From the NCBI GenBank assembly GCA_039654915.1, contig CM077595.1, forward strand, positions 91,863,501 to 91,927,500: a stretch of DNA of 64,000 bases, read 5' to 3'. The translations under genes and the position numbers were made by a program. The first letter of the stretch is position 1; each line of letters begins with the position of its first letter. Below the pieces are notes generated by a model. The model ran no database searches. It saw only the letters and a program-made list of their open reading frames with translations, and was not told where the DNA came from. Source of the stretch: Aquilaria yunnanensis. Lineage: Eukaryota > Streptophyta > Magnoliopsida > Malvales > Thymelaeaceae. Of this stretch, positions 1 to 64,000 are shown piece after piece.

Positions 1-59
1 CTAGATATAAATCAGTGGAAGATGAGAGCCACAGTCATGATTGCTGTACATATAAGCTG

Positions 60-140
60 TCATTTGTCTTTTCTTTTGACAATAATGTACTTGCTTCTGT
101 AAGTGTAATTAACGCATTATCCCTTTCATCACTATAAATA
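60..140 (+). promoter_or_regulatory. Promoter module of CRP gene, copy A
   Basis: A TATA-like box TATAAATA lies at 133-140, 59 bases before the ATG at 199. The sequence upstream (cttgcttctgtaagtgtaattaacgcattatcc, in two pieces around 90-120) recurs before CRP4 and, diverged, before CRP2 and CRP3 of copy B. Promoter function is inferred from the TATA position and the repeated association with a start codon. Confidence 0.5.
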
Positions 141-198
141 TGTGTTAGTTATTTTCGTTTCCTACAATCACTAATTTCTTTCTTTGCCTCCTTCATCA

Positions 199-747
199 AT
201 GGAGTCTTCTCTTTCCGCCCTACGAAAGTATTTTCCTTCCTTCCCAATAAATGTTCTTAAAAAGATTTATCAAGCTAGATGTGAACGATTCAGAGTATTT
301 ATGCACAAAGGCATTCCTGATAATGTGCGGTGGCTAATTGAAGCTAAGGTTCGTTCAGCTGGTGAAGTTCCCGAAGCGTTCTTTCCCCGTATGCCCGGCT
401 TTGGTAAAAGCGCTTATGCCAAAAAAAGAAGAGCAAAGAGGCTAGGCGTTTGTCATAATTGTGGATGGTGGATTTGCGGCAATAAATGTCGTGCTCCAGG
501 AGTGATCACCAGAAATCGTAATGATAGAATAAGATTCATTAAGAATGGCTTGCGTAAGGAATCTCTAGAAGATATTCGAGAGGTTCTTGAAGCGCATTCT
601 TGCGGAATAGTGCAATTTGAGGTTGTTGGATTATGGATAATTTTCCAAAAAGAACGAGATCGTTACAGTCTTGGGAATCTGACCCTAAACGACCCTGTTT
701 GCCAGTTTGTGAGAAAGCTAGATGAGATGCAAATCACCGATTCATAG
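199..747 (+). CDS. Carlavirus-type cysteine-rich nucleic-acid-binding-like protein (CRP), copy A
   Basis: This intact 182-residue ORF is the ortholog of CRP4 in copy B. It has a basic patch (KKRRAKR, about 75-81) directly before a Cys4 cluster C-x2-C-x4-C-x3-C (85, 88, 93, 97), then an N-x3-D/R-x2-FIKNG block. The order Gly/Lys/Ser-Tyr-Ala, basic run, CH-x-C finger and a downstream FI-x2-G motif matches the small 3'-proximal protein of carlaviruses (family Carla_C4), which binds nucleic acid and acts as a pathogenicity and silencing-related factor. The ATG at 199 is chosen because it aligns with CRP1 and CRP3; upstream in-frame sequence lacks ATG. Compared with CRP4 there are 14 nucleotide differences, 10 of them synonymous. 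Function in the plant is unknown. Confidence 0.75.
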   Translation: MESSLSALRKYFPSFPINVLKKIYQARCERFRVFMHKGIPDNVRWLIEAKVRSAGEVPEAFFPRMPGFGKSAYAKKRRAKRLGVCHNCGWWICGNKCRAPGVITRNRNDRIRFIKNGLRKESLEDIREVLEAHSCGIVQFEVVGLWIIFQKERDRYSLGNLTLNDPVCQFVRKLDEMQITDS

Positions 748-794
748 AAAGCATTGAAGCCATTACTGGACTCAAAGCCAGTGGAAGACGAGGA

Positions 795-1285
795 TCAAAG
801 TCACGATTACTGTACGTGCTAGCTGTCGCTTTTGAAATTTTCCTCCCCTTTTGGTAATAATGTATCCACTCCTGACGTGAACCAAAGTCACGATTACTGT
901 ACGTACTAGCTGTCGCTTTTGAAATTTTCCTCCCCTTTCAGCGATAATGTATCCACTCCTGACATGAGCCATAGTTACGATTACTGTACGTGCTAGCTGT
1001 CGCTTTTGAAATTATCCTCCCAATAATGTACCCACTCCTGACACGGACTACTGTATATAGCTGCCACTTTTGAAATTTTCCTTAACTTCCGGCAATCACG
1101 TACCTACTCCTGACATAAGCTACAATCGCGACTACTGTATATTTTAGTTGCTTTTGAAAATTTTCCTCCTCTTTTAACGATAGTGTACCCATACCTGACC
1201 AGAGTCATACTCGTGACTACTGTGAATAGCTGGCAATAATGTCTCCATTCTTGAAAATAAAATTATTGCCTTATCTCTTCATCTC
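795..1285 (+). repeat. Direct repeats of a promoter-like module upstream of LOG, copy A
   Basis: About six degenerate 70-85-bp units follow one another. Each contains a core like gtcacgattactgtacgtgc, then gctagctgtcgctttt, a pyrimidine-rich stretch, and aataatgtatccactcctgac. The same core and order appear, diverged, in the spacers before the CRP genes, so the LOG upstream region looks like an amplified form of the CRP promoter module. Copy B has about five units. Confidence 0.7.
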
Positions 1286-1295
1286 TATAAATATA
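1286..1295 (+). promoter_or_regulatory. TATA box of LOG gene, copy A
   Basis: TATAAATATA lies 40 bases before the LOG ATG at 1326. A usual TATA-to-start distance of about 30 bases would leave a leader of only about ten bases. The element is conserved in copy B at 22325-22334. Confidence 0.5.
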
Positions 1296-1325
1296 TCCTC
1301 TTTTCTCACAAAGGTAAGGATAGGA

Positions 1326-1955
1326 ATGGAGAAAACCCCAACTCGTAAATCCCGAAGTATTTGTGTATTTTCTGGGGCTTTTCCTGGAAAAGATGAAGAG
1401 TATTTAAAAGCAGCCAACCATTTGGGAAGAGTATTAGCTGAGCGAAAAATACATTTAGTTTATGGAGGAGGTAGTGTCGGATTAATGGGAGGTGTAGCAT
1501 CAGCAGCATCTCTAGGAGGAAGTCAAGTTCTGGGTATTATCCCTGGACCTCTGAAATTTATTTCTGGGGGCACGATTGGAGAAGAATTAGTGGTTAAAAA
1601 TTTGCAAGAGCGTGTGTTACAAATGCTTTTAAATGCTGATGCTTTTATCGCTCTACCAGGTGGTTTTGGCACATTGGGAGAAGTCTTTCAAATTGCTTCC
1701 ATGGCCCAACTTAATTTGCATAAGAAACCCATTGGGCTTTTGAATGTTAACAATTTCTTTACAGGTCTGATAGCTTTTATGGATTATGCTATGCAGAAGA
1801 ATTTCATATCAAGAGTGGCACGGCGAATCATAATATCCGCAACAACTGCTGAAGAATTGCTAGATAAAATACAAGCTTTTGTTCCTGAACCAGATCCAGC
1901 AATGATTCAGATAGACTGGACACGACAGTCTTTCCCGACCAGTTCACTCCCATAA
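1326..1955 (+). CDS. LOG-family cytokinin riboside 5'-monophosphate phosphoribohydrolase, copy A
   Basis: The 209-residue protein carries the LOG signatures: a Rossmann-type GGGSVGLMG (47-55), Arg96 in R-x3-M, and PGGFGTLGE (111-119), equivalent to the catalytic PGGxGTxxE. LOG enzymes release active cytokinin bases from cytokinin nucleotides in one step, usually in cytosol and nucleus. The length equals plant LOGs but the gene has no introns, whereas plant LOG genes usually have several. The ATG at 1326 matches copy B; an in-frame ATG at 1239 would lie upstream of the TATA box and has no open counterpart in copy B. It differs from copy B by two residues. Old annotations may call it lysine decarboxylase, which is a misnomer. 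Confidence 0.88.
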   Translation: MEKTPTRKSRSICVFSGAFPGKDEEYLKAANHLGRVLAERKIHLVYGGGSVGLMGGVASAASLGGSQVLGIIPGPLKFISGGTIGEELVVKNLQERVLQMLLNADAFIALPGGFGTLGEVFQIASMAQLNLHKKPIGLLNVNNFFTGLIAFMDYAMQKNFISRVARRIIISATTAEELLDKIQAFVPEPDPAMIQIDWTRQSFPTSSLP

Positions 1956-2468
1956 TGGTCCTCTACTCACCCTGTTGAAGTATTGTGGAAGAAAGAAGCG
2001 ATCTGATCCGTTTTTCTTGTCCTTTAGTTTTATTATCAGCATTTTCTTTCGCGTTTCAGTTTTTCTTTTCAGGAAATTTCTTTTTATAAGATAGTTTCGT
2101 CCATGCTGATATTAAAACCATGCGACAATGCCTTTAGGTTGGAATGGCTGAGTAAAGAGTAATTTTTATTACTCTTGAGACGCATCCTATTAGGTCTACT
2201 AGGCATAACATTTTGGGGTAGTTAAGCTTTAACCTTATTCGGATGACATATCTCACAAGGGAATCTATATTTACTGAAGAAAATATTAGATGAACCTTGA
2301 ATATTGATTCCAAACATCCACTCCATTTACATAATTTGTCAGTGTTATTGTCATCATCAAGATTCACTCGTTTTATCGAAGCCTAATTCTTTGCGCTCGC
2401 CAATTATGAAAATTCACACTTTCGAAGAAAATTATTCCAATTTCAATTGCTTTTATATAAATTTCGCT
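1956..2468 (+). other. LOG 3' flank, copy A
   Basis: This stretch lies between the LOG stop and the repeat array and is nearly the same in copy B (22995-23510). It probably holds the LOG 3'UTR. I see no protein-coding signal in it. Confidence 0.5.
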
Positions 2469-4345
2469 CGAGGTCCTAAGGAAAGCTCCTTAGCCTCAAA
2501 ATCAATTTTCATCATCGGGGTTTTAAGGATGGAACCTTTGCCTCGAAAATAATCAATTTTCATCATCGGGGTTGTAAGGATGGAACCTTTGCCTCGAAAA
2601 TAATCAATTTTCATCATCAGGGTTTTAAGGATGGAACCTTTGCCTTGAAAAGAATCAATTTTCATCATCGGGGTTTTAAGGATGGAACCTTTGCCTCGAA
2701 AACAATCAATTTTCATCATCGGGGTTTTAAGGATGGAACCTTTGCCTCGAAAACAATCAATTTTCATCATCGGGGTTTTAAGGATGGAACCTTTGCCTCG
2801 AAAATAATCAATTTTCATCATTGGGGTTTTAAGGATGGAACCTTTGACTCGAAAACAATCAATTTTCATCGGGGTTGTAAGGATGGAACCTTTGCCTCGA
2901 AAATAATCAATTTTCATCATCGGGGTTTTAAGGATGGAACCTTTGCCTTGAAAAGAATCAATTTTCATCATCGGGGTTTTAAGGATGGAACCTTTGCCTC
3001 GAAAACAATCAATTTTCATCAATTCGGGGTTTTAAGGATGGAACCTTTGCCTCGAAAACAATCAATTTTCATCATCGGGGTTTTAAGGATGGAACCTTTG
3101 CCTCGAAAATAATCAATTTTCATCATCAGGGTTTTAAGGATGGAACCTTTGCCTCGAAAACAATCAATTTTCCTTCAACGGTAAGACTGCTCCTATCGTC
3201 GAGGTTTTAAGGATGGAACCTTTGCCTCGAAAACAATCAATTATCAATCCGAGGTTGTAAAGGATGGAACCTTTACCTCGAGATCAATCAATCAATCCGA
3301 GGTTGTAAAGGATGGAACCTTTGCCTCGAGATCAAACAATCAATCCGAGGTTGTAAAGGATGGAACCTTTACCTCGAGATCAATCAATCAATCCGAGGTT
3401 GTAAAGGATGGAACCTTTGCCTCGAGATCAAACAATCAATCCGAGGTTGTAAAGGATGGAACCTTTGCCTCGAGATCAATCAATCAATCCGAGGTTGTAA
3501 AGGATGGAACCTTTGCCTCGAGATCAATCAATCAATCCGAGGTTTTAAGGATGGAACCTTTTGCCTCGAGATCAAACAATCAATCCGAGGTTGTAAGGAT
3601 GGAACCTTTACCTCGAGATCAATCAATCAATCCGAGGTTGTAAAGGATGGAACCTTTGCCTCGAGATCAAACAATCAATCCGAGGTTGTAAAGGATGGAA
3701 CCTTTACCTCGAGATCAATCAATCAATCCGAGGTTGTAAAGGATGGAACCTTTGCCTCGAGATCAATCAATCAATCCGGGGTTTTAAGGATGGAACCTTT
3801 GCCTCGAGATCAATCAATCAATCCGAGGTTTTTAGGATAGAACCTTTGCCTCGAGATCAATCAATCAATCCGGGGTTTTAAGGATGGAACCTTTGCCTCG
3901 AGATCAATTATCAATTCGAGGTTTTAAGGATGGAACCTTTGCCTCGACATCAATCAATCAATCCGGGGTTTTAAGGATCGAACCTTTGCCTCGAGATCAA
4001 TCAATCAATCCGGGGTTTTAAGGATGGAACCTTTGCCTCGAGATCAATCAATCAATCCGAGGTTTTAAGGATAGAACTTTTGCCTCGAGATCAATCAATC
4101 AATCCGGGGTTTTAAGGATGGAACCTTTGCCTCGAGATCAATTATCAATCCGAGGTTTTAAGGATGGAACCTTTGCCTCGACATCAATCAATCAATTCAA
4201 GGTTTTAAGGATGGAACCTTTGCCTCGACATCAATCAATCAATCCGGGGTTTTAAGGATGGAACCTTTGCCTCGAGATCAATCAATCAATCCGAGGTTTT
4301 AAGGATGGAACCTTTGCCTCGAAAACAAATAATCAATCAATCAGT
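2469..4345 (+). repeat. 47-51-bp hairpin-forming tandem array, copy A
   Basis: About 38 units by length. Upstream units are 51 bp and downstream units 47-48 bp with an atcaatcaatcaatc spacer. Each unit contains gaggttttaaggatggaa followed by cctttgcctc, in which GAGG/CCTC and AAGG/CCTT can pair. The first unit (from about 2469) has the best-preserved form, with CTAAGGA paired to TCCTTAG. Long ORFs on both strands here result from the 51-bp (17-codon) period and are not counted as genes. Confidence 0.9.
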
Positions 4346-4354
4346 CCATCTTAC

Positions 4355-4580
4355 AACGATAGGAGCTTTCCTATCGTTAGAGGTTCTAAGGACATTTCCT
4401 TAACCTAAAACAAACAATCAATCCATCAGTCCATCTTACAACGATAGGAGCTTTCCTATCGTTAGAGGTTCTAAGGACCTTTCCTTAACCTCAAACAAAT
4501 AATCAATCAATCAGTCCATCTTACAACAATAGGAGCTTTCCTATCGTTAGAGGTTTCAAGGACCTTTCCTTAAACCTTAC
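4355..4580 (+). repeat. Three 85-bp hairpin repeats, copy A
   Basis: Three units of about 85 bp each hold the inverted repeat aacgatagga-gc-ttcctatcgtt followed by an AAGG...CCTT stem. They form a distinct second repeat family between the main array and the polypurine tract. They recur at 25896-26119. Confidence 0.85.
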
Positions 4581-4670
4581 TGTTTGGGCGGCGAGAACAT
4601 TCTCAATGCCTACCTAAGCCGGACGAAATTTGGTAACGACTTTGCATACATCATGTCCCATGAAGCATGC

Positions 4671-4679
4671 AAAGGGGGG
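4671..4679 (+). other. Polypurine tract of copy A
   Basis: AAAGGGGGG sits four bases (cagc) before the 3' LTR start and is the expected primer site for plus-strand synthesis. It is identical in position and sequence in copy B. Confidence 0.8.
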
Positions 4680-4683
4680 CAGC

Positions 4684-7199
4684 TGTTGACACCCAATTTC
4701 GTCCGGATGTTTTAAAATTTTGAAAAAAAATTTTATTAAAAAAAATTAATTTAAAAAAAAAGAATATATTACTATTATTATTAAAAAAAATTTAATTAGT
4801 TTAAAATATATTTTTGTTTTGTGAAAATTTGATTTAAAATGATATATGTGTGAATATGTGTATGTTTGAAATAAAATAAAATTTCATGAAAAAAATGACA
4901 AAAAATTAAAAGTTTGAGGTAAAAATGACAAAATTGAGAAGTTTCGGAAAAAATTGACAAATTCTAAAAGTTCCAGGAGCATTTGGTAGTTTGTCACATA
5001 AAATTTTGAGCCTGCCGACGTTTTTGGCTCAAATTGACAGAAAACGACAAAATTGTCAAAATCAGAAGCTTCAGGAACTTATCCTGAGGCTGAGAGACGT
5101 AAAGGACTAAAATTGTCATTTTACCAATTTAAGAGATAAGTTTGAAATTTTTTATTAATTTATCCATCAACAGTTCAGCTAAACTTCCTCTATAAATAGC
5201 CCCCCAAATTTTGTGCTGAACACAGAGAAAAATAGAAAGAAAAGCTTAGAGCTCCGTTTTTTAAAATAGAAAAAATTACAGCCTTAGTCCCTAGCTCTCC
5301 TTCCTTTCCTCAGAAAATCTCAAAACTTTTCATTTTGACGATTAAGCCATCTTCTTCCCCCCCCCCGCGCGCCCTCTGTTTCCATTTCTCAGAATTCAGA
5401 ATTTAAAATCAAGGGTACAACTCTCATTTAATCCTTCATCTTTTCAATTTCTTTCACTTTGGTCACTAACTTTGTATTTTATTCTTGCAGAATTAATTAC
5501 TAACCCTTTTAATTTTTACTTGTTTGTTTATTATTTGTTTATTACTAACCCCTTTTTTTATTGTTGTTATTAACTTACTAACAACTAACTTTTAATACTA
5601 TTATTGTTACTAACCTTTTAATTTTTGCATTATTACTAACTTTTATAATTTTTGTTAACAATTAATTAACTTTTTATTATTGTTGTTAATTAATTAATTT
5701 AATTAACTTGGCTAACTTTTTATTATTGTTGTTAATTAATTTAATTAACTTGTCTAACTTTTTATTATTTTTGTTAATTAATTAATTAACTTGGCTAACT
5801 TTTATTGTTGATAATTAATTAATTAATTAATTTGGCTAACTTTTTATTATTGTTGTTAATTAATTAATTTAATTAACTTGGCTAACTTTTTATTATTGTT
5901 GTTAATTAATTAATTTAATTAACTTGGCTAACTTTTTGTTATTGTTGTTAATTAATTAATTTAATTAACTTGACTAAATTTTTATTATTGTTGTTTAACA
6001 ATTAATTTAATTAACTTTGCTAACATTTATTATTATTTTTAAAGTGGATGGCCAAAAAGCCCCACTTTATTATTATTAATTTTTTTTCTTTATATAATTT
6101 TTTTATTTAATTCACCTTTACCCTTTACTAATTAATAAATAAATGAAAATTAAAAGAAGATTATTTTGTAATTAATTATTAAGGCTAATAAAAATCATTT
6201 TTAAAAAAGCCAATTATTTTTATTTTTATATACATGTTTTTAATTCTTTAAAGATAACAAAAAGTTAAAATTAATTTTAATAGTTATTTTTATCCAGTAA
6301 AAATAATAAAAAAATAAAAATAAAACCTGTTTAAAAAAAAATACATGAAAATTAAGACTTTATATTTTACTGATTTATTTAAAATATAACTTTTAAATCC
6401 ACTAAAATAATAAATATTTTTCATTAAACAAGAAAACAAAAAGAAAATTAAAGAAAGATAAGAAAAAGATAAGAAAGATAAGAAAAAGAAAAGAAAGAAA
6501 AGAAAGAAAAGAAAAGAAAGATTAAATCAAAAAGAAAAGAAAAATATAAGAAAGAAAAGAGAGAAAAGAAAAGAAAGAAAATAAAAAATAAAATTTTTTT
6601 ATCTAAAAATTCTATAACAAAAAGAATTACGAATTAGTAATTAAACTAATAATTAATTCCATAAAAGTAATAATTATATAACTAACAATAAATTAAATTT
6701 AATTTCCATATCCGGATGATTCGGCAGGATCTACGGTTTGGAAAATATCAAACTTTTTAAATTAAATAAATTAAATAAAAAAAAGATAAAAATCCATATT
6801 TACAATATGGATTAAATTATTTAAAAGTTCACCAAATTCCGTGTCCAAATGACTCGGCAGAGTCCATGGTTCGGAATCAAAAATCTTCCGTGTCCAAATG
6901 ACTCGGCAGAGTCCATGGTTCGGAAGTATAAAATTTCATACAAATTAATTAATTTAAAAATCCACATTTCGACTAATCCAGTTAAAATTTCTAATTTTGA
7001 AAATTAACTGAGAATTATTTAAAAGCAAAGCAAAACAAAATTAAAATCAACTAAGGTGCCAATTTTTGGGCGTTTTAACAAAGTTGTTTTAACGTAACCG
7101 TACTCCCGATCCCCGAACTCTCGCAGACCAATTTTAAGGTGACCAATCGACCTAAGAAAACTGATTGGTGGCGACTCCCGAAAACCCGACGTTGCCACA
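4684..7199 (+). repeat. 3' LTR of copy A
   Basis: The LTR begins TGTTGACACC and ends GTTGCCACA, the same ends as the copy B LTRs. It contains a TATA box, AT-rich 40-45-bp tandem repeats of the ttgttgttaattaatt type (about 5650-6030), a purine-rich tract (about 6430-6590) and direct repeats of a segment containing gactcggcagagtccatggt (about 6840-6925). It lacks the roughly 200-bp GC-rich segment found in the LTRs of copy B. Confidence 0.88.
5191..5199 (+). promoter_or_regulatory. LTR TATA box, copy A
   Basis: TATAAATAG preceded by cttcctc and followed by a C-run is the only good TATA element in the LTR. It recurs at 11735-11743 and 26732-26740. It probably marks the U3/R boundary region. Confidence 0.6.
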
Positions 7200-8523
7200 C
7201 CTATCCTACCTCTTCTTTCACGGGGACTACTCTCTCAGCTACTACTGCTCTTTTCTCCTCCCCAAGCTTCTTCTCTTTAAGCTATGGAAATAGAACTTGT
7301 TTTGATCTGAAATTTTTTTGATATGCTGACAACCATATTTAAGTCATGTTGGCAGTACTTTTATAATAGAGAGATGGATTTACTAGGGAAAACACATAGT
7401 GACCATTTTTTTTCGCAGAAATTTAGTAGTTATATTGGTTCAAATGATCAATTTGTGTTCTAGAGCAGTGAAGCTTGTGTCTCCTGTTAAAGTATTATAT
7501 TCCCATATTTTGTGACTTAGGAATCCACAAATCAGTTATTTAAATCTAACTTGTTACAAAAAAAAAAAAAAAAAACACAAACATAAATTTGGATTAATCA
7601 GTTTTTTAAGTCTGGTCATCTACTCTAATCAAGCTCTTCCATTGTTCTGTTCTTCGTCCCTTTTGTTGAACACTCCCTCACCCTCCCAATTATATGCATG
7701 AGACTCTAGCAGACCTGTTTATTTTGCCCCTTGAATCTTACCACGTTATGCTCTCCTAATACTATAAGATTTATCATGTAAAACAATTAAACTCTCTAGA
7801 TTTTTCACTGAACTCGAGTTTAGCAAGTTTGTCTTTTAATACTATAACACTCTCATATCTAACCACAAAAAAAAAATATGAGAAGCTTCATATAGATTTA
7901 AATTCTATGTACTTAGAGTTTATTATTTTTATAAAAGATAGCTTATATGATGTGATAGGTCTTTCGCTGATTGGTTCTAAATTTAAGTTATTATAGTAAA
8001 GTTTAAGAATAGCTTGTTTACACAATTGTAATGTTTTAGAATTTTGAAACCAGGATAGGAAAATAGGCAAAGTTTTGATACCAAATCCTGCTTATAGTTG
8101 GAAATTGGAATCTATCTAACCAATGCTTTTCTCGCTATAAATGGAGATGGCTTATGCAGCTTTTTTTGGCCACATCTCTTGAGGTCCTTGCAAATCCATC
8201 CCAAATTTTTGATCGTGTTTTCAAATTAACCATTCAGGTTAGTTTAGCCATTGATTTTGATTCGGCCTTTTAAAACAGGACGGGGGTGAATAATGATTTA
8301 AGCTGATTTTTGAACCAGATGTATTTCAAACCATCCAATGAACTTGTGGCACATGTATTTGTAAAGCTCACTTTTGTAATTTTTCTTTTAGGTTGTCAAA
8401 AATCAAACATCAAAAAGCTTTTCTCCTTCGCTTCCTGCTTATTTACTTAGACAAGTTTCTCTCGTACTCTAAAAAATATGACCTGATTCTAAAACTTTAG
8501 CCTTTTAATTGATCATCTTTAGA
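7200..8523. other. Intergenic, no feature recognised
   Basis: This is AT-rich unique-looking DNA between copy A and an hAT-like element. It includes a poly-A run near 7558. I see no convincing gene. Confidence 0.6.
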
Positions 8524-9141
8524 TAGGGCTATAAATAAACCGAACGAATATAAATAAGTTCTATTTGTGTTTGTTTGTTTAACTTTTAATGAATATGAAC
8601 AATAAACAAACGTAATTTTTTTGTTCATGTTCGTTCGTTTATTAATAAACGAACATGAACACAAACAATTAAAGCTAATGACTGCCACCAATTTGAATTT
8701 GAGCGAGTCTAATAAAGACCGATAGAGCAATAGTCGATGGTAAGAGAAATTATGGGTTAGGTATATAAGACTCGGCTTAGTACTAGAATAGGTTTACACC
8801 ATGAGAGAAATGATTGAATATGTGTAGGAAAACAAATACAATAGATTAATTTGGGAGAGATTGGAGTATAATTATATGTGTGCGGAGTAGGTGGATGTTA
8901 ATAAAAATATATGATTATAATAATAATAAATTTACAGCTAATATATAAATAAATGAATATAAACAAATAATAACAGAATGGTTTGTAAATATAAATAAAC
9001 TAACAAGACCTTATTCATGTTCGTTTGTTTAACTAATCAAACAAAAAAATTTGTTTGTATTTGTTTGTTTAACTAAATAAATGAATATAAATGAATTTCT
9101 ACCGATCAGTTTACCGAACATTTTGTTTGTTTACACCCCTA
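8524..9141. mobile_element. Short hAT-like non-autonomous element
   Basis: The left end TAGGGCTATAAATAAAC and the inverted right end, read on the other strand as TAGGGGTGTAAACAAAC, are related. The flanks tctttaga (8516-8523) and tctttgaa (9142-9149) match at 6 of 8 bases, consistent with a decayed 8-bp hAT duplication. The interior repeats aataaacgaacatgaac-type sequence and has no transposase. Confidence 0.6.
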
Positions 9142-9149
9142 TCTTTGAA

Positions 9150-10615
9150 TAACATGAGCTCTTAGTTGAGTGAGATCGATTTTCAAACCGGTAACTAACT
9201 ATTTTTCGGGGGCATAATTGAGAACTCTTGTGGGACAATAAATCACATAATTTTTTTTCTGAACTCTCTTTCTGGCACTGTGAAAATGTGATCTCCTTTG
9301 TTTTTGATGGTGTGAAAATGTGGTCTCTTTCTGGCTGTAATTGAATTGAACTGTTAGTTAGAGGGAAGAATGGACAAGCTTGGACCAAAATCAAAGGAGG
9401 GTAATCATTTTCCTTTCCCGACTTTAGTTCGAGGGTGGGGTATGGCATGTGGAAGCGCCATCATTAACCCTCTTTCTTTTCGCTTGTAATACTGTGCCTT
9501 TTAACTGGTATTACGTTATCAGTTCATTTTAGGGTTTTGAGGGGGGAAAAAAAACTTATAGCAGCTTTGTATTTATTTAATAGATAATTTTTATTTTACC
9601 TTTTTGAACTTAAGCTTTGATTGCCATGACTTTTTACAATTTGTGCCAAAGTTTTGAAAAGTTTAAAGACAATAATCCTTTATTTGGATTTCATTAATAA
9701 ATTAATAATTGGAATGGAAGGAGAGAAAAGATAAGAATGAAAGCATTGAGTTATTTCTTCAAATTTAGAGGTGTGAAAAAAAAATAAAGGAGAGAAGTGA
9801 AAGAATAATAACTTCCCCTCTATTTCTTCTTACCCTAATAAGGAAGACAAATTAATTTTTCTCTCCTCACACTCCCTTTCCCCCAATCAAAACAAAGAGT
9901 AAGAGACATTATCTCTTTTCAAGTCTAGATATTGGAGTATCAGGGGAGAGATAATGATTAGAAATACGTTTATTTTTCTTGAAAACAAAAAACAAAATTT
10001 ATAATACACTTGAGTACATTATTATATACTTATTCTATCCCACAACGGATAAAACATATTTTTTTTATTGTCTTAAAAAGATTGAAATATTTTCCTTTTT
10101 AGACAAATTTTATGTATTAATTTACCTTACTACCCTAGCATCTCTTTACACAAAACCTAATAAGAAATCTTTTTTTTCTTAATATTCATTTAAACTTTTA
10201 CTACACAAAATCAAAAGAGAAATTTTGTTAATCATCATTTAAACTCTCACAACACAAAACCTCAAAATGAACTTTTAGTTTAAGGAGAAAAATTGAAAAA
10301 GTATCATAAATTACTTACACTTTAATCTTTGTCCCTAGAAAAATGTTTCATCTTTGTGGGACAGAAGGAGTACAAATACATATATTTTTGAAAGTTTAAA
10401 GCATCAAATTGCATTAAAAGATATGATAACTAGGCACATCATTGAACCCTTGAAGGGGGTTAGCAAAATAACGCGCAAGAAGCAAATGTCACTCTTCTTT
10501 TGGTCATGTGGTCATGTTATGTAAAACACCTTAACTGTTGATACAAGACACATTTTTCCAATAGTAAATAAAGTTACACTTAAACCACTCAAACATGGTA
10601 TAGAGAACTTGAATA
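9150..10615. other. Intergenic, no feature recognised
   Basis: AT-rich DNA with only short chance ORFs. I see no gene, RNA or mobile-element structure. Confidence 0.55.
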
Positions 10616-10624
10616 TTTTTATTT
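10616..10624. other. Left 9-bp target duplication of MULE
   Basis: TTTTTATTT here is repeated exactly at 29746-29754, directly outside the two terminal inverted repeats. Nine bases is the length expected for Mutator-like elements. Confidence 0.85.
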
Positions 10625-11222
10625 GGACTAACTGCACAATTAGCCCCTGAATTTTTCCAACTTGAGTGAGTTAGTCCAAAACTCACTTCCCACCAAAACT
10701 TGGTCCTTAAACTTTGAAAAGATATGCAAGTCAGTCCAATTTCTACATTAACTAATTGATGGCATTTAGGGGAGAGTGATGTGGTGATGTATGGTTGAGA
10801 TGGAGAAATCATGGGCAACAATCATGTTTCCGACAAAAAAGCTTCATGAGGCAATAGAGGAAAAAATAGAAAAAAAATAGGGAAAGGAAAAATTAAAGCC
10901 AACCTAAAATTATCTGAGGCTCATTTCTTCAACTCAAAAATCCAAAGGAAGAAGAATTTGAGCTTCGACTTATCAATCTCTTCAACTCTCTTCTTTTCAA
11001 CTCATGAATTTATCTATCTTCTAACAGTCCATTGAAAATCTCATCATAGAACTTCCCCAGTTAAAGATCTTAAAACCTAACAAATGATTTGTATGAGAGA
11101 CAAGAGAACAAAAAACCTCTTTACATTCCCATCATCCATATTCGGTAGGATTAAAGTCAAATTTATATCAAAAGAAACTACTAAAAGGATATCTAATTAT
11201 ACTTCAGTTATGACATCGGATT

Positions 11223-11227
11223 CAACT
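11223..11227. other. Left 5-bp target duplication of retrotransposon copy B
   Basis: CAACT directly before the 5' LTR is repeated at 28970-28974 directly after the 3' LTR. It defines the insertion precisely. Confidence 0.9.
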
Positions 11228-13972
11228 TGTTGACACCCAATTTCGTCCGGGTGTTTTAAAATTTTGAAAAAAATTTTATTAAAAAAAAATTAATTTAAAA
11301 AAATATATATATTACTATTATTATTAAAAAAAAATTTAATTAGTTTAAAATATATTTTTGTTTTGTGAAAATTTGATTTAAAATGATATATGTGTGAATA
11401 TGTGTATGTTTGAAATAAAATAAAATTTCATGAAAAAAATGACAAAAAATTAAAAGTTTGAGGTAAAAATGACAAAATTGAGAAGTTTCGGAAAAAATTG
11501 ACAAATTCTAAAAGTTCCAGGAGCATTTGGTAGTTTGTCACATAAAATTTTGAGCCTGCCGACGTTTTTGGCTCAAATTGACAGAAAACGACAAAATTGT
11601 CAAAATCAGAAGCTTCAGGAACTTATCCTGAGGCTGAGAGACGTAAAGGACTAAAATTGTCATTTTACCAATTTAAGAGATAAGTTTGAAATTTTTTATT
11701 AATTTATCCATCAACAGTTCAGCTAAACTTCCTCTATAAATAGCCCCCCAAATTTTGTGCTGAACACAGAAAAAAATACAGAGAAAGCTTAGAGCTCCGT
11801 TTTAAAAAATAGAAAAAATTACTTCCTTAGCCCCTGGCTCTCCTTCCTTTCTCCAGAAAATCCCAAAATTTTTTATTTTGACAGTTCGACCATCTTCTTC
11901 CTTCCATTTCCCGTGCGTTCTCTCTCTCTCTCCTCTCGTTTTCTCTCTCTTTCTCCTTCCTCTGCCGGCCGTCGCCTGCCGCCGCTCCGTCCGCGCCGCC
12001 GCCACGCCGCCGCTGCGTTCCTCCCTTGCGCCACCCTGCCCTTCCTCTTCCTCCCCTGCGCCGTGCCTGCTCCTCCCTCCTCCTCCCTCGCGTGTGCTCT
12101 GTCTCACGTTCCCAGCAAAATTCAAAATTAAAACTAAAGGGTACAACCCTTGTTTTGTCCTCTATTTTTTTTATTTCTTTCACTTTGGTCACTAACCTTT
12201 TATTTTGTTCTTGCAGAATTAATTCCTAACTATTTTAATTTTTACTTGTTTTACTTATTTGTTATTATTACTAACCCTTTTTTTTTTTGTTATTAACTTA
12301 CTAACAACTAACTTTTAATATTATTATTGTTACTAACCTTTTAATTTTTGCATTATTACTAACTTTTATAATTGTTGTTAACAATTAATTAACTTTTTAT
12401 TATTGTTGTTAATTAATTAATTTAATTAACTTGACTAACTTTTTATTATTGTTGTTAATCAATTAATTTAATTAACTTGACTAACTTTTTATTATTGTTG
12501 TTAATTAATTTAATTAACTTGTCTAACTTTTTATTATTTTTGTTAATTAATTAATTAACTTGGCTAACTTTTATTGTTGTTAATTAATTAATTTAATTAA
12601 CTTGGCTAACTTTTATTGTTGTTAATTAATTAATTTAATTAACTTGACTAACTTTTTATTATTGTTGTTAATTAATTAATTTAATTAACTTGACTAACTT
12701 TTTATTATTGTTGTTAATTAATTAATTTAATTAACTTGACTAACTTTTTATTATTGTTGTTAATCAATTAATTTAATTAACTTGACTAACTTTTTATTAT
12801 TGTTGTTAATCAATTAATTTAATTAAACTTGGCTAATTTTTATTATTGTTGTTAATTAATTTAATTAACTTTGCTAACCTTTATTATTATTTATTTTTAA
12901 AGTGGATGGCCAAAAAGCCCCACTTTATTATTATTAATTTTCCTTTATATAATTTTTTTTTAATTTAATTCACCTTTACCCTTACTTAAATAAATAAATG
13001 AAAATTAAAAGAAGATTATTTTTTTAAGCCTAATAAAAATAATTTTTTAAAAAGCCAATTATTTTTATTTTTCTTTTATAAATTGAATAATTATTTAAAT
13101 AATAAATAACTTTCACTAAAAAAAAAAAACTAAAAGAAAGATAAGAAAAAGATAAGAAAGATAAGAAAAAGATAAAAAAAAGAAAAGAAAGAAAGAAAAG
13201 AAAGAAAAGAAAAAGAAAAGATAAAAAAAGAAAAGAAAGAAAGAAAAGAAAGAAAAGAAAAAGAAAAGAAAAGAAAAGAAAGAAAAGAAAGGAAAAATAA
13301 AACTAAAAGAAAGATAAAATCAAAAAGAAAGAAAAGAAAGAAAGAAAAGAAAGAAAAGAAAAGAAAGTGTAAAGAATAAAAAATAAATTTTTTAGATTAT
13401 TAATAAATCTAAAAACAAAAGACTTACAAATTAGTAATAATAAATTCCATAAAAATAATAATTATATAACTAACAATTAATTAAAGTAATTTCCATATCC
13501 GGATGATCCAGCAGGATCTACGGTTTGGAAAATATCAAACTTTCAAAATAAATAAATTAAATAAAAAGATAAAAATCCATATTTTTACGATATGGATTAA
13601 AATTTTCACCAAATTCCGTGTCCAAATGACTCGGCAGAGTCCATGGTTCGGAATAAAAATCTTCCGTGTCCAAATGACTCGGCAGAGTCCATGGTTCGGA
13701 AGTATAAAATTCTATACAAATTAATTACCAAAAATCCACATCCGACTAATCCAGTTAAAATTTCTAATTTTGAAAATTAACTGAGAATTATTTAAAAGCA
13801 AAGCAAAACAAAATTAAAATCAACTAAGGTGCCAATTTTTGGGCGTTTTAACAAAGTTATTTTAACGTAACCGTACTCCCGATCCCCGAACTCTCGCAGA
13901 CCAATTTTAAGGTGACCAATCGACCTAAGAAAACTGATTGGTGGCGACTCCCGAAAACCCGACGTTGCCACA
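11228..13972 (+). repeat. 5' LTR of copy B
   Basis: 2745 bp, TG...CA ends. In order it contains a TATA box (11735-11743), a GC-rich segment (about 11905-12115), AT-rich 40-45-bp tandem repeats (about 12370-12870), a purine-rich tract (about 13110-13370) and direct repeats of the gactcggcagagtccatggt segment (about 13610-13700). Short ORFs on both strands in the GC-rich part are repeated identically in the other LTR and have no sign of being genes. Confidence 0.92.
11735..11743 (+). promoter_or_regulatory. LTR promoter TATA box, copy B 5' LTR
   Basis: TATAAATAG in a C-rich downstream context, conserved in all three LTRs of the window. Transcription of the element probably starts about 30 bases downstream, near 11770. 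Confidence 0.6.
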
Positions 13973-13975
13973 GCT

Positions 13976-13993
13976 TGGCGACTCCGCTGGGGA
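13976..13993 (+). other. Primer binding site, tRNA-Arg
   Basis: TGGCGACTCCGCTGGGGA starts three bases after the 5' LTR. It is complementary to the 3' end of a plant tRNA-Arg (ACG type) with one apparent mismatch, from my memory of that tRNA. A tRNA-Arg primer is typical of Ogre/Tat elements. Confidence 0.8.
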
Positions 13994-15076
13994 CTCCACG
14001 TTAGTGAGTCGAGCCTAAAATTGATTTGTTTTGATTTACTTTGCTTATTATGTGGATTTATATGTTATATTTACTTATTCTAAACATGCATAATGCATTC
14101 ACAATATGAAGCTCTATACCCGAGCTTTCTCAAATCGAACACAATTCTTTCTAAGCGGAATTGGTGTTGTTGTCCTTGTGAGGCCATGGTCTCCAAGCCT
14201 TCACCGGTTTCAAAGTAGCAAAGTAGTGTATTGCCTCCTGAGACGGTTAGTCTCTGCATGGGCCCACGAAAAGCTATGACTCGAATTAATCCATTCCTTA
14301 CATTAACCCTAGAGGGTAAGGAATCGGGCCATCACTATAATTTAGTGATGGGATTCGGGAACTATCCCTTGCCTTTTTGATAAGCCACCTTATGCATATA
14401 GAACTCCCCACTTAACCATAGAACTGACCATAGAATTTCTACCATTTTACCAACGCCATAAGCACGTCCTTGTTATGCTATGTTGTTGCTCTACACTTTT
14501 ATTTTCTTCGTGTCTTATATTTATGGTTTTAATTCATTTTTCCATAATACTTCATGAGTTGTTAATTGCTATTTAACTTATTAATAACCTTATCTTTCTT
14601 GTGCAATTATTCTTCATGCATTAAAACCACGCATCAAATTATACTAACTTTTTGGTCTTTATAATGACAACTAAAAGTTTTGAAGTTCCACGATAGTGGA
14701 TAATCAAATTCACTCATCGCATACATCCATTACATTAATCACGTGCATACAAAGTCTGATAAAAACATAATCTCATTGCATACATCCATTACATTAATCA
14801 CGTGCATATAAAGTCTGATAAAAACATAATCTCATTGCATACATCCATTACATTAATCACGTGCATATAAAGTCTGATAAAAACATAATCTCGTTGCATA
14901 CATCCATTACATCAATCATGTGCATACAAAGTCTGATAAAAACATAATCTCATTTTTCCTACATGCATCCATTGCATCAATCACATACACATAGGATCTA
15001 ATAAAATATATCTTACTTTTAAAAGGATAAAATTGGACCTCGACACTGATATTCAACTCGGCTCCAAATAAGATTA
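13994..15076 (+). other. Element leader between primer site and gag
   Basis: A non-coding leader about 1.1 kb long. Its right part holds the 59-bp tandem repeat listed separately. No ORF of note is present. Confidence 0.6.
14715..14950 (+). repeat. Four 59-bp tandem repeats in the leader
   Basis: The unit begins cattgcatacatccattaca and ends aaaacataatct. Four units are nearly identical and a fifth, degenerate one runs to about 15010. They lie where packaging or dimerisation signals of the genomic RNA would be expected, but that role is conjecture. Confidence 0.85.
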
Positions 15077-15901
15077 ATGGCAGAACAAATCGAAAGACGT
15101 CTCATAAAGATAGAGTCCAAGATAGAAAGTATGGCCGAACAAATGAGACAATTGATCGAGTTAATCAAGGCGAAAGCAATTCAAGAAGCACAAGTTCAGC
15201 CACCCATGACAGAAAGAGAAATGGTCACTTTGTTTGTCCAGACACTGAAGTACCTATATTATGACGAACACCTTGGCAATTCGGCAACTAATTTTTCTAA
15301 CATTGTCATGTCTGGAGAAAGAATCGAGCATGAGATTAGGACTGGGAATATTACTGAATCCTTTAATAATCCTATGAAAAGAGGAGGACCATCTAGAAGA
15401 AAAGATGACGAAGTACAACAAATAGGACGCAGAAGAAGGATTCCCCTCGTGGATACTGTGGCTATCGGACCTCGCCTATCCTATTTTGCCAATGGGCCCA
15501 ATGATTATCCTTCCAATAGGCCCAACAATTATCCTTTTAACAGACCTAATCAGTCATGGCCACCTGCTCCTACTCCTCCAGTACCTGCACCAAAACCAAG
15601 AGAAGTTTTCACACCAATTTCCATAACTTATACCGAGTTATACCCAAAACTCATCGAAAGACAATTTATCCGTCCAATTCCTACAAAGCCATTCAAACCC
15701 CCATATCCAAGGTGGTATGACCCTAACATTACCTGCCCATATCATGATGGCGTTCCAGGCCATGGCTTGGAAAACTGCATGGCATTGAAGCGTATAGTTC
15801 AACAATTAATCGAGTCAAAGTGGTTGGACTTTTCCGATGAGCCAAATGTCACCCACAATCCATTGCCGCCTCATCAAGCAAAACCAAGTCCAAGTTGCTA
15901 G
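15077..15901 (+). CDS. Internally deleted Tat-type Gag
   Basis: The 274-residue ORF starts with a charged coiled-coil-like stretch (1-40) and jumps to the end of a retrotransposon Gag domain (EREMVTLFVQTL, then ...GERIEHEIRTGNI, roughly 49-95). A basic and Pro-rich linker follows, then a C-x2-H-x5-H-x4-C knuckle (about 220-234) within the YDPN...C-x2-H...ENC context typical of Tat Gag. Full Tat Gags are usually over twice this length, so most of the capsid region is missing although the frame is open. It may still bind element RNA or co-assemble with intact Gag, or may simply be a remnant. Confidence 0.75.
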   Translation: MAEQIERRLIKIESKIESMAEQMRQLIELIKAKAIQEAQVQPPMTEREMVTLFVQTLKYLYYDEHLGNSATNFSNIVMSGERIEHEIRTGNITESFNNPMKRGGPSRRKDDEVQQIGRRRRIPLVDTVAIGPRLSYFANGPNDYPSNRPNNYPFNRPNQSWPPAPTPPVPAPKPREVFTPISITYTELYPKLIERQFIRPIPTKPFKPPYPRWYDPNITCPYHDGVPGHGLENCMALKRIVQQLIESKWLDFSDEPNVTHNPLPPHQAKPSPSC

Positions 15902-16529
15902 GCCCGATGTGATTGATAATTGAAAAGTGAAGATTTCGAGCTAGAATTACATTGACTTTGGAAGGCCTCCAAGTCAGATCTGACCTAACAGTTCGCACAC
16001 ATTTTTGAATGACAAGGAATCCTTTGAATAAACTTGTATCTTTGATAGCTTGCCAAAGTAATCTAATAGTAAAAATCTCCTAGATTTAGTCCAGAATCTA
16101 GGGTGTAGTCTTTGTTAAATGGGCACCTGGTATTCTTTTTCTTGGTACAACAAAAAGATGTAATGTGTGCATTCTACCACTTTTTACTAAAATTTCATTT
16201 TTACATCCACATATTCTACCACTTTCTACCAAAAATTTCATTTTTCTTACATCTATCTCTCACTCTTTGCCATTATACTATCCATTATTACCATCACACT
16301 TTACTTTGTAAACAATACTACTCGTGGGTGAAAATAAAAGTTAAGGGAGATTTGATAGTAATGATCTTCAAAGTGCTACCAAATCTAGTAAGAAGGATTC
16401 CAAATGTTGCACCTCAACCCTAAAAAAGAATTCACAGTGGTTATCAACATCCTTGCAAGGAGTCTGGGATTAACTTCCAAAGAAGTTAGCTCTCATATTA
16501 AATGACTTCAGTGGCCTCCCAATTCTCAC

Positions 16530-17040
16530 AAATGCTCAATACAAAAAAAAAATTCTCAGTTTTCCACAACACAAATTCCAACAAAGGAAAGAAGTTCCTC
16601 CCTTCCATCAAAAGCCATTAAAGAGAAAATCCAAACAAGAAAAAAAATCCAAAAAAAAAAAGAGACTGAGAAGCAAATAAAGCCACTTGAGTCATCTTAC
16701 TTCAAGAAGGCTATGATCTCGGTTCTCCATAACACAAACTCCAAAAAAAAAAAAGGGAAAAAGTTCATCCCTTCCATCAAAAAGCCAACAAGGGAAAATT
16801 CAAAACCAAAAAAAGCGAGACTGAGAGCAAACACAAGCAAGTAAGGCCACTTGAATCATCTCATTTCAAGAAGGCTATGATCTCGGTTCTCTGTAACAAA
16901 AACTCCGAAAAGGAAAAAGTTCATCCCTTCCACCAAAAAGCCAACAAGGGAAAATTCAAAACCAAAAAGAACTGAGAACAAGCACGAGCAAGCAAGGCCA
17001 CTTGAGTCATCTCACTTCAAGAGAGTTATCAAGCATGTTA
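16530..17040 (+). repeat. About 150-bp tandem repeats in the element interior
   Basis: Three to four degenerate units share aaggctatgatctcggttct, aagttcatcccttccatcaa and gccacttgaatcatctcatt. They are part of the non-coding region that replaces pol. Confidence 0.75.
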
Positions 17041-18531
17041 TCACCATAGCTCACACAAAAAAACAAAAAAACAAAAAAAAAAAAGAAGAAAAAGGGCTCA
17101 AACTAGAAAAAAAAAAAAAAAAAAAAAAGAAAAAAAGTGAGCTATGGATTCTAGACTGAAAACCTGCAAAGGCGGTTTAGAACACAAAAGCAACCCTCAA
17201 ACCAAGCATGCATAAAGATCACAATAGTTGGGGGGCAACAGATGAGGTCTAACTTTCTGGAAAGAGTGGCAAGTTTGAGGTCATCACTATTGAGTTTTTC
17301 ACCATAATCAAATTTGCTCACGAGTAGTATTAAAAGACCCTTCTTTCACACCACTCAAACTTAACTTTATTCAGACCTAATATTTACCTCTTAATATCAT
17401 TCTCATTCAGCTAAAAGACTGCCACAAAAAAAAAAACATTCAAACTTAACTTTCCTCACACCTAACATTTACCTCTCGATATCATCCTCATTCAGTTAAA
17501 AGGCTATTATTGTGAATCATGTTTCTACCTTATTGCCTTGCACAGTTTATGTCTTCAAGTTGGAAAGGGAAGAATGACAGGACATTTTAATTGAAAACAA
17601 AGACCGTAAATTACTTTGTCAAGCTTTGAAAATTGATGAAAGTTTTTCTTTAAGGCCAAACCATTATTCATTAATGTATGTAGACTTAAAAGTAAGGAGA
17701 TAGCTTGAGTCTTTCTTTAATAAGATGTGGTTCTTGTAAGAGAAATTTACGATCAAGTGCCATCACAAAGGTCTAGAAATCCTCAACCTTCTGTTAAATC
17801 AAAGGCGAGATGATATCTCTTTTCACATAAACACCATAATCAAGGGGGCAAAGTAGTCTCTACAAAGCGCAAGAAAAGTACTGCCAAGAAAGAAGCTCAA
17901 TAGACAAGGGGGCAAGTCTTATGGATCAGAACCTGAGTCTAAGGAAGAGCAATCATTCGGACTGTAACATGGGGGTAAACAAGTGTCCGCACGGCCAGAA
18001 GAAAATGGGCAAAGCAGACATTGAAAGTAAAGCCTTTGATGGTATCAAATCCATGACAATGGATGAGTACCCGAAAGAGATATAAATTATGAGGCGGGCC
18101 AACTTTAAAGAAATTGAGGCCAAAATTCAAGAACAAGTCAAAGAAAGGGGATTTTGAAAAGAGTTGGGCTTTTGAGGCAGTGAACAAAAGCTGGAAAGCA
18201 TAAAGAGATTCAATGATAGTCCAAGAAGGCAATTATAAAGAGGATCCAGTAAAGCAAAGATATGAAGAACTAGATCAATCCAAAAAAAATAAAAAATAAA
18301 AAAATAAATATAAATAAAAAAAAAAAAAAAAAAAAACCATCAATTACACATGCTTTGCATTCATGCATTTCACATCATGCATGCATGATTTTTACACGAT
18401 AGGAATCAAATGGGAAACACATCCACCGCACCGTTACAGCAGTATAAGCTGAGATCTCAATAATATCAGCTCTTACCAATCTATCACTGGATACACAGCT
18501 AATATGCAGGACCAACCCACATCAGGAATTC

Positions 18532-18870
18532 AAGGATAAGGTAGACAATATGTCAAAAGCCTGGCAATTGATTCAATAATCGAGACTACACCTGGAAGGA
18601 TAGGATTGACATCAGCTAGTAGTATCCAAAATAAGAGATAGCTATAGCCAAGGATAAGGCAGATATCAAAAAGGATAAAGTAGACAATATTGTCAAAAGC
18701 TTGGCAATTGATTCAATAATCGAGGCTACACCTGAAAGGACAGGATTGATGCCAGCTTAGCAGCATCCAAGATAAGAGATAGCTGTGGTCAAAGATAAGG
18801 CAGACATCAAGAAATATTGTCGTTGAAACTTTGTCAAAAGCGGACAATGGATTCAATAATCGAGGACTGG
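18532..18870 (+). repeat. About 130-bp tandem repeats upstream of CRP1
   Basis: Two full units and one partial unit share ggcaattgattcaataatcg, cacctggaaggataggattga and aagataagagatagctgtgg. They end roughly 160 bases before the CRP1 start and could contribute to its regulation. Confidence 0.75.
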
Positions 18871-19028
18871 ATCAACGGATAAAAAAAAAATATCTATCAA
18901 AATGAAGTAGGATCTACTTTTCCGGTTAAACGGCGGATACGGTACTCCGTGACTCTCAAGTCGGTTCTCTCAGTTGCCCATAATAACTGATTCCTTCACC
19001 CCTTCTTTCTTTTACTTCCTCCTAGAAA

Positions 19029-19577
19029 ATGGATCCTACTTTTTCCGCCTTGCGAAAGTATTTCCCTTCTCTCCCAATGAACATCCTCAAAAAGATCTAC
19101 CAAGTTCGCTGTGAACGATTAAGAGTTCTGATGCACAAAGGAATCCCTGAAGATGTGCGGTGGTTAATCGAAGCCAAGGTTCGTCTAGCAGGTGAAATCC
19201 CAGAGGCATTTGTGTCTCACATGCCTGGTATAGGCAAAAGCTCTTATGCCAAAAAGCGAAGAGCGAAAAGGTTACAAGTCTGCCATAAATGTGGACGGTG
19301 GACTTGTAATACTAAATGTCATTCTTTAGGGATGATCTCTGATAATCGAGAAGATAAAATACGATTCATTAAGAATGGCTTGAGTAAAGACTCGTTGGAT
19401 GATATCCAATTGACTCTTGAGACGCATTCTTGTGGATCTGTGCAACGTGAACTACTTGGTTTGTGGAGCATTTTTCATGAAGAACGAGAACGATACAGTC
19501 CCGGGAATCTGACGTTAAACGACCCTATTTGTCAGCTTGTAAGAAAACTGGATGGGAAGCAAATCCTCGACTCATAG
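19029..19577 (+). CDS. CRP1: carlavirus-type cysteine-rich nucleic-acid-binding-like protein
   Basis: A 182-residue intact ORF, first of four tandem paralogs. Cys85, Cys88, Cys93 and Cys97 form C-x2-C-x4-C-x3-C, preceded by KKRRAKR (75-81), a probable nuclear localisation and nucleic-acid-binding patch. It is followed by a conserved IRFIKNGL block (about 111-118) and an acidic, Cys-containing C-terminal half not present in most short viral relatives. The ~75-residue N-terminal extension is Leu/Lys-rich and helical in character. Viral counterparts bind RNA/DNA, enter the nucleus and affect host proliferation and silencing. That this copy does so is inference. Its upstream sequence differs from the other copies. 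Confidence 0.75.
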   Translation: MDPTFSALRKYFPSLPMNILKKIYQVRCERLRVLMHKGIPEDVRWLIEAKVRLAGEIPEAFVSHMPGIGKSSYAKKRRAKRLQVCHKCGRWTCNTKCHSLGMISDNREDKIRFIKNGLSKDSLDDIQLTLETHSCGSVQRELLGLWSIFHEERERYSPGNLTLNDPICQLVRKLDGKQILDS

Positions 19578-19589
19578 AAGCCGTTAATC

Positions 19590-19742
19590 CCGTTACTGGA
19601 CGTAAAACCAGTGGAAGATGTGAGCCACAGTCACAATCACTGTACATACAATTTATCATATTTAAAATTTTCCATTTTTCTTTTAATAATGTATTTGCTC
19701 CCGTAAGTGTAATCGACACGTTATCCATTTCATTGCTATAAA
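19590..19742 (+). promoter_or_regulatory. CRP spacer/promoter module upstream of CRP2
   Basis: The spacer carries the shared core gtcacaatcactgtacatac, an AT-rich stretch, gctcccgtaagtgtaatcga and a TATA-like gctataaatg ending at about 19743. It is nearly identical to the spacer before CRP3, but here the TATA-like box abuts the CRP2 start. Confidence 0.5.
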
Positions 19743-19749
19743 TGGAAAA

Positions 19750-20295
19750 ATGGAAAATTTTTCTGTCTTACGAAAATATTTTCCTTCTCTCCCAATGAAC
19801 ATTCTCAAAAAGATCTACCAAGTTCCCTGTGAACGATTAAGAGTTCTGATGCACAAAGGAATCCCTGAAGATGTGCGGTGGTTAATCGAAGCCAAGGTTC
19901 GTCTGGCAGGTGAAATCCCAGAGGCATTTGTGTCTCACATGCCTGGTATAGGCAAAAGCTCTTATGCCAAAAAGCGAAGAGCGAAAAGGTTACAAGTCTG
20001 CCATAAATGTGGACGGTGGACTTGTAATACTAAATGTCGTTCTTTAGGGATGATCTCTGATAATCGAGAAGATAAAATACGATTCATTAAGAATGGCCTG
20101 AGTAAGGACTCGTTGGATGATATCCAATTGACTCTTGAGACGCATTCTTGTGGATCCGTGCAAAGTGAACTTCTTGGTTTATGGAGCATTTTTCATGAAG
20201 AACGAAACCGTTACAGTCCCGGGAATCTGACTGTAAATGACCCTGTTTGCCAGCTTGTAAGAAAACTGGATGGGAAGCAAATCCTCGACTCATAG
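19750..20295 (+). CDS. CRP2: carlavirus-type cysteine-rich protein paralog
   Basis: A 181-residue ORF nearly identical to CRP1 over residues 6-181, with the same basic patch and Cys4 cluster. Differences from CRP1 include Arg27 to Pro in the N-terminal helix-like region and Glu-to-Asn, Arg-to-Ser changes near the C-terminus. The usual 5' leader is missing: the TATA-like box at about 19736-19743 lies only a few bases before the ATG, and an out-of-frame ATG occurs at 19742. The unit 19029-19749 / 19750-20460 is a recent tandem duplication. Expression from its own promoter is therefore doubtful. Confidence 0.7.
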   Translation: MENFSVLRKYFPSLPMNILKKIYQVPCERLRVLMHKGIPEDVRWLIEAKVRLAGEIPEAFVSHMPGIGKSSYAKKRRAKRLQVCHKCGRWTCNTKCRSLGMISDNREDKIRFIKNGLSKDSLDDIQLTLETHSCGSVQSELLGLWSIFHEERNRYSPGNLTVNDPVCQLVRKLDGKQILDS

Positions 20296-20299
20296 AAGC

Positions 20300-20462
20300 C
20301 GTTAATCCCGTTACTGGACGTAAAACCAGTGGAAGATGTGAGCCACAGTCACAATCACTGTACATACAATTTATCATATTTAAAATTTTCCATTTTTCTT
20401 TTAATAATGTATTTGCTCCCGTAAGTGTAATCGACACGTTATCCATTTCATCGCTATAAATG
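20300..20462 (+). promoter_or_regulatory. CRP spacer/promoter module upstream of CRP3
   Basis: Near-identical to the spacer after CRP1, with TATAAATG at 20455-20462. The ATG of CRP3 lies 80 bases beyond, so a leader of about 50 bases is possible. This is the most conventional promoter arrangement of the tandem copies. Confidence 0.55.
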
Positions 20463-20541
20463 CATGTTCTTCCAGTCGGTTTTCTAAGTTTCCTTCAATA
20501 ACTAATTCCTTTCCATCATCTCTCAAATTCTTCTCTCATCA

Positions 20542-21090
20542 ATGGATTCTACTCTTTCTACCCTGCGAAAATACTTTCCTTCTCTTCCAATAAAAGTCCT
20601 TAAAAAGATCTACCTTGCTAGATGTGAAAGAATCAGAGTTTTTATGCACAAAGGCATTCCTGATAATGTGCGGTGGCTAATTGAAGCTAAGGTTCGTTCA
20701 GCTGGTGAAGTTCCAGAAGCGTTCTTTCCCCGTATGCCCGGCTTTGGTAAAAGCGCTTATGCTAAAAAGCGAAGAGCAAAGAGGCTAGGTGTCTGTCATA
20801 AATGTGGACGATGGAATTGTAATACTAAATGTCGCTTTTTAGGATACATCTCCAGAAATCATGAAGATAAAAGAAAATTCATCAAGAATGGCTTGCGTAA
20901 GGAATCTTTGGATGATATCCTATTAACTTTTGAAACACATTCTTGTGAAATAGTGCAATGGGAAATTATGGATTTATGGTGGACTTTCCAAAAAGAACAA
21001 GATCGTTACAGTCTTGGGAATGTGACTTTAAACGACCCTGTTTGTCAGTTTGTAAGAAAACTGGATGGGAAGCAAATCCCCGACTTATAG
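20542..21090 (+). CDS. CRP3: carlavirus-type cysteine-rich protein paralog
   Basis: A 182-residue intact ORF, intermediate between the CRP1/2 and CRP4 types: the first 75 residues resemble CRP4 (RSAGEVPEAFFPRMPG), while the finger (CHKCGRW-N-CNTKC) resembles CRP1/2. This mosaic suggests conversion or unequal recombination between tandem copies. All four Cys and the basic patch are kept. A Leu-Trp-Trp replaces Leu-Trp-Ser/Ile near residue 147. Confidence 0.75.
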   Translation: MDSTLSTLRKYFPSLPIKVLKKIYLARCERIRVFMHKGIPDNVRWLIEAKVRSAGEVPEAFFPRMPGFGKSAYAKKRRAKRLGVCHKCGRWNCNTKCRFLGYISRNHEDKRKFIKNGLRKESLDDILLTFETHSCEIVQWEIMDLWWTFQKEQDRYSLGNVTLNDPVCQFVRKLDGKQIPDL

Positions 21091-21099
21091 AAGGCATTG

Positions 21100-21248
21100 A
21101 AGCCATTACTGGACATAAATCAGTGGAAGATGAGAGCCACGGTCATGATTCCTGTACATATAAGCTGTCATTTGTCTTTTCTTTTGACAATAATGTACTT
21201 GCTTCTGTAAGTGTAATTAACGCATTATCCCTTTCATCACTATAAATA
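21100..21248 (+). promoter_or_regulatory. CRP spacer/promoter module upstream of CRP4
   Basis: TATAAATA at 21241-21248 is preceded by gcttctgtaagtgtaattaa and a ggtcatgattcctgtacata core. It matches positions 1-140 of copy A closely. ATG of CRP4 lies at 21307, 59 bases after the box. Confidence 0.55.
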
Positions 21249-21306
21249 TGTGTTAGTTATTTTCGTTTCCTACAATCACTAATTTCTTTCTTTGCCTCCT
21301 TCATCA

Positions 21307-21855
21307 ATGGAGTCTTCTCTTTCCGCCTTACGAAAGTATTTTCCTTCCTTCCCAATAAATGTTCTTAAAAAGATTTATCAAGCTAGATGTGAACGATTCA
21401 GAGTATTTATGCACAAAGGCATCCCTGATAATGTGCGGTGGCTAATTGAAGCTAAGGTTCGTTCAGCTGGTGAAGTTCCCGAAGCGTTCTTTCCCCGTAT
21501 GCCCGGCTTTGGTAAAAGCGCTTATGCCAAAAAAAGAAGAGCAAAGAGGCTAGGCGTTTGTCATAATTGTGGATGTTGGATTTGCGGCAATAAATGTCGT
21601 TCTCCAGGAGTGATCACCAGAAATCGTAATGATAGAATAAAATTCATCAAGAATGGCTTGCGTAAGGAATCTCTGGAAGATATTCGAGAGGTTCTTGAAG
21701 CGCATTCTTGCGGAATAGTGCAATTTGAGGTTGTTGGATTATGGATAATTTTCCAAAAAGAACGAGATCGTTATAGTCTTGGGAATCTGACTTTAAACGA
21801 CCCAGTTTGCCAGTTTGTGAGAAAACTGGATGGGATGCAAATCACCGATTCATAG
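21307..21855 (+). CDS. CRP4: carlavirus-type cysteine-rich protein paralog
   Basis: A 182-residue intact ORF, the last CRP before LOG and the counterpart of the CRP gene in copy A (four residue differences). The finger reads CHNCG-C-W-I-C-GNK-C, so this copy has one extra Cys inside the loop where copy A has Trp. The FIKNGLRKESLEDI segment after the finger and the C-terminal DPVCQFVRKLDG block are shared by all paralogs. Translation from ATG 21307 is preferred because it aligns with the other starts; the five upstream in-frame codons begin with TTG. Confidence 0.75.
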   Translation: MESSLSALRKYFPSFPINVLKKIYQARCERFRVFMHKGIPDNVRWLIEAKVRSAGEVPEAFFPRMPGFGKSAYAKKRRAKRLGVCHNCGCWICGNKCRSPGVITRNRNDRIKFIKNGLRKESLEDIREVLEAHSCGIVQFEVVGLWIIFQKERDRYSLGNLTLNDPVCQFVRKLDGMQITDS

Positions 21856-21899
21856 AAAGCATTGAAGCCATTACTGGACGCAAAGCCAGTGAAAGACGA

Positions 21900-22320
21900 G
21901 GATCAAAGTCACGATTACTGTACGTGCTAGCTGTCGCTTTTGGAAAATTTCCTCCCCTTTTGGTAATAATGTATCCACTCCTGACGTGAACCAAAGTCAC
22001 GATTACTGTACGTGCTAGCTGTCGCTTTTGAAATCTTCCTCCCCTTTCGGCGATAATGTATCCACTCCTGACATGAGCCATAGTCACGATACTGTACATG
22101 CTAGCTGCCACTTTTTAAAATTTTCCTTCTCTTCCAACAATCACGTACCTACTCCTGACGTAAGCTACAGTAGTGACTACTGTACATGCTAGCAGCTATT
22201 TTGAAAATTTTCCTCCTCTTTTAACGATAGTGTACCCATACCTGACCAGAGTCATACTCGTGACTACTGTGAATAGCTGGCAATAATGTATCCATTCTTG
22301 AAAATAAAATTATTGCCTTA
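21900..22320 (+). repeat. Direct repeats of promoter-like module upstream of LOG, copy B
   Basis: About five 70-89-bp units with the gtcacgattactgtacgtgc core and the aataatgtatccactcctgac tail. Copy A has about six, so the number varies between insertions. The pattern looks like upstream activating repeats derived from the CRP promoter module. Confidence 0.7.
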
Positions 22321-22324
22321 TCTC

Positions 22325-22334
22325 TATAAATATA
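22325..22334 (+). promoter_or_regulatory. TATA box of LOG gene, copy B
   Basis: TATAAATATA lies 40 bases before the ATG at 22365, as in copy A. Confidence 0.5.
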
Positions 22335-22364
22335 TCCTCTTTTCTCACAAGGGTAAGGATAGGA

Positions 22365-22994
22365 ATGGAGAAAAGCCCAACTCGTAAATCCCGAAGTATT
22401 TGTGTATTTTCTGGGGCTTTTCCTGGAAAAGATGAAGAGTATTTAAAAGCAGCCAACCATTTGGGTAGAGTATTAGCTGAGCGAAAAATACATTTAGTTT
22501 ATGGAGGAGGTAGTGTCGGATTAATGGGAGGTGTAGCATCAGCAGCATCTCTAGGAGGAAGTCAAGTTTTGGGCATTATCCCTGGACCTCTGAAATTTAT
22601 TTCTGGGGGCACGATTGGAGAAGAATTAGTGGTTAAAAATTTGCAAGAGCGTGTGTTACAAATGCTTTTAAATGCTGATGCTTTTATCGCTCTACCAGGT
22701 GGTTTTGGCACATTGGGAGAAGTCTTTCAAATTGCTTCCATGGCCCAACTTAATTTGCATAAGAAACCCATTGGGCTTTTAAATGTTAACAATTTCTTTA
22801 CAGGTCTGATAGCTTTTATGGATTATGCTATGCAGAAGAATTTCATATCAAGAGTGGCACGGCGAATTATAATATCCGCAACAACTGTTGAAGAATTGTT
22901 AGATAAAATACAAGCTTTTGTTCCTGAACCAGATCCAGCAATGATTCAGATAGACTGGACACGACAGTCTTTCCCGACCAGTTCACTCCCATAA
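22365..22994 (+). CDS. LOG-family cytokinin riboside 5'-monophosphate phosphoribohydrolase, copy B
   Basis: A 209-residue intact, intronless ORF. It keeps GGGSVGLMG (47-55), Arg96, Met100 and PGGFGTLGE (111-119), the residues that form the nucleotide site of LOG enzymes, so activity is plausible. It departs from typical plant LOGs at CVFSGAFPGKDEEY (13-26), the loop 76-95 and the C-terminus, so it is a divergent branch. The two differences from copy A are Thr4 to Ser and one Ala to Val near residue 170. Sense orientation, own TATA box and position after the CRP genes suggest separate expression from the LTR transcript. Origin from a plant mRNA by retro-capture, or from a non-plant source, are both possible. 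Confidence 0.88.
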   Translation: MEKSPTRKSRSICVFSGAFPGKDEEYLKAANHLGRVLAERKIHLVYGGGSVGLMGGVASAASLGGSQVLGIIPGPLKFISGGTIGEELVVKNLQERVLQMLLNADAFIALPGGFGTLGEVFQIASMAQLNLHKKPIGLLNVNNFFTGLIAFMDYAMQKNFISRVARRIIISATTVEELLDKIQAFVPEPDPAMIQIDWTRQSFPTSSLP

Positions 22995-23510
22995 TGGTCC
23001 TCTACTCACCTTGTTGAAGTATTGTGGAAGAAAGAAGCGATCTGATCCGTTTTTCTTGTCCTTTAGTTTTATTATCAGCATTTTCTTTCGCGTTTCAGTT
23101 TTTCTTTTCAGGGAATTTCTTTTTTTATAATATAGTTTCGTCCATGCTGATATTAAAACCATAGGACAATGCCTTTAGGTTGGAATGACTGAGTAAAGAG
23201 TAATTTTTGTTACTCTTGAGACGCATCCTATTAGGTCTACTAGGCATAACAATTTGGGGTAGTTAAGCTTTAACCTTATTCGGATGACATATCTCACAAG
23301 GGAATCTATATTTACTGAAGAAAATATTAGATGAACCTTGAATATTGATTCCAAACATCCGTTCCATTTACATAATTTGTCAGTGTTATTGTCATCATCA
23401 AGATTCACTCGTTTTATCGAAGCCTAATTCTTTGCGCTCGCCAATTATGAAAATTCACACTTTCGAAGAAAATTATTCCAATTTCAATTGCTTTCATATA
23501 AATTTCGCTC
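22995..23510 (+). other. LOG 3' flank, copy B
   Basis: Conserved with copy A and probably holding the LOG 3'UTR. No coding signal is seen. Confidence 0.5.
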
Positions 23511-25870
23511 GAGGTCCTAAGGAAAGCTCCTTAGCCTCAAAATCAATTTTCATCATCGGGGTTTTAAGGATGGAACCTTTGCCTCGAAAATAATCAATTT
23601 TCATCATCGAGGTTTTAAGGATGGAACCTTTACCTCGACATCAATCAATCAATCCGAGGTTTTAAGGATGGAACCTTTGCCTCGAAAAGAATCAATTTTC
23701 ATCATCGGGGTTTTTAGGATGGAACCTTTGCCTCGAAAATAATCAATTTTCATCATCGGGGTTTTAAGGATGGAACCTTTGCCTCGAAAAGAATCAATTT
23801 TCATCATCAGGGTTTTAAGGATGGAACCTTTGCCTCGAAAAGAATCAATTTTCATCATCGGGGTTTTAAGGATGGAACCTTTGCCTCGAAAAGAATCAAT
23901 TTTCATCATCGGGGTTTTAAGGATGGAACCTTTGCCTCGAAAATAATCAATTTTCATCATCGGGGTTTTAAGGATGGAACCTTTGCCTCGAAAACAATCA
24001 ATTTTCATCATCGGGGTTTTAAGGATGGAACCTTTGCCTCGAAAACAATCAATTTTCATCATCGGGGTTTTAAGGATGGAACCTTTGCCTCGAAAAGAAT
24101 CAATTTTCATCATCAGGGTTTTAAGGATGGAACCTTTGCCTCGAAAATAATCAATTTTCATCATCGGGGTTTTAAGGATGGAACCTTTGCCTCGAAAACA
24201 ATCAATTTTCATCAATTCGAAGTTTTAAGGATAGAACCTTTGCCTCGAAAACAATCACTTTTCATCATCGGGGTTGTAAGGATGGAACCTTTGCCTCGAA
24301 AATAATCAATTTTCATCATCAGGGTTTTAAGGATGGAACCTTTGCCTTGAAAAGAATCAATTTTCATCATCGGGGTTTTAAGGATGGAACTTTTGCCTCG
24401 AAAATAATCAATTTTCATCATCGGGGTTTTAAGGATGGAACCTTTGCCTCGAAAACAATCAATTTTCATCGGGGTTGTAAGGATGGAACCTTTGCCTCGA
24501 AAATAATCAATTTTCATCATCAGGGTTTTAAGGATGGAACCTTTGCCTTGAAAAGAATCAATTTTCATCATCGGGGTTTTAAGGATGGAACCTTTGCCTC
24601 GAAAATAATCAATTTTCATCATCGGGGTTTTAAGGATGGAACCTTTGCCTCGAAAATAATCAATTTTCATCATCGGGGTTTTAAGGATGGAACCTTTGCC
24701 TCGAAAACAATCAATTTTCATCGGGGTTTTAAGGATGAAACCTTTGCCTCGAAAACAATCAATTTTCATCATCGGGGTTTTAAGGATGGAACCTTTGCCT
24801 CGAAAATAATCAATTTTCATCATCGGGGTTTTAAGGATGGAACCTTTGCCTCGAAAATAATCAATTTTCATCATCGGGGTTTTAAGGATGGAACCTTTGC
24901 CTCGAAAATAATCAATTTTCATCATCGGGGTTTTAAGGATGAAACCTTTGCCTCGAAAACAATCAATTTTCAACATCGGGGTTTTAAGGATGGAACTTTT
25001 GCCTCAAAAATAATCAATTTTCATCATCGGGGTTTTAAGGATGGAACCTTTGCCTCGAAAACAATCAATTTTCATCATCGGGGTTTTAAGGATGGAACCT
25101 TTGCCTCGAAAATAATCAATTTTCATCATCAAGGTTTTAAGGATGGAACCTTTGCCTCGAAAACAATCAATCAATTCGAGGCTTTAAGGATGGAACCTTT
25201 ACCTCGACATCAATCAATCAATTCGAGGTTTTAAGGATGGAACCTTTGCCTCGACATCAATCAATCAATCCGGGGTTTTAAGGATGGAACCTTTGCCTCG
25301 AGATCAATCAATCAATCCGAGGTTTTAAGGATAGAACCTTTGCCTCGAGATCAATCAATCAATCCGGGGTTTTAAGGATGGAACCTTTGCCTCGAGATCA
25401 ATTATCAATCCGAGGTTTTAAGGATGGAACCTTTGCCTCGACATCAATCAATCAATTCGAGGTTTTAAGGATGGAACCTTTGCCTCGAGATCAATCAATC
25501 AATCCGAGGTTTTAAGGATAGAACCTTTGCCTCGAGATCAATCAATCAATCCGGGGTTTTAAGGATGGAACCTTTGCCTCGAGATCAATCAATCAATCCG
25601 AGGTTTTAAGGATAGAACCTTTGCCTCGAGATCAATCAATCAATCCGGGGTTTTAAGGATGGAACCTTTGCCTCGAGATCAATTATCAATCCGAGGTTTT
25701 AAGGATGGAACCTTTGCCTCGACATCAATCAATCAATTCAAGGTTTTAAGGATGGAACCTTTGCCTCGACATCAATCAATCAATCCGGGGTTTTAAGGAT
25801 GGAACCTTTGCCTCGAGATCAATCAATCAATCCGAGGTTTTAAGGATGGAACCTTTGCCTCGAAAACAAA
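23511..25870 (+). repeat. 47-51-bp hairpin-forming tandem array, copy B
   Basis: About 47 units by length, longer than in copy A. The 51-bp type runs to about 25160 and the 47-48-bp type after that. Some units lack exactly 3 bp. Every unit keeps the GAGG/CCTC and AAGG/CCTT pairing potential. Both strands read open for hundreds of codons because the period is 17 codons. Confidence 0.9.
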
Positions 25871-25895
25871 TAATCAATCAATCAGTCCATCTTAC

Positions 25896-26119
25896 AACGA
25901 TAGGAGCTTTCCTATCGTTAGAGGTTCTAAGGACATTTCCTTAACCTAAAACAAACAATCAATCCATCAGTCCATCTTACAACGATAGGAGCTTTCCTAT
26001 CGTTAGAGGTTCTAAGGACCTTTCCTTAGCCTCAAACAAATAATCAATCAATCAGTCCATCTTACAACAATAGGAGCTTTCCTATCGTTAGACGTTTTAA
26101 GGACCTTTCCTTAAACCTT
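25896..26119 (+). repeat. Three 85-bp hairpin repeats, copy B
   Basis: Same family as 4355-4580, each with aacgatagga-gc-ttcctatcgtt (the third unit carries one change in the left arm). Confidence 0.85.
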
Positions 26120-26211
26120 ACTGTTTGGGCGGCGAGAACATTCTCAATGCCTACCTAAGCCGGACGAAATTTGGTAACGACTTTGCATACATCATGTCCC
26201 ATGAAGCATGC

Positions 26212-26220
26212 AAAGGGGGG
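26212..26220 (+). other. Polypurine tract of copy B
   Basis: AAAGGGGGG, followed by cagc and then the 3' LTR start. Together with the primer binding site it shows the element was competent for reverse transcription. Confidence 0.8.
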
Positions 26221-26224
26221 CAGC

Positions 26225-28969
26225 TGTTGACACCCAATTTCGTCCGGGTGTTTTAAAATTTTGAAAAAAATTTTATTAAAAAAAAATTAATTTAAAAAAA
26301 TATATATATTACTATTATTATTAAAAAAAAATTTAATTAGTTTAAAATATATTTTTGTTTTGTGAAAATTTGATTTAAAATGATATATGTGTGAATATGT
26401 GTATGTTTGAAATAAAATAAAATTTCATGAAAAAAATGACAAAAAATTAAAAGTTTGAGGTAAAAATGACAAAATTGAGAAGTTTCGGAAAAAATTGACA
26501 AATTCTAAAAGTTCCAGGAGCATTTGGTAGTTTGTCACATAAAATTTTGAGCCTGCCGACGTTTTTGGCTCAAATTGACAGAAAACGACAAAATTGTCAA
26601 AATCAGAAGCTTCAGGAACTTATCCTGAGGCTGAGAGACGTAAAGGACTAAAATTGTCATTTTACCAATTTAAGAGATAAGTTTGAAATTTTTTATTAAT
26701 TTATCCATCAACAGTTCAGCTAAACTTCCTCTATAAATAGCCCCCCAAATTTTGTGCTGAACACAGAAAAAAATACAGAGAAAGCTTAGAGCTCCGTTTT
26801 AAAAAATAGAAAAAATTACTTCCTTAGCCCCTGGCTCTCCTTCCTTTCTCCAGAAAATCCCAAAATTTTTTATTTTGACAGTTCGACCATCTTCTTCCTT
26901 CCATTTCCCGTGCGTTCTCTCTCTCTCTCCTCTCGTTTTCTCTCTCTTTCTCCTTCCTCTGCCGGCCGTCGCCTGCCGCCGCTCCGTCCGCGCCGCCGCC
27001 ACGCCGCCGCTGCGTTCCTCCCTTGCGCCACCCTGCCCTTCCTCTTCCTCCCCTGCGCCGTGCCTGCTCCTCCCTCCTCCTCCCTCGCGTGTGCTCTGTC
27101 TCACGTTCCCAGCAAAATTCAAAATTAAAACTAAAGGGTACAACCCTTGTTTTGTCCTCTATTTTTTTTATTTCTTTCACTTTGGTCACTAACCTTTTAT
27201 TTTGTTCTTGCAGAATTAATTCCTAACTATTTTAATTTTTACTTGTTTTACTTATTTGTTATTATTACTAACCCTTTTTTTTTTTGTTATTAACTTACTA
27301 ACAACTAACTTTTAATATTATTATTGTTACTAACCTTTTAATTTTTGCATTATTACTAACTTTTATAATTGTTGTTAACAATTAATTAACTTTTTATTAT
27401 TGTTGTTAATTAATTAATTTAATTAACTTGACTAACTTTTTATTATTGTTGTTAATCAATTAATTTAATTAACTTGACTAACTTTTTATTATTGTTGTTA
27501 ATTAATTTAATTAACTTGTCTAACTTTTTATTATTTTTGTTAATTAATTAATTAACTTGGCTAACTTTTATTGTTGTTAATTAATTAATTTAATTAACTT
27601 GGCTAACTTTTATTGTTGTTAATTAATTAATTTAATTAACTTGACTAACTTTTTATTATTGTTGTTAATTAATTAATTTAATTAACTTGACTAACTTTTT
27701 ATTATTGTTGTTAATTAATTAATTTAATTAACTTGACTAACTTTTTATTATTGTTGTTAATCAATTAATTTAATTAACTTGACTAACTTTTTATTATTGT
27801 TGTTAATCAATTAATTTAATTAAACTTGGCTAATTTTTATTATTGTTGTTAATTAATTTAATTAACTTTGCTAACCTTTATTATTATTTATTTTTAAAGT
27901 GGATGGCCAAAAAGCCCCACTTTATTATTATTAATTTTCCTTTATATAATTTTTTTTTAATTTAATTCACCTTTACCCTTACTTAAATAAATAAATGAAA
28001 ATTAAAAGAAGATTATTTTTTTAAGCCTAATAAAAATAATTTTTTAAAAAGCCAATTATTTTTATTTTTCTTTTATAAATTGAATAATTATTTAAATAAT
28101 AAATAACTTTCACTAAAAAAAAAAAACTAAAAGAAAGATAAGAAAAAGATAAGAAAGATAAGAAAAAGATAAAAAAAAGAAAAGAAAGAAAGAAAAGAAA
28201 GAAAAGAAAAAGAAAAGATAAAAAAAGAAAAGAAAGAAAGAAAAGAAAGAAAAGAAAAAGAAAAGAAAAGAAAAGAAAGAAAAGAAAGGAAAAATAAAAC
28301 TAAAAGAAAGATAAAATCAAAAAGAAAGAAAAGAAAGAAAGAAAAGAAAGAAAAGAAAAGAAAGTGTAAAGAATAAAAAATAAATTTTTTAGATTATTAA
28401 TAAATCTAAAAACAAAAGACTTACAAATTAGTAATAATAAATTCCATAAAAATAATAATTATATAACTAACAATTAATTAAAGTAATTTCCATATCCGGA
28501 TGATCCAGCAGGATCTACGGTTTGGAAAATATCAAACTTTCAAAATAAATAAATTAAATAAAAAGATAAAAATCCATATTTTTACGATATGGATTAAAAT
28601 TTTCACCAAATTCCGTGTCCAAATGACTCGGCAGAGTCCATGGTTCGGAATAAAAATCTTCCGTGTCCAAATGACTCGGCAGAGTCCATGGTTCGGAAGT
28701 ATAAAATTCTATACAAATTAATTACCAAAAATCCACATCCGACTAATCCAGTTAAAATTTCTAATTTTGAAAATTAACTGAGAATTATTTAAAAGCAAAG
28801 CAAAACAAAATTAAAATCAACTAAGGTGCCAATTTTTGGGCGTTTTAACAAAGTTATTTTAACGTAACCGTACTCCCGATCCCCGAACTCTCGCAGACCA
28901 ATTTTAAGGTGACCAATCGACCTAAGAAAACTGATTGGTGGCGACTCCCGAAAACCCGACGTTGCCACA
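26225..28969 (+). repeat. 3' LTR of copy B
   Basis: Same length as the 5' LTR, with all landmarks at a constant offset of 14,997; its TATA box is at 26732-26740. I found no base difference in the stretches I compared, which include all short ORFs in the GC-rich region. Confidence 0.92.
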
Positions 28970-28974
28970 CAACT
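28970..28974. other. Right 5-bp target duplication of copy B
   Basis: CAACT, identical to 11223-11227. Confidence 0.9.
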
Positions 28975-29775
28975 AGACCAACCAAAAAAATGAAATGGAG
29001 ACTAGGGACAAGTGACTAGAAAAGAGTGGGAGCCAAATAAGAACTTTTCAGTAAAAGACATCTGAGAGAGAAACCTCACCCAACAGAAGAAAATAAAGAT
29101 GTCGAGAACCAAAATTAATCTTCTTATAAAACAGGTAAGCATTGAATCCAGATAAAACCATATATGATTTAAAAAAGCAGAGACAAACAAAGCTCAAAAC
29201 CAAATCCAATTTACTCTTCTTAGTGTCACTATCATTTCCCTAACAACCAACATTCCCTATAATGCAACAGATAAATAAAAGAAGAAAAATAGTGGGAGCC
29301 GCATTACCGATGAAATAAACTCATCGCCCAAAATGTAGCTTCGTTAGAGAGTGAAGTTCGGCTGAAGCTCCATTGTTGCAAGAGATTGAGGTCTAAAATT
29401 GTTATAAGGGTTCCATTTTTGTGTTCGGCTAGAGAGAGAAAAAGAAAAAGAAAAAGAGAGATAGGTGGTGGTTATGTAGAAGGAGAAGGATGAGGAGGAG
29501 GACGAGAAGAGGGAGTGACAGTAAGTGTGAGGCGTTAAAAACGTTTCTATTTTTCATTTTCAACTCTATCTCAGCCATTCATTGCCACATCACCTTACCC
29601 CTAAATGTCGTATGTTAATTATTGTAGCAATTGGACTGACTTGTATTGCTTTTCAAATTTCAAGGGGTAGATTTTAGTAAAAAGTGAGTTTTGGACCAAC
29701 TCGCTTAAGTTGGCAAAGTTTGGGGGCTAATTGTGTAGTTAGGCCTTTTTATTTTCCCTATGACTTGATCATTAG

Positions 29776-30740
29776 TAAGGGTGTTCATCTAACCCGATCA
29801 ACCTGCAAAACCGTGTGCCCTAAATCTAACCAATAACAAAACTAGTTAGGGTCGAAGCGGGGCAGTGAAAAGATGAACCTAGTTATTCATGTCGGGGAGT
29901 GTTCCAATTTTAAAACCACATAAACTCAACCCGAACCACTTTTTCTCTCAATTCCTAAATTCTAACCCCCAATAACATGATGACAATGTTTAAACTTCAC
30001 TTCTTTCTCTTTTACTGTGTGATTTGTTTCTTACTTATTTATAACTGTTTTGAATTGAGATTTTTTTTTTGTAGAAATTCATGTGAGACTTTAGCTATTT
30101 GTACACATCCAGTTTTTGTCATTGAGTATAAAAATTGGCCAACATGACATACATATAGGTGAATGAGCAAAGAGACAAAAAATGAGAAGAAAGAGCTAGA
30201 CTATTCAGTTACGTATGCAAGTTACTACAAGTTGGTTTTTGTTTTTAATATATAAAGTTATAGCAGTGAGTGTGAGCTTTTGCAACTAAATTTTCTTGTT
30301 TACTTATTAATTTCAATGTTATTTGAGTTTTGAGATCATTATTTAAAACTAAAGTAGGTTTAAACCATACTTTCAGTTTTTTGTAGGTTTTTTAATTTTG
30401 TATTATTGTCATACAATTGTTTTATCTTCTTTATGAAAGTTTTAGGAACATGAGATTTTATTTGAATTGAGACATTTTTTGTAAAAATTAAAACTTGAAG
30501 TATAATTGTATGTTTTTTTACTTATTTATAGTTATTTTGGATAAAAATTGTTAACTTATAGAAGAATATAGAAGCTGATCATACCACACCAACTTGAGCA
30601 GATTTTTATATGGTTTGGGTTATCAAAGGGTTTAAAAGTATTTTGGGTAGGGTTTAGTAGTGAATTGGAAAACCCAATCAATTATGCGGTTAAGGTTGGT
30701 TTGAGTCGAAACCCAAGCATACTCAACCAGTGAACACCGC
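29776..30740. mobile_element. Possible decayed hAT-like element
   Basis: The left end TAAGGGTGTTCATC has an inverted partner at the right, read on the other strand as GCGGTGTTCACTGG. The flanks atcattag and tccattat match at about 6 of 8 bases. Both ends are followed by aaccc-rich sequence. No transposase is seen. Confidence 0.4.
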
Positions 30741-32667
30741 TCCATTATGGCTAAATAAGAGATTTGGCCCAACAGAGCCTTGCACGACAAGGGAATCAAC
30801 TTTCATCATTCGAAAAGACCCCAAATCATCCCTTATATGCTCACTAAATTTCCCCCCTCTATGACAAAAGACTTCGCTCAATCCAATTTAGCTTATAATA
30901 CTTTTCTTTCTCATGATCAATTTTACTTTTCAAAATTTTCTCAAGACTTTTGAAAATTAAAGATAAAAAATAGAAAAAGAGAAGTCGACTCGGGTCAAGC
31001 GCTTCAATTACCTTTATATTGAGGCAATAATAAAGAAAAGGGTGAAACATTGGGAGTAGAAAGACAAAGGGGGGGAAACCAATGGAGGGGTCATTGCCAA
31101 TCATTTGGATTCTGTGAAGAAAAGAGAATGGATGAGTGGGAAGTGATATAAAGAGTTTTGGACCCATATAGCCATTGGCGTGCTTCGGACGACAATTTTG
31201 GTCTTACACTACATGCCCTTCCTAAAGCCATACCTCCTTTCTCACATACATTTGCTTTGCGTTGCCCCGAAATTGATGCTATAAATTAATGAAGTCGTTA
31301 CAAAGTCAAATATATATTCGATCTTGCTCCACAGTATGTTATGGAGAAAAAGCTACAACGTCCTTTTGAGCTAGGTATATATTATCATTTATTTTTTCTC
31401 ATATAGATCTGCAGGACTTTTGAAACATAATATTAATGCATTGAGCTGTTTCTTTAATAGAATAAAATACGCACTCGCTGTGATTTTTTCTCAAAAAAAA
31501 AAAAAAAAGGACATACCAAGGATGCTCGAGAGGTTGAAAAGACACAAGGTTTTTGTAAGACTTTGGGAATATAGTAAAAAATTTAAATGCTCAGAAAAGA
31601 GAAGATTTGAAGAGCAAAACCGTATATATTCAATATCTAATAATTAGAGATCGAACCTAACCTTATTTTCTCAATAGTGAAAAATGTGATTCCCCCACCC
31701 CCACTATCATTTTCCCGAGTAACTATCTTCTTCTTAGGTCAATGAAAATAGAAAAAGTTGGAGGAGGGAGATTTGGATTATCTTTTGATGATTATTCCAC
31801 TAAAAAATGGCGTGACTTTTAATATATATGAGACGTGCAGTGATCGACATAATCAGTCAAACAAAGTTTAGGGCTGAGTCATATATCGATCCCTCCTTTG
31901 TGGTGGCTACATGGCCTGTTTTTTGAAACCCTAAATTCAAGAGAAATATCATTGATCTAATCATTGAAATTAAATGAAGCCTAATATATACTACATGTCA
32001 ACCTCGAGAAACCGCCTAAGTTGATCAAGCTTTCAGCTTTTAAAATGTTTAGTCTGGATTTGTTTGATTGGAAGATAATTTAGGCACCTAAAAAAAAAAA
32101 ATTAATAATAATACTAGATTCGATTCAAGATCTTAGATTCTTATGTATGCAAAAGACTCGTTTCAGATAAATTAATTTCTATTTTGACATTTCATGACTA
32201 TAAAGTTTTAAAAACTTGAAAAGTTTAATTATTCATGCTTGTTTATTTCTATATCTGGAAAAATTTTGAACAACAGGTAAACAAATTCTATCACTGCTAG
32301 AATACAAGTGATCAATATGAAAAAGGTTCGATAAAGTTGTAGACTATTTCTGTAATTAGTTCATGCAATATTGTTCCCTCTGATCCATACTTGCATATGA
32401 TTCCTTTTCCTTAAATTTATTATTTTTACCAAATTGGAAAAAAAAAAAGATTAAAAAGTGCCATGCTTTTGTTGTTTCTTCTTCCTTCTGAACATACACT
32501 GTAAATCTCGCAATAAAATCGATTAGAGTGGGGACAGACAGTCAAAGGGAATCACGCTGGTCCCTCCACCAGCAAAAGTTACACTTTAAAGTCAAGAATC
32601 AGAGGGATTCGTGTTAAAAATGAGCTGCTGTGAGGGACTAGAGGAGTAAAATAAAGAGATCAAATAA
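30741..32667. other. Intergenic, no feature recognised
   Basis: AT-rich DNA with chance ORFs only, such as a 102-codon frame on the minus strand at 30859-31167 with no recognisable domain. Confidence 0.55.
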
Positions 32668-33840
32668 GGGTAAATGTCATGCTAAGTCTCTTAGCTTATT
32701 TTTGTATTCTAAACAAGTACCTTACCTTATGATTATCCTAATAAAGTAATTTACCTCATTTATTACATCTCAATTGAGTCTTTTTTATCAATTTTATTGT
32801 TAATTTAGATGAAAATTGCTAATGTGACATTAATTACGATTAAAATAAATTTAAAATATCAATTTCAATCCTCAAACTTTTCCAATTAATAGTTCTTAAC
32901 CTTAAAAATCTAAATCAACTATTTATGCCCAATTTCCCTAAATCCCCCAGGTCATCCCAAACCGCTGCCTCCTTCTGGCTCTACTCCTTCACCAAGCATA
33001 GCACCAGCAGCACCCCGCGATGAACTCTACCACTCGATTTGATATCTTCAGTATCATCCTTACCAGAAGCTGCACCGTCCAATCTGCTTCAGCCCATCCG
33101 TCTAATTTGCTTTAGCTTTGTCCGACCGTCTTCAACTTAGGGAGCTGTTCGACAAGGATTTGGATGCCATTTTCCTCAACCAAAACAAGAATAAAAAGAA
33201 AACAAAACAGAGGCAAATGTGCTCGACAAATCAGAGTTTGAGAGGTGATTCCTTTATGAATCGGAGGCGAATCTGCCCAATGAATATGATGACGAAGCCA
33301 AAGAACCTGAGCAGGATATGAAGGCCAAGGATGGGACCGAGAGGGGAAGGCCGAGAAAGAAACGAGGAGGTGGATTAGGAGAGCACAGGACGATTTTGTC
33401 TCTCCTAGTGCCGGATTTGGCGTCGATTTCATCAGTCATCAAATTCACGATATAGCGGATTTGGCATTATTTGAGGTCATCCATCTATTAGAAAAGTTTG
33501 TCAGCATCAATTTCGTCGGCCATTGATTTTGCCGCTATCGATTTCGCTCGTCTTCTCAGTTGTTTGCTTGATTTGGTTTGGGTTCAACATTAGTTTTAGA
33601 ATTTCATGATTTAAAATTATTGATTAGAAAAATTTGAGGACCACAAGTTGTTATTTTACATTCAATTTAATATTAATTAATATCACATCAGCAATTTTTA
33701 TCCGATTTAACGATAAAATTGATGGAAATGACTCAATTGGAACACGATGAATGATATAGAATATTTCGATAGGACAATTTTAAGGTGGGGTACTGTTTGG
33801 ACACAAAAATAAGCTAAGGAAACCTAACATAAAATTTACT
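32668..33840. mobile_element. MULE-like element with long inverted repeats
   Basis: About 170-200 bp at the left end (from gggtaaatgtcatgctaag, including ttagcttatttttgt and caattgagtc) recurs inverted at the right end (to about 33840). I could not settle a target duplication. The interior has a short open stretch at about 33118-33420 with an AT-hook-like GRPRKKRGGG in one frame, which might be a captured host gene fragment, as Pack-MULEs carry. Confidence 0.6.
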
Positions 33841-34160
33841 TGATAAAATTATATGTTTTCATTAATTAACAATATATTCTTTTTATTACTCAAAAGTTTT
33901 TATACAAATATATGCGGTATTTATAGAAAAAGTGACAAAAGCAGGATTCAAACCCCCAACCTTCACTTAGTATCTCTCACATATCAGTCACCGGACCAAA
34001 GTGCTAAGATAATAATTAATAACATAAATGATACATATTAATGATTGTGACTAGAAAAAAATATCTGTTTATATCGTGTGAAACTTCGCAACTATTCAAA
34101 AAATAGACATAAAGAGAAGTACATACCTTAATATCTTGTACAGATACTTACCAAAATTTA

Positions 34161-34505
34161 TAACCAATTCGTTTTAATTTAAGTCAATTGATTTTAAAAT
34201 GATTTATTTTTATTATTATATTTTTTTACCTGAAACTAATTTTAATTAAAATTCAATATTATGTAGCTATAATAATCTACTAAAAATATAATTTTTGTAT
34301 TCTTACTAAATTTTTATGAATTTTTTGAGTTTAAAGTATTAAAAAAGAAAAATTTATAAAAATTTAACAATATCATTAAAATTTACTTTCAAATAGATTA
34401 TTGCATTGATATAACATTAGCTTTCAAATGAAATTGGTTTCAAGGAAAAAAAAAAAGAGTAAAAGTAAAAATAAGTTAGTTGACTTAAGTTAAAACAAAT
34501 TGGCT
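34161..34505. mobile_element. Foldback MITE, family member 1
   Basis: Ends aaccaattcgttttaattta and the inverse of agccaatttgttttaactta, with the arms extending inward. The interior aattcaatattatgtagcta and ttactttcaaatagattatt blocks recur in the MITEs at 49202-49546 and 49706-50045. Confidence 0.75.
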
Positions 34506-37500
34506 CTTAATATTGGTACTAATGGATTGGATAAAAGAAGTTAATTGGACCGTTTAATCAAACAAGTGATACTCTTGAGATTTTATACCGTTAGTAAATT
34601 AATTCTTTCAATCTGTTTATAATTAACACCTCCAAAGAAAAAATAAAGAGAAGAAAAGGAGCCAAATTGGACTGGAGGGCATCATCACCTCCAATGCTGA
34701 TGTTTTATCAACCCACAAGTGCTAATTGATGTTGTTCCTTTTGTGGGCCTTCTTTTCCAAATTCTCATCACTACCAAGAAGGATTTCTTATTCAAACAGA
34801 GGCTTTAGAGAAGAATAAATGTTACAGCCTGATTTTTGCAATTGGCTTTTAAAATAATACTTCCATAGTAATTACACTGAGATGAATTGTACCTGAACAG
34901 ATGGCGTATATCGTACTTTCGTCTTTGAAGTTTGAACTACAAAATATGACATGGAGGGTCCTAAAAATTTGCATTGTTGGTCACTGAGCTATATTCTTTA
35001 CAACAGACTACTCCTCAAACTAAAAAACAGTAAAAAAGTTTCATGATTAAATCAAGATATTACAATAGAATGCAAATTTTATCCAGTGATGTAAGGGAGT
35101 GGGGCGTAACAACCATCCAAATGAGCCTCTGTTATGAACGAAACAAATAATCTTTCTTACTATTAAAAAAAATGGAATAAACCAGTAAGCAAAGGGGAAA
35201 AAAACCATTCTTTTATGCAAGAGAAAACTAAGGATAATGAAATTTTAAGTTAAAAGGTTTTCACAGTTTATTTGTAAATGACATTGTTTCAGGCTTTTAT
35301 ATTTTTTTTTTCAAGATATTGTACAATTTGGAAATTAATATTCCAAAATATAAAAAAACTTACTAAATTGTTTCTAAAGAAATAGCAACTTTTACATAGA
35401 TAGACCAATGGCAACCAACAAGAATGAAAAAATATGCATAAATTGAATAGTTAAGAAATTGGAGTACTGATCATATATCAAATAAAATTGAAGGTTAAAA
35501 TTGTTACGTTAGAGAATAAAACGATGAAACTGATAGCCTTTCTAGGTCCAGAATCCCATCCCACGGCATCGACCCACTTCAATTTCATTTTCCAGTTTCA
35601 AATAATGCTAGTTTTTCATTTTATTTCTTTTTTCAACATTTTACAGTCTATATGTAATTAATAATATTAATTGTATCTGCCTTAAAATCGCATGAATTTG
35701 AAATACAATAACTTTTTATATACAAATTCTACAAGATCCAATAAAAATAAAAAATATTAAAATAATGGCATTTACATACAAATTAATAAACTTTAGCTTA
35801 TAATTTCATTACCCTTAGTTTTTTTCTCACATAAAAGAATAAAATGCTTCTTTTATTTTGGTAAATAGAATTGAATACAATCTATTACAAGAGTAGAAAT
35901 GAGAATAAACAATCCTAAACCTATGGGGTGAAGGGGTTTGCTGCACAAACCTTAGAGGATCTTGGCTGTAATTAGCTCATTTTTTATGCCCGTTTTGTGT
36001 AGAGTGCAGTGCCACTCCTCGAAGCCTAGCTTTGCTTGTGGGTGTCCCTTTGTATTGTCATTTTTGCTGGCAAACGAGGGACAAAATACTTCTTTGGCCT
36101 TGGTAGTTTATGTAATTCAAGTTGAGAACCAATCCATGAAGCACATACTCACACTACATAAGCTACTGTTTAGAAAAAAAAAAAAGGTAAGTGTCAGGCG
36201 ATTAAGCTCTTCAACTTGAAGTCATATGTACATATTAGAAATCACACAAACTTCCTATGTGAGATATAGGGTGCATAATATCTCCACTTATATGCCCATA
36301 CGAAACATATAGAACAAATTTAGGTCTTAAGTTGCACATATAATCAAAAGTATAGTCTACACCACCACAGAATTAGGCCGACTTTGGTACCATTTATGGC
36401 AATCTAAGTCTAGAATATGTTCTCGGAATACTCGCCTACACCACATAAGCTATCTTTTAGAAAAAAAAATAAGTATAAGGTGATCAAGCTCTTTAACTTA
36501 GAGTTATATATACATATTAGAAATCATACAGACTTTTCATAGGATATACAGTGTCACAATTTATATCATTCTTTGTAATAGCAATGAAAAATTATTATTT
36601 CTTGTTTCATTTGGTAATAAAATAGGCTTAATTGGAATGAGAGTTACACAAGTAAATAGCACCATTTGTCTAAAACCTTTTATCATTGCAAATTAGTAAT
36701 CAACCTCCATTATATTGCAAATTGGTCCTAAACTTTTATAATTTATTAGCCTGAACTCCTTAGGCTTGAGCTTAACGAGCTCACCATAATGAGACTCAAG
36801 CTCAGTTAAAAAGACCCACAAGCCTTGGTTTAATTACTTAATAAGCTTGATATGCTATTGAACAACTTGATACATAGATCTTGATTTGAGTTCGATTAGG
36901 CAGGTTGGATATCAAGCCCATTAAGCATAGAATTCATTATTAGATGTTGGGACATTGTTTACCTAGTTGAGTGAGGAGTTTGGAGTCAAGATTATGGAGG
37001 TTGCCTTGAGAATTATGATAAAGAAAGTCCAGATTGTGCCTTTTACTAGTTGTTACTACCAATGGCGTATGAGAGATGATGATAATTAAGAGATTATGGT
37101 GATGGGAGATAACAGTAGACAAGAGACAACGCTTGACATTCACCGATGACAGCAAACAAAAGACAACACTAGACATAAGACGTTGGTGGACGTCTGCCAA
37201 CAATGACGAACAACAAAGAAACATATGATGGTAGACTAGTTGGAGAGTGGACATTGAGGGTCGAAGCATTGACGGAGATGTGGAGTCTCAAACCACGGGG
37301 GAGGTTGGGCATAGTGAATTAGTTTTAAAGACATATTAGGGACATATTAGGCTAGATGAGATATTGAATTGAGTAGTATCCAGCTTGAATTTGGCTCGAC
37401 AGGAATTCAAATATAAACTTCAACTCAACTCAGGCTTAAAGTTTGATGGGCTAGATTCAATAAAAATAAAATTAAGCTTGAGCTTAAACATTTTGATATG

Positions 37501-38478
37501 GGTTTGTTTCATTACCACTCATGCCTTAGACACAACAACTCAATTTATAGAGATAACAAAAAAATGATAGTTTAAATGGTTCACTAACTCTTAAAAAATT
37601 ATGGTATAATTTGAATTTATGAAAAGATAGTTATCAAAAAATTTAAATAAAAAATAAAAAATTGTTATTAGACAATTAATGAGAGTTAATGAAGTCAAAT
37701 TGTTCAATGGCTATTTTTCAATAAACTCAAATAATGCTATAATTTTTTTAAAGTTAATAAACTATTTAAACTATCAGTTTTTTCTCTCTTTAGAAAAATT
37801 AGAAAAACCCTCTATGGTTTTGTCTAATCTACATTTTACCTCCTCTATTTTAAAAAACCTACACTTTACGCCATTTTTCTTTTACAGAATTCGATAACAA
37901 CTTCTAAAAACTTAATTTAAATATCTGATAACCATGCTACCGTAATTTAAAGATTTTTAATATTTTTTTCACAGTTAACTAACCTTTAAAAAATATTGGT
38001 ATGAATTTATAAGGAAAAAAATCCATTTATAGAAAGAAAAAATTGATAATTTAAACGTCTATTAACTATAAAAAAAATATTGTAGAGCTCAAAATTACTG
38101 AAAATGACTATTGTGTAGTTTAAATTACAGTTTTAGAAGTTATTGTCAGACAATGTAAAAGAAACATGAAGCAAATTATACATTGAGGCAAACTTCAGGG
38201 GATAATTTTAAGTTTCTCTAAATCAAATTTCTATGTTAACTCAGTCTTATCTAAAGCTTATTTGAAACGAATAAAGAGAGATTGAGAATCCATTTGCTAC
38301 AATTACTAAAGATTTGAGATAATGATATTTTCACCAGAAGTTACCCTCACTCCTTTTATGTCACATGGATAAAGCTTACATTCTATTGTAATATTAAAGG
38401 TATTTTGCGTTTTTTGTTTGAGGAGTGCTTTGTAGCAAAGATTATAGCTCAGGTACCAACAATGCAAATTCCACTAGA
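34506..38478. other. Intergenic, degenerate repeats only
   Basis: No gene is seen. A roughly 110-bp block containing tacatattagaaatcacaca at about 36150-36265 recurs diverged at about 36445-36560. Short chance ORFs are present on both strands. Confidence 0.5.
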
Positions 38479-38486
38479 CTCCCATT

Positions 38487-38719
38487 TAGGGGTGAGCATG
38501 GGTTGGGTAAACCCGAAACTCAACCCAACCCAAACCACCCTCATTAGATTGGGTTTGGTTGGGTAAAAATTTATCATGGTTCGCGGGTTAGTTTCACATA
38601 TAGGAGAACTGACGGTTTTTGAGTTGGTTCTGGTTCCATATGAAACCAACCCGAGGTGGAACCCGGATATATATATAATTATATAATAAAAATTATAGTA
38701 TTACTAATATATCCACACA

Positions 38720-38751
<32 letters not shown>

Positions 38752-39468
38752 TTTCTTTGAAGTGTTATGATGGTCATTTTGTGTTTTTATATTAAACTCT
38801 TAAACTGATGTTCCAAATTGAAATAGTATAAAAATTGTGATATCATTTATGAAATTTCTCTATATTTACTTAAATCACTTTGCTTCATAGACCCACCACT
38901 CCTAGGTCATTTTGCTTTCAATCTTTCATTTCAAACTACTTTCTACGACACAATTATGATATTTTTTTCATTTATGAGTCATGCAAAATTAAAAATTCAT
39001 GACATCAACATATTTTAGGTTTTAATACTGAAGAAAATGGTTTTAAAGGCTCAGTTTTCCATATTGAATGTCATATCAATATTGGAATTACTAGGAGGAA
39101 GTAAACTAGTTGATATGAAAGATGCCCCACAAGCAACTCTTTTAAACCATTTTTGCAAGAACAACATTTTAAACTCTTTTGAATGTATCTAAGTACATAT
39201 ATTTAAATATTAATTTAATTGCATATTATGTTGAATATGTCATAAAACTGATTATGGATGTGAATTTTTTGAATTTTGATATTGTTATAGGTATATGGTA
39301 TAAACCAAAAAACCCGAGAACCGAGAACCGAACAGAACCAAAACCATGGTTCTGGTTCTGTTTGGTTCTCAGTTCTTGGGTTGGGTAGAAAAATTTTGGA
39401 ACCGAGGCCATTTCGAGTTAGTTCAATTCCATTATAAACCGAACCAACCCGACCTATGCTCACCCCTA
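38487..39468. mobile_element. Non-autonomous hAT-like element with perfect 8-bp duplication
   Basis: TAGGGGTGAGCATGGG at the left and its inverse ending ATGCTCACCCCTA at the right are bounded by CTCCCATT at 38479-38486 and 39469-39476. Subterminal inverted sequences rich in aaccgaac/ggttcggtt follow at both ends. The interior has a CA microsatellite near 38712-38750 and no transposase. Confidence 0.85.
38712..38751. repeat. (CA)n microsatellite
   Basis: A run of CA dinucleotides of about 40 bases with one interruption, inside the hAT-like element. Confidence 0.9.
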
Positions 39469-39476
39469 CTCCCATT

Positions 39477-40571
39477 CATAATTGACGGAGATTTGCAAAC
39501 GATGACTATTTGTGCAACATTAGAGATAATTTAGGACTATTTGTGCAACATTTTTTAGTTTGCAACATTGGAGAAAATGTAGGGCTATTTATGCAACGTT
39601 TTGTAGTTTTTGGATAAGTTTGCAACATAGGTAATAGCTTATGTATATTTTGTGCCATTTTCCCTTCAGAGAACCCTCTGACCACCAGATTGAAGGCTTT
39701 TTCATTTTCAAATCAGTTCTTGCTTTGTATGGGTGAAAGTTCATAATTTTTCTTCCCTGTACACTTCACTTTCCATTTTATTATTTTGGAGGACTTTATT
39801 AATATGGATAGTTGCCAGAGAAGATGAAACAGAGAAAGTGTACCTTGTTGTGATGATAAGCTGTACTGCTGCAGTGGCAAAAGCATCACAGCAAGATGAG
39901 GAAGGCAGGTCAAACTACAGAGAGGAAACGAAGAGGCCAAGATGAACACTGTTAAGTACAATTTTTCATTTGTAGGAACTTGGAACCCAGTTCATGGAGA
40001 GAGGGATAGCCAGAAAACCAGATATTTTTCTTATACCCGTGTAAAGAAAACCGTTATCTTTTCTTCTCCCGATCGAAAAAAAGAACATGTAAAGTGGCAG
40101 ATGAAATAAGAAATTCCCTGCGAAAGATGAATTTAGTTGCAGGCATCATCAACATTGTGGTCCAGAATCAGAAGGCTGCCTGAGACATGTAGTGTAAAGC
40201 CATGTACAGTGGATCTGCACACTGACATTCGCACATTTGTAATAAGAAAACACTCCTCACGCCGGCTGACACACAGACACTGAGGCTGACCCTCTTCCCT
40301 TGGATCAAACACATCTTGGAATAAAATTTTCTTTCAAAAGCAAGCAACCTTGGAGATGGAGGTTGTCTATGGGCCCTTCTCCTTTTGACCAAAAGTCAAA
40401 TCAACCCCCCACGCTAAAATTCTTCATCCTCCCTCCTCTACATGTTCTAGTATCCCTACACAGAGAATGTATGAGGACAGAGGGAGACATACCCACCAAC
40501 CTCTATATCCTAGACCTTTTTCTTATTCCTACTTATGCTCCCTCCTTTTTCCTATTTGTAATGTATGGCGC
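39477..40571 (+). promoter_or_regulatory. Upstream region of BRL2-like gene
   Basis: About 1.1 kb between the hAT-like element and the receptor kinase promoter. No separate gene is seen. Presumed to hold the control region of the downstream gene. Confidence 0.4.
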
Positions 40572-40579
40572 TATAAAAG
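40572..40579 (+). promoter_or_regulatory. TATA box of BRL2-like gene
   Basis: TATAAAAG lies 165 bases before the ATG. A CT microsatellite (about 40643-40667) falls in the resulting 5' leader. Confidence 0.6.
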
Positions 40580-40736
40580 CTTCTTCTTTTTCTAAAGCTA
40601 ACCTTCGGTTTTCAACCCAAAATTCTCATCATATTCACCACTCTCTCTCTCTCTCTCTCTCTCTCACTTTGCTTTGCATTTCGTCTTTGTACTTCCATCT
40701 CCTCTCAACTATTCTCCTGAAAAACTTGTTTCTTCA

Positions 40737-43700
40737 ATGGAGGGCAACCCATTTCAGCTTTTCTTTCTTGTTTCTACGACAGTCCTTCTCATGGTGCATG
40801 TTACAGTTTGTGGAGCTGGACAAGGAGTTGTTCCATCCATCAAAACAGATGCAGAGGCTCTCCTTTCCTTCAAGAAGATGATCCAGAAGGACCCAAATGG
40901 AGTTCTTTCTGGATGGAAGCTCGGGAGGAATCCATGCCATTGGCATGGAGTTTCGTGCACTTCAGGGAGAGCCACAGCGCTGGACCTTAGTGGGTGTAAT
41001 CTTATTGGATCCATCTCTTTTAAACCTTTAGCTTCCCTAAACATGCTGTCCGTTTTGAAATTATCTGCAAACATGTTGTTTGTAAACTCAACTTCTTTGT
41101 TTCAGCTCCCATATGGGCTGAAACAGCTTGAATTGTCCTCCTCTGGACTTGTTGGGCTGGTTCCTGACAACTTTTTCTCAAAGTTTCCCAGTTTGGAATA
41201 TGTGGATCTTTCTCATAACAATCTGACAGGTTTCTTGCCTGATAATCTGTTATCAAATGCTGATAAGTTGCAGGGTCTTGATCTTTCCTACAACAATATA
41301 ACAGGATCAATCTCAGGCCTGAAGATTGAGAGTTCTTCTTGCAATTCCTTGTTGCATCTTGATCTGTCTGGAAATTATATATTGGATTCCGTCCCTCTCT
41401 CTCTTTCAAATTGCTCAAACCTGAAAGGATTAAATTTCTCATTCAACCAACTTTCCGGGGAGATCCCAAGAACCATAGGGGAGCTCAACAACCTCCAGAG
41501 ACTGGATCTTTCTCATAATCATCTCACTGGGTGGATTCCTCCTGAGTTGGGAAACGTATGCAGTTCACTTCTAGAACTGAAGCTCTCTTATAACAACATT
41601 TCAGGTCCAATCCCCACTTCATTATCTTCTTGTTCTTGGCTGCAATTTCTTGATCTGTCAAACAACAACATATCCGGTCCCTTTCCTGATTCTGTCCTAC
41701 AGAATCTAGGCTCATTAGAGAGCTTGCTTTTGAGTAACAACATCATCTCTGGGTCGTTCCCTGCTTCTGCTGCATCCTGTAAAAGTTTGAGAATTATAGA
41801 TTTCAGTTCCAATAAGCTGTCTGGCACCATCCCACCAGGCATCTGCCCCGGAGCTAGTGCACTTGAAGAACTTCGCATTCCTGATAATCTGATCTCAGGA
41901 GAAGTCCCAGCTCAACTATCTCAGTGTCCACAGCTGAGGACAATAGATTTCAGCCTGAACTACCTCAATGGCTCCATTCCTCCCGAGCTTGGAGGCCTTG
42001 AGAATCTTGAGCAGCTGATAGCCTGGTTCAATAACTTGGAAGGTAAGATTCCACCAGAAATGGGAAAATGTGGGAACCTAAAAGATCTTATTCTGAACAA
42101 CAATCGCCTCTCTGGCGAAATCCCAGTTGAACTATTCAACTGCAGTAATCTTGAGTGGATATCTCTCACCGGAAATCAGCTCACTGGTACGATCCCGCCA
42201 GAATTTGGTCACCTGTCCAGGTTAGCTGTTCTGCAGCTAGCTAATAACAGTCTGAGTGGTCAGATTCCTCAAGAGCTAGGCAACTGCAGTAGCTTGGTCT
42301 GGTTAGACTTGAACAGCAACAAGCTGACAGGAGAAATCCCCCCACGACTTGGGCGGCAGCTTGGAGCAAAAGCATTGAGTGGGATTCTTTCTGGGAATAC
42401 TCTTGTTTTTGTAAGAAACGTGGGGAATTCTTGCAAAGGAGTAGGAGGGTTGTTGGAGTTTGCAGGAATCCGCCCCGAAAGGCTTTTGCAAATTCCTACA
42501 CTCAGAACTTGTGATTTCACAAGAATGTATTCTGGTCCGGTCTTGAGCCTTTTCACACAATATCAAACTCTAGAATATCTGGATCTTTCCTACAACGAGC
42601 TTCGAGGCCAGATCCCAGATGATATTGGGCAGATGGTTGCTCTGCAAGTACTTGAATTGGCACACAACCAGCTCTCCGGAGAGATACCATCTTCACTTGG
42701 TCAGCTCAGGAATCTGGGTGTGTTTGATGCATCTCATAACAGGCTGCAGGGTCAGATCCCAGAGTCCTTCTCAAACTTATCATTCTTGGTTCAAATTGAT
42801 CTGTCCAACAACGAGTTAACTGGGCCAATCCCACAGCGGGGGCAGCTCAGCACACTTCCGGCTAGCCAATATGCAAATAATCCAGGGCTCTGTGGGGTTC
42901 CATTGCCTGAATGCAGAAATGGAAATAATCAGCCGGCTAGCATTCCAGAAGCTGAAGATGGGAAAGGACACCGGAAGACCGGAGCTGCTTCTTGGGCCAA
43001 TAGCATTGTCCTCGGCATCCTCATTTCCGTTGCTTCTATATGCATTCTGGTTGTGTGGGTAATTGCAATGCGTGCTAGGCGCAAGGAGCAGGAGGAAGTT
43101 AAGATGCTTAGCAGTTTGCAAGCATCTCATGCAGCCACAACATGGAAGATTGACAAAGAGAAAGAGCCTCTAAGCATCAACGTTGCAACATTCCAAAGGC
43201 AGCTAACGAAGCTCAAGTTTTCCCAGCTGATTGAGGCCACCAATGGTTTCTCGGCGCAGAGCCTTATAGGGTGCGGCGGGTTCGGAGAAGTGTTCAAAGC
43301 AACTCTCAAGGATGGTTCCAGCGTTGCCATCAAGAAGCTCATTAGGCTGAGCTGCCAGGGAGATAGGGAATTCATGGCTGAGATGGAGACCCTAGGGAAG
43401 ATAAAGCACAGGAATCTGGTGCCCCTCTTGGGTTACTGCAAAGTTGGTGAGGAAAGATTGCTGGTATACGAGTTCATGGAGTATGGGAGCCTGGAAGAGG
43501 TGCTCCACGGAAGGGCCAGGGCAAAAGACGGCCGGATTCTAACTTGGGAAGAACGAAAGAAGATAGCCAGAGGCGCAGCCAAGGGGCTATGTTTCCTGCA
43601 CCACAATTGCATCCCGCACATTATCCACCGAGACATGAAATCCAGCAATGTGCTGCTTGACCATGAGATGGAAGCCAGAGTCTCAGATTTCGGAATGGCA

Positions 43701-44144
43701 AGGCTCATAAGTGCCCTGGACACCCATTTGAGTGTAAGCACGCTCGCTGGCACTCCTGGCTACGTCCCACCAGAGTACTACCAGAGTTTCAGATGCACTG
43801 CAAAAGGAGATGTCTATTCTTTTGGGGTGGTTCTATTGGAACTTCTTGCTGGAAAACGGCCAACGGACAAAGATGACTTTGGGGATACCAACCTGGTGGG
43901 GTGGGTAAAAATGAAGGTAAGAGATGGGAAACAAATGGAAGTAATAGACCCAGAGTTGCTTTTGGTGACCAAAGGAACTGATGAAGCAGAAGCAGCAGAA
44001 GTTAAAGAGATGGTCAGGTACCTTGAAATAACATTGCAGTGTGTGGATGATTTCCCTTCAAAGAGGCCTAGCATGCTGCAGGTTGTAGCCATGCTAAGAG
44101 AACTGATGCCTGGATCAGCTTATGGCAGCAGCAACAGCTCATGA
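40737..44144 (+). CDS. BRL2: BRI1-like LRR receptor kinase, BRL2/VH1 type
   Basis: A single-exon gene of 1135 residues, close to the usual family length. It has a signal peptide (1-30), an N-terminal Cys pair (about 65-74, CHWHGVSC), more than twenty LRRs, a roughly 70-residue island domain (about 538-606) between repeats, a C-terminal Cys pair (CGVPLPEC), a transmembrane helix (about 754-776) and an active-looking kinase: GCGGFGEVF, Lys in VAIKK (about 862), HRDMKSSN (about 962) and DFG (about 983). BRL2/VASCULAR HIGHWAY1 acts at the plasma membrane in provascular cells and affects leaf venation; unlike BRI1 it is not known to bind brassinolide well. The ATG at 40737 starts a proper signal peptide, and an in-frame ATG 63 bases upstream is less likely. 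Confidence 0.9.
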
Positions 44145-47100
44145 ACAGCCACCTTAAAGAAAGAAAAAAGATATTGTTTATTTTGATCATCAGTAGTGCA
44201 ATAAAATAGGGTTTGTAATTGTAAGTTTTTTTGCTAAGTGCTTTTTGATGTATCTATTGACAAGTTATTTGTATTTTTCTTTTCTTTTGGCTTTACATTT
44301 CTTCTTTGATATTTAGCAAGTGATCAGCAATACGTAGTGATTGACAACAATATACAGCTAAATAGTTGCTGCTGAGCTGATGTTTGTAGATGTAGCATAA
44401 TATTTGTATGGGGCATATTGTCGAACACTTAATATACTTGCAGCTTAAATTCAGCAACTCGGGAGAATTACAATTTCCTGTGATGTTTACCCGAATTACA
44501 ATTTACCCCTTTCATTTCAATTTTTTTTTTAAAGCCCTTGAGATTTTAAGAAACTTATACTTACCTTTTGCTATCTATTTTAGAGGTTAAAACCAATAGA
44601 TATTACACTTTGAGACTTCAACTTTTAGTTATTGTTTAAGTTTTCTCCTCAATGAGTAAATTATTTCGTTACTTGTATTTTTTAAATGGCATAATATATT
44701 TTTATATATTGTTCTTGTTAACTTACTCTTTTCAATTATTTTTTTCCTTATGATTTAGTTTTTATTTACTTTTCACCATCTATATGTATTTTTTCATTTT
44801 TATGCTTTCATTTTTTTAATCATTTCTAATAAAGAACATCATTTTTGTTTTAAAAATTTGTTGTCACTTTTATACCCCTTTCTTTTTTCAAAACTTTTTT
44901 TGGTAACTATTAAAAAAAATCAAGAAAATCATAATGCTCATGTTTATAATGATATTGAAACTTTAAATTGCCATTTTGTTCAAGTTAATGAAACATTTGG
45001 TCATTTTGATGTAATTTTAGTTTTATATATTGATTGATTGATTAATTATTTTTTAAGAAAGTCTCACTAATAAAAATGTTTATTGAATTCCTTAACTTAA
45101 AAATGCACTAACCCTTGGAACAAATCACAATGGCTAGAAGACACTGTACAATAAGGAGCATGTCATTCATTGAATAATATCGCCTCTTGAGCAAGGATAA
45201 TGAGAAAAAAAAAAAGGCTTTCTAAAGGAATAAAAATGTGAATGGTCGATAAATTGTAACTCAAAGAGAGTAATATCTTAATGATTTTAATTTAACCCAA
45301 CATTAAAAATGAAGTCAAAGAATTTTCTCTGAAAATTGCATAAACACCTAAGAAGCTGATAAAGAAATCAATAAAGATTTTTTCGAATAAAATTTTCTTG
45401 CAAAATAATTAATTATTGAATAAGTATATAATACTAAAACTATAATAAAGTGGCGAATAATGAATTAATTCAAACAAAAGCAATTTGAAGTTTTCATATT
45501 ATTATATATATAATTCTTATCATTTCTTTAATTTTAGATCTTGTACTTATCATGATAAGTTTTGAAACAAAAAAAAAGTGAGGATGACACTTGTAAAGTT
45601 TTTAAATACAAAAAAAAAATACAATCCATTTTAAAATAAAAATGATATTCTTAATTTGAGGTAATTAAAAACTTAAAAATATAAAGACAAAAAATACGTA
45701 CAGACAATGAAAAGTTAAGAAAAGAAATAATTGAAAATGGTAAGTTAAAATGAACGATACATATAAAAATGTATTATATTATATTATTTGAAAATATAAG
45801 TAATAAAACAATTATGTGTTAAGGAGAAAACTTAAATAAAAACTAAATTTAGGGTCTCAAATTGTAATTAATTCATTGGTTTTAACCTCCAAAGTTAGGT
45901 AAATAATTTTTTTATTAATTTTTTAACTTACCCAACCTTAAAATAATTAATAAAAATATTTTATTTTCATAAAAACATAATCCCAAATTAATTTCTAAAT
46001 TTCTTAAAGTGTAAGTTTCAATAAATTAATATTTTATGTAAATAGTCACCTTTTATAAGAATAATGTATAATAATACATTGATTTTAATATAAAACAAAT
46101 GTGAATTCGCAGAACTGGTTTTTTGCCCTTTTTAGGACAGTGACAACACAAGAAAATCACAAATGCAACCGATCTTTATCCTTTAAGGGCCTTGTTATTT
46201 TATGGATTTGAATTGGGTCACCTCAAATTCACATTGGGTTATCTACCATACTAGTTATAACTTTTCCTTTTTTCTTTTTTTCCCCTAAACAAAATGAATT
46301 TTCTTTTTTCATATAACACCTCTAGTATCTTAAGTTACATTGAGTCCCAACTAATCTGAACTAAATCCCGTTAGACCTCGCCGGGCGTGTAAACTCTCTA
46401 ATTGTTCATTTATAATATTTGAATTGAGACCTTATTTAAGGAATGAGCTTATTTTTACTTCAACTTATACGTGTTTGGTTAAACGATTTTGGTTCATAGA
46501 AAGTAGGAAAGTATTAAAAATTAGACGTTAAGGGACATTTTTTTTTCCCCTCTTTTATCATAAGTATTAACTTGCGCCTGTATTTTGCACATTTTTCTAG
46601 CAACTAACTACTATTATATTGCACTTGGAAATTAGCAAGATATTAGTAATTGATTATTATTAATAAATCAAAATTACTTATTTTTACATTTAATGATTTT
46701 TTACATGAACTTATTGAAATATTACAGTTCAAGAAACTTGAAATGCACTTTTAGAACATTTTTTATAAAGTTTAAGTGTTTTTCATTAATTTTTTTATGT
46801 TGGGTAAGAAAAAAATCATTAAAAAATGTAAATTCTAGAAAAATATTATAATTCAAGTAATTGTTAGGCATGTAAAATATTCACTTTTAAAATATATTAA
46901 TTCTAAATAAAAAAAACAATAAAATGAAAATGACGCATTACTGAAAGTCGGAACGAATTGGGCCTCAGTACTTTGAAGAGGACCATAAGTTGAAAACCCA
47001 AAAACTTCTCCTTTTATGTTTTGTGTTCTCCCACCGGCGCTTCAATCCTTTTCGGTTGTGTACAATGTAAATGGTCACAGACATTTTCTTGTTTTTAATG

Positions 47101-47850
47101 TTTTTGTTTTTCTAAAAAAATCTTTTAGCATATGATACAACTAAAATATATATTTTTTTAGTTACGACCCTTGTGTCTAGCCCATGTAAGTGATCATTGG
47201 TTAAATGGCAAACAAGTGAAAAATAAGAGCACAAATTTAGTAACAGTTTTTTGGTACTGGTCTCATTTTTTTAGTGCATGGAAGGAGCGAAAGGAGAATT
47301 GAAGGACTGAATTTTCTAACAATCATAAATTTTAATCACTAAACTAAGACTTTAATTATCCTCATCATCTTAAGATTCACATTTTGTACGTCTACAATGT
47401 AACAATGATAATCGTGTATGTGTATTGCCGATTTGAGTTACTGTTTATGAACAATGTCTTCTTTTTATTTTTATTTATTTATTTATTTACTTTTTCCTAG
47501 ATAATGGCCTAATTAACCTTTTTTCAGCCCCTAAATATTTCCTTTTTTTCATTTTTGGTCTCTAAACTGTTCAATCTGTTGATCAAGTCTTGAGAGACAG
47601 TATAAGAGCAGTGTCGGGTGGATAGATCTTCAAGTTTTGGGACTACAGCTACCAAAGAGAAAAACTACAAAGACTTTTTTCCAGGTTTAGCATGTTTCTC
47701 ATTTTATTTTTTTGCTTAAATCTGTTTTAGTCCCTAAATTCTAGTATATGTTTTCCCTTTTGTCCTTTTTTTTTCATTTATTAAGTTAATGTTAAACTTT
47801 TACTACATATGTCATTTCCATTTACTCTATTAAACTTGAAGTTTTATTTT
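44145..47850. other. BRL2 3' flank and AT-rich intergenic DNA
   Basis: The first 100-200 bases are probably the BRL2 3'UTR. The rest is AT-rich and without any gene I can support. Confidence 0.5.
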
Positions 47851-49201
47851 AACTTTTGTATCAATACTTAAACATTACTTTCGTAGGAATGGCTGCTTCT
47901 ATCTTCTAATGAAAAACTTTAGTCATTATGAGTTATTTGATTTTGATCATGACTTGGATTGTCCCAAACTTTATTTGAACTTTGCAGTTTAAACCCCAAA
48001 TCTTACTATTTTTAATTATTATTTTTTGTGTCAAATAGCTAAACACCACTTTTCGTTGTTAAAATTTGCTCTCGATGGTATTAATCTCAAAACTTTATTG
48101 TGTAGAGATTATACCTCAATTTTAGGTTAACTCTAAATCTTTTTTTTAAAATTTTTTTATGGAATTTTTTTTTTTTGCATCAATATTTAAGGCCATTTTA
48201 ATTGCTAGAACTTTGATTTTTTCCCTCTTCATCGCCAATCTTAATTATTTATTGATTATTTTGTTATATTATATTGAATGCTATTACATACTAAAACACC
48301 GTAACGTATGTGATAAATAAACCTCGTATATACTAATTAGGAGTTAAGAGTTACGATAAATCTGTATCAACAACAAGTTGCACCAATAATGAAGTAACTT
48401 GCCTGACCCAGTAACATGCTGAAACCATAAAAATGGTATAATACCTAGACTGGTCTAAATTCCTAACAAAAGTTTGGCCATGTATGGTGATATGACATTT
48501 TAGTACTTAGACTTTTCTTGATGATAATTGACCCCTCAATTCTCAACAAAAGTTTGGACAAAAAAATAATAGAATTAAAAAATATGTCCATGAGTTATCA
48601 TACTTTGATGATTTAGTTCTCAAACATTTTTATTTGACAATTAACCTCTCAATTTGTAAGTCTCTGTCCTAGTGATCATATATATTGTTTTCTCATAATT
48701 AGGTCATAAACTTTAACTTTTGTATCGATATTTAAACATTAGTTTTGTAGGAAAGGCTGCTTTTATCTTCTAATGGAAAACTTTGGTCGATATAATTTAT
48801 CTGATTTTCATCATAACTTGGATTGTCCCCAACTTTATTCGAACTTTTTAGTTTAAACCCCAAATCTTACTATTTTATATTACTTTTTTTTTTGTGTCAA
48901 ATAGTTAAACACCACTTTTTATTGTTAAAATCTGCTCTCGATGGTATAAATCTCAAAACTTTATTGTGTAGAGATTATACCTCAATTTTAGGTTAACTCC
49001 AATTTTTTTTATTTTATGGAAAAGTTTTTTTTCATAAATAGTTAAGCCCATTTTAATTGCTAGAACTTTGATTTTTGCTCCCTTCATCGCCAATCTTCAT
49101 TATTTATTGACTATTTTTTTATATTATATTAAATGCTATTACAGACTAAAACACTGTAACATATGTGACAAATAAACCTCATATATACTAATTAAGAGTA
49201 G

Positions 49202-49546
49202 AGCCAATTTGTTTTAACTTAAGTTAACTTAATTCAAAATAGATTATTTTTATTTTTACATCTTTTTAACCTCAAATCAATTTCATTTGAAATTCAATAT
49301 TATGTAGATACAATAATTCATTTGAAAGTAAATTTTCATGATGTTATTAAATTTTTATGACTTTTTCTTTTTTGATGCCCAAAACTAGAAAAAAAATTAT
49401 AGAATTTTAATAAGATGAAAAAAATTGTATTTGTAATGGACTATTACACCTACATAATGTTAGATTTTAAATAAAATTAGTTTCAAGTAAAAGAAGATGT
49501 AAAAATAAAAATAAGTCATTTTGAATTAAGTTGAAATAAATTGGCT
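49202..49546. mobile_element. Foldback MITE, family member 2
   Basis: Ends agccaatttgttttaactta and its near inverse. Unit 1 of the surrounding duplication is uninterrupted at the matching site (near gagttaagagttacg), which shows this is an insertion of about 345 bp. Confidence 0.8.
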
Positions 49547-49705
49547 AGAGTTATTATATATCTATATCAACAACGAGTTGTGCCAATAATCAACAGTAAC
49601 TGGCCTGACTCAGTAGCATGTTGAGACCATAAAAATGGTATAATACCTAGATTGGTCTCAATTCCTAACAAAAGTTTGGTCATATATGGTGATATGACAT
49701 TTTAT

Positions 49706-50045
49706 AACCAATTCGTTTTAACTTAAGTCAATTGACTTATTTTTATTTTTATAAATTTTTTACTTAAAACTAATTTTATTTGAAAGTTAATATTATGTAG
49801 ATGCAATAATTTATTTGAAAGTAAATTTTAATGACATTGTTAGATTTTTATGAATTTTCTTTTTTAATGCCATAAACTAAAAAAATTCATAAAAATTTAG
49901 TAAGTTTACAAAAATTGTATTTTCAATGGATTATTGCAACTACATAATATTAGATTTTAATTAATATTAGTTCTAGATTAAAAAGACTTAAAAATAAAAA
50001 TAAGCCATTTTAAAATTAATTGACTTAAGTTAAAATGAACTAGGT
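49706..50045. mobile_element. Foldback MITE, family member 3
   Basis: Ends aaccaattcgttttaactta and its near inverse. The empty site is seen in unit 1 at about gacattttagtacttag (near 48500). Confidence 0.8.
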
Positions 50046-50262
50046 GTCAGTATTCAGGTCTTTCTCAATGATAATTGACCCCCTCAATTCCCAACAAAAG
50101 TTTGGGCAAAAAAATAATAGAATTCAAAAGTATGTCCATGAGATATCATGCTTTGATTTTTTTTAGTCCTCAAACATTTTTATTTGACAATTAACCCCTC
50201 AATTTGTAAGTCTCTATCCTGGTGGTCACATAAATTGTTTTCTCACAATTAGGTCATAAATA

Positions 50263-50700
50263 ATAAATTGTTGAGGTGGGCGATCACCTCTTAGCAGCAT
50301 AAAGAATAGCTACAAATTGAATTCAAAAATAATTCAGCCACATAGTTTTTTTTTTTTTTTTCTTTTAATGGGCAGCACGAACATGCCATTACACATAGCA
50401 TGCTAACTTGGGGCAGCAATAATAAAACAAGAAATGTGAAAAATGGATAAGATTAGTCTGGTCTATTAGAAAAATTGATGGGCTTTTGTTGCCCTATGAG
50501 ATCTGCTCCCAAAACCAACAACATATGCATTGTAAGAAGCATATAAACAATTAAATATGTTACTTTAAGATTCTTTTTTTTGCTTATTTACGATATGAAT
50601 ACAGGAAAACAAAACATATATGGATAGAAATAAATAAAGAGGGGCATAGCATATGGATGTCCTGTCTTTGATAGATACACAATTTTAGGTGTTGCCTTGC
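50263..50700. other. Intergenic upstream of BPC gene
   Basis: No gene is seen. It presumably contains the proximal promoter of the BPC gene; a tctataatata TATA-like element lies near 50710. Confidence 0.4.
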
Positions 50701-50880
50701 CCACTCTCTCTCTATAATATATTTGGGGGCTTTTTCTCTCTCCTCTCTCCCTCGTTTCCTTTCTTTCTTTTTCATTCTCTCTCCTCTCTCTATCTCTCTC
50801 AGGTTTCTCTCTCCTCTCTCTTCTACCTTTCTCTCTCCAGAAGGGGCAAAACCCTAAAGAGCCGTTTCCAACCCATCCAA
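50700..50880 (+). promoter_or_regulatory. CT-rich 5' leader of BPC gene (5'UTR exon 1)
   Basis: Dense CTCT runs, i.e. GAGA elements on the other strand, extend from about 50703 past the splice donor to about 50935. BPC proteins bind GA/CT repeats, so autoregulation is a natural hypothesis. Ends at a good donor, CCAA|gtaagt. Confidence 0.55.
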
Positions 50881-51621
50881 GTAAGTTTTCTCTCTCCTCT
50901 CTCTCCTGTCTCTCTTTCTCTTTCTCTAACTAAGATTTCAATATATGGGTCCTTGAAGTGCCACACCGTCATTTGAATACGAGTTTGAAGATTCGTTTTT
51001 TTATCGTTTATTTCTGTCTTTGAAGGTTAAATTGCTTCCTGAATTGCAGAGATTTGCGCTTCGGGGATTTTTGGGGGAAAAAAAAATTCGAAATCGCTAA
51101 GTTGTTAGATGAGCCTGTAATTGATAGATCTGTTAATGGGTGATTCTTTTGGATCTGCGGAGAATACTGGGATCTTAAATTTCCCATCTTGTTTTTGGGA
51201 GATCTTTAAGATCTCCGTTAGTTATGGTAGAATCTTAAATTTTCCATTTTCACCGACTGTGATCTTAAAGTTGCCATATTTTGGATCTGACGAATTGAAG
51301 CCGATAAGGGATATGCGACGTGCGTGTTTTCGTTTTTGGCTAAAAATGGGCTAGAAATAGGGATTTGAAGGGAATATTATTGACCATTTTTATGGTTGTT
51401 GCCTCTGGTTGGCTTTATGTTGGATTGGATCTCTCTTTTGTGGTGCAATGACCTACACATCGGACTTTTGGAGGCTTGCTCTCCAAAATTTTGGGGTTTT
51501 TGCTTTAGGCCTGTGGTTCAATTTCTCTGTGAGAGAGAAGGCTATGCATGGTGAAATTTATCATGATTGAGACTTCAAAACATTAACTTTTTCTTCTTGT
51601 CGTGCCATTTAATATTTGTAG
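50881..51621 (+). other. 5'UTR intron of BPC gene
   Basis: Donor gtaagtttt at 50881 and acceptor atttgtag ending at 51621, four bases before the ATG. The 741-bp intron is T-rich and has no ORF continuing the protein. Confidence 0.7.
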
Positions 51622-51625
51622 CTTC

Positions 51626-52477
51626 ATGGATGATGATGCATTGAACATGCGCAATTGGGGCTACTATGAGCCCACCTTCAAAGGACATCTCGGCTTACAG
51701 CTGATGACTAGCATGGTAGAACGAGACACTAAGCCTTTTATGCCTGGGCGTGATCCGAATCTCATGGTTGTGGCAAATGGTGGCTTTCATCCACGAGACT
51801 ATGTCGTCTCGGAGGCCTCTATCCCTATGAACTATGTCAGGGATAGTTGTTGGATGCAAAGGGACAAATTCTTGAACATGTTGCCTACTGGTGGTCCTGG
51901 TTATGGAATTCTTCCAGAAACTTCAGCAGCTCATTCATTGCAAATTTTACAGCCCCCATCCAATTCATCAACGGGGGATGAGAGGGCAGTGGGTAGAGCT
52001 GAAGAACCTGCGGATAACAAGGAAGGCATTCTGCCAAAGAAAAGGCAGGTGCGGGATGCCAATGCCCCTAAGCCACCAAAACCCAAAAAAGCTAGGAAGC
52101 CAAAGGATACTAAGAATTCTGTCCAGCGTGTGAAGCCACCAAAGAAGAGTGTGGATGTTGTCTTGAATGGCATGAAAGTGGACATTTCAGGCATTCCAAG
52201 TCCTGTTTGTTCTTGCACTGGAAGTCCGCAACAATGTTATCGATGGGGCTGTGGTGGTTGGCAGTCTGCTTGTTGTACCACCAACGTATCTATGTATCCT
52301 TTACCAATGAGCACCAAAAGGCGTGGTGCAAGAATTGCTGGGCGGAAGATGAGTCAAGGAGCATTTAAAAAAGTATTGGAGAAACTTGCGGCTGAAGGTT
52401 ATAACTTCTCTAACCCAATTGATTTGAGGACTTATTGGGCCAAACATGGCACCAACAAGTTTGTCACTATCAGATAA
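51626..52477 (+). CDS. BPC1: BBR/BPC GAGA-binding transcription factor, class I
   Basis: The 283-residue protein has the class I N-terminus (MDDDALNMRNWGYYEP), a Pro/Lys-rich basic nuclear-localisation region (about 136-162) and the C-terminal BPC DNA-binding domain with its five conserved cysteines (CSC, QQC, WGC, CC; about 194-218), ending in YWAKHGTNKFVTIR, the family signature. BPC proteins bind GAGA repeats and recruit Polycomb and other factors to control homeotic and hormone genes. The start at 51626 follows the 5'UTR intron; the in-frame codons before it lie inside the intron. Length equals Arabidopsis BPC1, but the exact orthology among BPC1-3 is not settled. Confidence 0.9.
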   Translation: MDDDALNMRNWGYYEPTFKGHLGLQLMTSMVERDTKPFMPGRDPNLMVVANGGFHPRDYVVSEASIPMNYVRDSCWMQRDKFLNMLPTGGPGYGILPETSAAHSLQILQPPSNSSTGDERAVGRAEEPADNKEGILPKKRQVRDANAPKPPKPKKARKPKDTKNSVQRVKPPKKSVDVVLNGMKVDISGIPSPVCSCTGSPQQCYRWGCGGWQSACCTTNVSMYPLPMSTKRRGARIAGRKMSQGAFKKVLEKLAAEGYNFSNPIDLRTYWAKHGTNKFVTIR

Positions 52478-53868
52478 ATTACCTCGTCTGGGTTGATGGT
52501 GGGACTCCATGCATTTGGTTTACTTCTCCTGTATATGTCTCTGCTCCCCTGCTGAGATCCTCGGGTAACCTGTAGTTCATGAATTTTCACAGTCATGACA
52601 CATCTTTCGGAGATTTGGATATTTGTGTTCTTTCGAATTGGTTGTTAGCCTTTTAATTATGTTTGTGTTTCGAGAACTTCTAGCATCTAGTTTCTAGGTT
52701 TAGGGTGTGGATGAGTTTTCATTTATTAGATCCATCGGATAGTATCCTTTCATCCACAAGATAACAGTTGCCAAATACTGGCAGTGGTGCTTCTTTGATG
52801 TCTATCTTTTAACCAGAAAAGAAATCAATGTTCAATTTACTTATTGTCTTTCAGCATTCAAGTCTGATGGTTTTCACTTATTATGTGGTGTTATCAAGTG
52901 TGATCAAATCTTCGTTACCTAACTACATGATTAATATGAATCATCGATTTCAGGGGATTTAGGTTCCACGTGTATATTTTAATGTCCTGCTTGGTGTTTG
53001 GTTGGTACCTGTTCTTTTTGCAGCTAAGTGAATAAGCTTGTGATTACATGATCTTTATAACTGCTAGGCAAGTCTTTTTTTTATTTGTGTGTACTAATGT
53101 GATATGGTTGTTACTTATCTTTTGGTTACTTAATATGTTTGATGTCATTAAATGTTGGCAGATACAAAAAATTACCCAGTTGTCTCTTAGAGCTCCTCAA
53201 CCCTATTATCAATATTTGTTTTGAGACTAATAAGCCTATTAGACACTGTTAATGTTTTGGTTCCCTCGCCAATGCTTACTTCTCCAAATTTCCCTTATGA
53301 GACCTTGTATCTGTCTGGGCCTTGTTGGTGAACAAAGAAAGTATGTTCATTTTGAAGACAAACGGTGAAGTTTGTAAGAAGAAACCCCAGCATGGTTGTT
53401 GAATGGGATGGATGGGGTCTGTTGAATTGCTTGATTCCTAGCAATTGATAATGATGGTGGTTGTAGTAAGAGAGGACAAGGAGAGGAGATACGTAATACA
53501 TTCAAGTTGTACTAAACTGGTATCTTCGGATTATGTTCTGCTGATGTTCAGGATATGCAGCTTGAGTTTGCTTGAATTGTTCATGCTCCGAATGTTTAAA
53601 CAGTTTGTATCATTCTGGCTTTTGTTATGTTGCTGGGATGTGCATCACTGCGTTTTCTCTGTTTATCTCTAACTTTGGTATGAGCTTGTCAAGTAGCTGT
53701 TCTGGAAATTTTGAGACTGAAAAATTAAGGAATGTTACCTGCTTCATTCTGCAGTAGGAAATATGTCGTGGATGTTGTCTTGTTGATATTTTATGTCTGT
53801 GTATGTTACTAGTACATGCCTGTAATTTCTTCCTCGGCAGATAATGAAAGAGAGAGTGCAGACGTGCA
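52478..53868. other. BPC 3' flank
   Basis: Probably the BPC 3'UTR and downstream spacer. Short ORFs (for example 53445-53672) have no recognisable domain. Confidence 0.5.
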
Positions 53869-53878
53869 TTAGATTTTA

Positions 53879-54898
53879 GGTCTAAATCCGTAACTCACCT
53901 CAAACTTTGACAACTCGGAGACACAACTCCTCCAATCCATAACTTGGAACCACTCAACCCTCAAAGTTTGCGACGTGGGATGTGTAAGCACTTAAGCCAA
54001 GATCTAATCATGTGATTGTATGGAAATGCTAGTTTTGCATATTTCAGGACTGAAATGAAAGGGAGAGTGAACATAAAGGACCAATACAAAGTTCTCACAC
54101 ATACCCAGGAATACTTGAAAGTTCAAACAGTTGATCTGCCGTTGCCTTTTGTCAGAGTTGCAGCGTCTACCACTGTGATCTGAAGCTGAAGAACTTGCTC
54201 CTCAACTGAACTGAAAAGAGGGAACCAGCAGCTTGATCAATAAGTTGGTAGCACAAAGAGCCTGGTTCTTTGCCCTTAAACCAGCACCTGATCGCCTCCA
54301 ATTTGCTGCATTTTGGTCTGAATTATGGTTAGGGTTCCACTGCAGTAGAACTGCAGATTTTGAGCTCCTTCACCTCCTAAAGATCAGGCAAGATAAGCCC
54401 CCAAATGCAGCTCTACGACCACTCCTTTGTTTTGTGGCCAGAAAAGCACCATTTCTGAGCTTCAAGGTCTGAAACTGCTGCTGTAACACCACCTCTTCAC
54501 CCCATGATTTGAGGTAGAATTAAGTTTAGAGAGGAAAAAGTTGTTGGTGGAAGGGGGTAGTGACAGTGCTTCATCTATGCTGGTTTTGTTTTTCCCAAAA
54601 TAGGAAGAGAAGAGGCAGGAATGGAGAAGCTGCCAGTTGTCCGAGCCGCTTCTTCTATTTGTTCGATTTAGAGATGAATTGCTCGCTCTTTCATTTGAGT
54701 CCTAAAGTAAGCAAAACTGACACTAATGGGATTAAAATTAGTCCCGTGATGCCATGTAAGTGATTTATGTAGGCCAAGGGGCCTATGTGTCTCATTTTAT
54801 AAAGTTTGAGGGTTGAGTGTTTCTAAGTTATGATTGGAGGGGTTATGTGTGTGAGCTATCACAGCTTGGTGTGATTTATGGATTTAAGGATTTAAGCC
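53879..54898. mobile_element. MULE-like element with near-perfect target duplication
   Basis: About 100-bp inverted ends (GGTCTAAATCC... at left, inverse GGCTTAAATCC... at right, sharing aactcctccaatccataact and cactcaaccctcaaa). The flanks TTAGATTTTA and TTAAATTTTA differ by one base in ten. The interior holds a 79-codon ORF (54233-54472) without a recognised domain and possibly a captured fragment. Confidence 0.7.
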
Positions 54899-54908
54899 TT
54901 AAATTTTA

Positions 54909-56281
54909 TCAAATGGATTATGTTCCGACTCCGAGCAAGGCACATCAACCACGTTTGGAATAGAAATGCATTTTTATTTTTATTTTCCAAGACATGAGCA
55001 AAGATTAGTAGAATTATTAGGCGAGTAAGGCAGCAAGAGACATTATATTATAGTAATAATTCTGTATCTTATATTATAGTAATAATTGGAAATAATTGTG
55101 AGGTGTTGGCTAAACTAACCCCAATGTTCTAAGGATATTTTGAGTTATTCCTAAGAGTAAAAGGGAAAATTCAACCATCATACGTCATTATAGTGATGGA
55201 TACTTGAATCCTACAACTTATAACGATCCTCAAATGTCTGTCATATGATAAATGAGGTATTAAAATCTATAGTAAAACTATAAAAGATATAAATGTTATG
55301 TAGTTTTTTTTTCTATCAATTTATTGGTTATTTAAAATTCCTAATTAGTACAAACTAGTATTTGAATTCTGATCAATTATATTATATGGTGGTTCTTATG
55401 CAAATAAGGTAAATTCCTACATGGCTTACTAAATTTTTTTTGTGAAGCATTGGCCAAAAAGGGCCGTCTCTCCCATAGTATTTATGACGCATTTTTTTAA
55501 AGATTATAGTCAGTTCATGTAAGTATGTTTCTCCATGTTTGTTATTCATTAAGCAAAATATATGAAATTCATGGGCTCTTGTATAAAGAGCAAATTTGAG
55601 GGAGAGAATAAATATGTAAAAATAACAGAAGAAACGTAAAAAACAAAAAAAACAAAAAAAAAAAAAGGTATAGGATAAAAGGAGTACGTATTAACATGTG
55701 GGGAAAGAGTTTTTTCATTACTCTAATTGCCAAATTGCAAGTTATGCCTAAAGAAAACATCTACTTCTTCCTCAAAATTTAGATGAAGATGGTACTAAAC
55801 TGGACGACACCTGACCACCTACACAAGATACAAGGACATTAATAACATAATTACACAGCTGAAACAGGTGACTTGACCTGCTGGCTGAGAAGAAAACCGG
55901 TTGGGAAAACCGGAACATCCTGCTGAAAACGGGTAAAGCCAGCCATTCCCATAGTAGCCCCCCTCTCTTTTCTGGAAGATACCCTCCTCATCTTCCTGCC
56001 TAGGCCACATTGAGCCCCAGCTGGTTTAGATTAAGCCGCATTAGACCTAATAGAATAGAAATTTTTCCAGAATCGGCTTCTTCGTCACAAATCTTAAATT
56101 CGGGAATGAGACTAAAAATTTGAAACAATGATTTATCATCATCAAGAACTCAGCTTCCATGTTTGGCAGCTACTTTGCGAGTTGCAACTAACATGTCATG
56201 AATTCGAAAACGTAAAATGCTCATATTACTGATTTCAGAGGACATATGGACATTATAAACCGTACGGAACATTGTGTTTAC
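54909..56281. other. Intergenic between MULE-like element and B3 gene
   Basis: AT-rich, no supported gene. The last part is presumably the 3' flank of the B3 gene on the minus strand. Confidence 0.5.
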
Positions 56282-57193
56282 TCAAAAGAAAACCCTAACT
56301 ACTTCCGGAGATCCTTCTTTCTCGCCATCCACAAACTGGTCAGTCCTTCTTAGAACAGAGAAACAAAACCTTGTCTTGCTAGAATCCCAGTAAATCCCAA
56401 CTTCATCACCTTTCCTCAAGCACCTTCTCTTCACAAAATCCGCCTTCCACGTGTGAACCAGAACGTACGACATGGAAGACTGCCAGAGCCTCAGAACCAG
56501 TTCGTACTCTGTCTTCGTGTCTTCGTCCCACACCTTAACCTTCGCCCCTGTCTTGCTATTCACCAGAGCAATCTCCTCCTCTGACATTGATGTAAAGACG
56601 TGCCTTCTGACGAAGCTTGTCTCCAGCAACAGCCTGCACTGGTTCCCAACATCGCTGCTCGTCAGCTGCTTCCTCAGCTTCCACGGACCATCGCTCGTTT
56701 TCCACATTGAAACGCTCTGAGCGGATATTTCCCTCTGCATGGTTGTACAGGACTGATCGAACAGGGCCAGTTCCATGGGGACACTGCCGGAGGTAGAAGA
56801 AAGCCAAGAACCCTTGTCTTCTTGAAAGATCGACGATGTGCTCTCCTTTTCTGTTTCATCACTTGTCTCGCAAGGTTGACCAAACGGAACGAGTTCGTTC
56901 GATGCCTTGTCACCCAAGTAATGTTTTGTTAGGGTTTTACCAAACAAAACCAGTTCTTGGGGTGCGTTTAAAGAACTCTTCTCCTCTGTAAAGATCGCCC
57001 CTCTGTTCTCTCCGAACCAAGAAGGATCAAACAGAAGAAGTTCAGTAGACACCTTGTTGGCCAGGCAAGGTTTCTTGCTGGAAGAGGCTTCAGTTGCTTT
57101 GCCATGAAAGACCATGGACAGAGAAAGCTCATTCGAAGCTTTGTTTTTGGTAGAAGTGTAGGAAGAAAAGGAAGGTCCTTTCAGATTTCCCAT
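56282..57193 (-). CDS. B3-domain protein of the DUF313/REM-like type
   Basis: A single-exon gene for 303 residues. The C-terminal half (about 168-280) is a plant B3-type DNA-binding domain: WKLRKQLTSSDVG, RLLL, VKVWDEDT, LRLWQSSMSYVL, FVKRRCLRKGDEVGIYWD and FSVL fit the group that includes B3 proteins annotated DUF313. The N-terminal half is low in structure and carries five copies of an [ND]K-x-S-x-EL-x-LF-like motif at Glu22, 51, 80, 100 and 141. The start is the only in-frame ATG with a TATA box in range. The target genes are unknown. Confidence 0.75.
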   Translation of the reverse strand: MGNLKGPSFSSYTSTKNKASNELSLSMVFHGKATEASSSKKPCLANKVSTELLLFDPSWFGENRGAIFTEEKSSLNAPQELVLFGKTLTKHYLGDKASNELVPFGQPCETSDETEKESTSSIFQEDKGSWLSSTSGSVPMELALFDQSCTTMQREISAQSVSMWKTSDGPWKLRKQLTSSDVGNQCRLLLETSFVRRHVFTSMSEEEIALVNSKTGAKVKVWDEDTKTEYELVLRLWQSSMSYVLVHTWKADFVKRRCLRKGDEVGIYWDSSKTRFCFSVLRRTDQFVDGEKEGSPEVVRVFF

Positions 57194-57248
57194 TGATGAA
57201 GTAGAAAGAAAGAAGATGGATGCTTTGAATGTTTAATGATCCATTGGG

Positions 57249-57258
57249 CATTTATAAG
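57249..57258 (-). promoter_or_regulatory. TATA-like box of B3 gene
   Basis: On the minus strand the sequence reads cttataaatgc, about 60 bases upstream of the ATG at 57193. A second TATA-like tgtataaag occurs about 25 bases further upstream. Confidence 0.45.
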
Positions 57259-57259
57259 T

Positions 57260-58172
57260 AGGGAGTTTAGACTCTTTATACAAGTCCCATTAGAATTGGG
57301 AAACCTAATTTGCTAGGGGGGAGGAGAAAAAAACAAGTAGAGATCTTTCTAAAGATTTCAGATCTCTCTCTCCGTCTTATAATTATTGCGGTTTATAGTT
57401 AACTGAACTCAAGATGGCGAAAGGAATAACACACTTCACAAAAAGTTGAAAGCTTCAAAAATTGCCATCAATTCAGTGGAGGCAGATGAGACATTATTCT
57501 CTGATTCGATGATCTTAATTACGTAAATAGGAATGTAGATTTAATTTTCCAAAAATCAATTAAAAGGGAGTTTTCTTCTTAATTCTCAGAAAATTTAGTA
57601 GGCAATTAAGCGGTGCGAGCCTGGTTTCCTTGTCATAGCACTGTGTAGCACCACCTGGCACCTGCCGCGATGTGGACCGATGACGTGCTTCATCGACATC
57701 TGAAGAGCCCGGTCCGGCCCGCTTCCAAAAATCAGGTCCATTGCTAACACAAGTCCCTCTAGTTACTGCCGTGCCGGCATCTTTTTACCTATTTCAATTT
57801 TCATCCGTGATCACTGGCCCAGTTCTCCAGAATTGAATTGCTCAGGGGAAGCATCTGTATTTTCCTTCCACCAACCTGACGAGGCCGTCGCCATTTGTGT
57901 GTGGCCCAACTCACATCTTATGGAGTCCCTACTCGTTTATTTGTGTCTTGTTCTATTTTAATCTTAAACTTTTTAAAATGTTCTCTACATTTATTATCGG
58001 GGCATTTTAACCTGGATAAAGTACATTTTAAGTCCTTTTTTAAAAAAAGAAATTTACAAAATCAAGCTTGAAATTTCTCAGTTTGACAAACAAGTTCTAA
58101 AACTCATAAACTTTAACTCCATTAGTCTTTACGCTTTGCCAAATTAATTAATCCCAAAACTTTTGATTATGA
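57260..58172. other. Intergenic, no feature recognised
   Basis: B3 promoter region and unique-looking DNA. I see no gene. Confidence 0.5.
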
Positions 58173-58180
58173 GTGAAAAT

Positions 58181-59182
58181 TATGGGTGAAAATAGGCCGA
58201 GCTTGAGCCCGAGCCCATTAAGCTCGAGTTCAACCCCTTTGTTATTTGGCACTACCCAGGCTCAAGCTTGAATTGCTCGAGCCAAAAATTACTAGGCTTG
58301 AGCTCGGCCAAAGAGCTTGTTAAGCTTGAATGACACATACAAATCTTTAGTCTTAGAATTATAATTTAAATGAAAGATATGGACTAGATTTATAATTTTC
58401 TACAGAGATAGCAATAAAAGGAAAAATGACAAATCATATCCTAAACTTTCTAATTCTTTTACAACATTACCCTGATTTCACAAATCACACAAATGAGCCA
58501 TCATCTTCCTTAAGACAAGTAGGAAATACAATGCAAGCCGCAGCAACACTAAACTCACTTACAGAGAAAAAAACCAACCAAAAAAACATGACATAAACCA
58601 GGTACAGGCTTACAAATACAAGCCACGCTTTCCAATCCTATTGCACCCGATGGCCAACGTAAGCAGCTAGGCCTTATCATCGACAAATAGACGATGAAAT
58701 CGGAGATGGTTAGGGAGTGTGATGCTTGGGAAGCTTGCAATTTGGAAGGCAGTTCCAAAGAGGGTTTGAAAGAGACAATGATAGGCTTAAGATATTCCCA
58801 TTGAGGAAGACGAGATGTTCGTGAACTGAAGCATGCACGGTCCGAGGAAGATGAATAGACGATTGTAATTTAGGATTGAAAGGCTATCATTGCTGTCGTG
58901 CCTTACTCTTCGATGGGTGGAACTCGCCAACTGGGTAGGTTAGTTGCGTAAAAGGGACTAAGGGTTAGGAAGGCTCGGCTGTGCAAGGAATGGATGGAAT
59001 TGAGAAAGGCCAAAAGGGACAAAGGGTGGGTCTGTTAGGCCCGTGAACTTATAGGGCCGAGTTTCTTCAGGCTCAAGCTTGGCCCCAAAAGAGCTCGAGC
59101 TCGAATGGGCCCTGTTCGAAAGGTTTCAACTCGAGCTCAAGTTTGAGCTACCAAAAAAAAACCCGGCCCCTTTTCACCCCCA
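58181..59182. mobile_element. Non-autonomous hAT-like element with perfect 8-bp duplication
   Basis: The ends TATGGGTGAAAATAGGCCG and, inverted, TGGGGGTGAAAAGGGGCCG are bounded by GTGAAAAT at 58173-58180 and 59183-59190. Subterminal gagctcgag-rich inverted sequences are present at both ends. No transposase was found. Confidence 0.8.
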
Positions 59183-59190
59183 GTGAAAAT

Positions 59191-59692
59191 GCTAATGTTG
59201 CACTACACAACATTATCCACAATTACTAAATTGGCATTTTTCAATAGCGACTTACTTTAAAGTTTTATCAAATTTTAGGCATTACTTTGTGCCCCACCAT
59301 CCTGAAATCTTCCAATTAGGTTACCACTTCAGCACTTCCAAGCTCCATCACCCAACTTACTGGAAGCTTGCCGAACCATTGTAGGTCAGTCACTAAGAAA
59401 TTGACCTTGCTGAATCAGCAAAAATGCACCACCGTCAGACTCTCCTCGTTGCCCTTGTCCCAATATTACACATAAATTTCACTGTTTTCCCCCATTTTCA
59501 TTATTTATTTCCATTGTTTTCTTTTTCACTCCACTTTATATCTCTATAACTGTTGCCCAAATGGAAAATCCAATCTTGCCTTGCATTCTTTGGCCTTCCC
59601 CGAGTACAAACATCGGTTCCACTCACTGCCTTGATGACCGAATCCCTTCCAATCATAGCTTTCTTTTTTTAATCCTCAAGCTCTCTCTCCTT
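59191..59692. other. Intergenic, no feature recognised
   Basis: No gene or repeat structure seen. Confidence 0.5.
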
Positions 59693-60060
59693 CACTACTA
59701 AAAAAAATGGCATTTAACGACAGCAAAATTAGCGACGGCTAAAAATAATCACTAATTAGTGACAGCAAACCGTTACTAAAAATCCGGTGAAAGTTTAGCA
59801 AAGGCTGCTTGTTGCTAAAGTTTAGCAACGATTTGCCTTCACTAATTTAGCGACAGTTAGCAGTCATTAAGTTTAGCGACAGCTTGCCCTTACTAGCTGT
59901 CGCTAAGTTTAATAACAGTTAGCCGTCACTAAGTTTAGTAACGGCTTACCCTCGCTAAAATGAAAAAAATTAATAACGACTAATCCTTGCTAGGTTGTCA
60001 AAAACTAGCAACAGCTAACTGTCACTAGCTTTTGATGATAGTTTTCTCTTATTTTCATTT
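59693..60060 (+). mobile_element. CACTA transposon terminal fragment
   Basis: Starts CACTACTAAAAAAAATGGC, a typical CACTA end, followed by many short direct and inverted subterminal repeats of the tttagcgacagcttgccctc type. No matching inverse end is seen within the window, so it is a solo end or a truncated element. Confidence 0.65.
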
Positions 60061-60369
60061 CATTTGTTTTAAGGATGATCAATTCTAATTGATTTTGGTT
60101 TTTTTTCCAATTGAGATGTTTGGATCAATTATATATATATATATATTACAATTTAGGATAAAATTTTATTTTATGGTTAAAAAATTCATTATCTCGTTTA
60201 TTTTTCTCTTTCTTACTAGTTTGGCTTACTCTGGATGCCACGGTGATCTCCGATATTGGCATTTGTGGCAGAAATTTGATGCATGTTGACCTACCCATCG
60301 AGCTTTGCTCCCCTTCAACTCTCATATTGCCTTCTTTGTTACGTTTCTCAACTCCACGAAATATATAAT

Positions 60370-60600
60370 AAATTTTTTTTATCTGAAACTAATTTTATTT
60401 AAAATGTAATATTATATAAGTGCAATTATCCATTTCAAGTACCTACTAAATTTTATGAATTCCTCTTTTTTAATGTCTAAAAATAAAAAATTCATAAAAA
60501 TTTACTTTGAAATAGATTATTACATCTACAAAATATTGCCATTTAAATAAAATTGATTCATGGTAAAAATTACGTAAAAAATAAAAATAAATTTGGTATA
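60370..60600. mobile_element. Fragment of the foldback MITE family
   Basis: Shares ctgaaactaattttattt, tttatgaattcctctttttt and gaaatagattattacatct with the three fuller copies. The terminal arms are degraded. Confidence 0.6.
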
Positions 60601-61558
60601 AACTAAAGCATGGTCCAACCATATAAAAGCCCTTGTAGGTTTGTTATTGTTCTACTTAAGAGTTTGGCTTTCTAAACCTTGCATATACATCCCAACAATC
60701 AATTATTTCCTTCTTCACTCTAATGAACGGTTCCATGTATATTTTTTTAAAATTCCAAAATGACCCCTAAATTTTGATAAAATTGTTGACTAAGTAACTA
60801 AAGTTTGAAAGATGTCAATTTATTCACTAGAGATAATGTTGTTAAGTGCCACGTTAGCATTTTTTTTCCAGAAACAAAATTTTTAATACTAATTTCCCAA
60901 AATGTGGAACTTTTAAGACTAACAGAAGTAACAATTATAGGTTTGAAGACTTGTTTGGCAAACTGAGAGGTTTTAGGACTAATTTGGTAAAATAACAAGA
61001 GTTTTAGAACTTGGAATTTATTTGCCCCTTTTAAACTTGATTCTACCATACATAAATTTTATATCATACAATACACTCTCATGTGTACTTTGGAAGTCAC
61101 CGACCTTCATACTCTCACATTTAAATAGAAACAAGTCTCTCCAACCTATGGCTTAGTTGTCCCCCCCGCCCCGCTTTTTTAATTATAATTTTACTTCTAA
61201 GTATTAGAAAAAAAAAACAAATCAAGTAACAACTGCTGGAGCAAGTATTAATTATTCATGTGGTAAGTAAATAATTAATCAAAATTTTCATGTCTCACAT
61301 CAAAAAATTGAAAACGTGGTAAAAACAAAATATCTGCTTGATAACTCATGAAAACATTTGGTATCGAAATCAAGTGTCTTCAACTTCGTCAATTAAATAA
61401 AGAGTGCAAATAAAGAAAAGAAAGGGGCCACGTTTAATTTTGTAGTCCAACTGTAGATATATGTACATGATCTCTAGCACTTAAACCCTTGAGCTCCTTT
61501 TTTCCTACACACATCCAAAACCAGTGTTTGTGGTTCGAAGTTGACGTGCTCCAACTAG
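60601..61558. other. Intergenic, no feature recognised
   Basis: AT-rich DNA downstream of the ANTH gene. The part next to 61559 is its presumed 3' flank. Confidence 0.5.
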
Positions 61559-62635
61559 TCAGAAGCTAATTAAATCGGGAATTTCGTGAGAAAAAATGTG
61601 GTGGTTATGATCTTTAGAGACTGTAATCGGGCAATTTTCTTCTCTCTTTTCATCTAAATGATCAACGAAATCATCCTCAAAAACCTCCCATGTCTGCGTA
61701 ATTACCGTCTTCATCATCTTCCCATCGCATCCTCTGTTTTGTTCTCTCGCAACCATCGCCTTATCAACATACTCTGCTTCTCCGCCATTGATGATTCTTT
61801 GGAGCTCTCTGATGCCTTCCTCTGGGATTATTGTTACTACTGGCAAATCATTCACCTTCGCGTTCAAGACCCCGAAATCTTTGCAAAAGTCCAAGTGTTT
61901 CGTGAGCTCTTCACCCTGTTTCATTGCCCTCTGCAGAATCTGAAGCGCCATTGAAGCTTCCAACTTCGTTGAAGTACTGACCTTCCACAGAAGCCTTGGG
62001 ACGCTCTCGCAGATTTCGCTGTAAATCTCGAATATCTCGACGACTGCGCAATCCATCGCCTCGAAGATCAGAGCAACCTTCATGTTTCCGGCGATCGGCC
62101 GAATCTGAAGCAACAGATCGAGCAAATTCTGCAACTTTTTCAGCCTCTGCATTTCCCGAACGGCCGTAGAGTCCTCTGTTTCGCTCGCCTGTTCCGCCGC
62201 GAAACAACATCTCTGATCCAGGAACGAGTAATAATTCCGAATGAACACGTTAAACCCCCAGCTCTTGATCGGTTTCAAATGTTTGTCCGTGAAACCCGAC
62301 ATGTCAAAACCCAACTTTCCGATCTGCGCAGTCGCCGGAGAGCCGCAGTGCAGAACTCCGTGGAGAAGAATCAGGCCTTTAAGAGCGACGGGCCAGCTGC
62401 GAGTCTTCCTCATTCGACTCGTCAGAGAGAGAATTAGCGGGCGGAGGCTGACAGTGGAGGCTCGAACCCGCGAAAAGACGAGATGGGCACACTTGTAATC
62501 GAAGCGGACGCTGCCGTGGGTGGTTGCCCGGACGATCGCGGCCTCAAGATCAGAGTCCCGGCGGAAGGACATGGCGGCGAGTATGAGGCTGTTGCGGTCT
62601 TTGATGGCACCGGCGGCCCTATGCCGGAACGTCAT
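61559..62635 (-). CDS. ANTH-domain putative clathrin assembly protein, At1g25240-type
   Basis: A single-exon gene for 358 residues. Nearly the whole chain is an AP180 N-terminal homology fold: the N-terminal lipid-contact region (DLEAAIVRATTHG, then YKCAHL, about 29-51) is a degenerate form of the K-x9-K-K-H phosphoinositide motif. The helical RSWPVALKGLILLHGVLHCG (about 80-99) and KLQNLLDLLLQIRP (about 166-179) are family blocks. Such proteins bind phosphoinositides and clathrin and help form endocytic vesicles. The long disordered C-terminal tail of AP180 is missing, as in the small members of the plant family, so clathrin binding may be weak. Confidence 0.85.
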   Translation of the reverse strand: MTFRHRAAGAIKDRNSLILAAMSFRRDSDLEAAIVRATTHGSVRFDYKCAHLVFSRVRASTVSLRPLILSLTSRMRKTRSWPVALKGLILLHGVLHCGSPATAQIGKLGFDMSGFTDKHLKPIKSWGFNVFIRNYYSFLDQRCCFAAEQASETEDSTAVREMQRLKKLQNLLDLLLQIRPIAGNMKVALIFEAMDCAVVEIFEIYSEICESVPRLLWKVSTSTKLEASMALQILQRAMKQGEELTKHLDFCKDFGVLNAKVNDLPVVTIIPEEGIRELQRIINGGEAEYVDKAMVAREQNRGCDGKMMKTVITQTWEVFEDDFVDHLDEKREENCPITVSKDHNHHIFSHEIPDLISF

Positions 62636-64000
62636 TTCGTGGGACTCGGTCGAGCTGAAAGGAGAGAGAGATTCGGTTGTGTTATTGGATTTGTGAAGGG
62701 AAAGTGATGGCCGGAAACAGAATAGGCATTTGTTTGGCGTTAGGCGATGAGATACGAGAAGGTGGGTTGAAGAGAGTAGGCCAACGCGTAAGCGGTTGAC
62801 TTTCTCCGTCCGTTGCCATTCCTCTTTAGAAATAATTACAATTTGCCCATAAAGTTTTAGTGAAATTATACTTTGCCCCTTCTATTTTAGTAATATGCAC
62901 TTTGGCCCCTATATTTTTATTACAATCTGATAGCAACTTTTGAAATCTTAATTTAGACTATACGATACTCATCTCTAATTAATTTTAATCTATAAGGTAT
63001 TTTTTTACAGTTAATTGATATTTAAAAAATATTATTTTTCGTTTACAAAAAGAACAAAACTGATAATTTAAAATATTTATTGACTATAAAAAAATACCAT
63101 TCAAATTGAAATTACCAAAAAATTTCTACTATAATATTTAAATCAGGATTTCAGAAATTGTTACCAGACTACATTAAAAAGGTACGAGGTAAAGTGTATA
63201 TTTCTAAAATATGAGGGTTTTACCTAAACCTTAGGAGACAAAGTGTAATTAACCCTTCCTTTTACCACTTGTCACGGGTAAAATGCACCCGTGGCTCATA
63301 ACATTTTATTATTGTCCTATTTTGGATCCTAACCTTAAAACCTCACATGAAACGTCCTCAACTTCAATTTTTTATTCCATTTCAGATATTTGGAGGACGG
63401 AAAGTGTTAAAAGTAATAGAATTAACACGTGGCATGCCAGCTTGGTGCAATTGGTCACGTGACACAATGAATCACCAGCTATAGATGCCTGAAATTTGCC
63501 ACATCAGAAATTTAGGTCTTATGTTACAAAACTTGAAGTAGGGCCCATAAGAGGTTAGCCTACATCTATCCTTTCTTCGGCCTCCCCCACCGCCTCTAGC
63601 TCCAGCCTCATCCACCACTCCTCCTCACCCCATTCCCTCATTCCCTTCCTCCCCTCATTCTCTCGTTCCCTGATTCGGCGAGATTTTGTCAATTCTGTTC
63701 TACCACCATCTCCTCGTCTCACCATATCTGTCGCTCCTTTATGCTGCTAATGACATAAGTCAGAGGGAGGAGCAATTCGCGAACCATCCTCACTGTCTAG
63801 CCTTTGATTTTCTGTTGCTATAATGTCCTCCATAACTGCAACTCCTCCCCTCCTCCCCTAATCCGGCAATTTCTCACTTTCTTTATCTCGTCTGCCGCTA
63901 TGAAGATGCCATCCAATGCAATTAGAGGCACAATCGAAAATGCCATCTGCGAATCTCCTAGGCAAATGGTGTGTTGATCGATGAATCGTCAGACATGGAG
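62636..64000. other. Upstream of ANTH gene and window end
   Basis: The ANTH promoter region, then AT-rich DNA. From about 63250 the composition (cacgtggc, ccacatcag, long CT-rich stretch at 63560-63700) resembles a MULE terminal region, but no partner end is in the window. Confidence 0.4.

Follow-up and report, generated by a model that had tools for sequence, protein, structure and literature searches.

The window, the whole stretch of 64,000 nucleotides that was analyzed, contains a 17,742-bp LTR retrotransposon (element B, positions 11228–28969) carrying four CRP genes and one LOG gene. It is probable that element B belongs to a non-autonomous, Tat/Ogre-like Ty3/Gypsy family in which CRP and LOG genes take the place of pol and of the capsid-coding stretch of gag, whose copies are moved in trans, and whose cargo is predicted to favor the spread of the element.

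Structure of element B and copy A

Element B has the anatomy of an LTR retrotransposon, with paired LTRs, a target-site duplication (TSD), a primer binding site (PBS), and a polypurine tract (PPT) (Table 1). The LTRs are 2,745 bp each with no mismatch between them, have TG...CA termini, and are flanked by the 5-bp TSD CAACT/CAACT; the PBS opens with TGGCGACTCC... An earlier note on this DNA had described the element as structurally complete, which holds for the identical LTRs, TSD, PBS, and PPT, but the element is not autonomous. Its gag encodes 274 aa, is internally deleted, and lacks the Retrotrans_gag capsid domain, and no pol ORF is present in element B among the ORFs of the window. Given the absence of a pol ORF and of the capsid part of gag, an autonomous Ty3/Gypsy structure (gag plus PR-RT-RH-INT) was rejected for element B. 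As the note had stated, there are five intact sense ORFs that are not retrotransposon genes, four CRP and one LOG.

A second element, copy A, occupies positions 1–7199 and extends beyond the left window edge, where a PBS junction compatible with it is located (C3:91856156). Copy A and element B share 178/182 identical residues in CRP4 and 207/209 in LOG. As the note had stated, copy A is a separate insertion, and the part inside the window has CRP4 followed by LOG, the same order as in element B.

Table 1 Features of element B and copy A, in positions of the 64,000-nt window
Feature	Position	Strand	Evidence or remark
Copy A, CRP4 (element truncated at left window edge)	199..747	+	
LOG of copy A	1326..1955	+	
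3′ LTR of copy A	4684..7199	+	
TSD CAACT, left copy	11223..11227	.	paired with right copy
5′ LTR, element B	11228..13972	+	0 mismatches vs. 26225–28969
Leader, element B	13973..15076	+	comparison with pol-bearing relative
PBS TGGCGACTCCGCTGGGGAC, TGG start	13976..13994	+	sequence; junction at 491+491 genome places
gag ORF without ~612 bp (capsid-domain stretch of pol-bearing relative)	15077..15901	+	comparison with relative
CRP1	19029..19577	+	Pfam (Viral_NABP 6.4e-7, Carla_C4 4e-6)
TATA-like box CTATAAAT before CRP2	19736..19743	+	14 nt from ATG
CRP2	19750..20295	+	172/182 aligned positions identical to CRP1
CTATAAAT box before CRP3	20454..20461	+	
CRP3	20542..21090	+	Pfam
CTATAAAT box before CRP4	21240..21247	+	
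CRP4	21307..21855	+	Pfam
Tandem repeat, 87-bp x3.9, CRP4 to LOG	21904..22246	+	
CTATAAAT box before LOG	22324..22331	+	
LOG-family ORF, 209 aa, R96 and E119 retained	22365..22994	+	Pfam, alignment, structure model
Tandem-repeat arrays, 51-bp x47 then 85-bp x3, LOG to 3′ LTR	23541..26114	+	
PPT AAAGGGGGGCAGC, G-rich, before 3′ LTR	26212..26224	+	sequence
3′ LTR, element B	26225..28969	+	0 mismatches vs. 5′ LTR
TSD CAACT, right copy	28970..28974	.	paired with left copy

Distribution of the cargo in the host genome

The host genome (842 Mb) contains the 5′ LTR/PBS junction of element B at 491+491 places (control, 0); the equality of the two counts is possibly due to chance or to a limit in counting, and we take them as an order of magnitude. 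The family likely comprises about a thousand copies. Among 14 copies picked by this junction, 13 carry CRPs and LOG (95% interval 0.69–0.99), and the same element layout is found in all 10 copies picked by LOG, a sample biased toward conserved LOG. Both sets are spread over several chromosomes. The cargo comprises two to four CRP genes together with a single LOG, and LOG-family copies that are near-identical number at least 150 in the host genome. The TSDs are perfect, 5 bp long, and different from one another in every one of the seven LOG-picked copies for which both outer ends were covered and in the window copy (8/8 checkable copies). The earlier note had suggested looking elsewhere for CRP and LOG inside LTR pairs with target duplications, and had named copies without CRP/LOG as evidence against it; these results instead bear out its claim that the cargo belongs to a propagating element.

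LTR pairs are at least 99.9% identical in 6 of the 10 LOG-picked copies (over a partial stretch in two of these, L023 and L025) and in the window copy, and ORFs could thus seem intact merely because the copies are young. Three LOG-picked copies (L013, L021, and L025) have the cargo and no gag match. Copy L023 retains a 724-aa gag-protease ORF, in which the protease match is sub-threshold. As to the host itself, its BPC gene scores best with Malvales proteins (75–77% for Pterospermum, Hibiscus, and Rubroshorea); equal identity is reached by rows from Sapindales, Rosales, and Fagales, so that this gene points to a rosid, perhaps of Malvales.

A pol-bearing relative

The 14th junction-picked copy, L044, contains RVT_1, RNaseH, RVT_3, and rve, and no CRP or LOG match was found in the pieces of it that were read. 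RVT_3 (582–692) lies behind RT_RNaseH and ahead of the integrase and was read as the second RNase H in pol (aRH) by which the Tat clade is recognized; the window copy does not have it. The integrase is followed directly by the 3′ LTR, and the LTRs are kilobase-long. Unlike the cargo copy, L044 has the capsid domain in its gag. Between element B and L044, the first ~467–469 bp of the leader are 95% identical and the last 121 bp are 86% identical, the L044 leader having a DUF7745 ORF (a 5′ ORF before gag) between these two conserved stretches, and the LTR ends are 81–84% identical. The cargo had been described as set where pol should be, and the sole cargo-free copy of the 14 has pol there.

An extra 5′ ORF before gag is a mark of Ogre, and in L044 it is combined with an aRH between RNase H and integrase, an order that Retand shares. 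That position of aRH is given as an Ogre feature in PMC6317226. On these sequence features, L044 appears to be a Tat/Ogre-like relative of the cargo family. L044 is the only pol-bearing relative read; its pol is interrupted by an in-frame stop after aRH and before integrase, so that L044 itself need not be active. It is likely that pol-bearing relatives of the L044 type mobilize the cargo copies in trans.

CRP and LOG proteins

The description of the CRPs as carlavirus-like in the earlier note agrees with their Pfam matches. All four window CRPs match PF05515 above the curated cut-off and three match PF01623, CRP4 falling just below (19.9 vs. 20.9 bits), and at E ≤ 0.001 both profiles match 12 of the 12 members of CRP set A1. 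In the retro-CRPs, the basic stretch AKKRRAKR is followed by C85/C88/C93/C97. This order, a basic/NLS-type stretch and then a cysteine motif, is the same as in carlavirus CRPs, in which an NLS adjoins the zinc finger and which are described as silencing suppressors (PMC8742542). The CRP matches listed with an organism name are all from plants, and a carlavirus origin is putative. Viral contigs scanned with the CRP alignment, among which plant RNA viruses may be scarce, yielded no encoded CRP relative. What retro-CRPs share with carlavirus CRPs (Viral_NABP) is the basic stretch beside the cysteine motif and the Pfam matches, whereas they differ in being about 180 aa long and encoded in plant chromosomes. 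No solved structure matched the CRP at E ≤ 1, and the quality of its AlphaFold model from 53 aligned sequences (pLDDT 62.5, pTM 0.32) is insufficient for comparing folds. Of 10 aligned copies, 6 have a CRP1 interrupted by a premature stop.

The window LOG matches PF03641 at 1.9e-30 and has the features of the LOG family, namely the PF03641 domain, PGGxGTxxE with its Glu, and the presumed catalytic Arg. R96 and E119, which we take to be the catalytic Arg and Glu, are invariant in the 33 rows of LOG alignment A3, from which two of the 43 LOG-tree rows (P0167 and P0218) were excluded; these two lack PGGxGTxxE. In 33/33 rows of A3, this Arg is followed by Ile, Met, Leu, or Val, where AtLOG3, AtLOG8, and the bacterial LOG have Lys, and the non-Lys residue could alter retro-LOG activity. 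In the LOG tree, retro-LOGs group apart from AtLOG3/LOG8. The retro-LOG model (pLDDT 85.2) has the LOG fold, its best PDB matches being AtLOG3 and AtLOG8 (TM 0.92–0.93 by target). Retro-LOG is predicted from its sequence to activate cytokinin, freeing it from ribotides. Scanning viral contigs with LOG gave no encoded relative. Proteins related to CRP and LOG occur in several other eudicot groups, and two Citrus gene models (P0085 and P0104) have a CRP and a LOG-family sequence fused in one protein.

Transcription signals and selection

The motif CTATAAAT occurs four times on the plus strand and never on the minus strand of the internal region of element B, each time just before CRP2, CRP3, CRP4, or LOG. 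TATAAAT is present within 130 nt before LOG in 24/24 other copies, before CRP4-type genes in 23/23, and before CRP3-type genes in 19/19; a TATA motif precedes CRP1 in none of 14 copies. These motifs suggest that CRP3, CRP4, and LOG may be transcribed from their own promoters, which would make expression apart from the LTR transcript possible. Splice acceptors ahead of the cargo ORFs give no support for splicing (4 strong acceptors vs. 2.65 expected by shuffling), except that the one ahead of CRP1 lies in a suitable position.

The reading frames of CRP4 and LOG are preserved by the substitutions, with dN/dS of about 0.3 in junction-picked copies (CRP4 0.31, n = 7; LOG 0.28, n = 9) and an excess of third-position changes (P = 0.00016 and P = 0.018, respectively); for shared LOG variants alone, the third-position excess is not significant (6/10, P = 0.077). 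LOG is intact in 7 of the 11 junction-picked slices holding all or nearly all of it, and CRP4 in 6 of 13 under a strict script rule. Many junction-picked copies are decayed.

Explanations for the cargo

The explanation that we consider probable is a non-autonomous family in which neither pol nor the gag capsid remains and two to four CRP genes, together with a single LOG, stand in their place, with mobilization in trans likely supplied by pol-bearing relatives that have the leader and LTR ends in common. CRP3, CRP4, and LOG would be transcribed from their own promoters. The CRPs may bind nucleic acid in the nucleus and suppress silencing, and LOG may raise active cytokinin in dividing cells; the meristem pool feeding the germline would then grow larger or divide longer, and the element would gain. 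These results could also be explained by captured CRP and LOG genes that are merely carried, their persistence reflecting recent amplification from few sources and not function, as the near-identical LTR pairs and the frequent truncation of CRP1 would suggest. We consider this unlikely given the dN/dS and third-position excess in junction-picked copies, the related CRP/LOG proteins in several other eudicot groups, the invariance of R96 and E119 in A3, and the retention of cargo in the three copies with no gag match. Still less probable is a role in replication, in which the CRPs would be nucleocapsid or RNA-packaging helpers that replace the lost part of gag and steer RNA into partner particles, LOG having a side role. 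Several basic zinc-finger CRPs are indeed retained where the gag capsid part is gone, but the linked LOG and the separate TATA boxes are left unexplained, and the CRP model (pLDDT 62) does not allow fold comparison.

Intact ORFs with their own TATA motifs would also be expected if the retro-LOG and CRP copies served the host in regulation or antiviral defense; however, dispersed, young, and near-identical copies with ongoing decay resemble a selfish family, and such domestication seems very improbable. From the window as first read, CRP and LOG could even have been host loci flanked by LTRs by chance, or a misassembly, to which we now give virtually no credence. Both readings are refuted by the layout repeated at 10/10 LOG-picked and 13/14 junction-picked places on several chromosomes, and by the differing TSDs at 8/8 checkable copies. 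More speculatively, and tentatively, an old plant retrotransposon lineage might possess a host-steering module, with CRPs against silencing, LOG for cytokinin, and own promoters, that tunes the growth of transmitting cells, the pol-less form having outgrown its pol-bearing partner.

With its predicted cytokinin activation, the LOG cargo could allow a genomic parasite to influence host cell division. Retrotransposons are usually viewed as competing by copying and hiding; cargo under selection in an element without its own pol, if true, would be evidence that a transposon gains by changing host physiology. The cargo element and the pol donor form a two-component system open to test. It is also worth considering, when annotating cytokinin genes, that at least 150 near-identical LOG-family copies are present in one genome.

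Comparison with known systems

L044 has in common with Ogre/Tat the aRH between RNase H and integrase, the kilobase-long LTRs, and the 5′ ORF before gag, whereas in the window element pol, the gag capsid, and the 5′ ORF are all missing, and CRP and LOG are present. Like LARD and TR-GAG elements, which are non-autonomous, the window element has LTRs, a primer site, and remnant gag without pol and would need a partner; to our knowledge, no conserved set of foreign enzymes occurs in LARD or TR-GAG elements, unlike here.

Citrus and Populus have Ty3/Gypsy elements with a LOG-family (YgdH) domain, as reported in PMC9289625 with reference to Steinbauerova et al. 2011; the domain thus lies inside eudicot Gypsy elements as in the present case. 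The screen in PMC9289625 used reverse transcriptase as its marker and therefore reports consensuses with RT. In the accessible part of that paper, the YgdH elements are RT-bearing consensuses with no CRP named, whereas the present family has 2–4 CRPs plus LOG and no pol. No published report of a paired CRP-LOG module was found in a search whose scope did not extend to Steinbauerova et al. 2011 itself. According to PMC11963269, Retand/Grande elements resemble the window element in that tandem repeats and accessory genes occupy a long region, and the reference list of that paper cites transcription of a Grande accessory gene from its own promoter; their accessory ORFs are mostly antisense (TRP28), whereas the cargo of the window element is all sense and pol is missing. 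Similarly, Ogre-related elements of Phalaenopsis carry an AlkB RNA demethylase (PMC9289625), an enzyme known from Betaflexiviridae too, and are Tat-clade elements with a fixed extra host-type enzyme, as here; they combine RT with one extra enzyme, whereas the present family, without pol, combines a CRP array with LOG.

Structure of the element and its copies

The earlier note had described a structurally complete and very young LTR retrotransposon, and this description is borne out by its mismatch-free LTRs, the CAACT target-site duplication flanking both ends, the primer site and a G-rich tract just 5′ of the 3′ LTR. The interior carries, all in the sense orientation, a gag ORF of 274 amino acids, four carlavirus-CRP-like ORFs of 181-182 amino acids (CRP1 to CRP4) and a LOG-family ORF of 209 amino acids, and no pol ORF is found among the ORFs of this internal region. 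In Pfam, PF05515 is above the cut-off in all four CRPs and PF01623 in three of them, and LOG matches PF03641 (1.9e-30). The ORFs and Pfam matches thus confirm the earlier reading of five sense ORFs that are not retrotransposon genes, with pol absent. Copy A, a separate insertion cut by the left window edge, has CRP4 followed by LOG, in the same order.

Coordinates of the features (window positions unless a contig or slice is named)
Feature	Position	Strand	Remarks
LTR retrotransposon	11228-28969	+	17,742 bp
LTR pair	11228-13972 and 26225-28969	+	0 mismatches over 2,745 bp
Primer site	starts 13976	+	begins TGG; from sequence
CTATAAAT motifs	19736, 20454, 21240, 22324	+	before CRP2, CRP3, CRP4 and LOG, respectively
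87-bp tandem repeats	21904-22246		between CRP4 and LOG; seemingly variable among copies
Long tandem arrays (51-bp, 47/48-bp, 85-bp)	23541-26114 and 2359-4490		between LOG and 3′ LTR
Host LRR receptor kinase ORF	40602-44144		presumably BRI1-like (BRL2/VH1)
Direct repeats	47848-49199		175-184 bp, ~860 bp apart, 87-90% alike
GAGA-binding/BASIC PENTACYSTEINE gene of host	51626-52477		assigns the host to the rosids
gag-protease ORF	L023:3287-5461		724 aa, retained in one cargo copy
Pol-bearing relative L044	C5:96565997-96569496		with L045-L047; 14th junction-picked copy

The host genome (842 Mb in 345 contigs) was then searched for further copies. In protein searches restricted to the best matches, the best 150 of 3,663 first-look LOG candidates all show 99-100% identity without inner stops, and the best 150 of 8,875 CRP4 candidates show 98-100% identity. 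With at most two mismatches allowed, the LTR/primer-site junction is counted 491 times in forward and 491 times in reverse orientation, and the control gives 0. All ten copies picked through LOG share the layout of CRPs followed by LOG, with three CRP starts in nine copies and two in one. Their LTR pairs are 97.3-100% identical; for L013, L023 and L025 the comparison starts at the border of the retrieved stretch, and L025 has unknown bases on its 3′ side. Perfect 5-bp target-site duplications, all different, flank eight of the eight checkable copies (seven LOG-picked copies with both outer ends readable and the window copy). CRPs and LOG therefore lie inside LTR pairs with target-site duplications elsewhere in the genome, in agreement with the earlier claim that the cargo is part of a propagating element. 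Apart from L023, gag is a 298-aa ORF in six of the ten copies and has no match in three. The LOG frame in the ten copies and copy A is open upstream to another ATG, giving 238 amino acids; the 209-aa start is that found in the window copy.

Another sample was drawn from 100 listed junction places, which are spread over contigs C1 to C6 and are all exact matches, so that it covers no copies with one or two mismatches; slices of 14 copies were read. The first six belong to a series of every fifth place and lie at places without an entry in the LOG match list, a choice that works against finding LOG; of the other eight, two also belong to this series and six were hand-picked on C5. CRPs and LOG are present in 13 of the 14 copies (the slices of L032 and L039 end inside LOG), which counts against the concern that other copies might lack the cargo. 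Of the 11 slices holding all or nearly all of LOG, seven have it intact, three have stops in it and one has a changed C-terminus. Under a strict rule CRP4 is intact in 6 of 13 copies; L031 and L032 have open ORFs of 180 and 182 amino acids at its place.

A pol-bearing relative

The relative L044 has a 770-aa ORF with RVT_1, RT_RNaseH and RVT_3 and, after one in-frame stop between the second RNase H (aRH) and the integrase, a 337-aa ORF with Integrase_H2C2 and rve, directly followed by the 3′ LTR. Upstream are a gag with PF03732 (5.4e-12) and a DUF7745 ORF (4.1e-42). CRP and LOG have no match in the pieces read, among which the gag piece and the pol slice stand ~2.4 kb apart. Compared with the window element, the LTR ends are 81-84% identical, inner LTR stretches 69-79%, and the first 467 bp of the leader 95%. 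The two gag sequences align on both sides of a ~612-bp gap, and the stretch absent from the window gag is that with the capsid domain in the relative. A 120-bp stretch 3′ of the window gag shares 72.5% identity with the beginning of the L044 pol slice and is possibly a pol-side remnant. An aRH between RH and INT is described in PMC6317226 as a mark of the Tat elements of angiosperms, which may be Ogre or Retand. Of these two, Ogre is favoured by the length of the LTRs and by the 5′ ORF. The common leader, primer site and LTR ends suggest that a relative of this type mobilises the cargo family.

Relatives and conservation of the cargo proteins

The best PDB sequence match of the window LOG is AtLOG3 (3e-51), and its structural model (pLDDT 85) best matches AtLOG3/AtLOG8 and Pseudomonas LOG. 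A quick tree covers 43 LOG sequences, taken from best hits with few canonical LOGs and some long branches; in it, the retro-type LOGs, which come from several eudicots, fall into a single cluster separate from AtLOG3/8 (SH-aLRT 97). PGGxGTxxE is present in 41 of the 43; among 33 aligned retro-type LOGs, chosen without the two sequences missing this motif and including the window LOG, the presumed catalytic R96 and E119 do not vary. At the position that follows R96 there is Ile in 15, Met in 10, Leu in 7, Val in 1 and Lys in none of the 33, and such a non-Lys residue 97 may bear on activity. AtLOG3 and AtLOG8 have Lys at this position. LOG relatives in Reevesia pubescens are spread over many chromosomes, judged from gene names, as expected for mobile copies.

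CRP has 126 homologues at E ≤ 0.001, and among the 120 listed, all those with an organism name are from plants (Xanthoceras, Populus, Acer, Orobanche, Citrus and Parasponia). The four window CRPs cluster with two near relatives (SH-aLRT 98), so the array arose by duplication within its own lineage. All 12 CRPs of one alignment have C85, C88, C93 and C97, and all 53 of a larger one have C88 and C93. Two Citrus gene models, P0085 and P0104, fuse CRP with LOG-family sequence.

Among the junction-picked copies, after exclusion beforehand of copies of other lengths, the seven CRP4 sequences (one of them a diverged, stop-containing CRP3-like gene) give a dN/dS of 0.31 and the nine LOG sequences (stops in three) 0.28. 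Reading in the shifted frames gives pN/pS values of 0.83 and 1.15 (CRP4) and of 0.43 and 2.31 (LOG). Third positions hold more than one third of the variable sites in both CRP4 (55/109, P = 0.00016) and LOG (35/77, P = 0.018). For variants common to at least two copies, the proportion is 33/63 in CRP4 (P = 0.0014) and 6/10 in LOG, the latter not significant (P = 0.077). Among the LOG-picked copies and the window copy, pN/pS is 0.42 for CRP3 and 0.18 for CRP1, and CRP1 has a stop in six of ten (one further copy with an indel excluded). LOG and CRP4 thus look constrained, and CRP1 looks often cut short.

Putative promoters

All four occurrences of CTATAAAT in the internal region of the window element are on the plus strand and none on the minus strand, and for CRP3, CRP4 and LOG the distance to the ATG is 20-120 nt. 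Three ORFs with such an upstream motif were obtained in 0 of 1,000 shuffled sequences and in 15 of 1,744 slid placements; the four occurrences are not independent events, since the CRP repeats arose from one another by duplication. In the other copies, all 24 LOG genes, all 23 CRP4-type genes and all 19 CRP3-type genes have a TATAAAT no more than 130 nt upstream, and none of the 14 CRP1-type genes does, CRP-type genes too close to a slice edge being excluded. These TATA motifs are predicted to be promoters.

Proposed scheme and known systems

The cargo element would produce RNA with the leader and primer site common to the pol-bearing relative, which would provide the particles together with reverse transcriptase and integrase. 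CRPs and LOG could be expressed, perhaps from their own promoters. Carlavirus CRPs are described in part of PMC8742542 as binding nucleic acids and weakening silencing, and by analogy the CRPs of the element would do likewise; LOG would release active cytokinin and keep cells dividing. A benefit to the element through the meristem, as proposed earlier, fits this scheme and is speculative.

In the literature searched, with most subscription papers outside its scope, no title or abstract start was found to describe the CRP-LOG pair. Extra ORFs are treated in passages of PMC7264820 and PMC11963269. PMC9289625 reports YgdH, a domain that occurs in LOG proteins, from Gypsy consensuses of two species of Citrus and, under a laxer filter, of Populus trichocarpa, and it cites Steinbauerova et al. 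2011.
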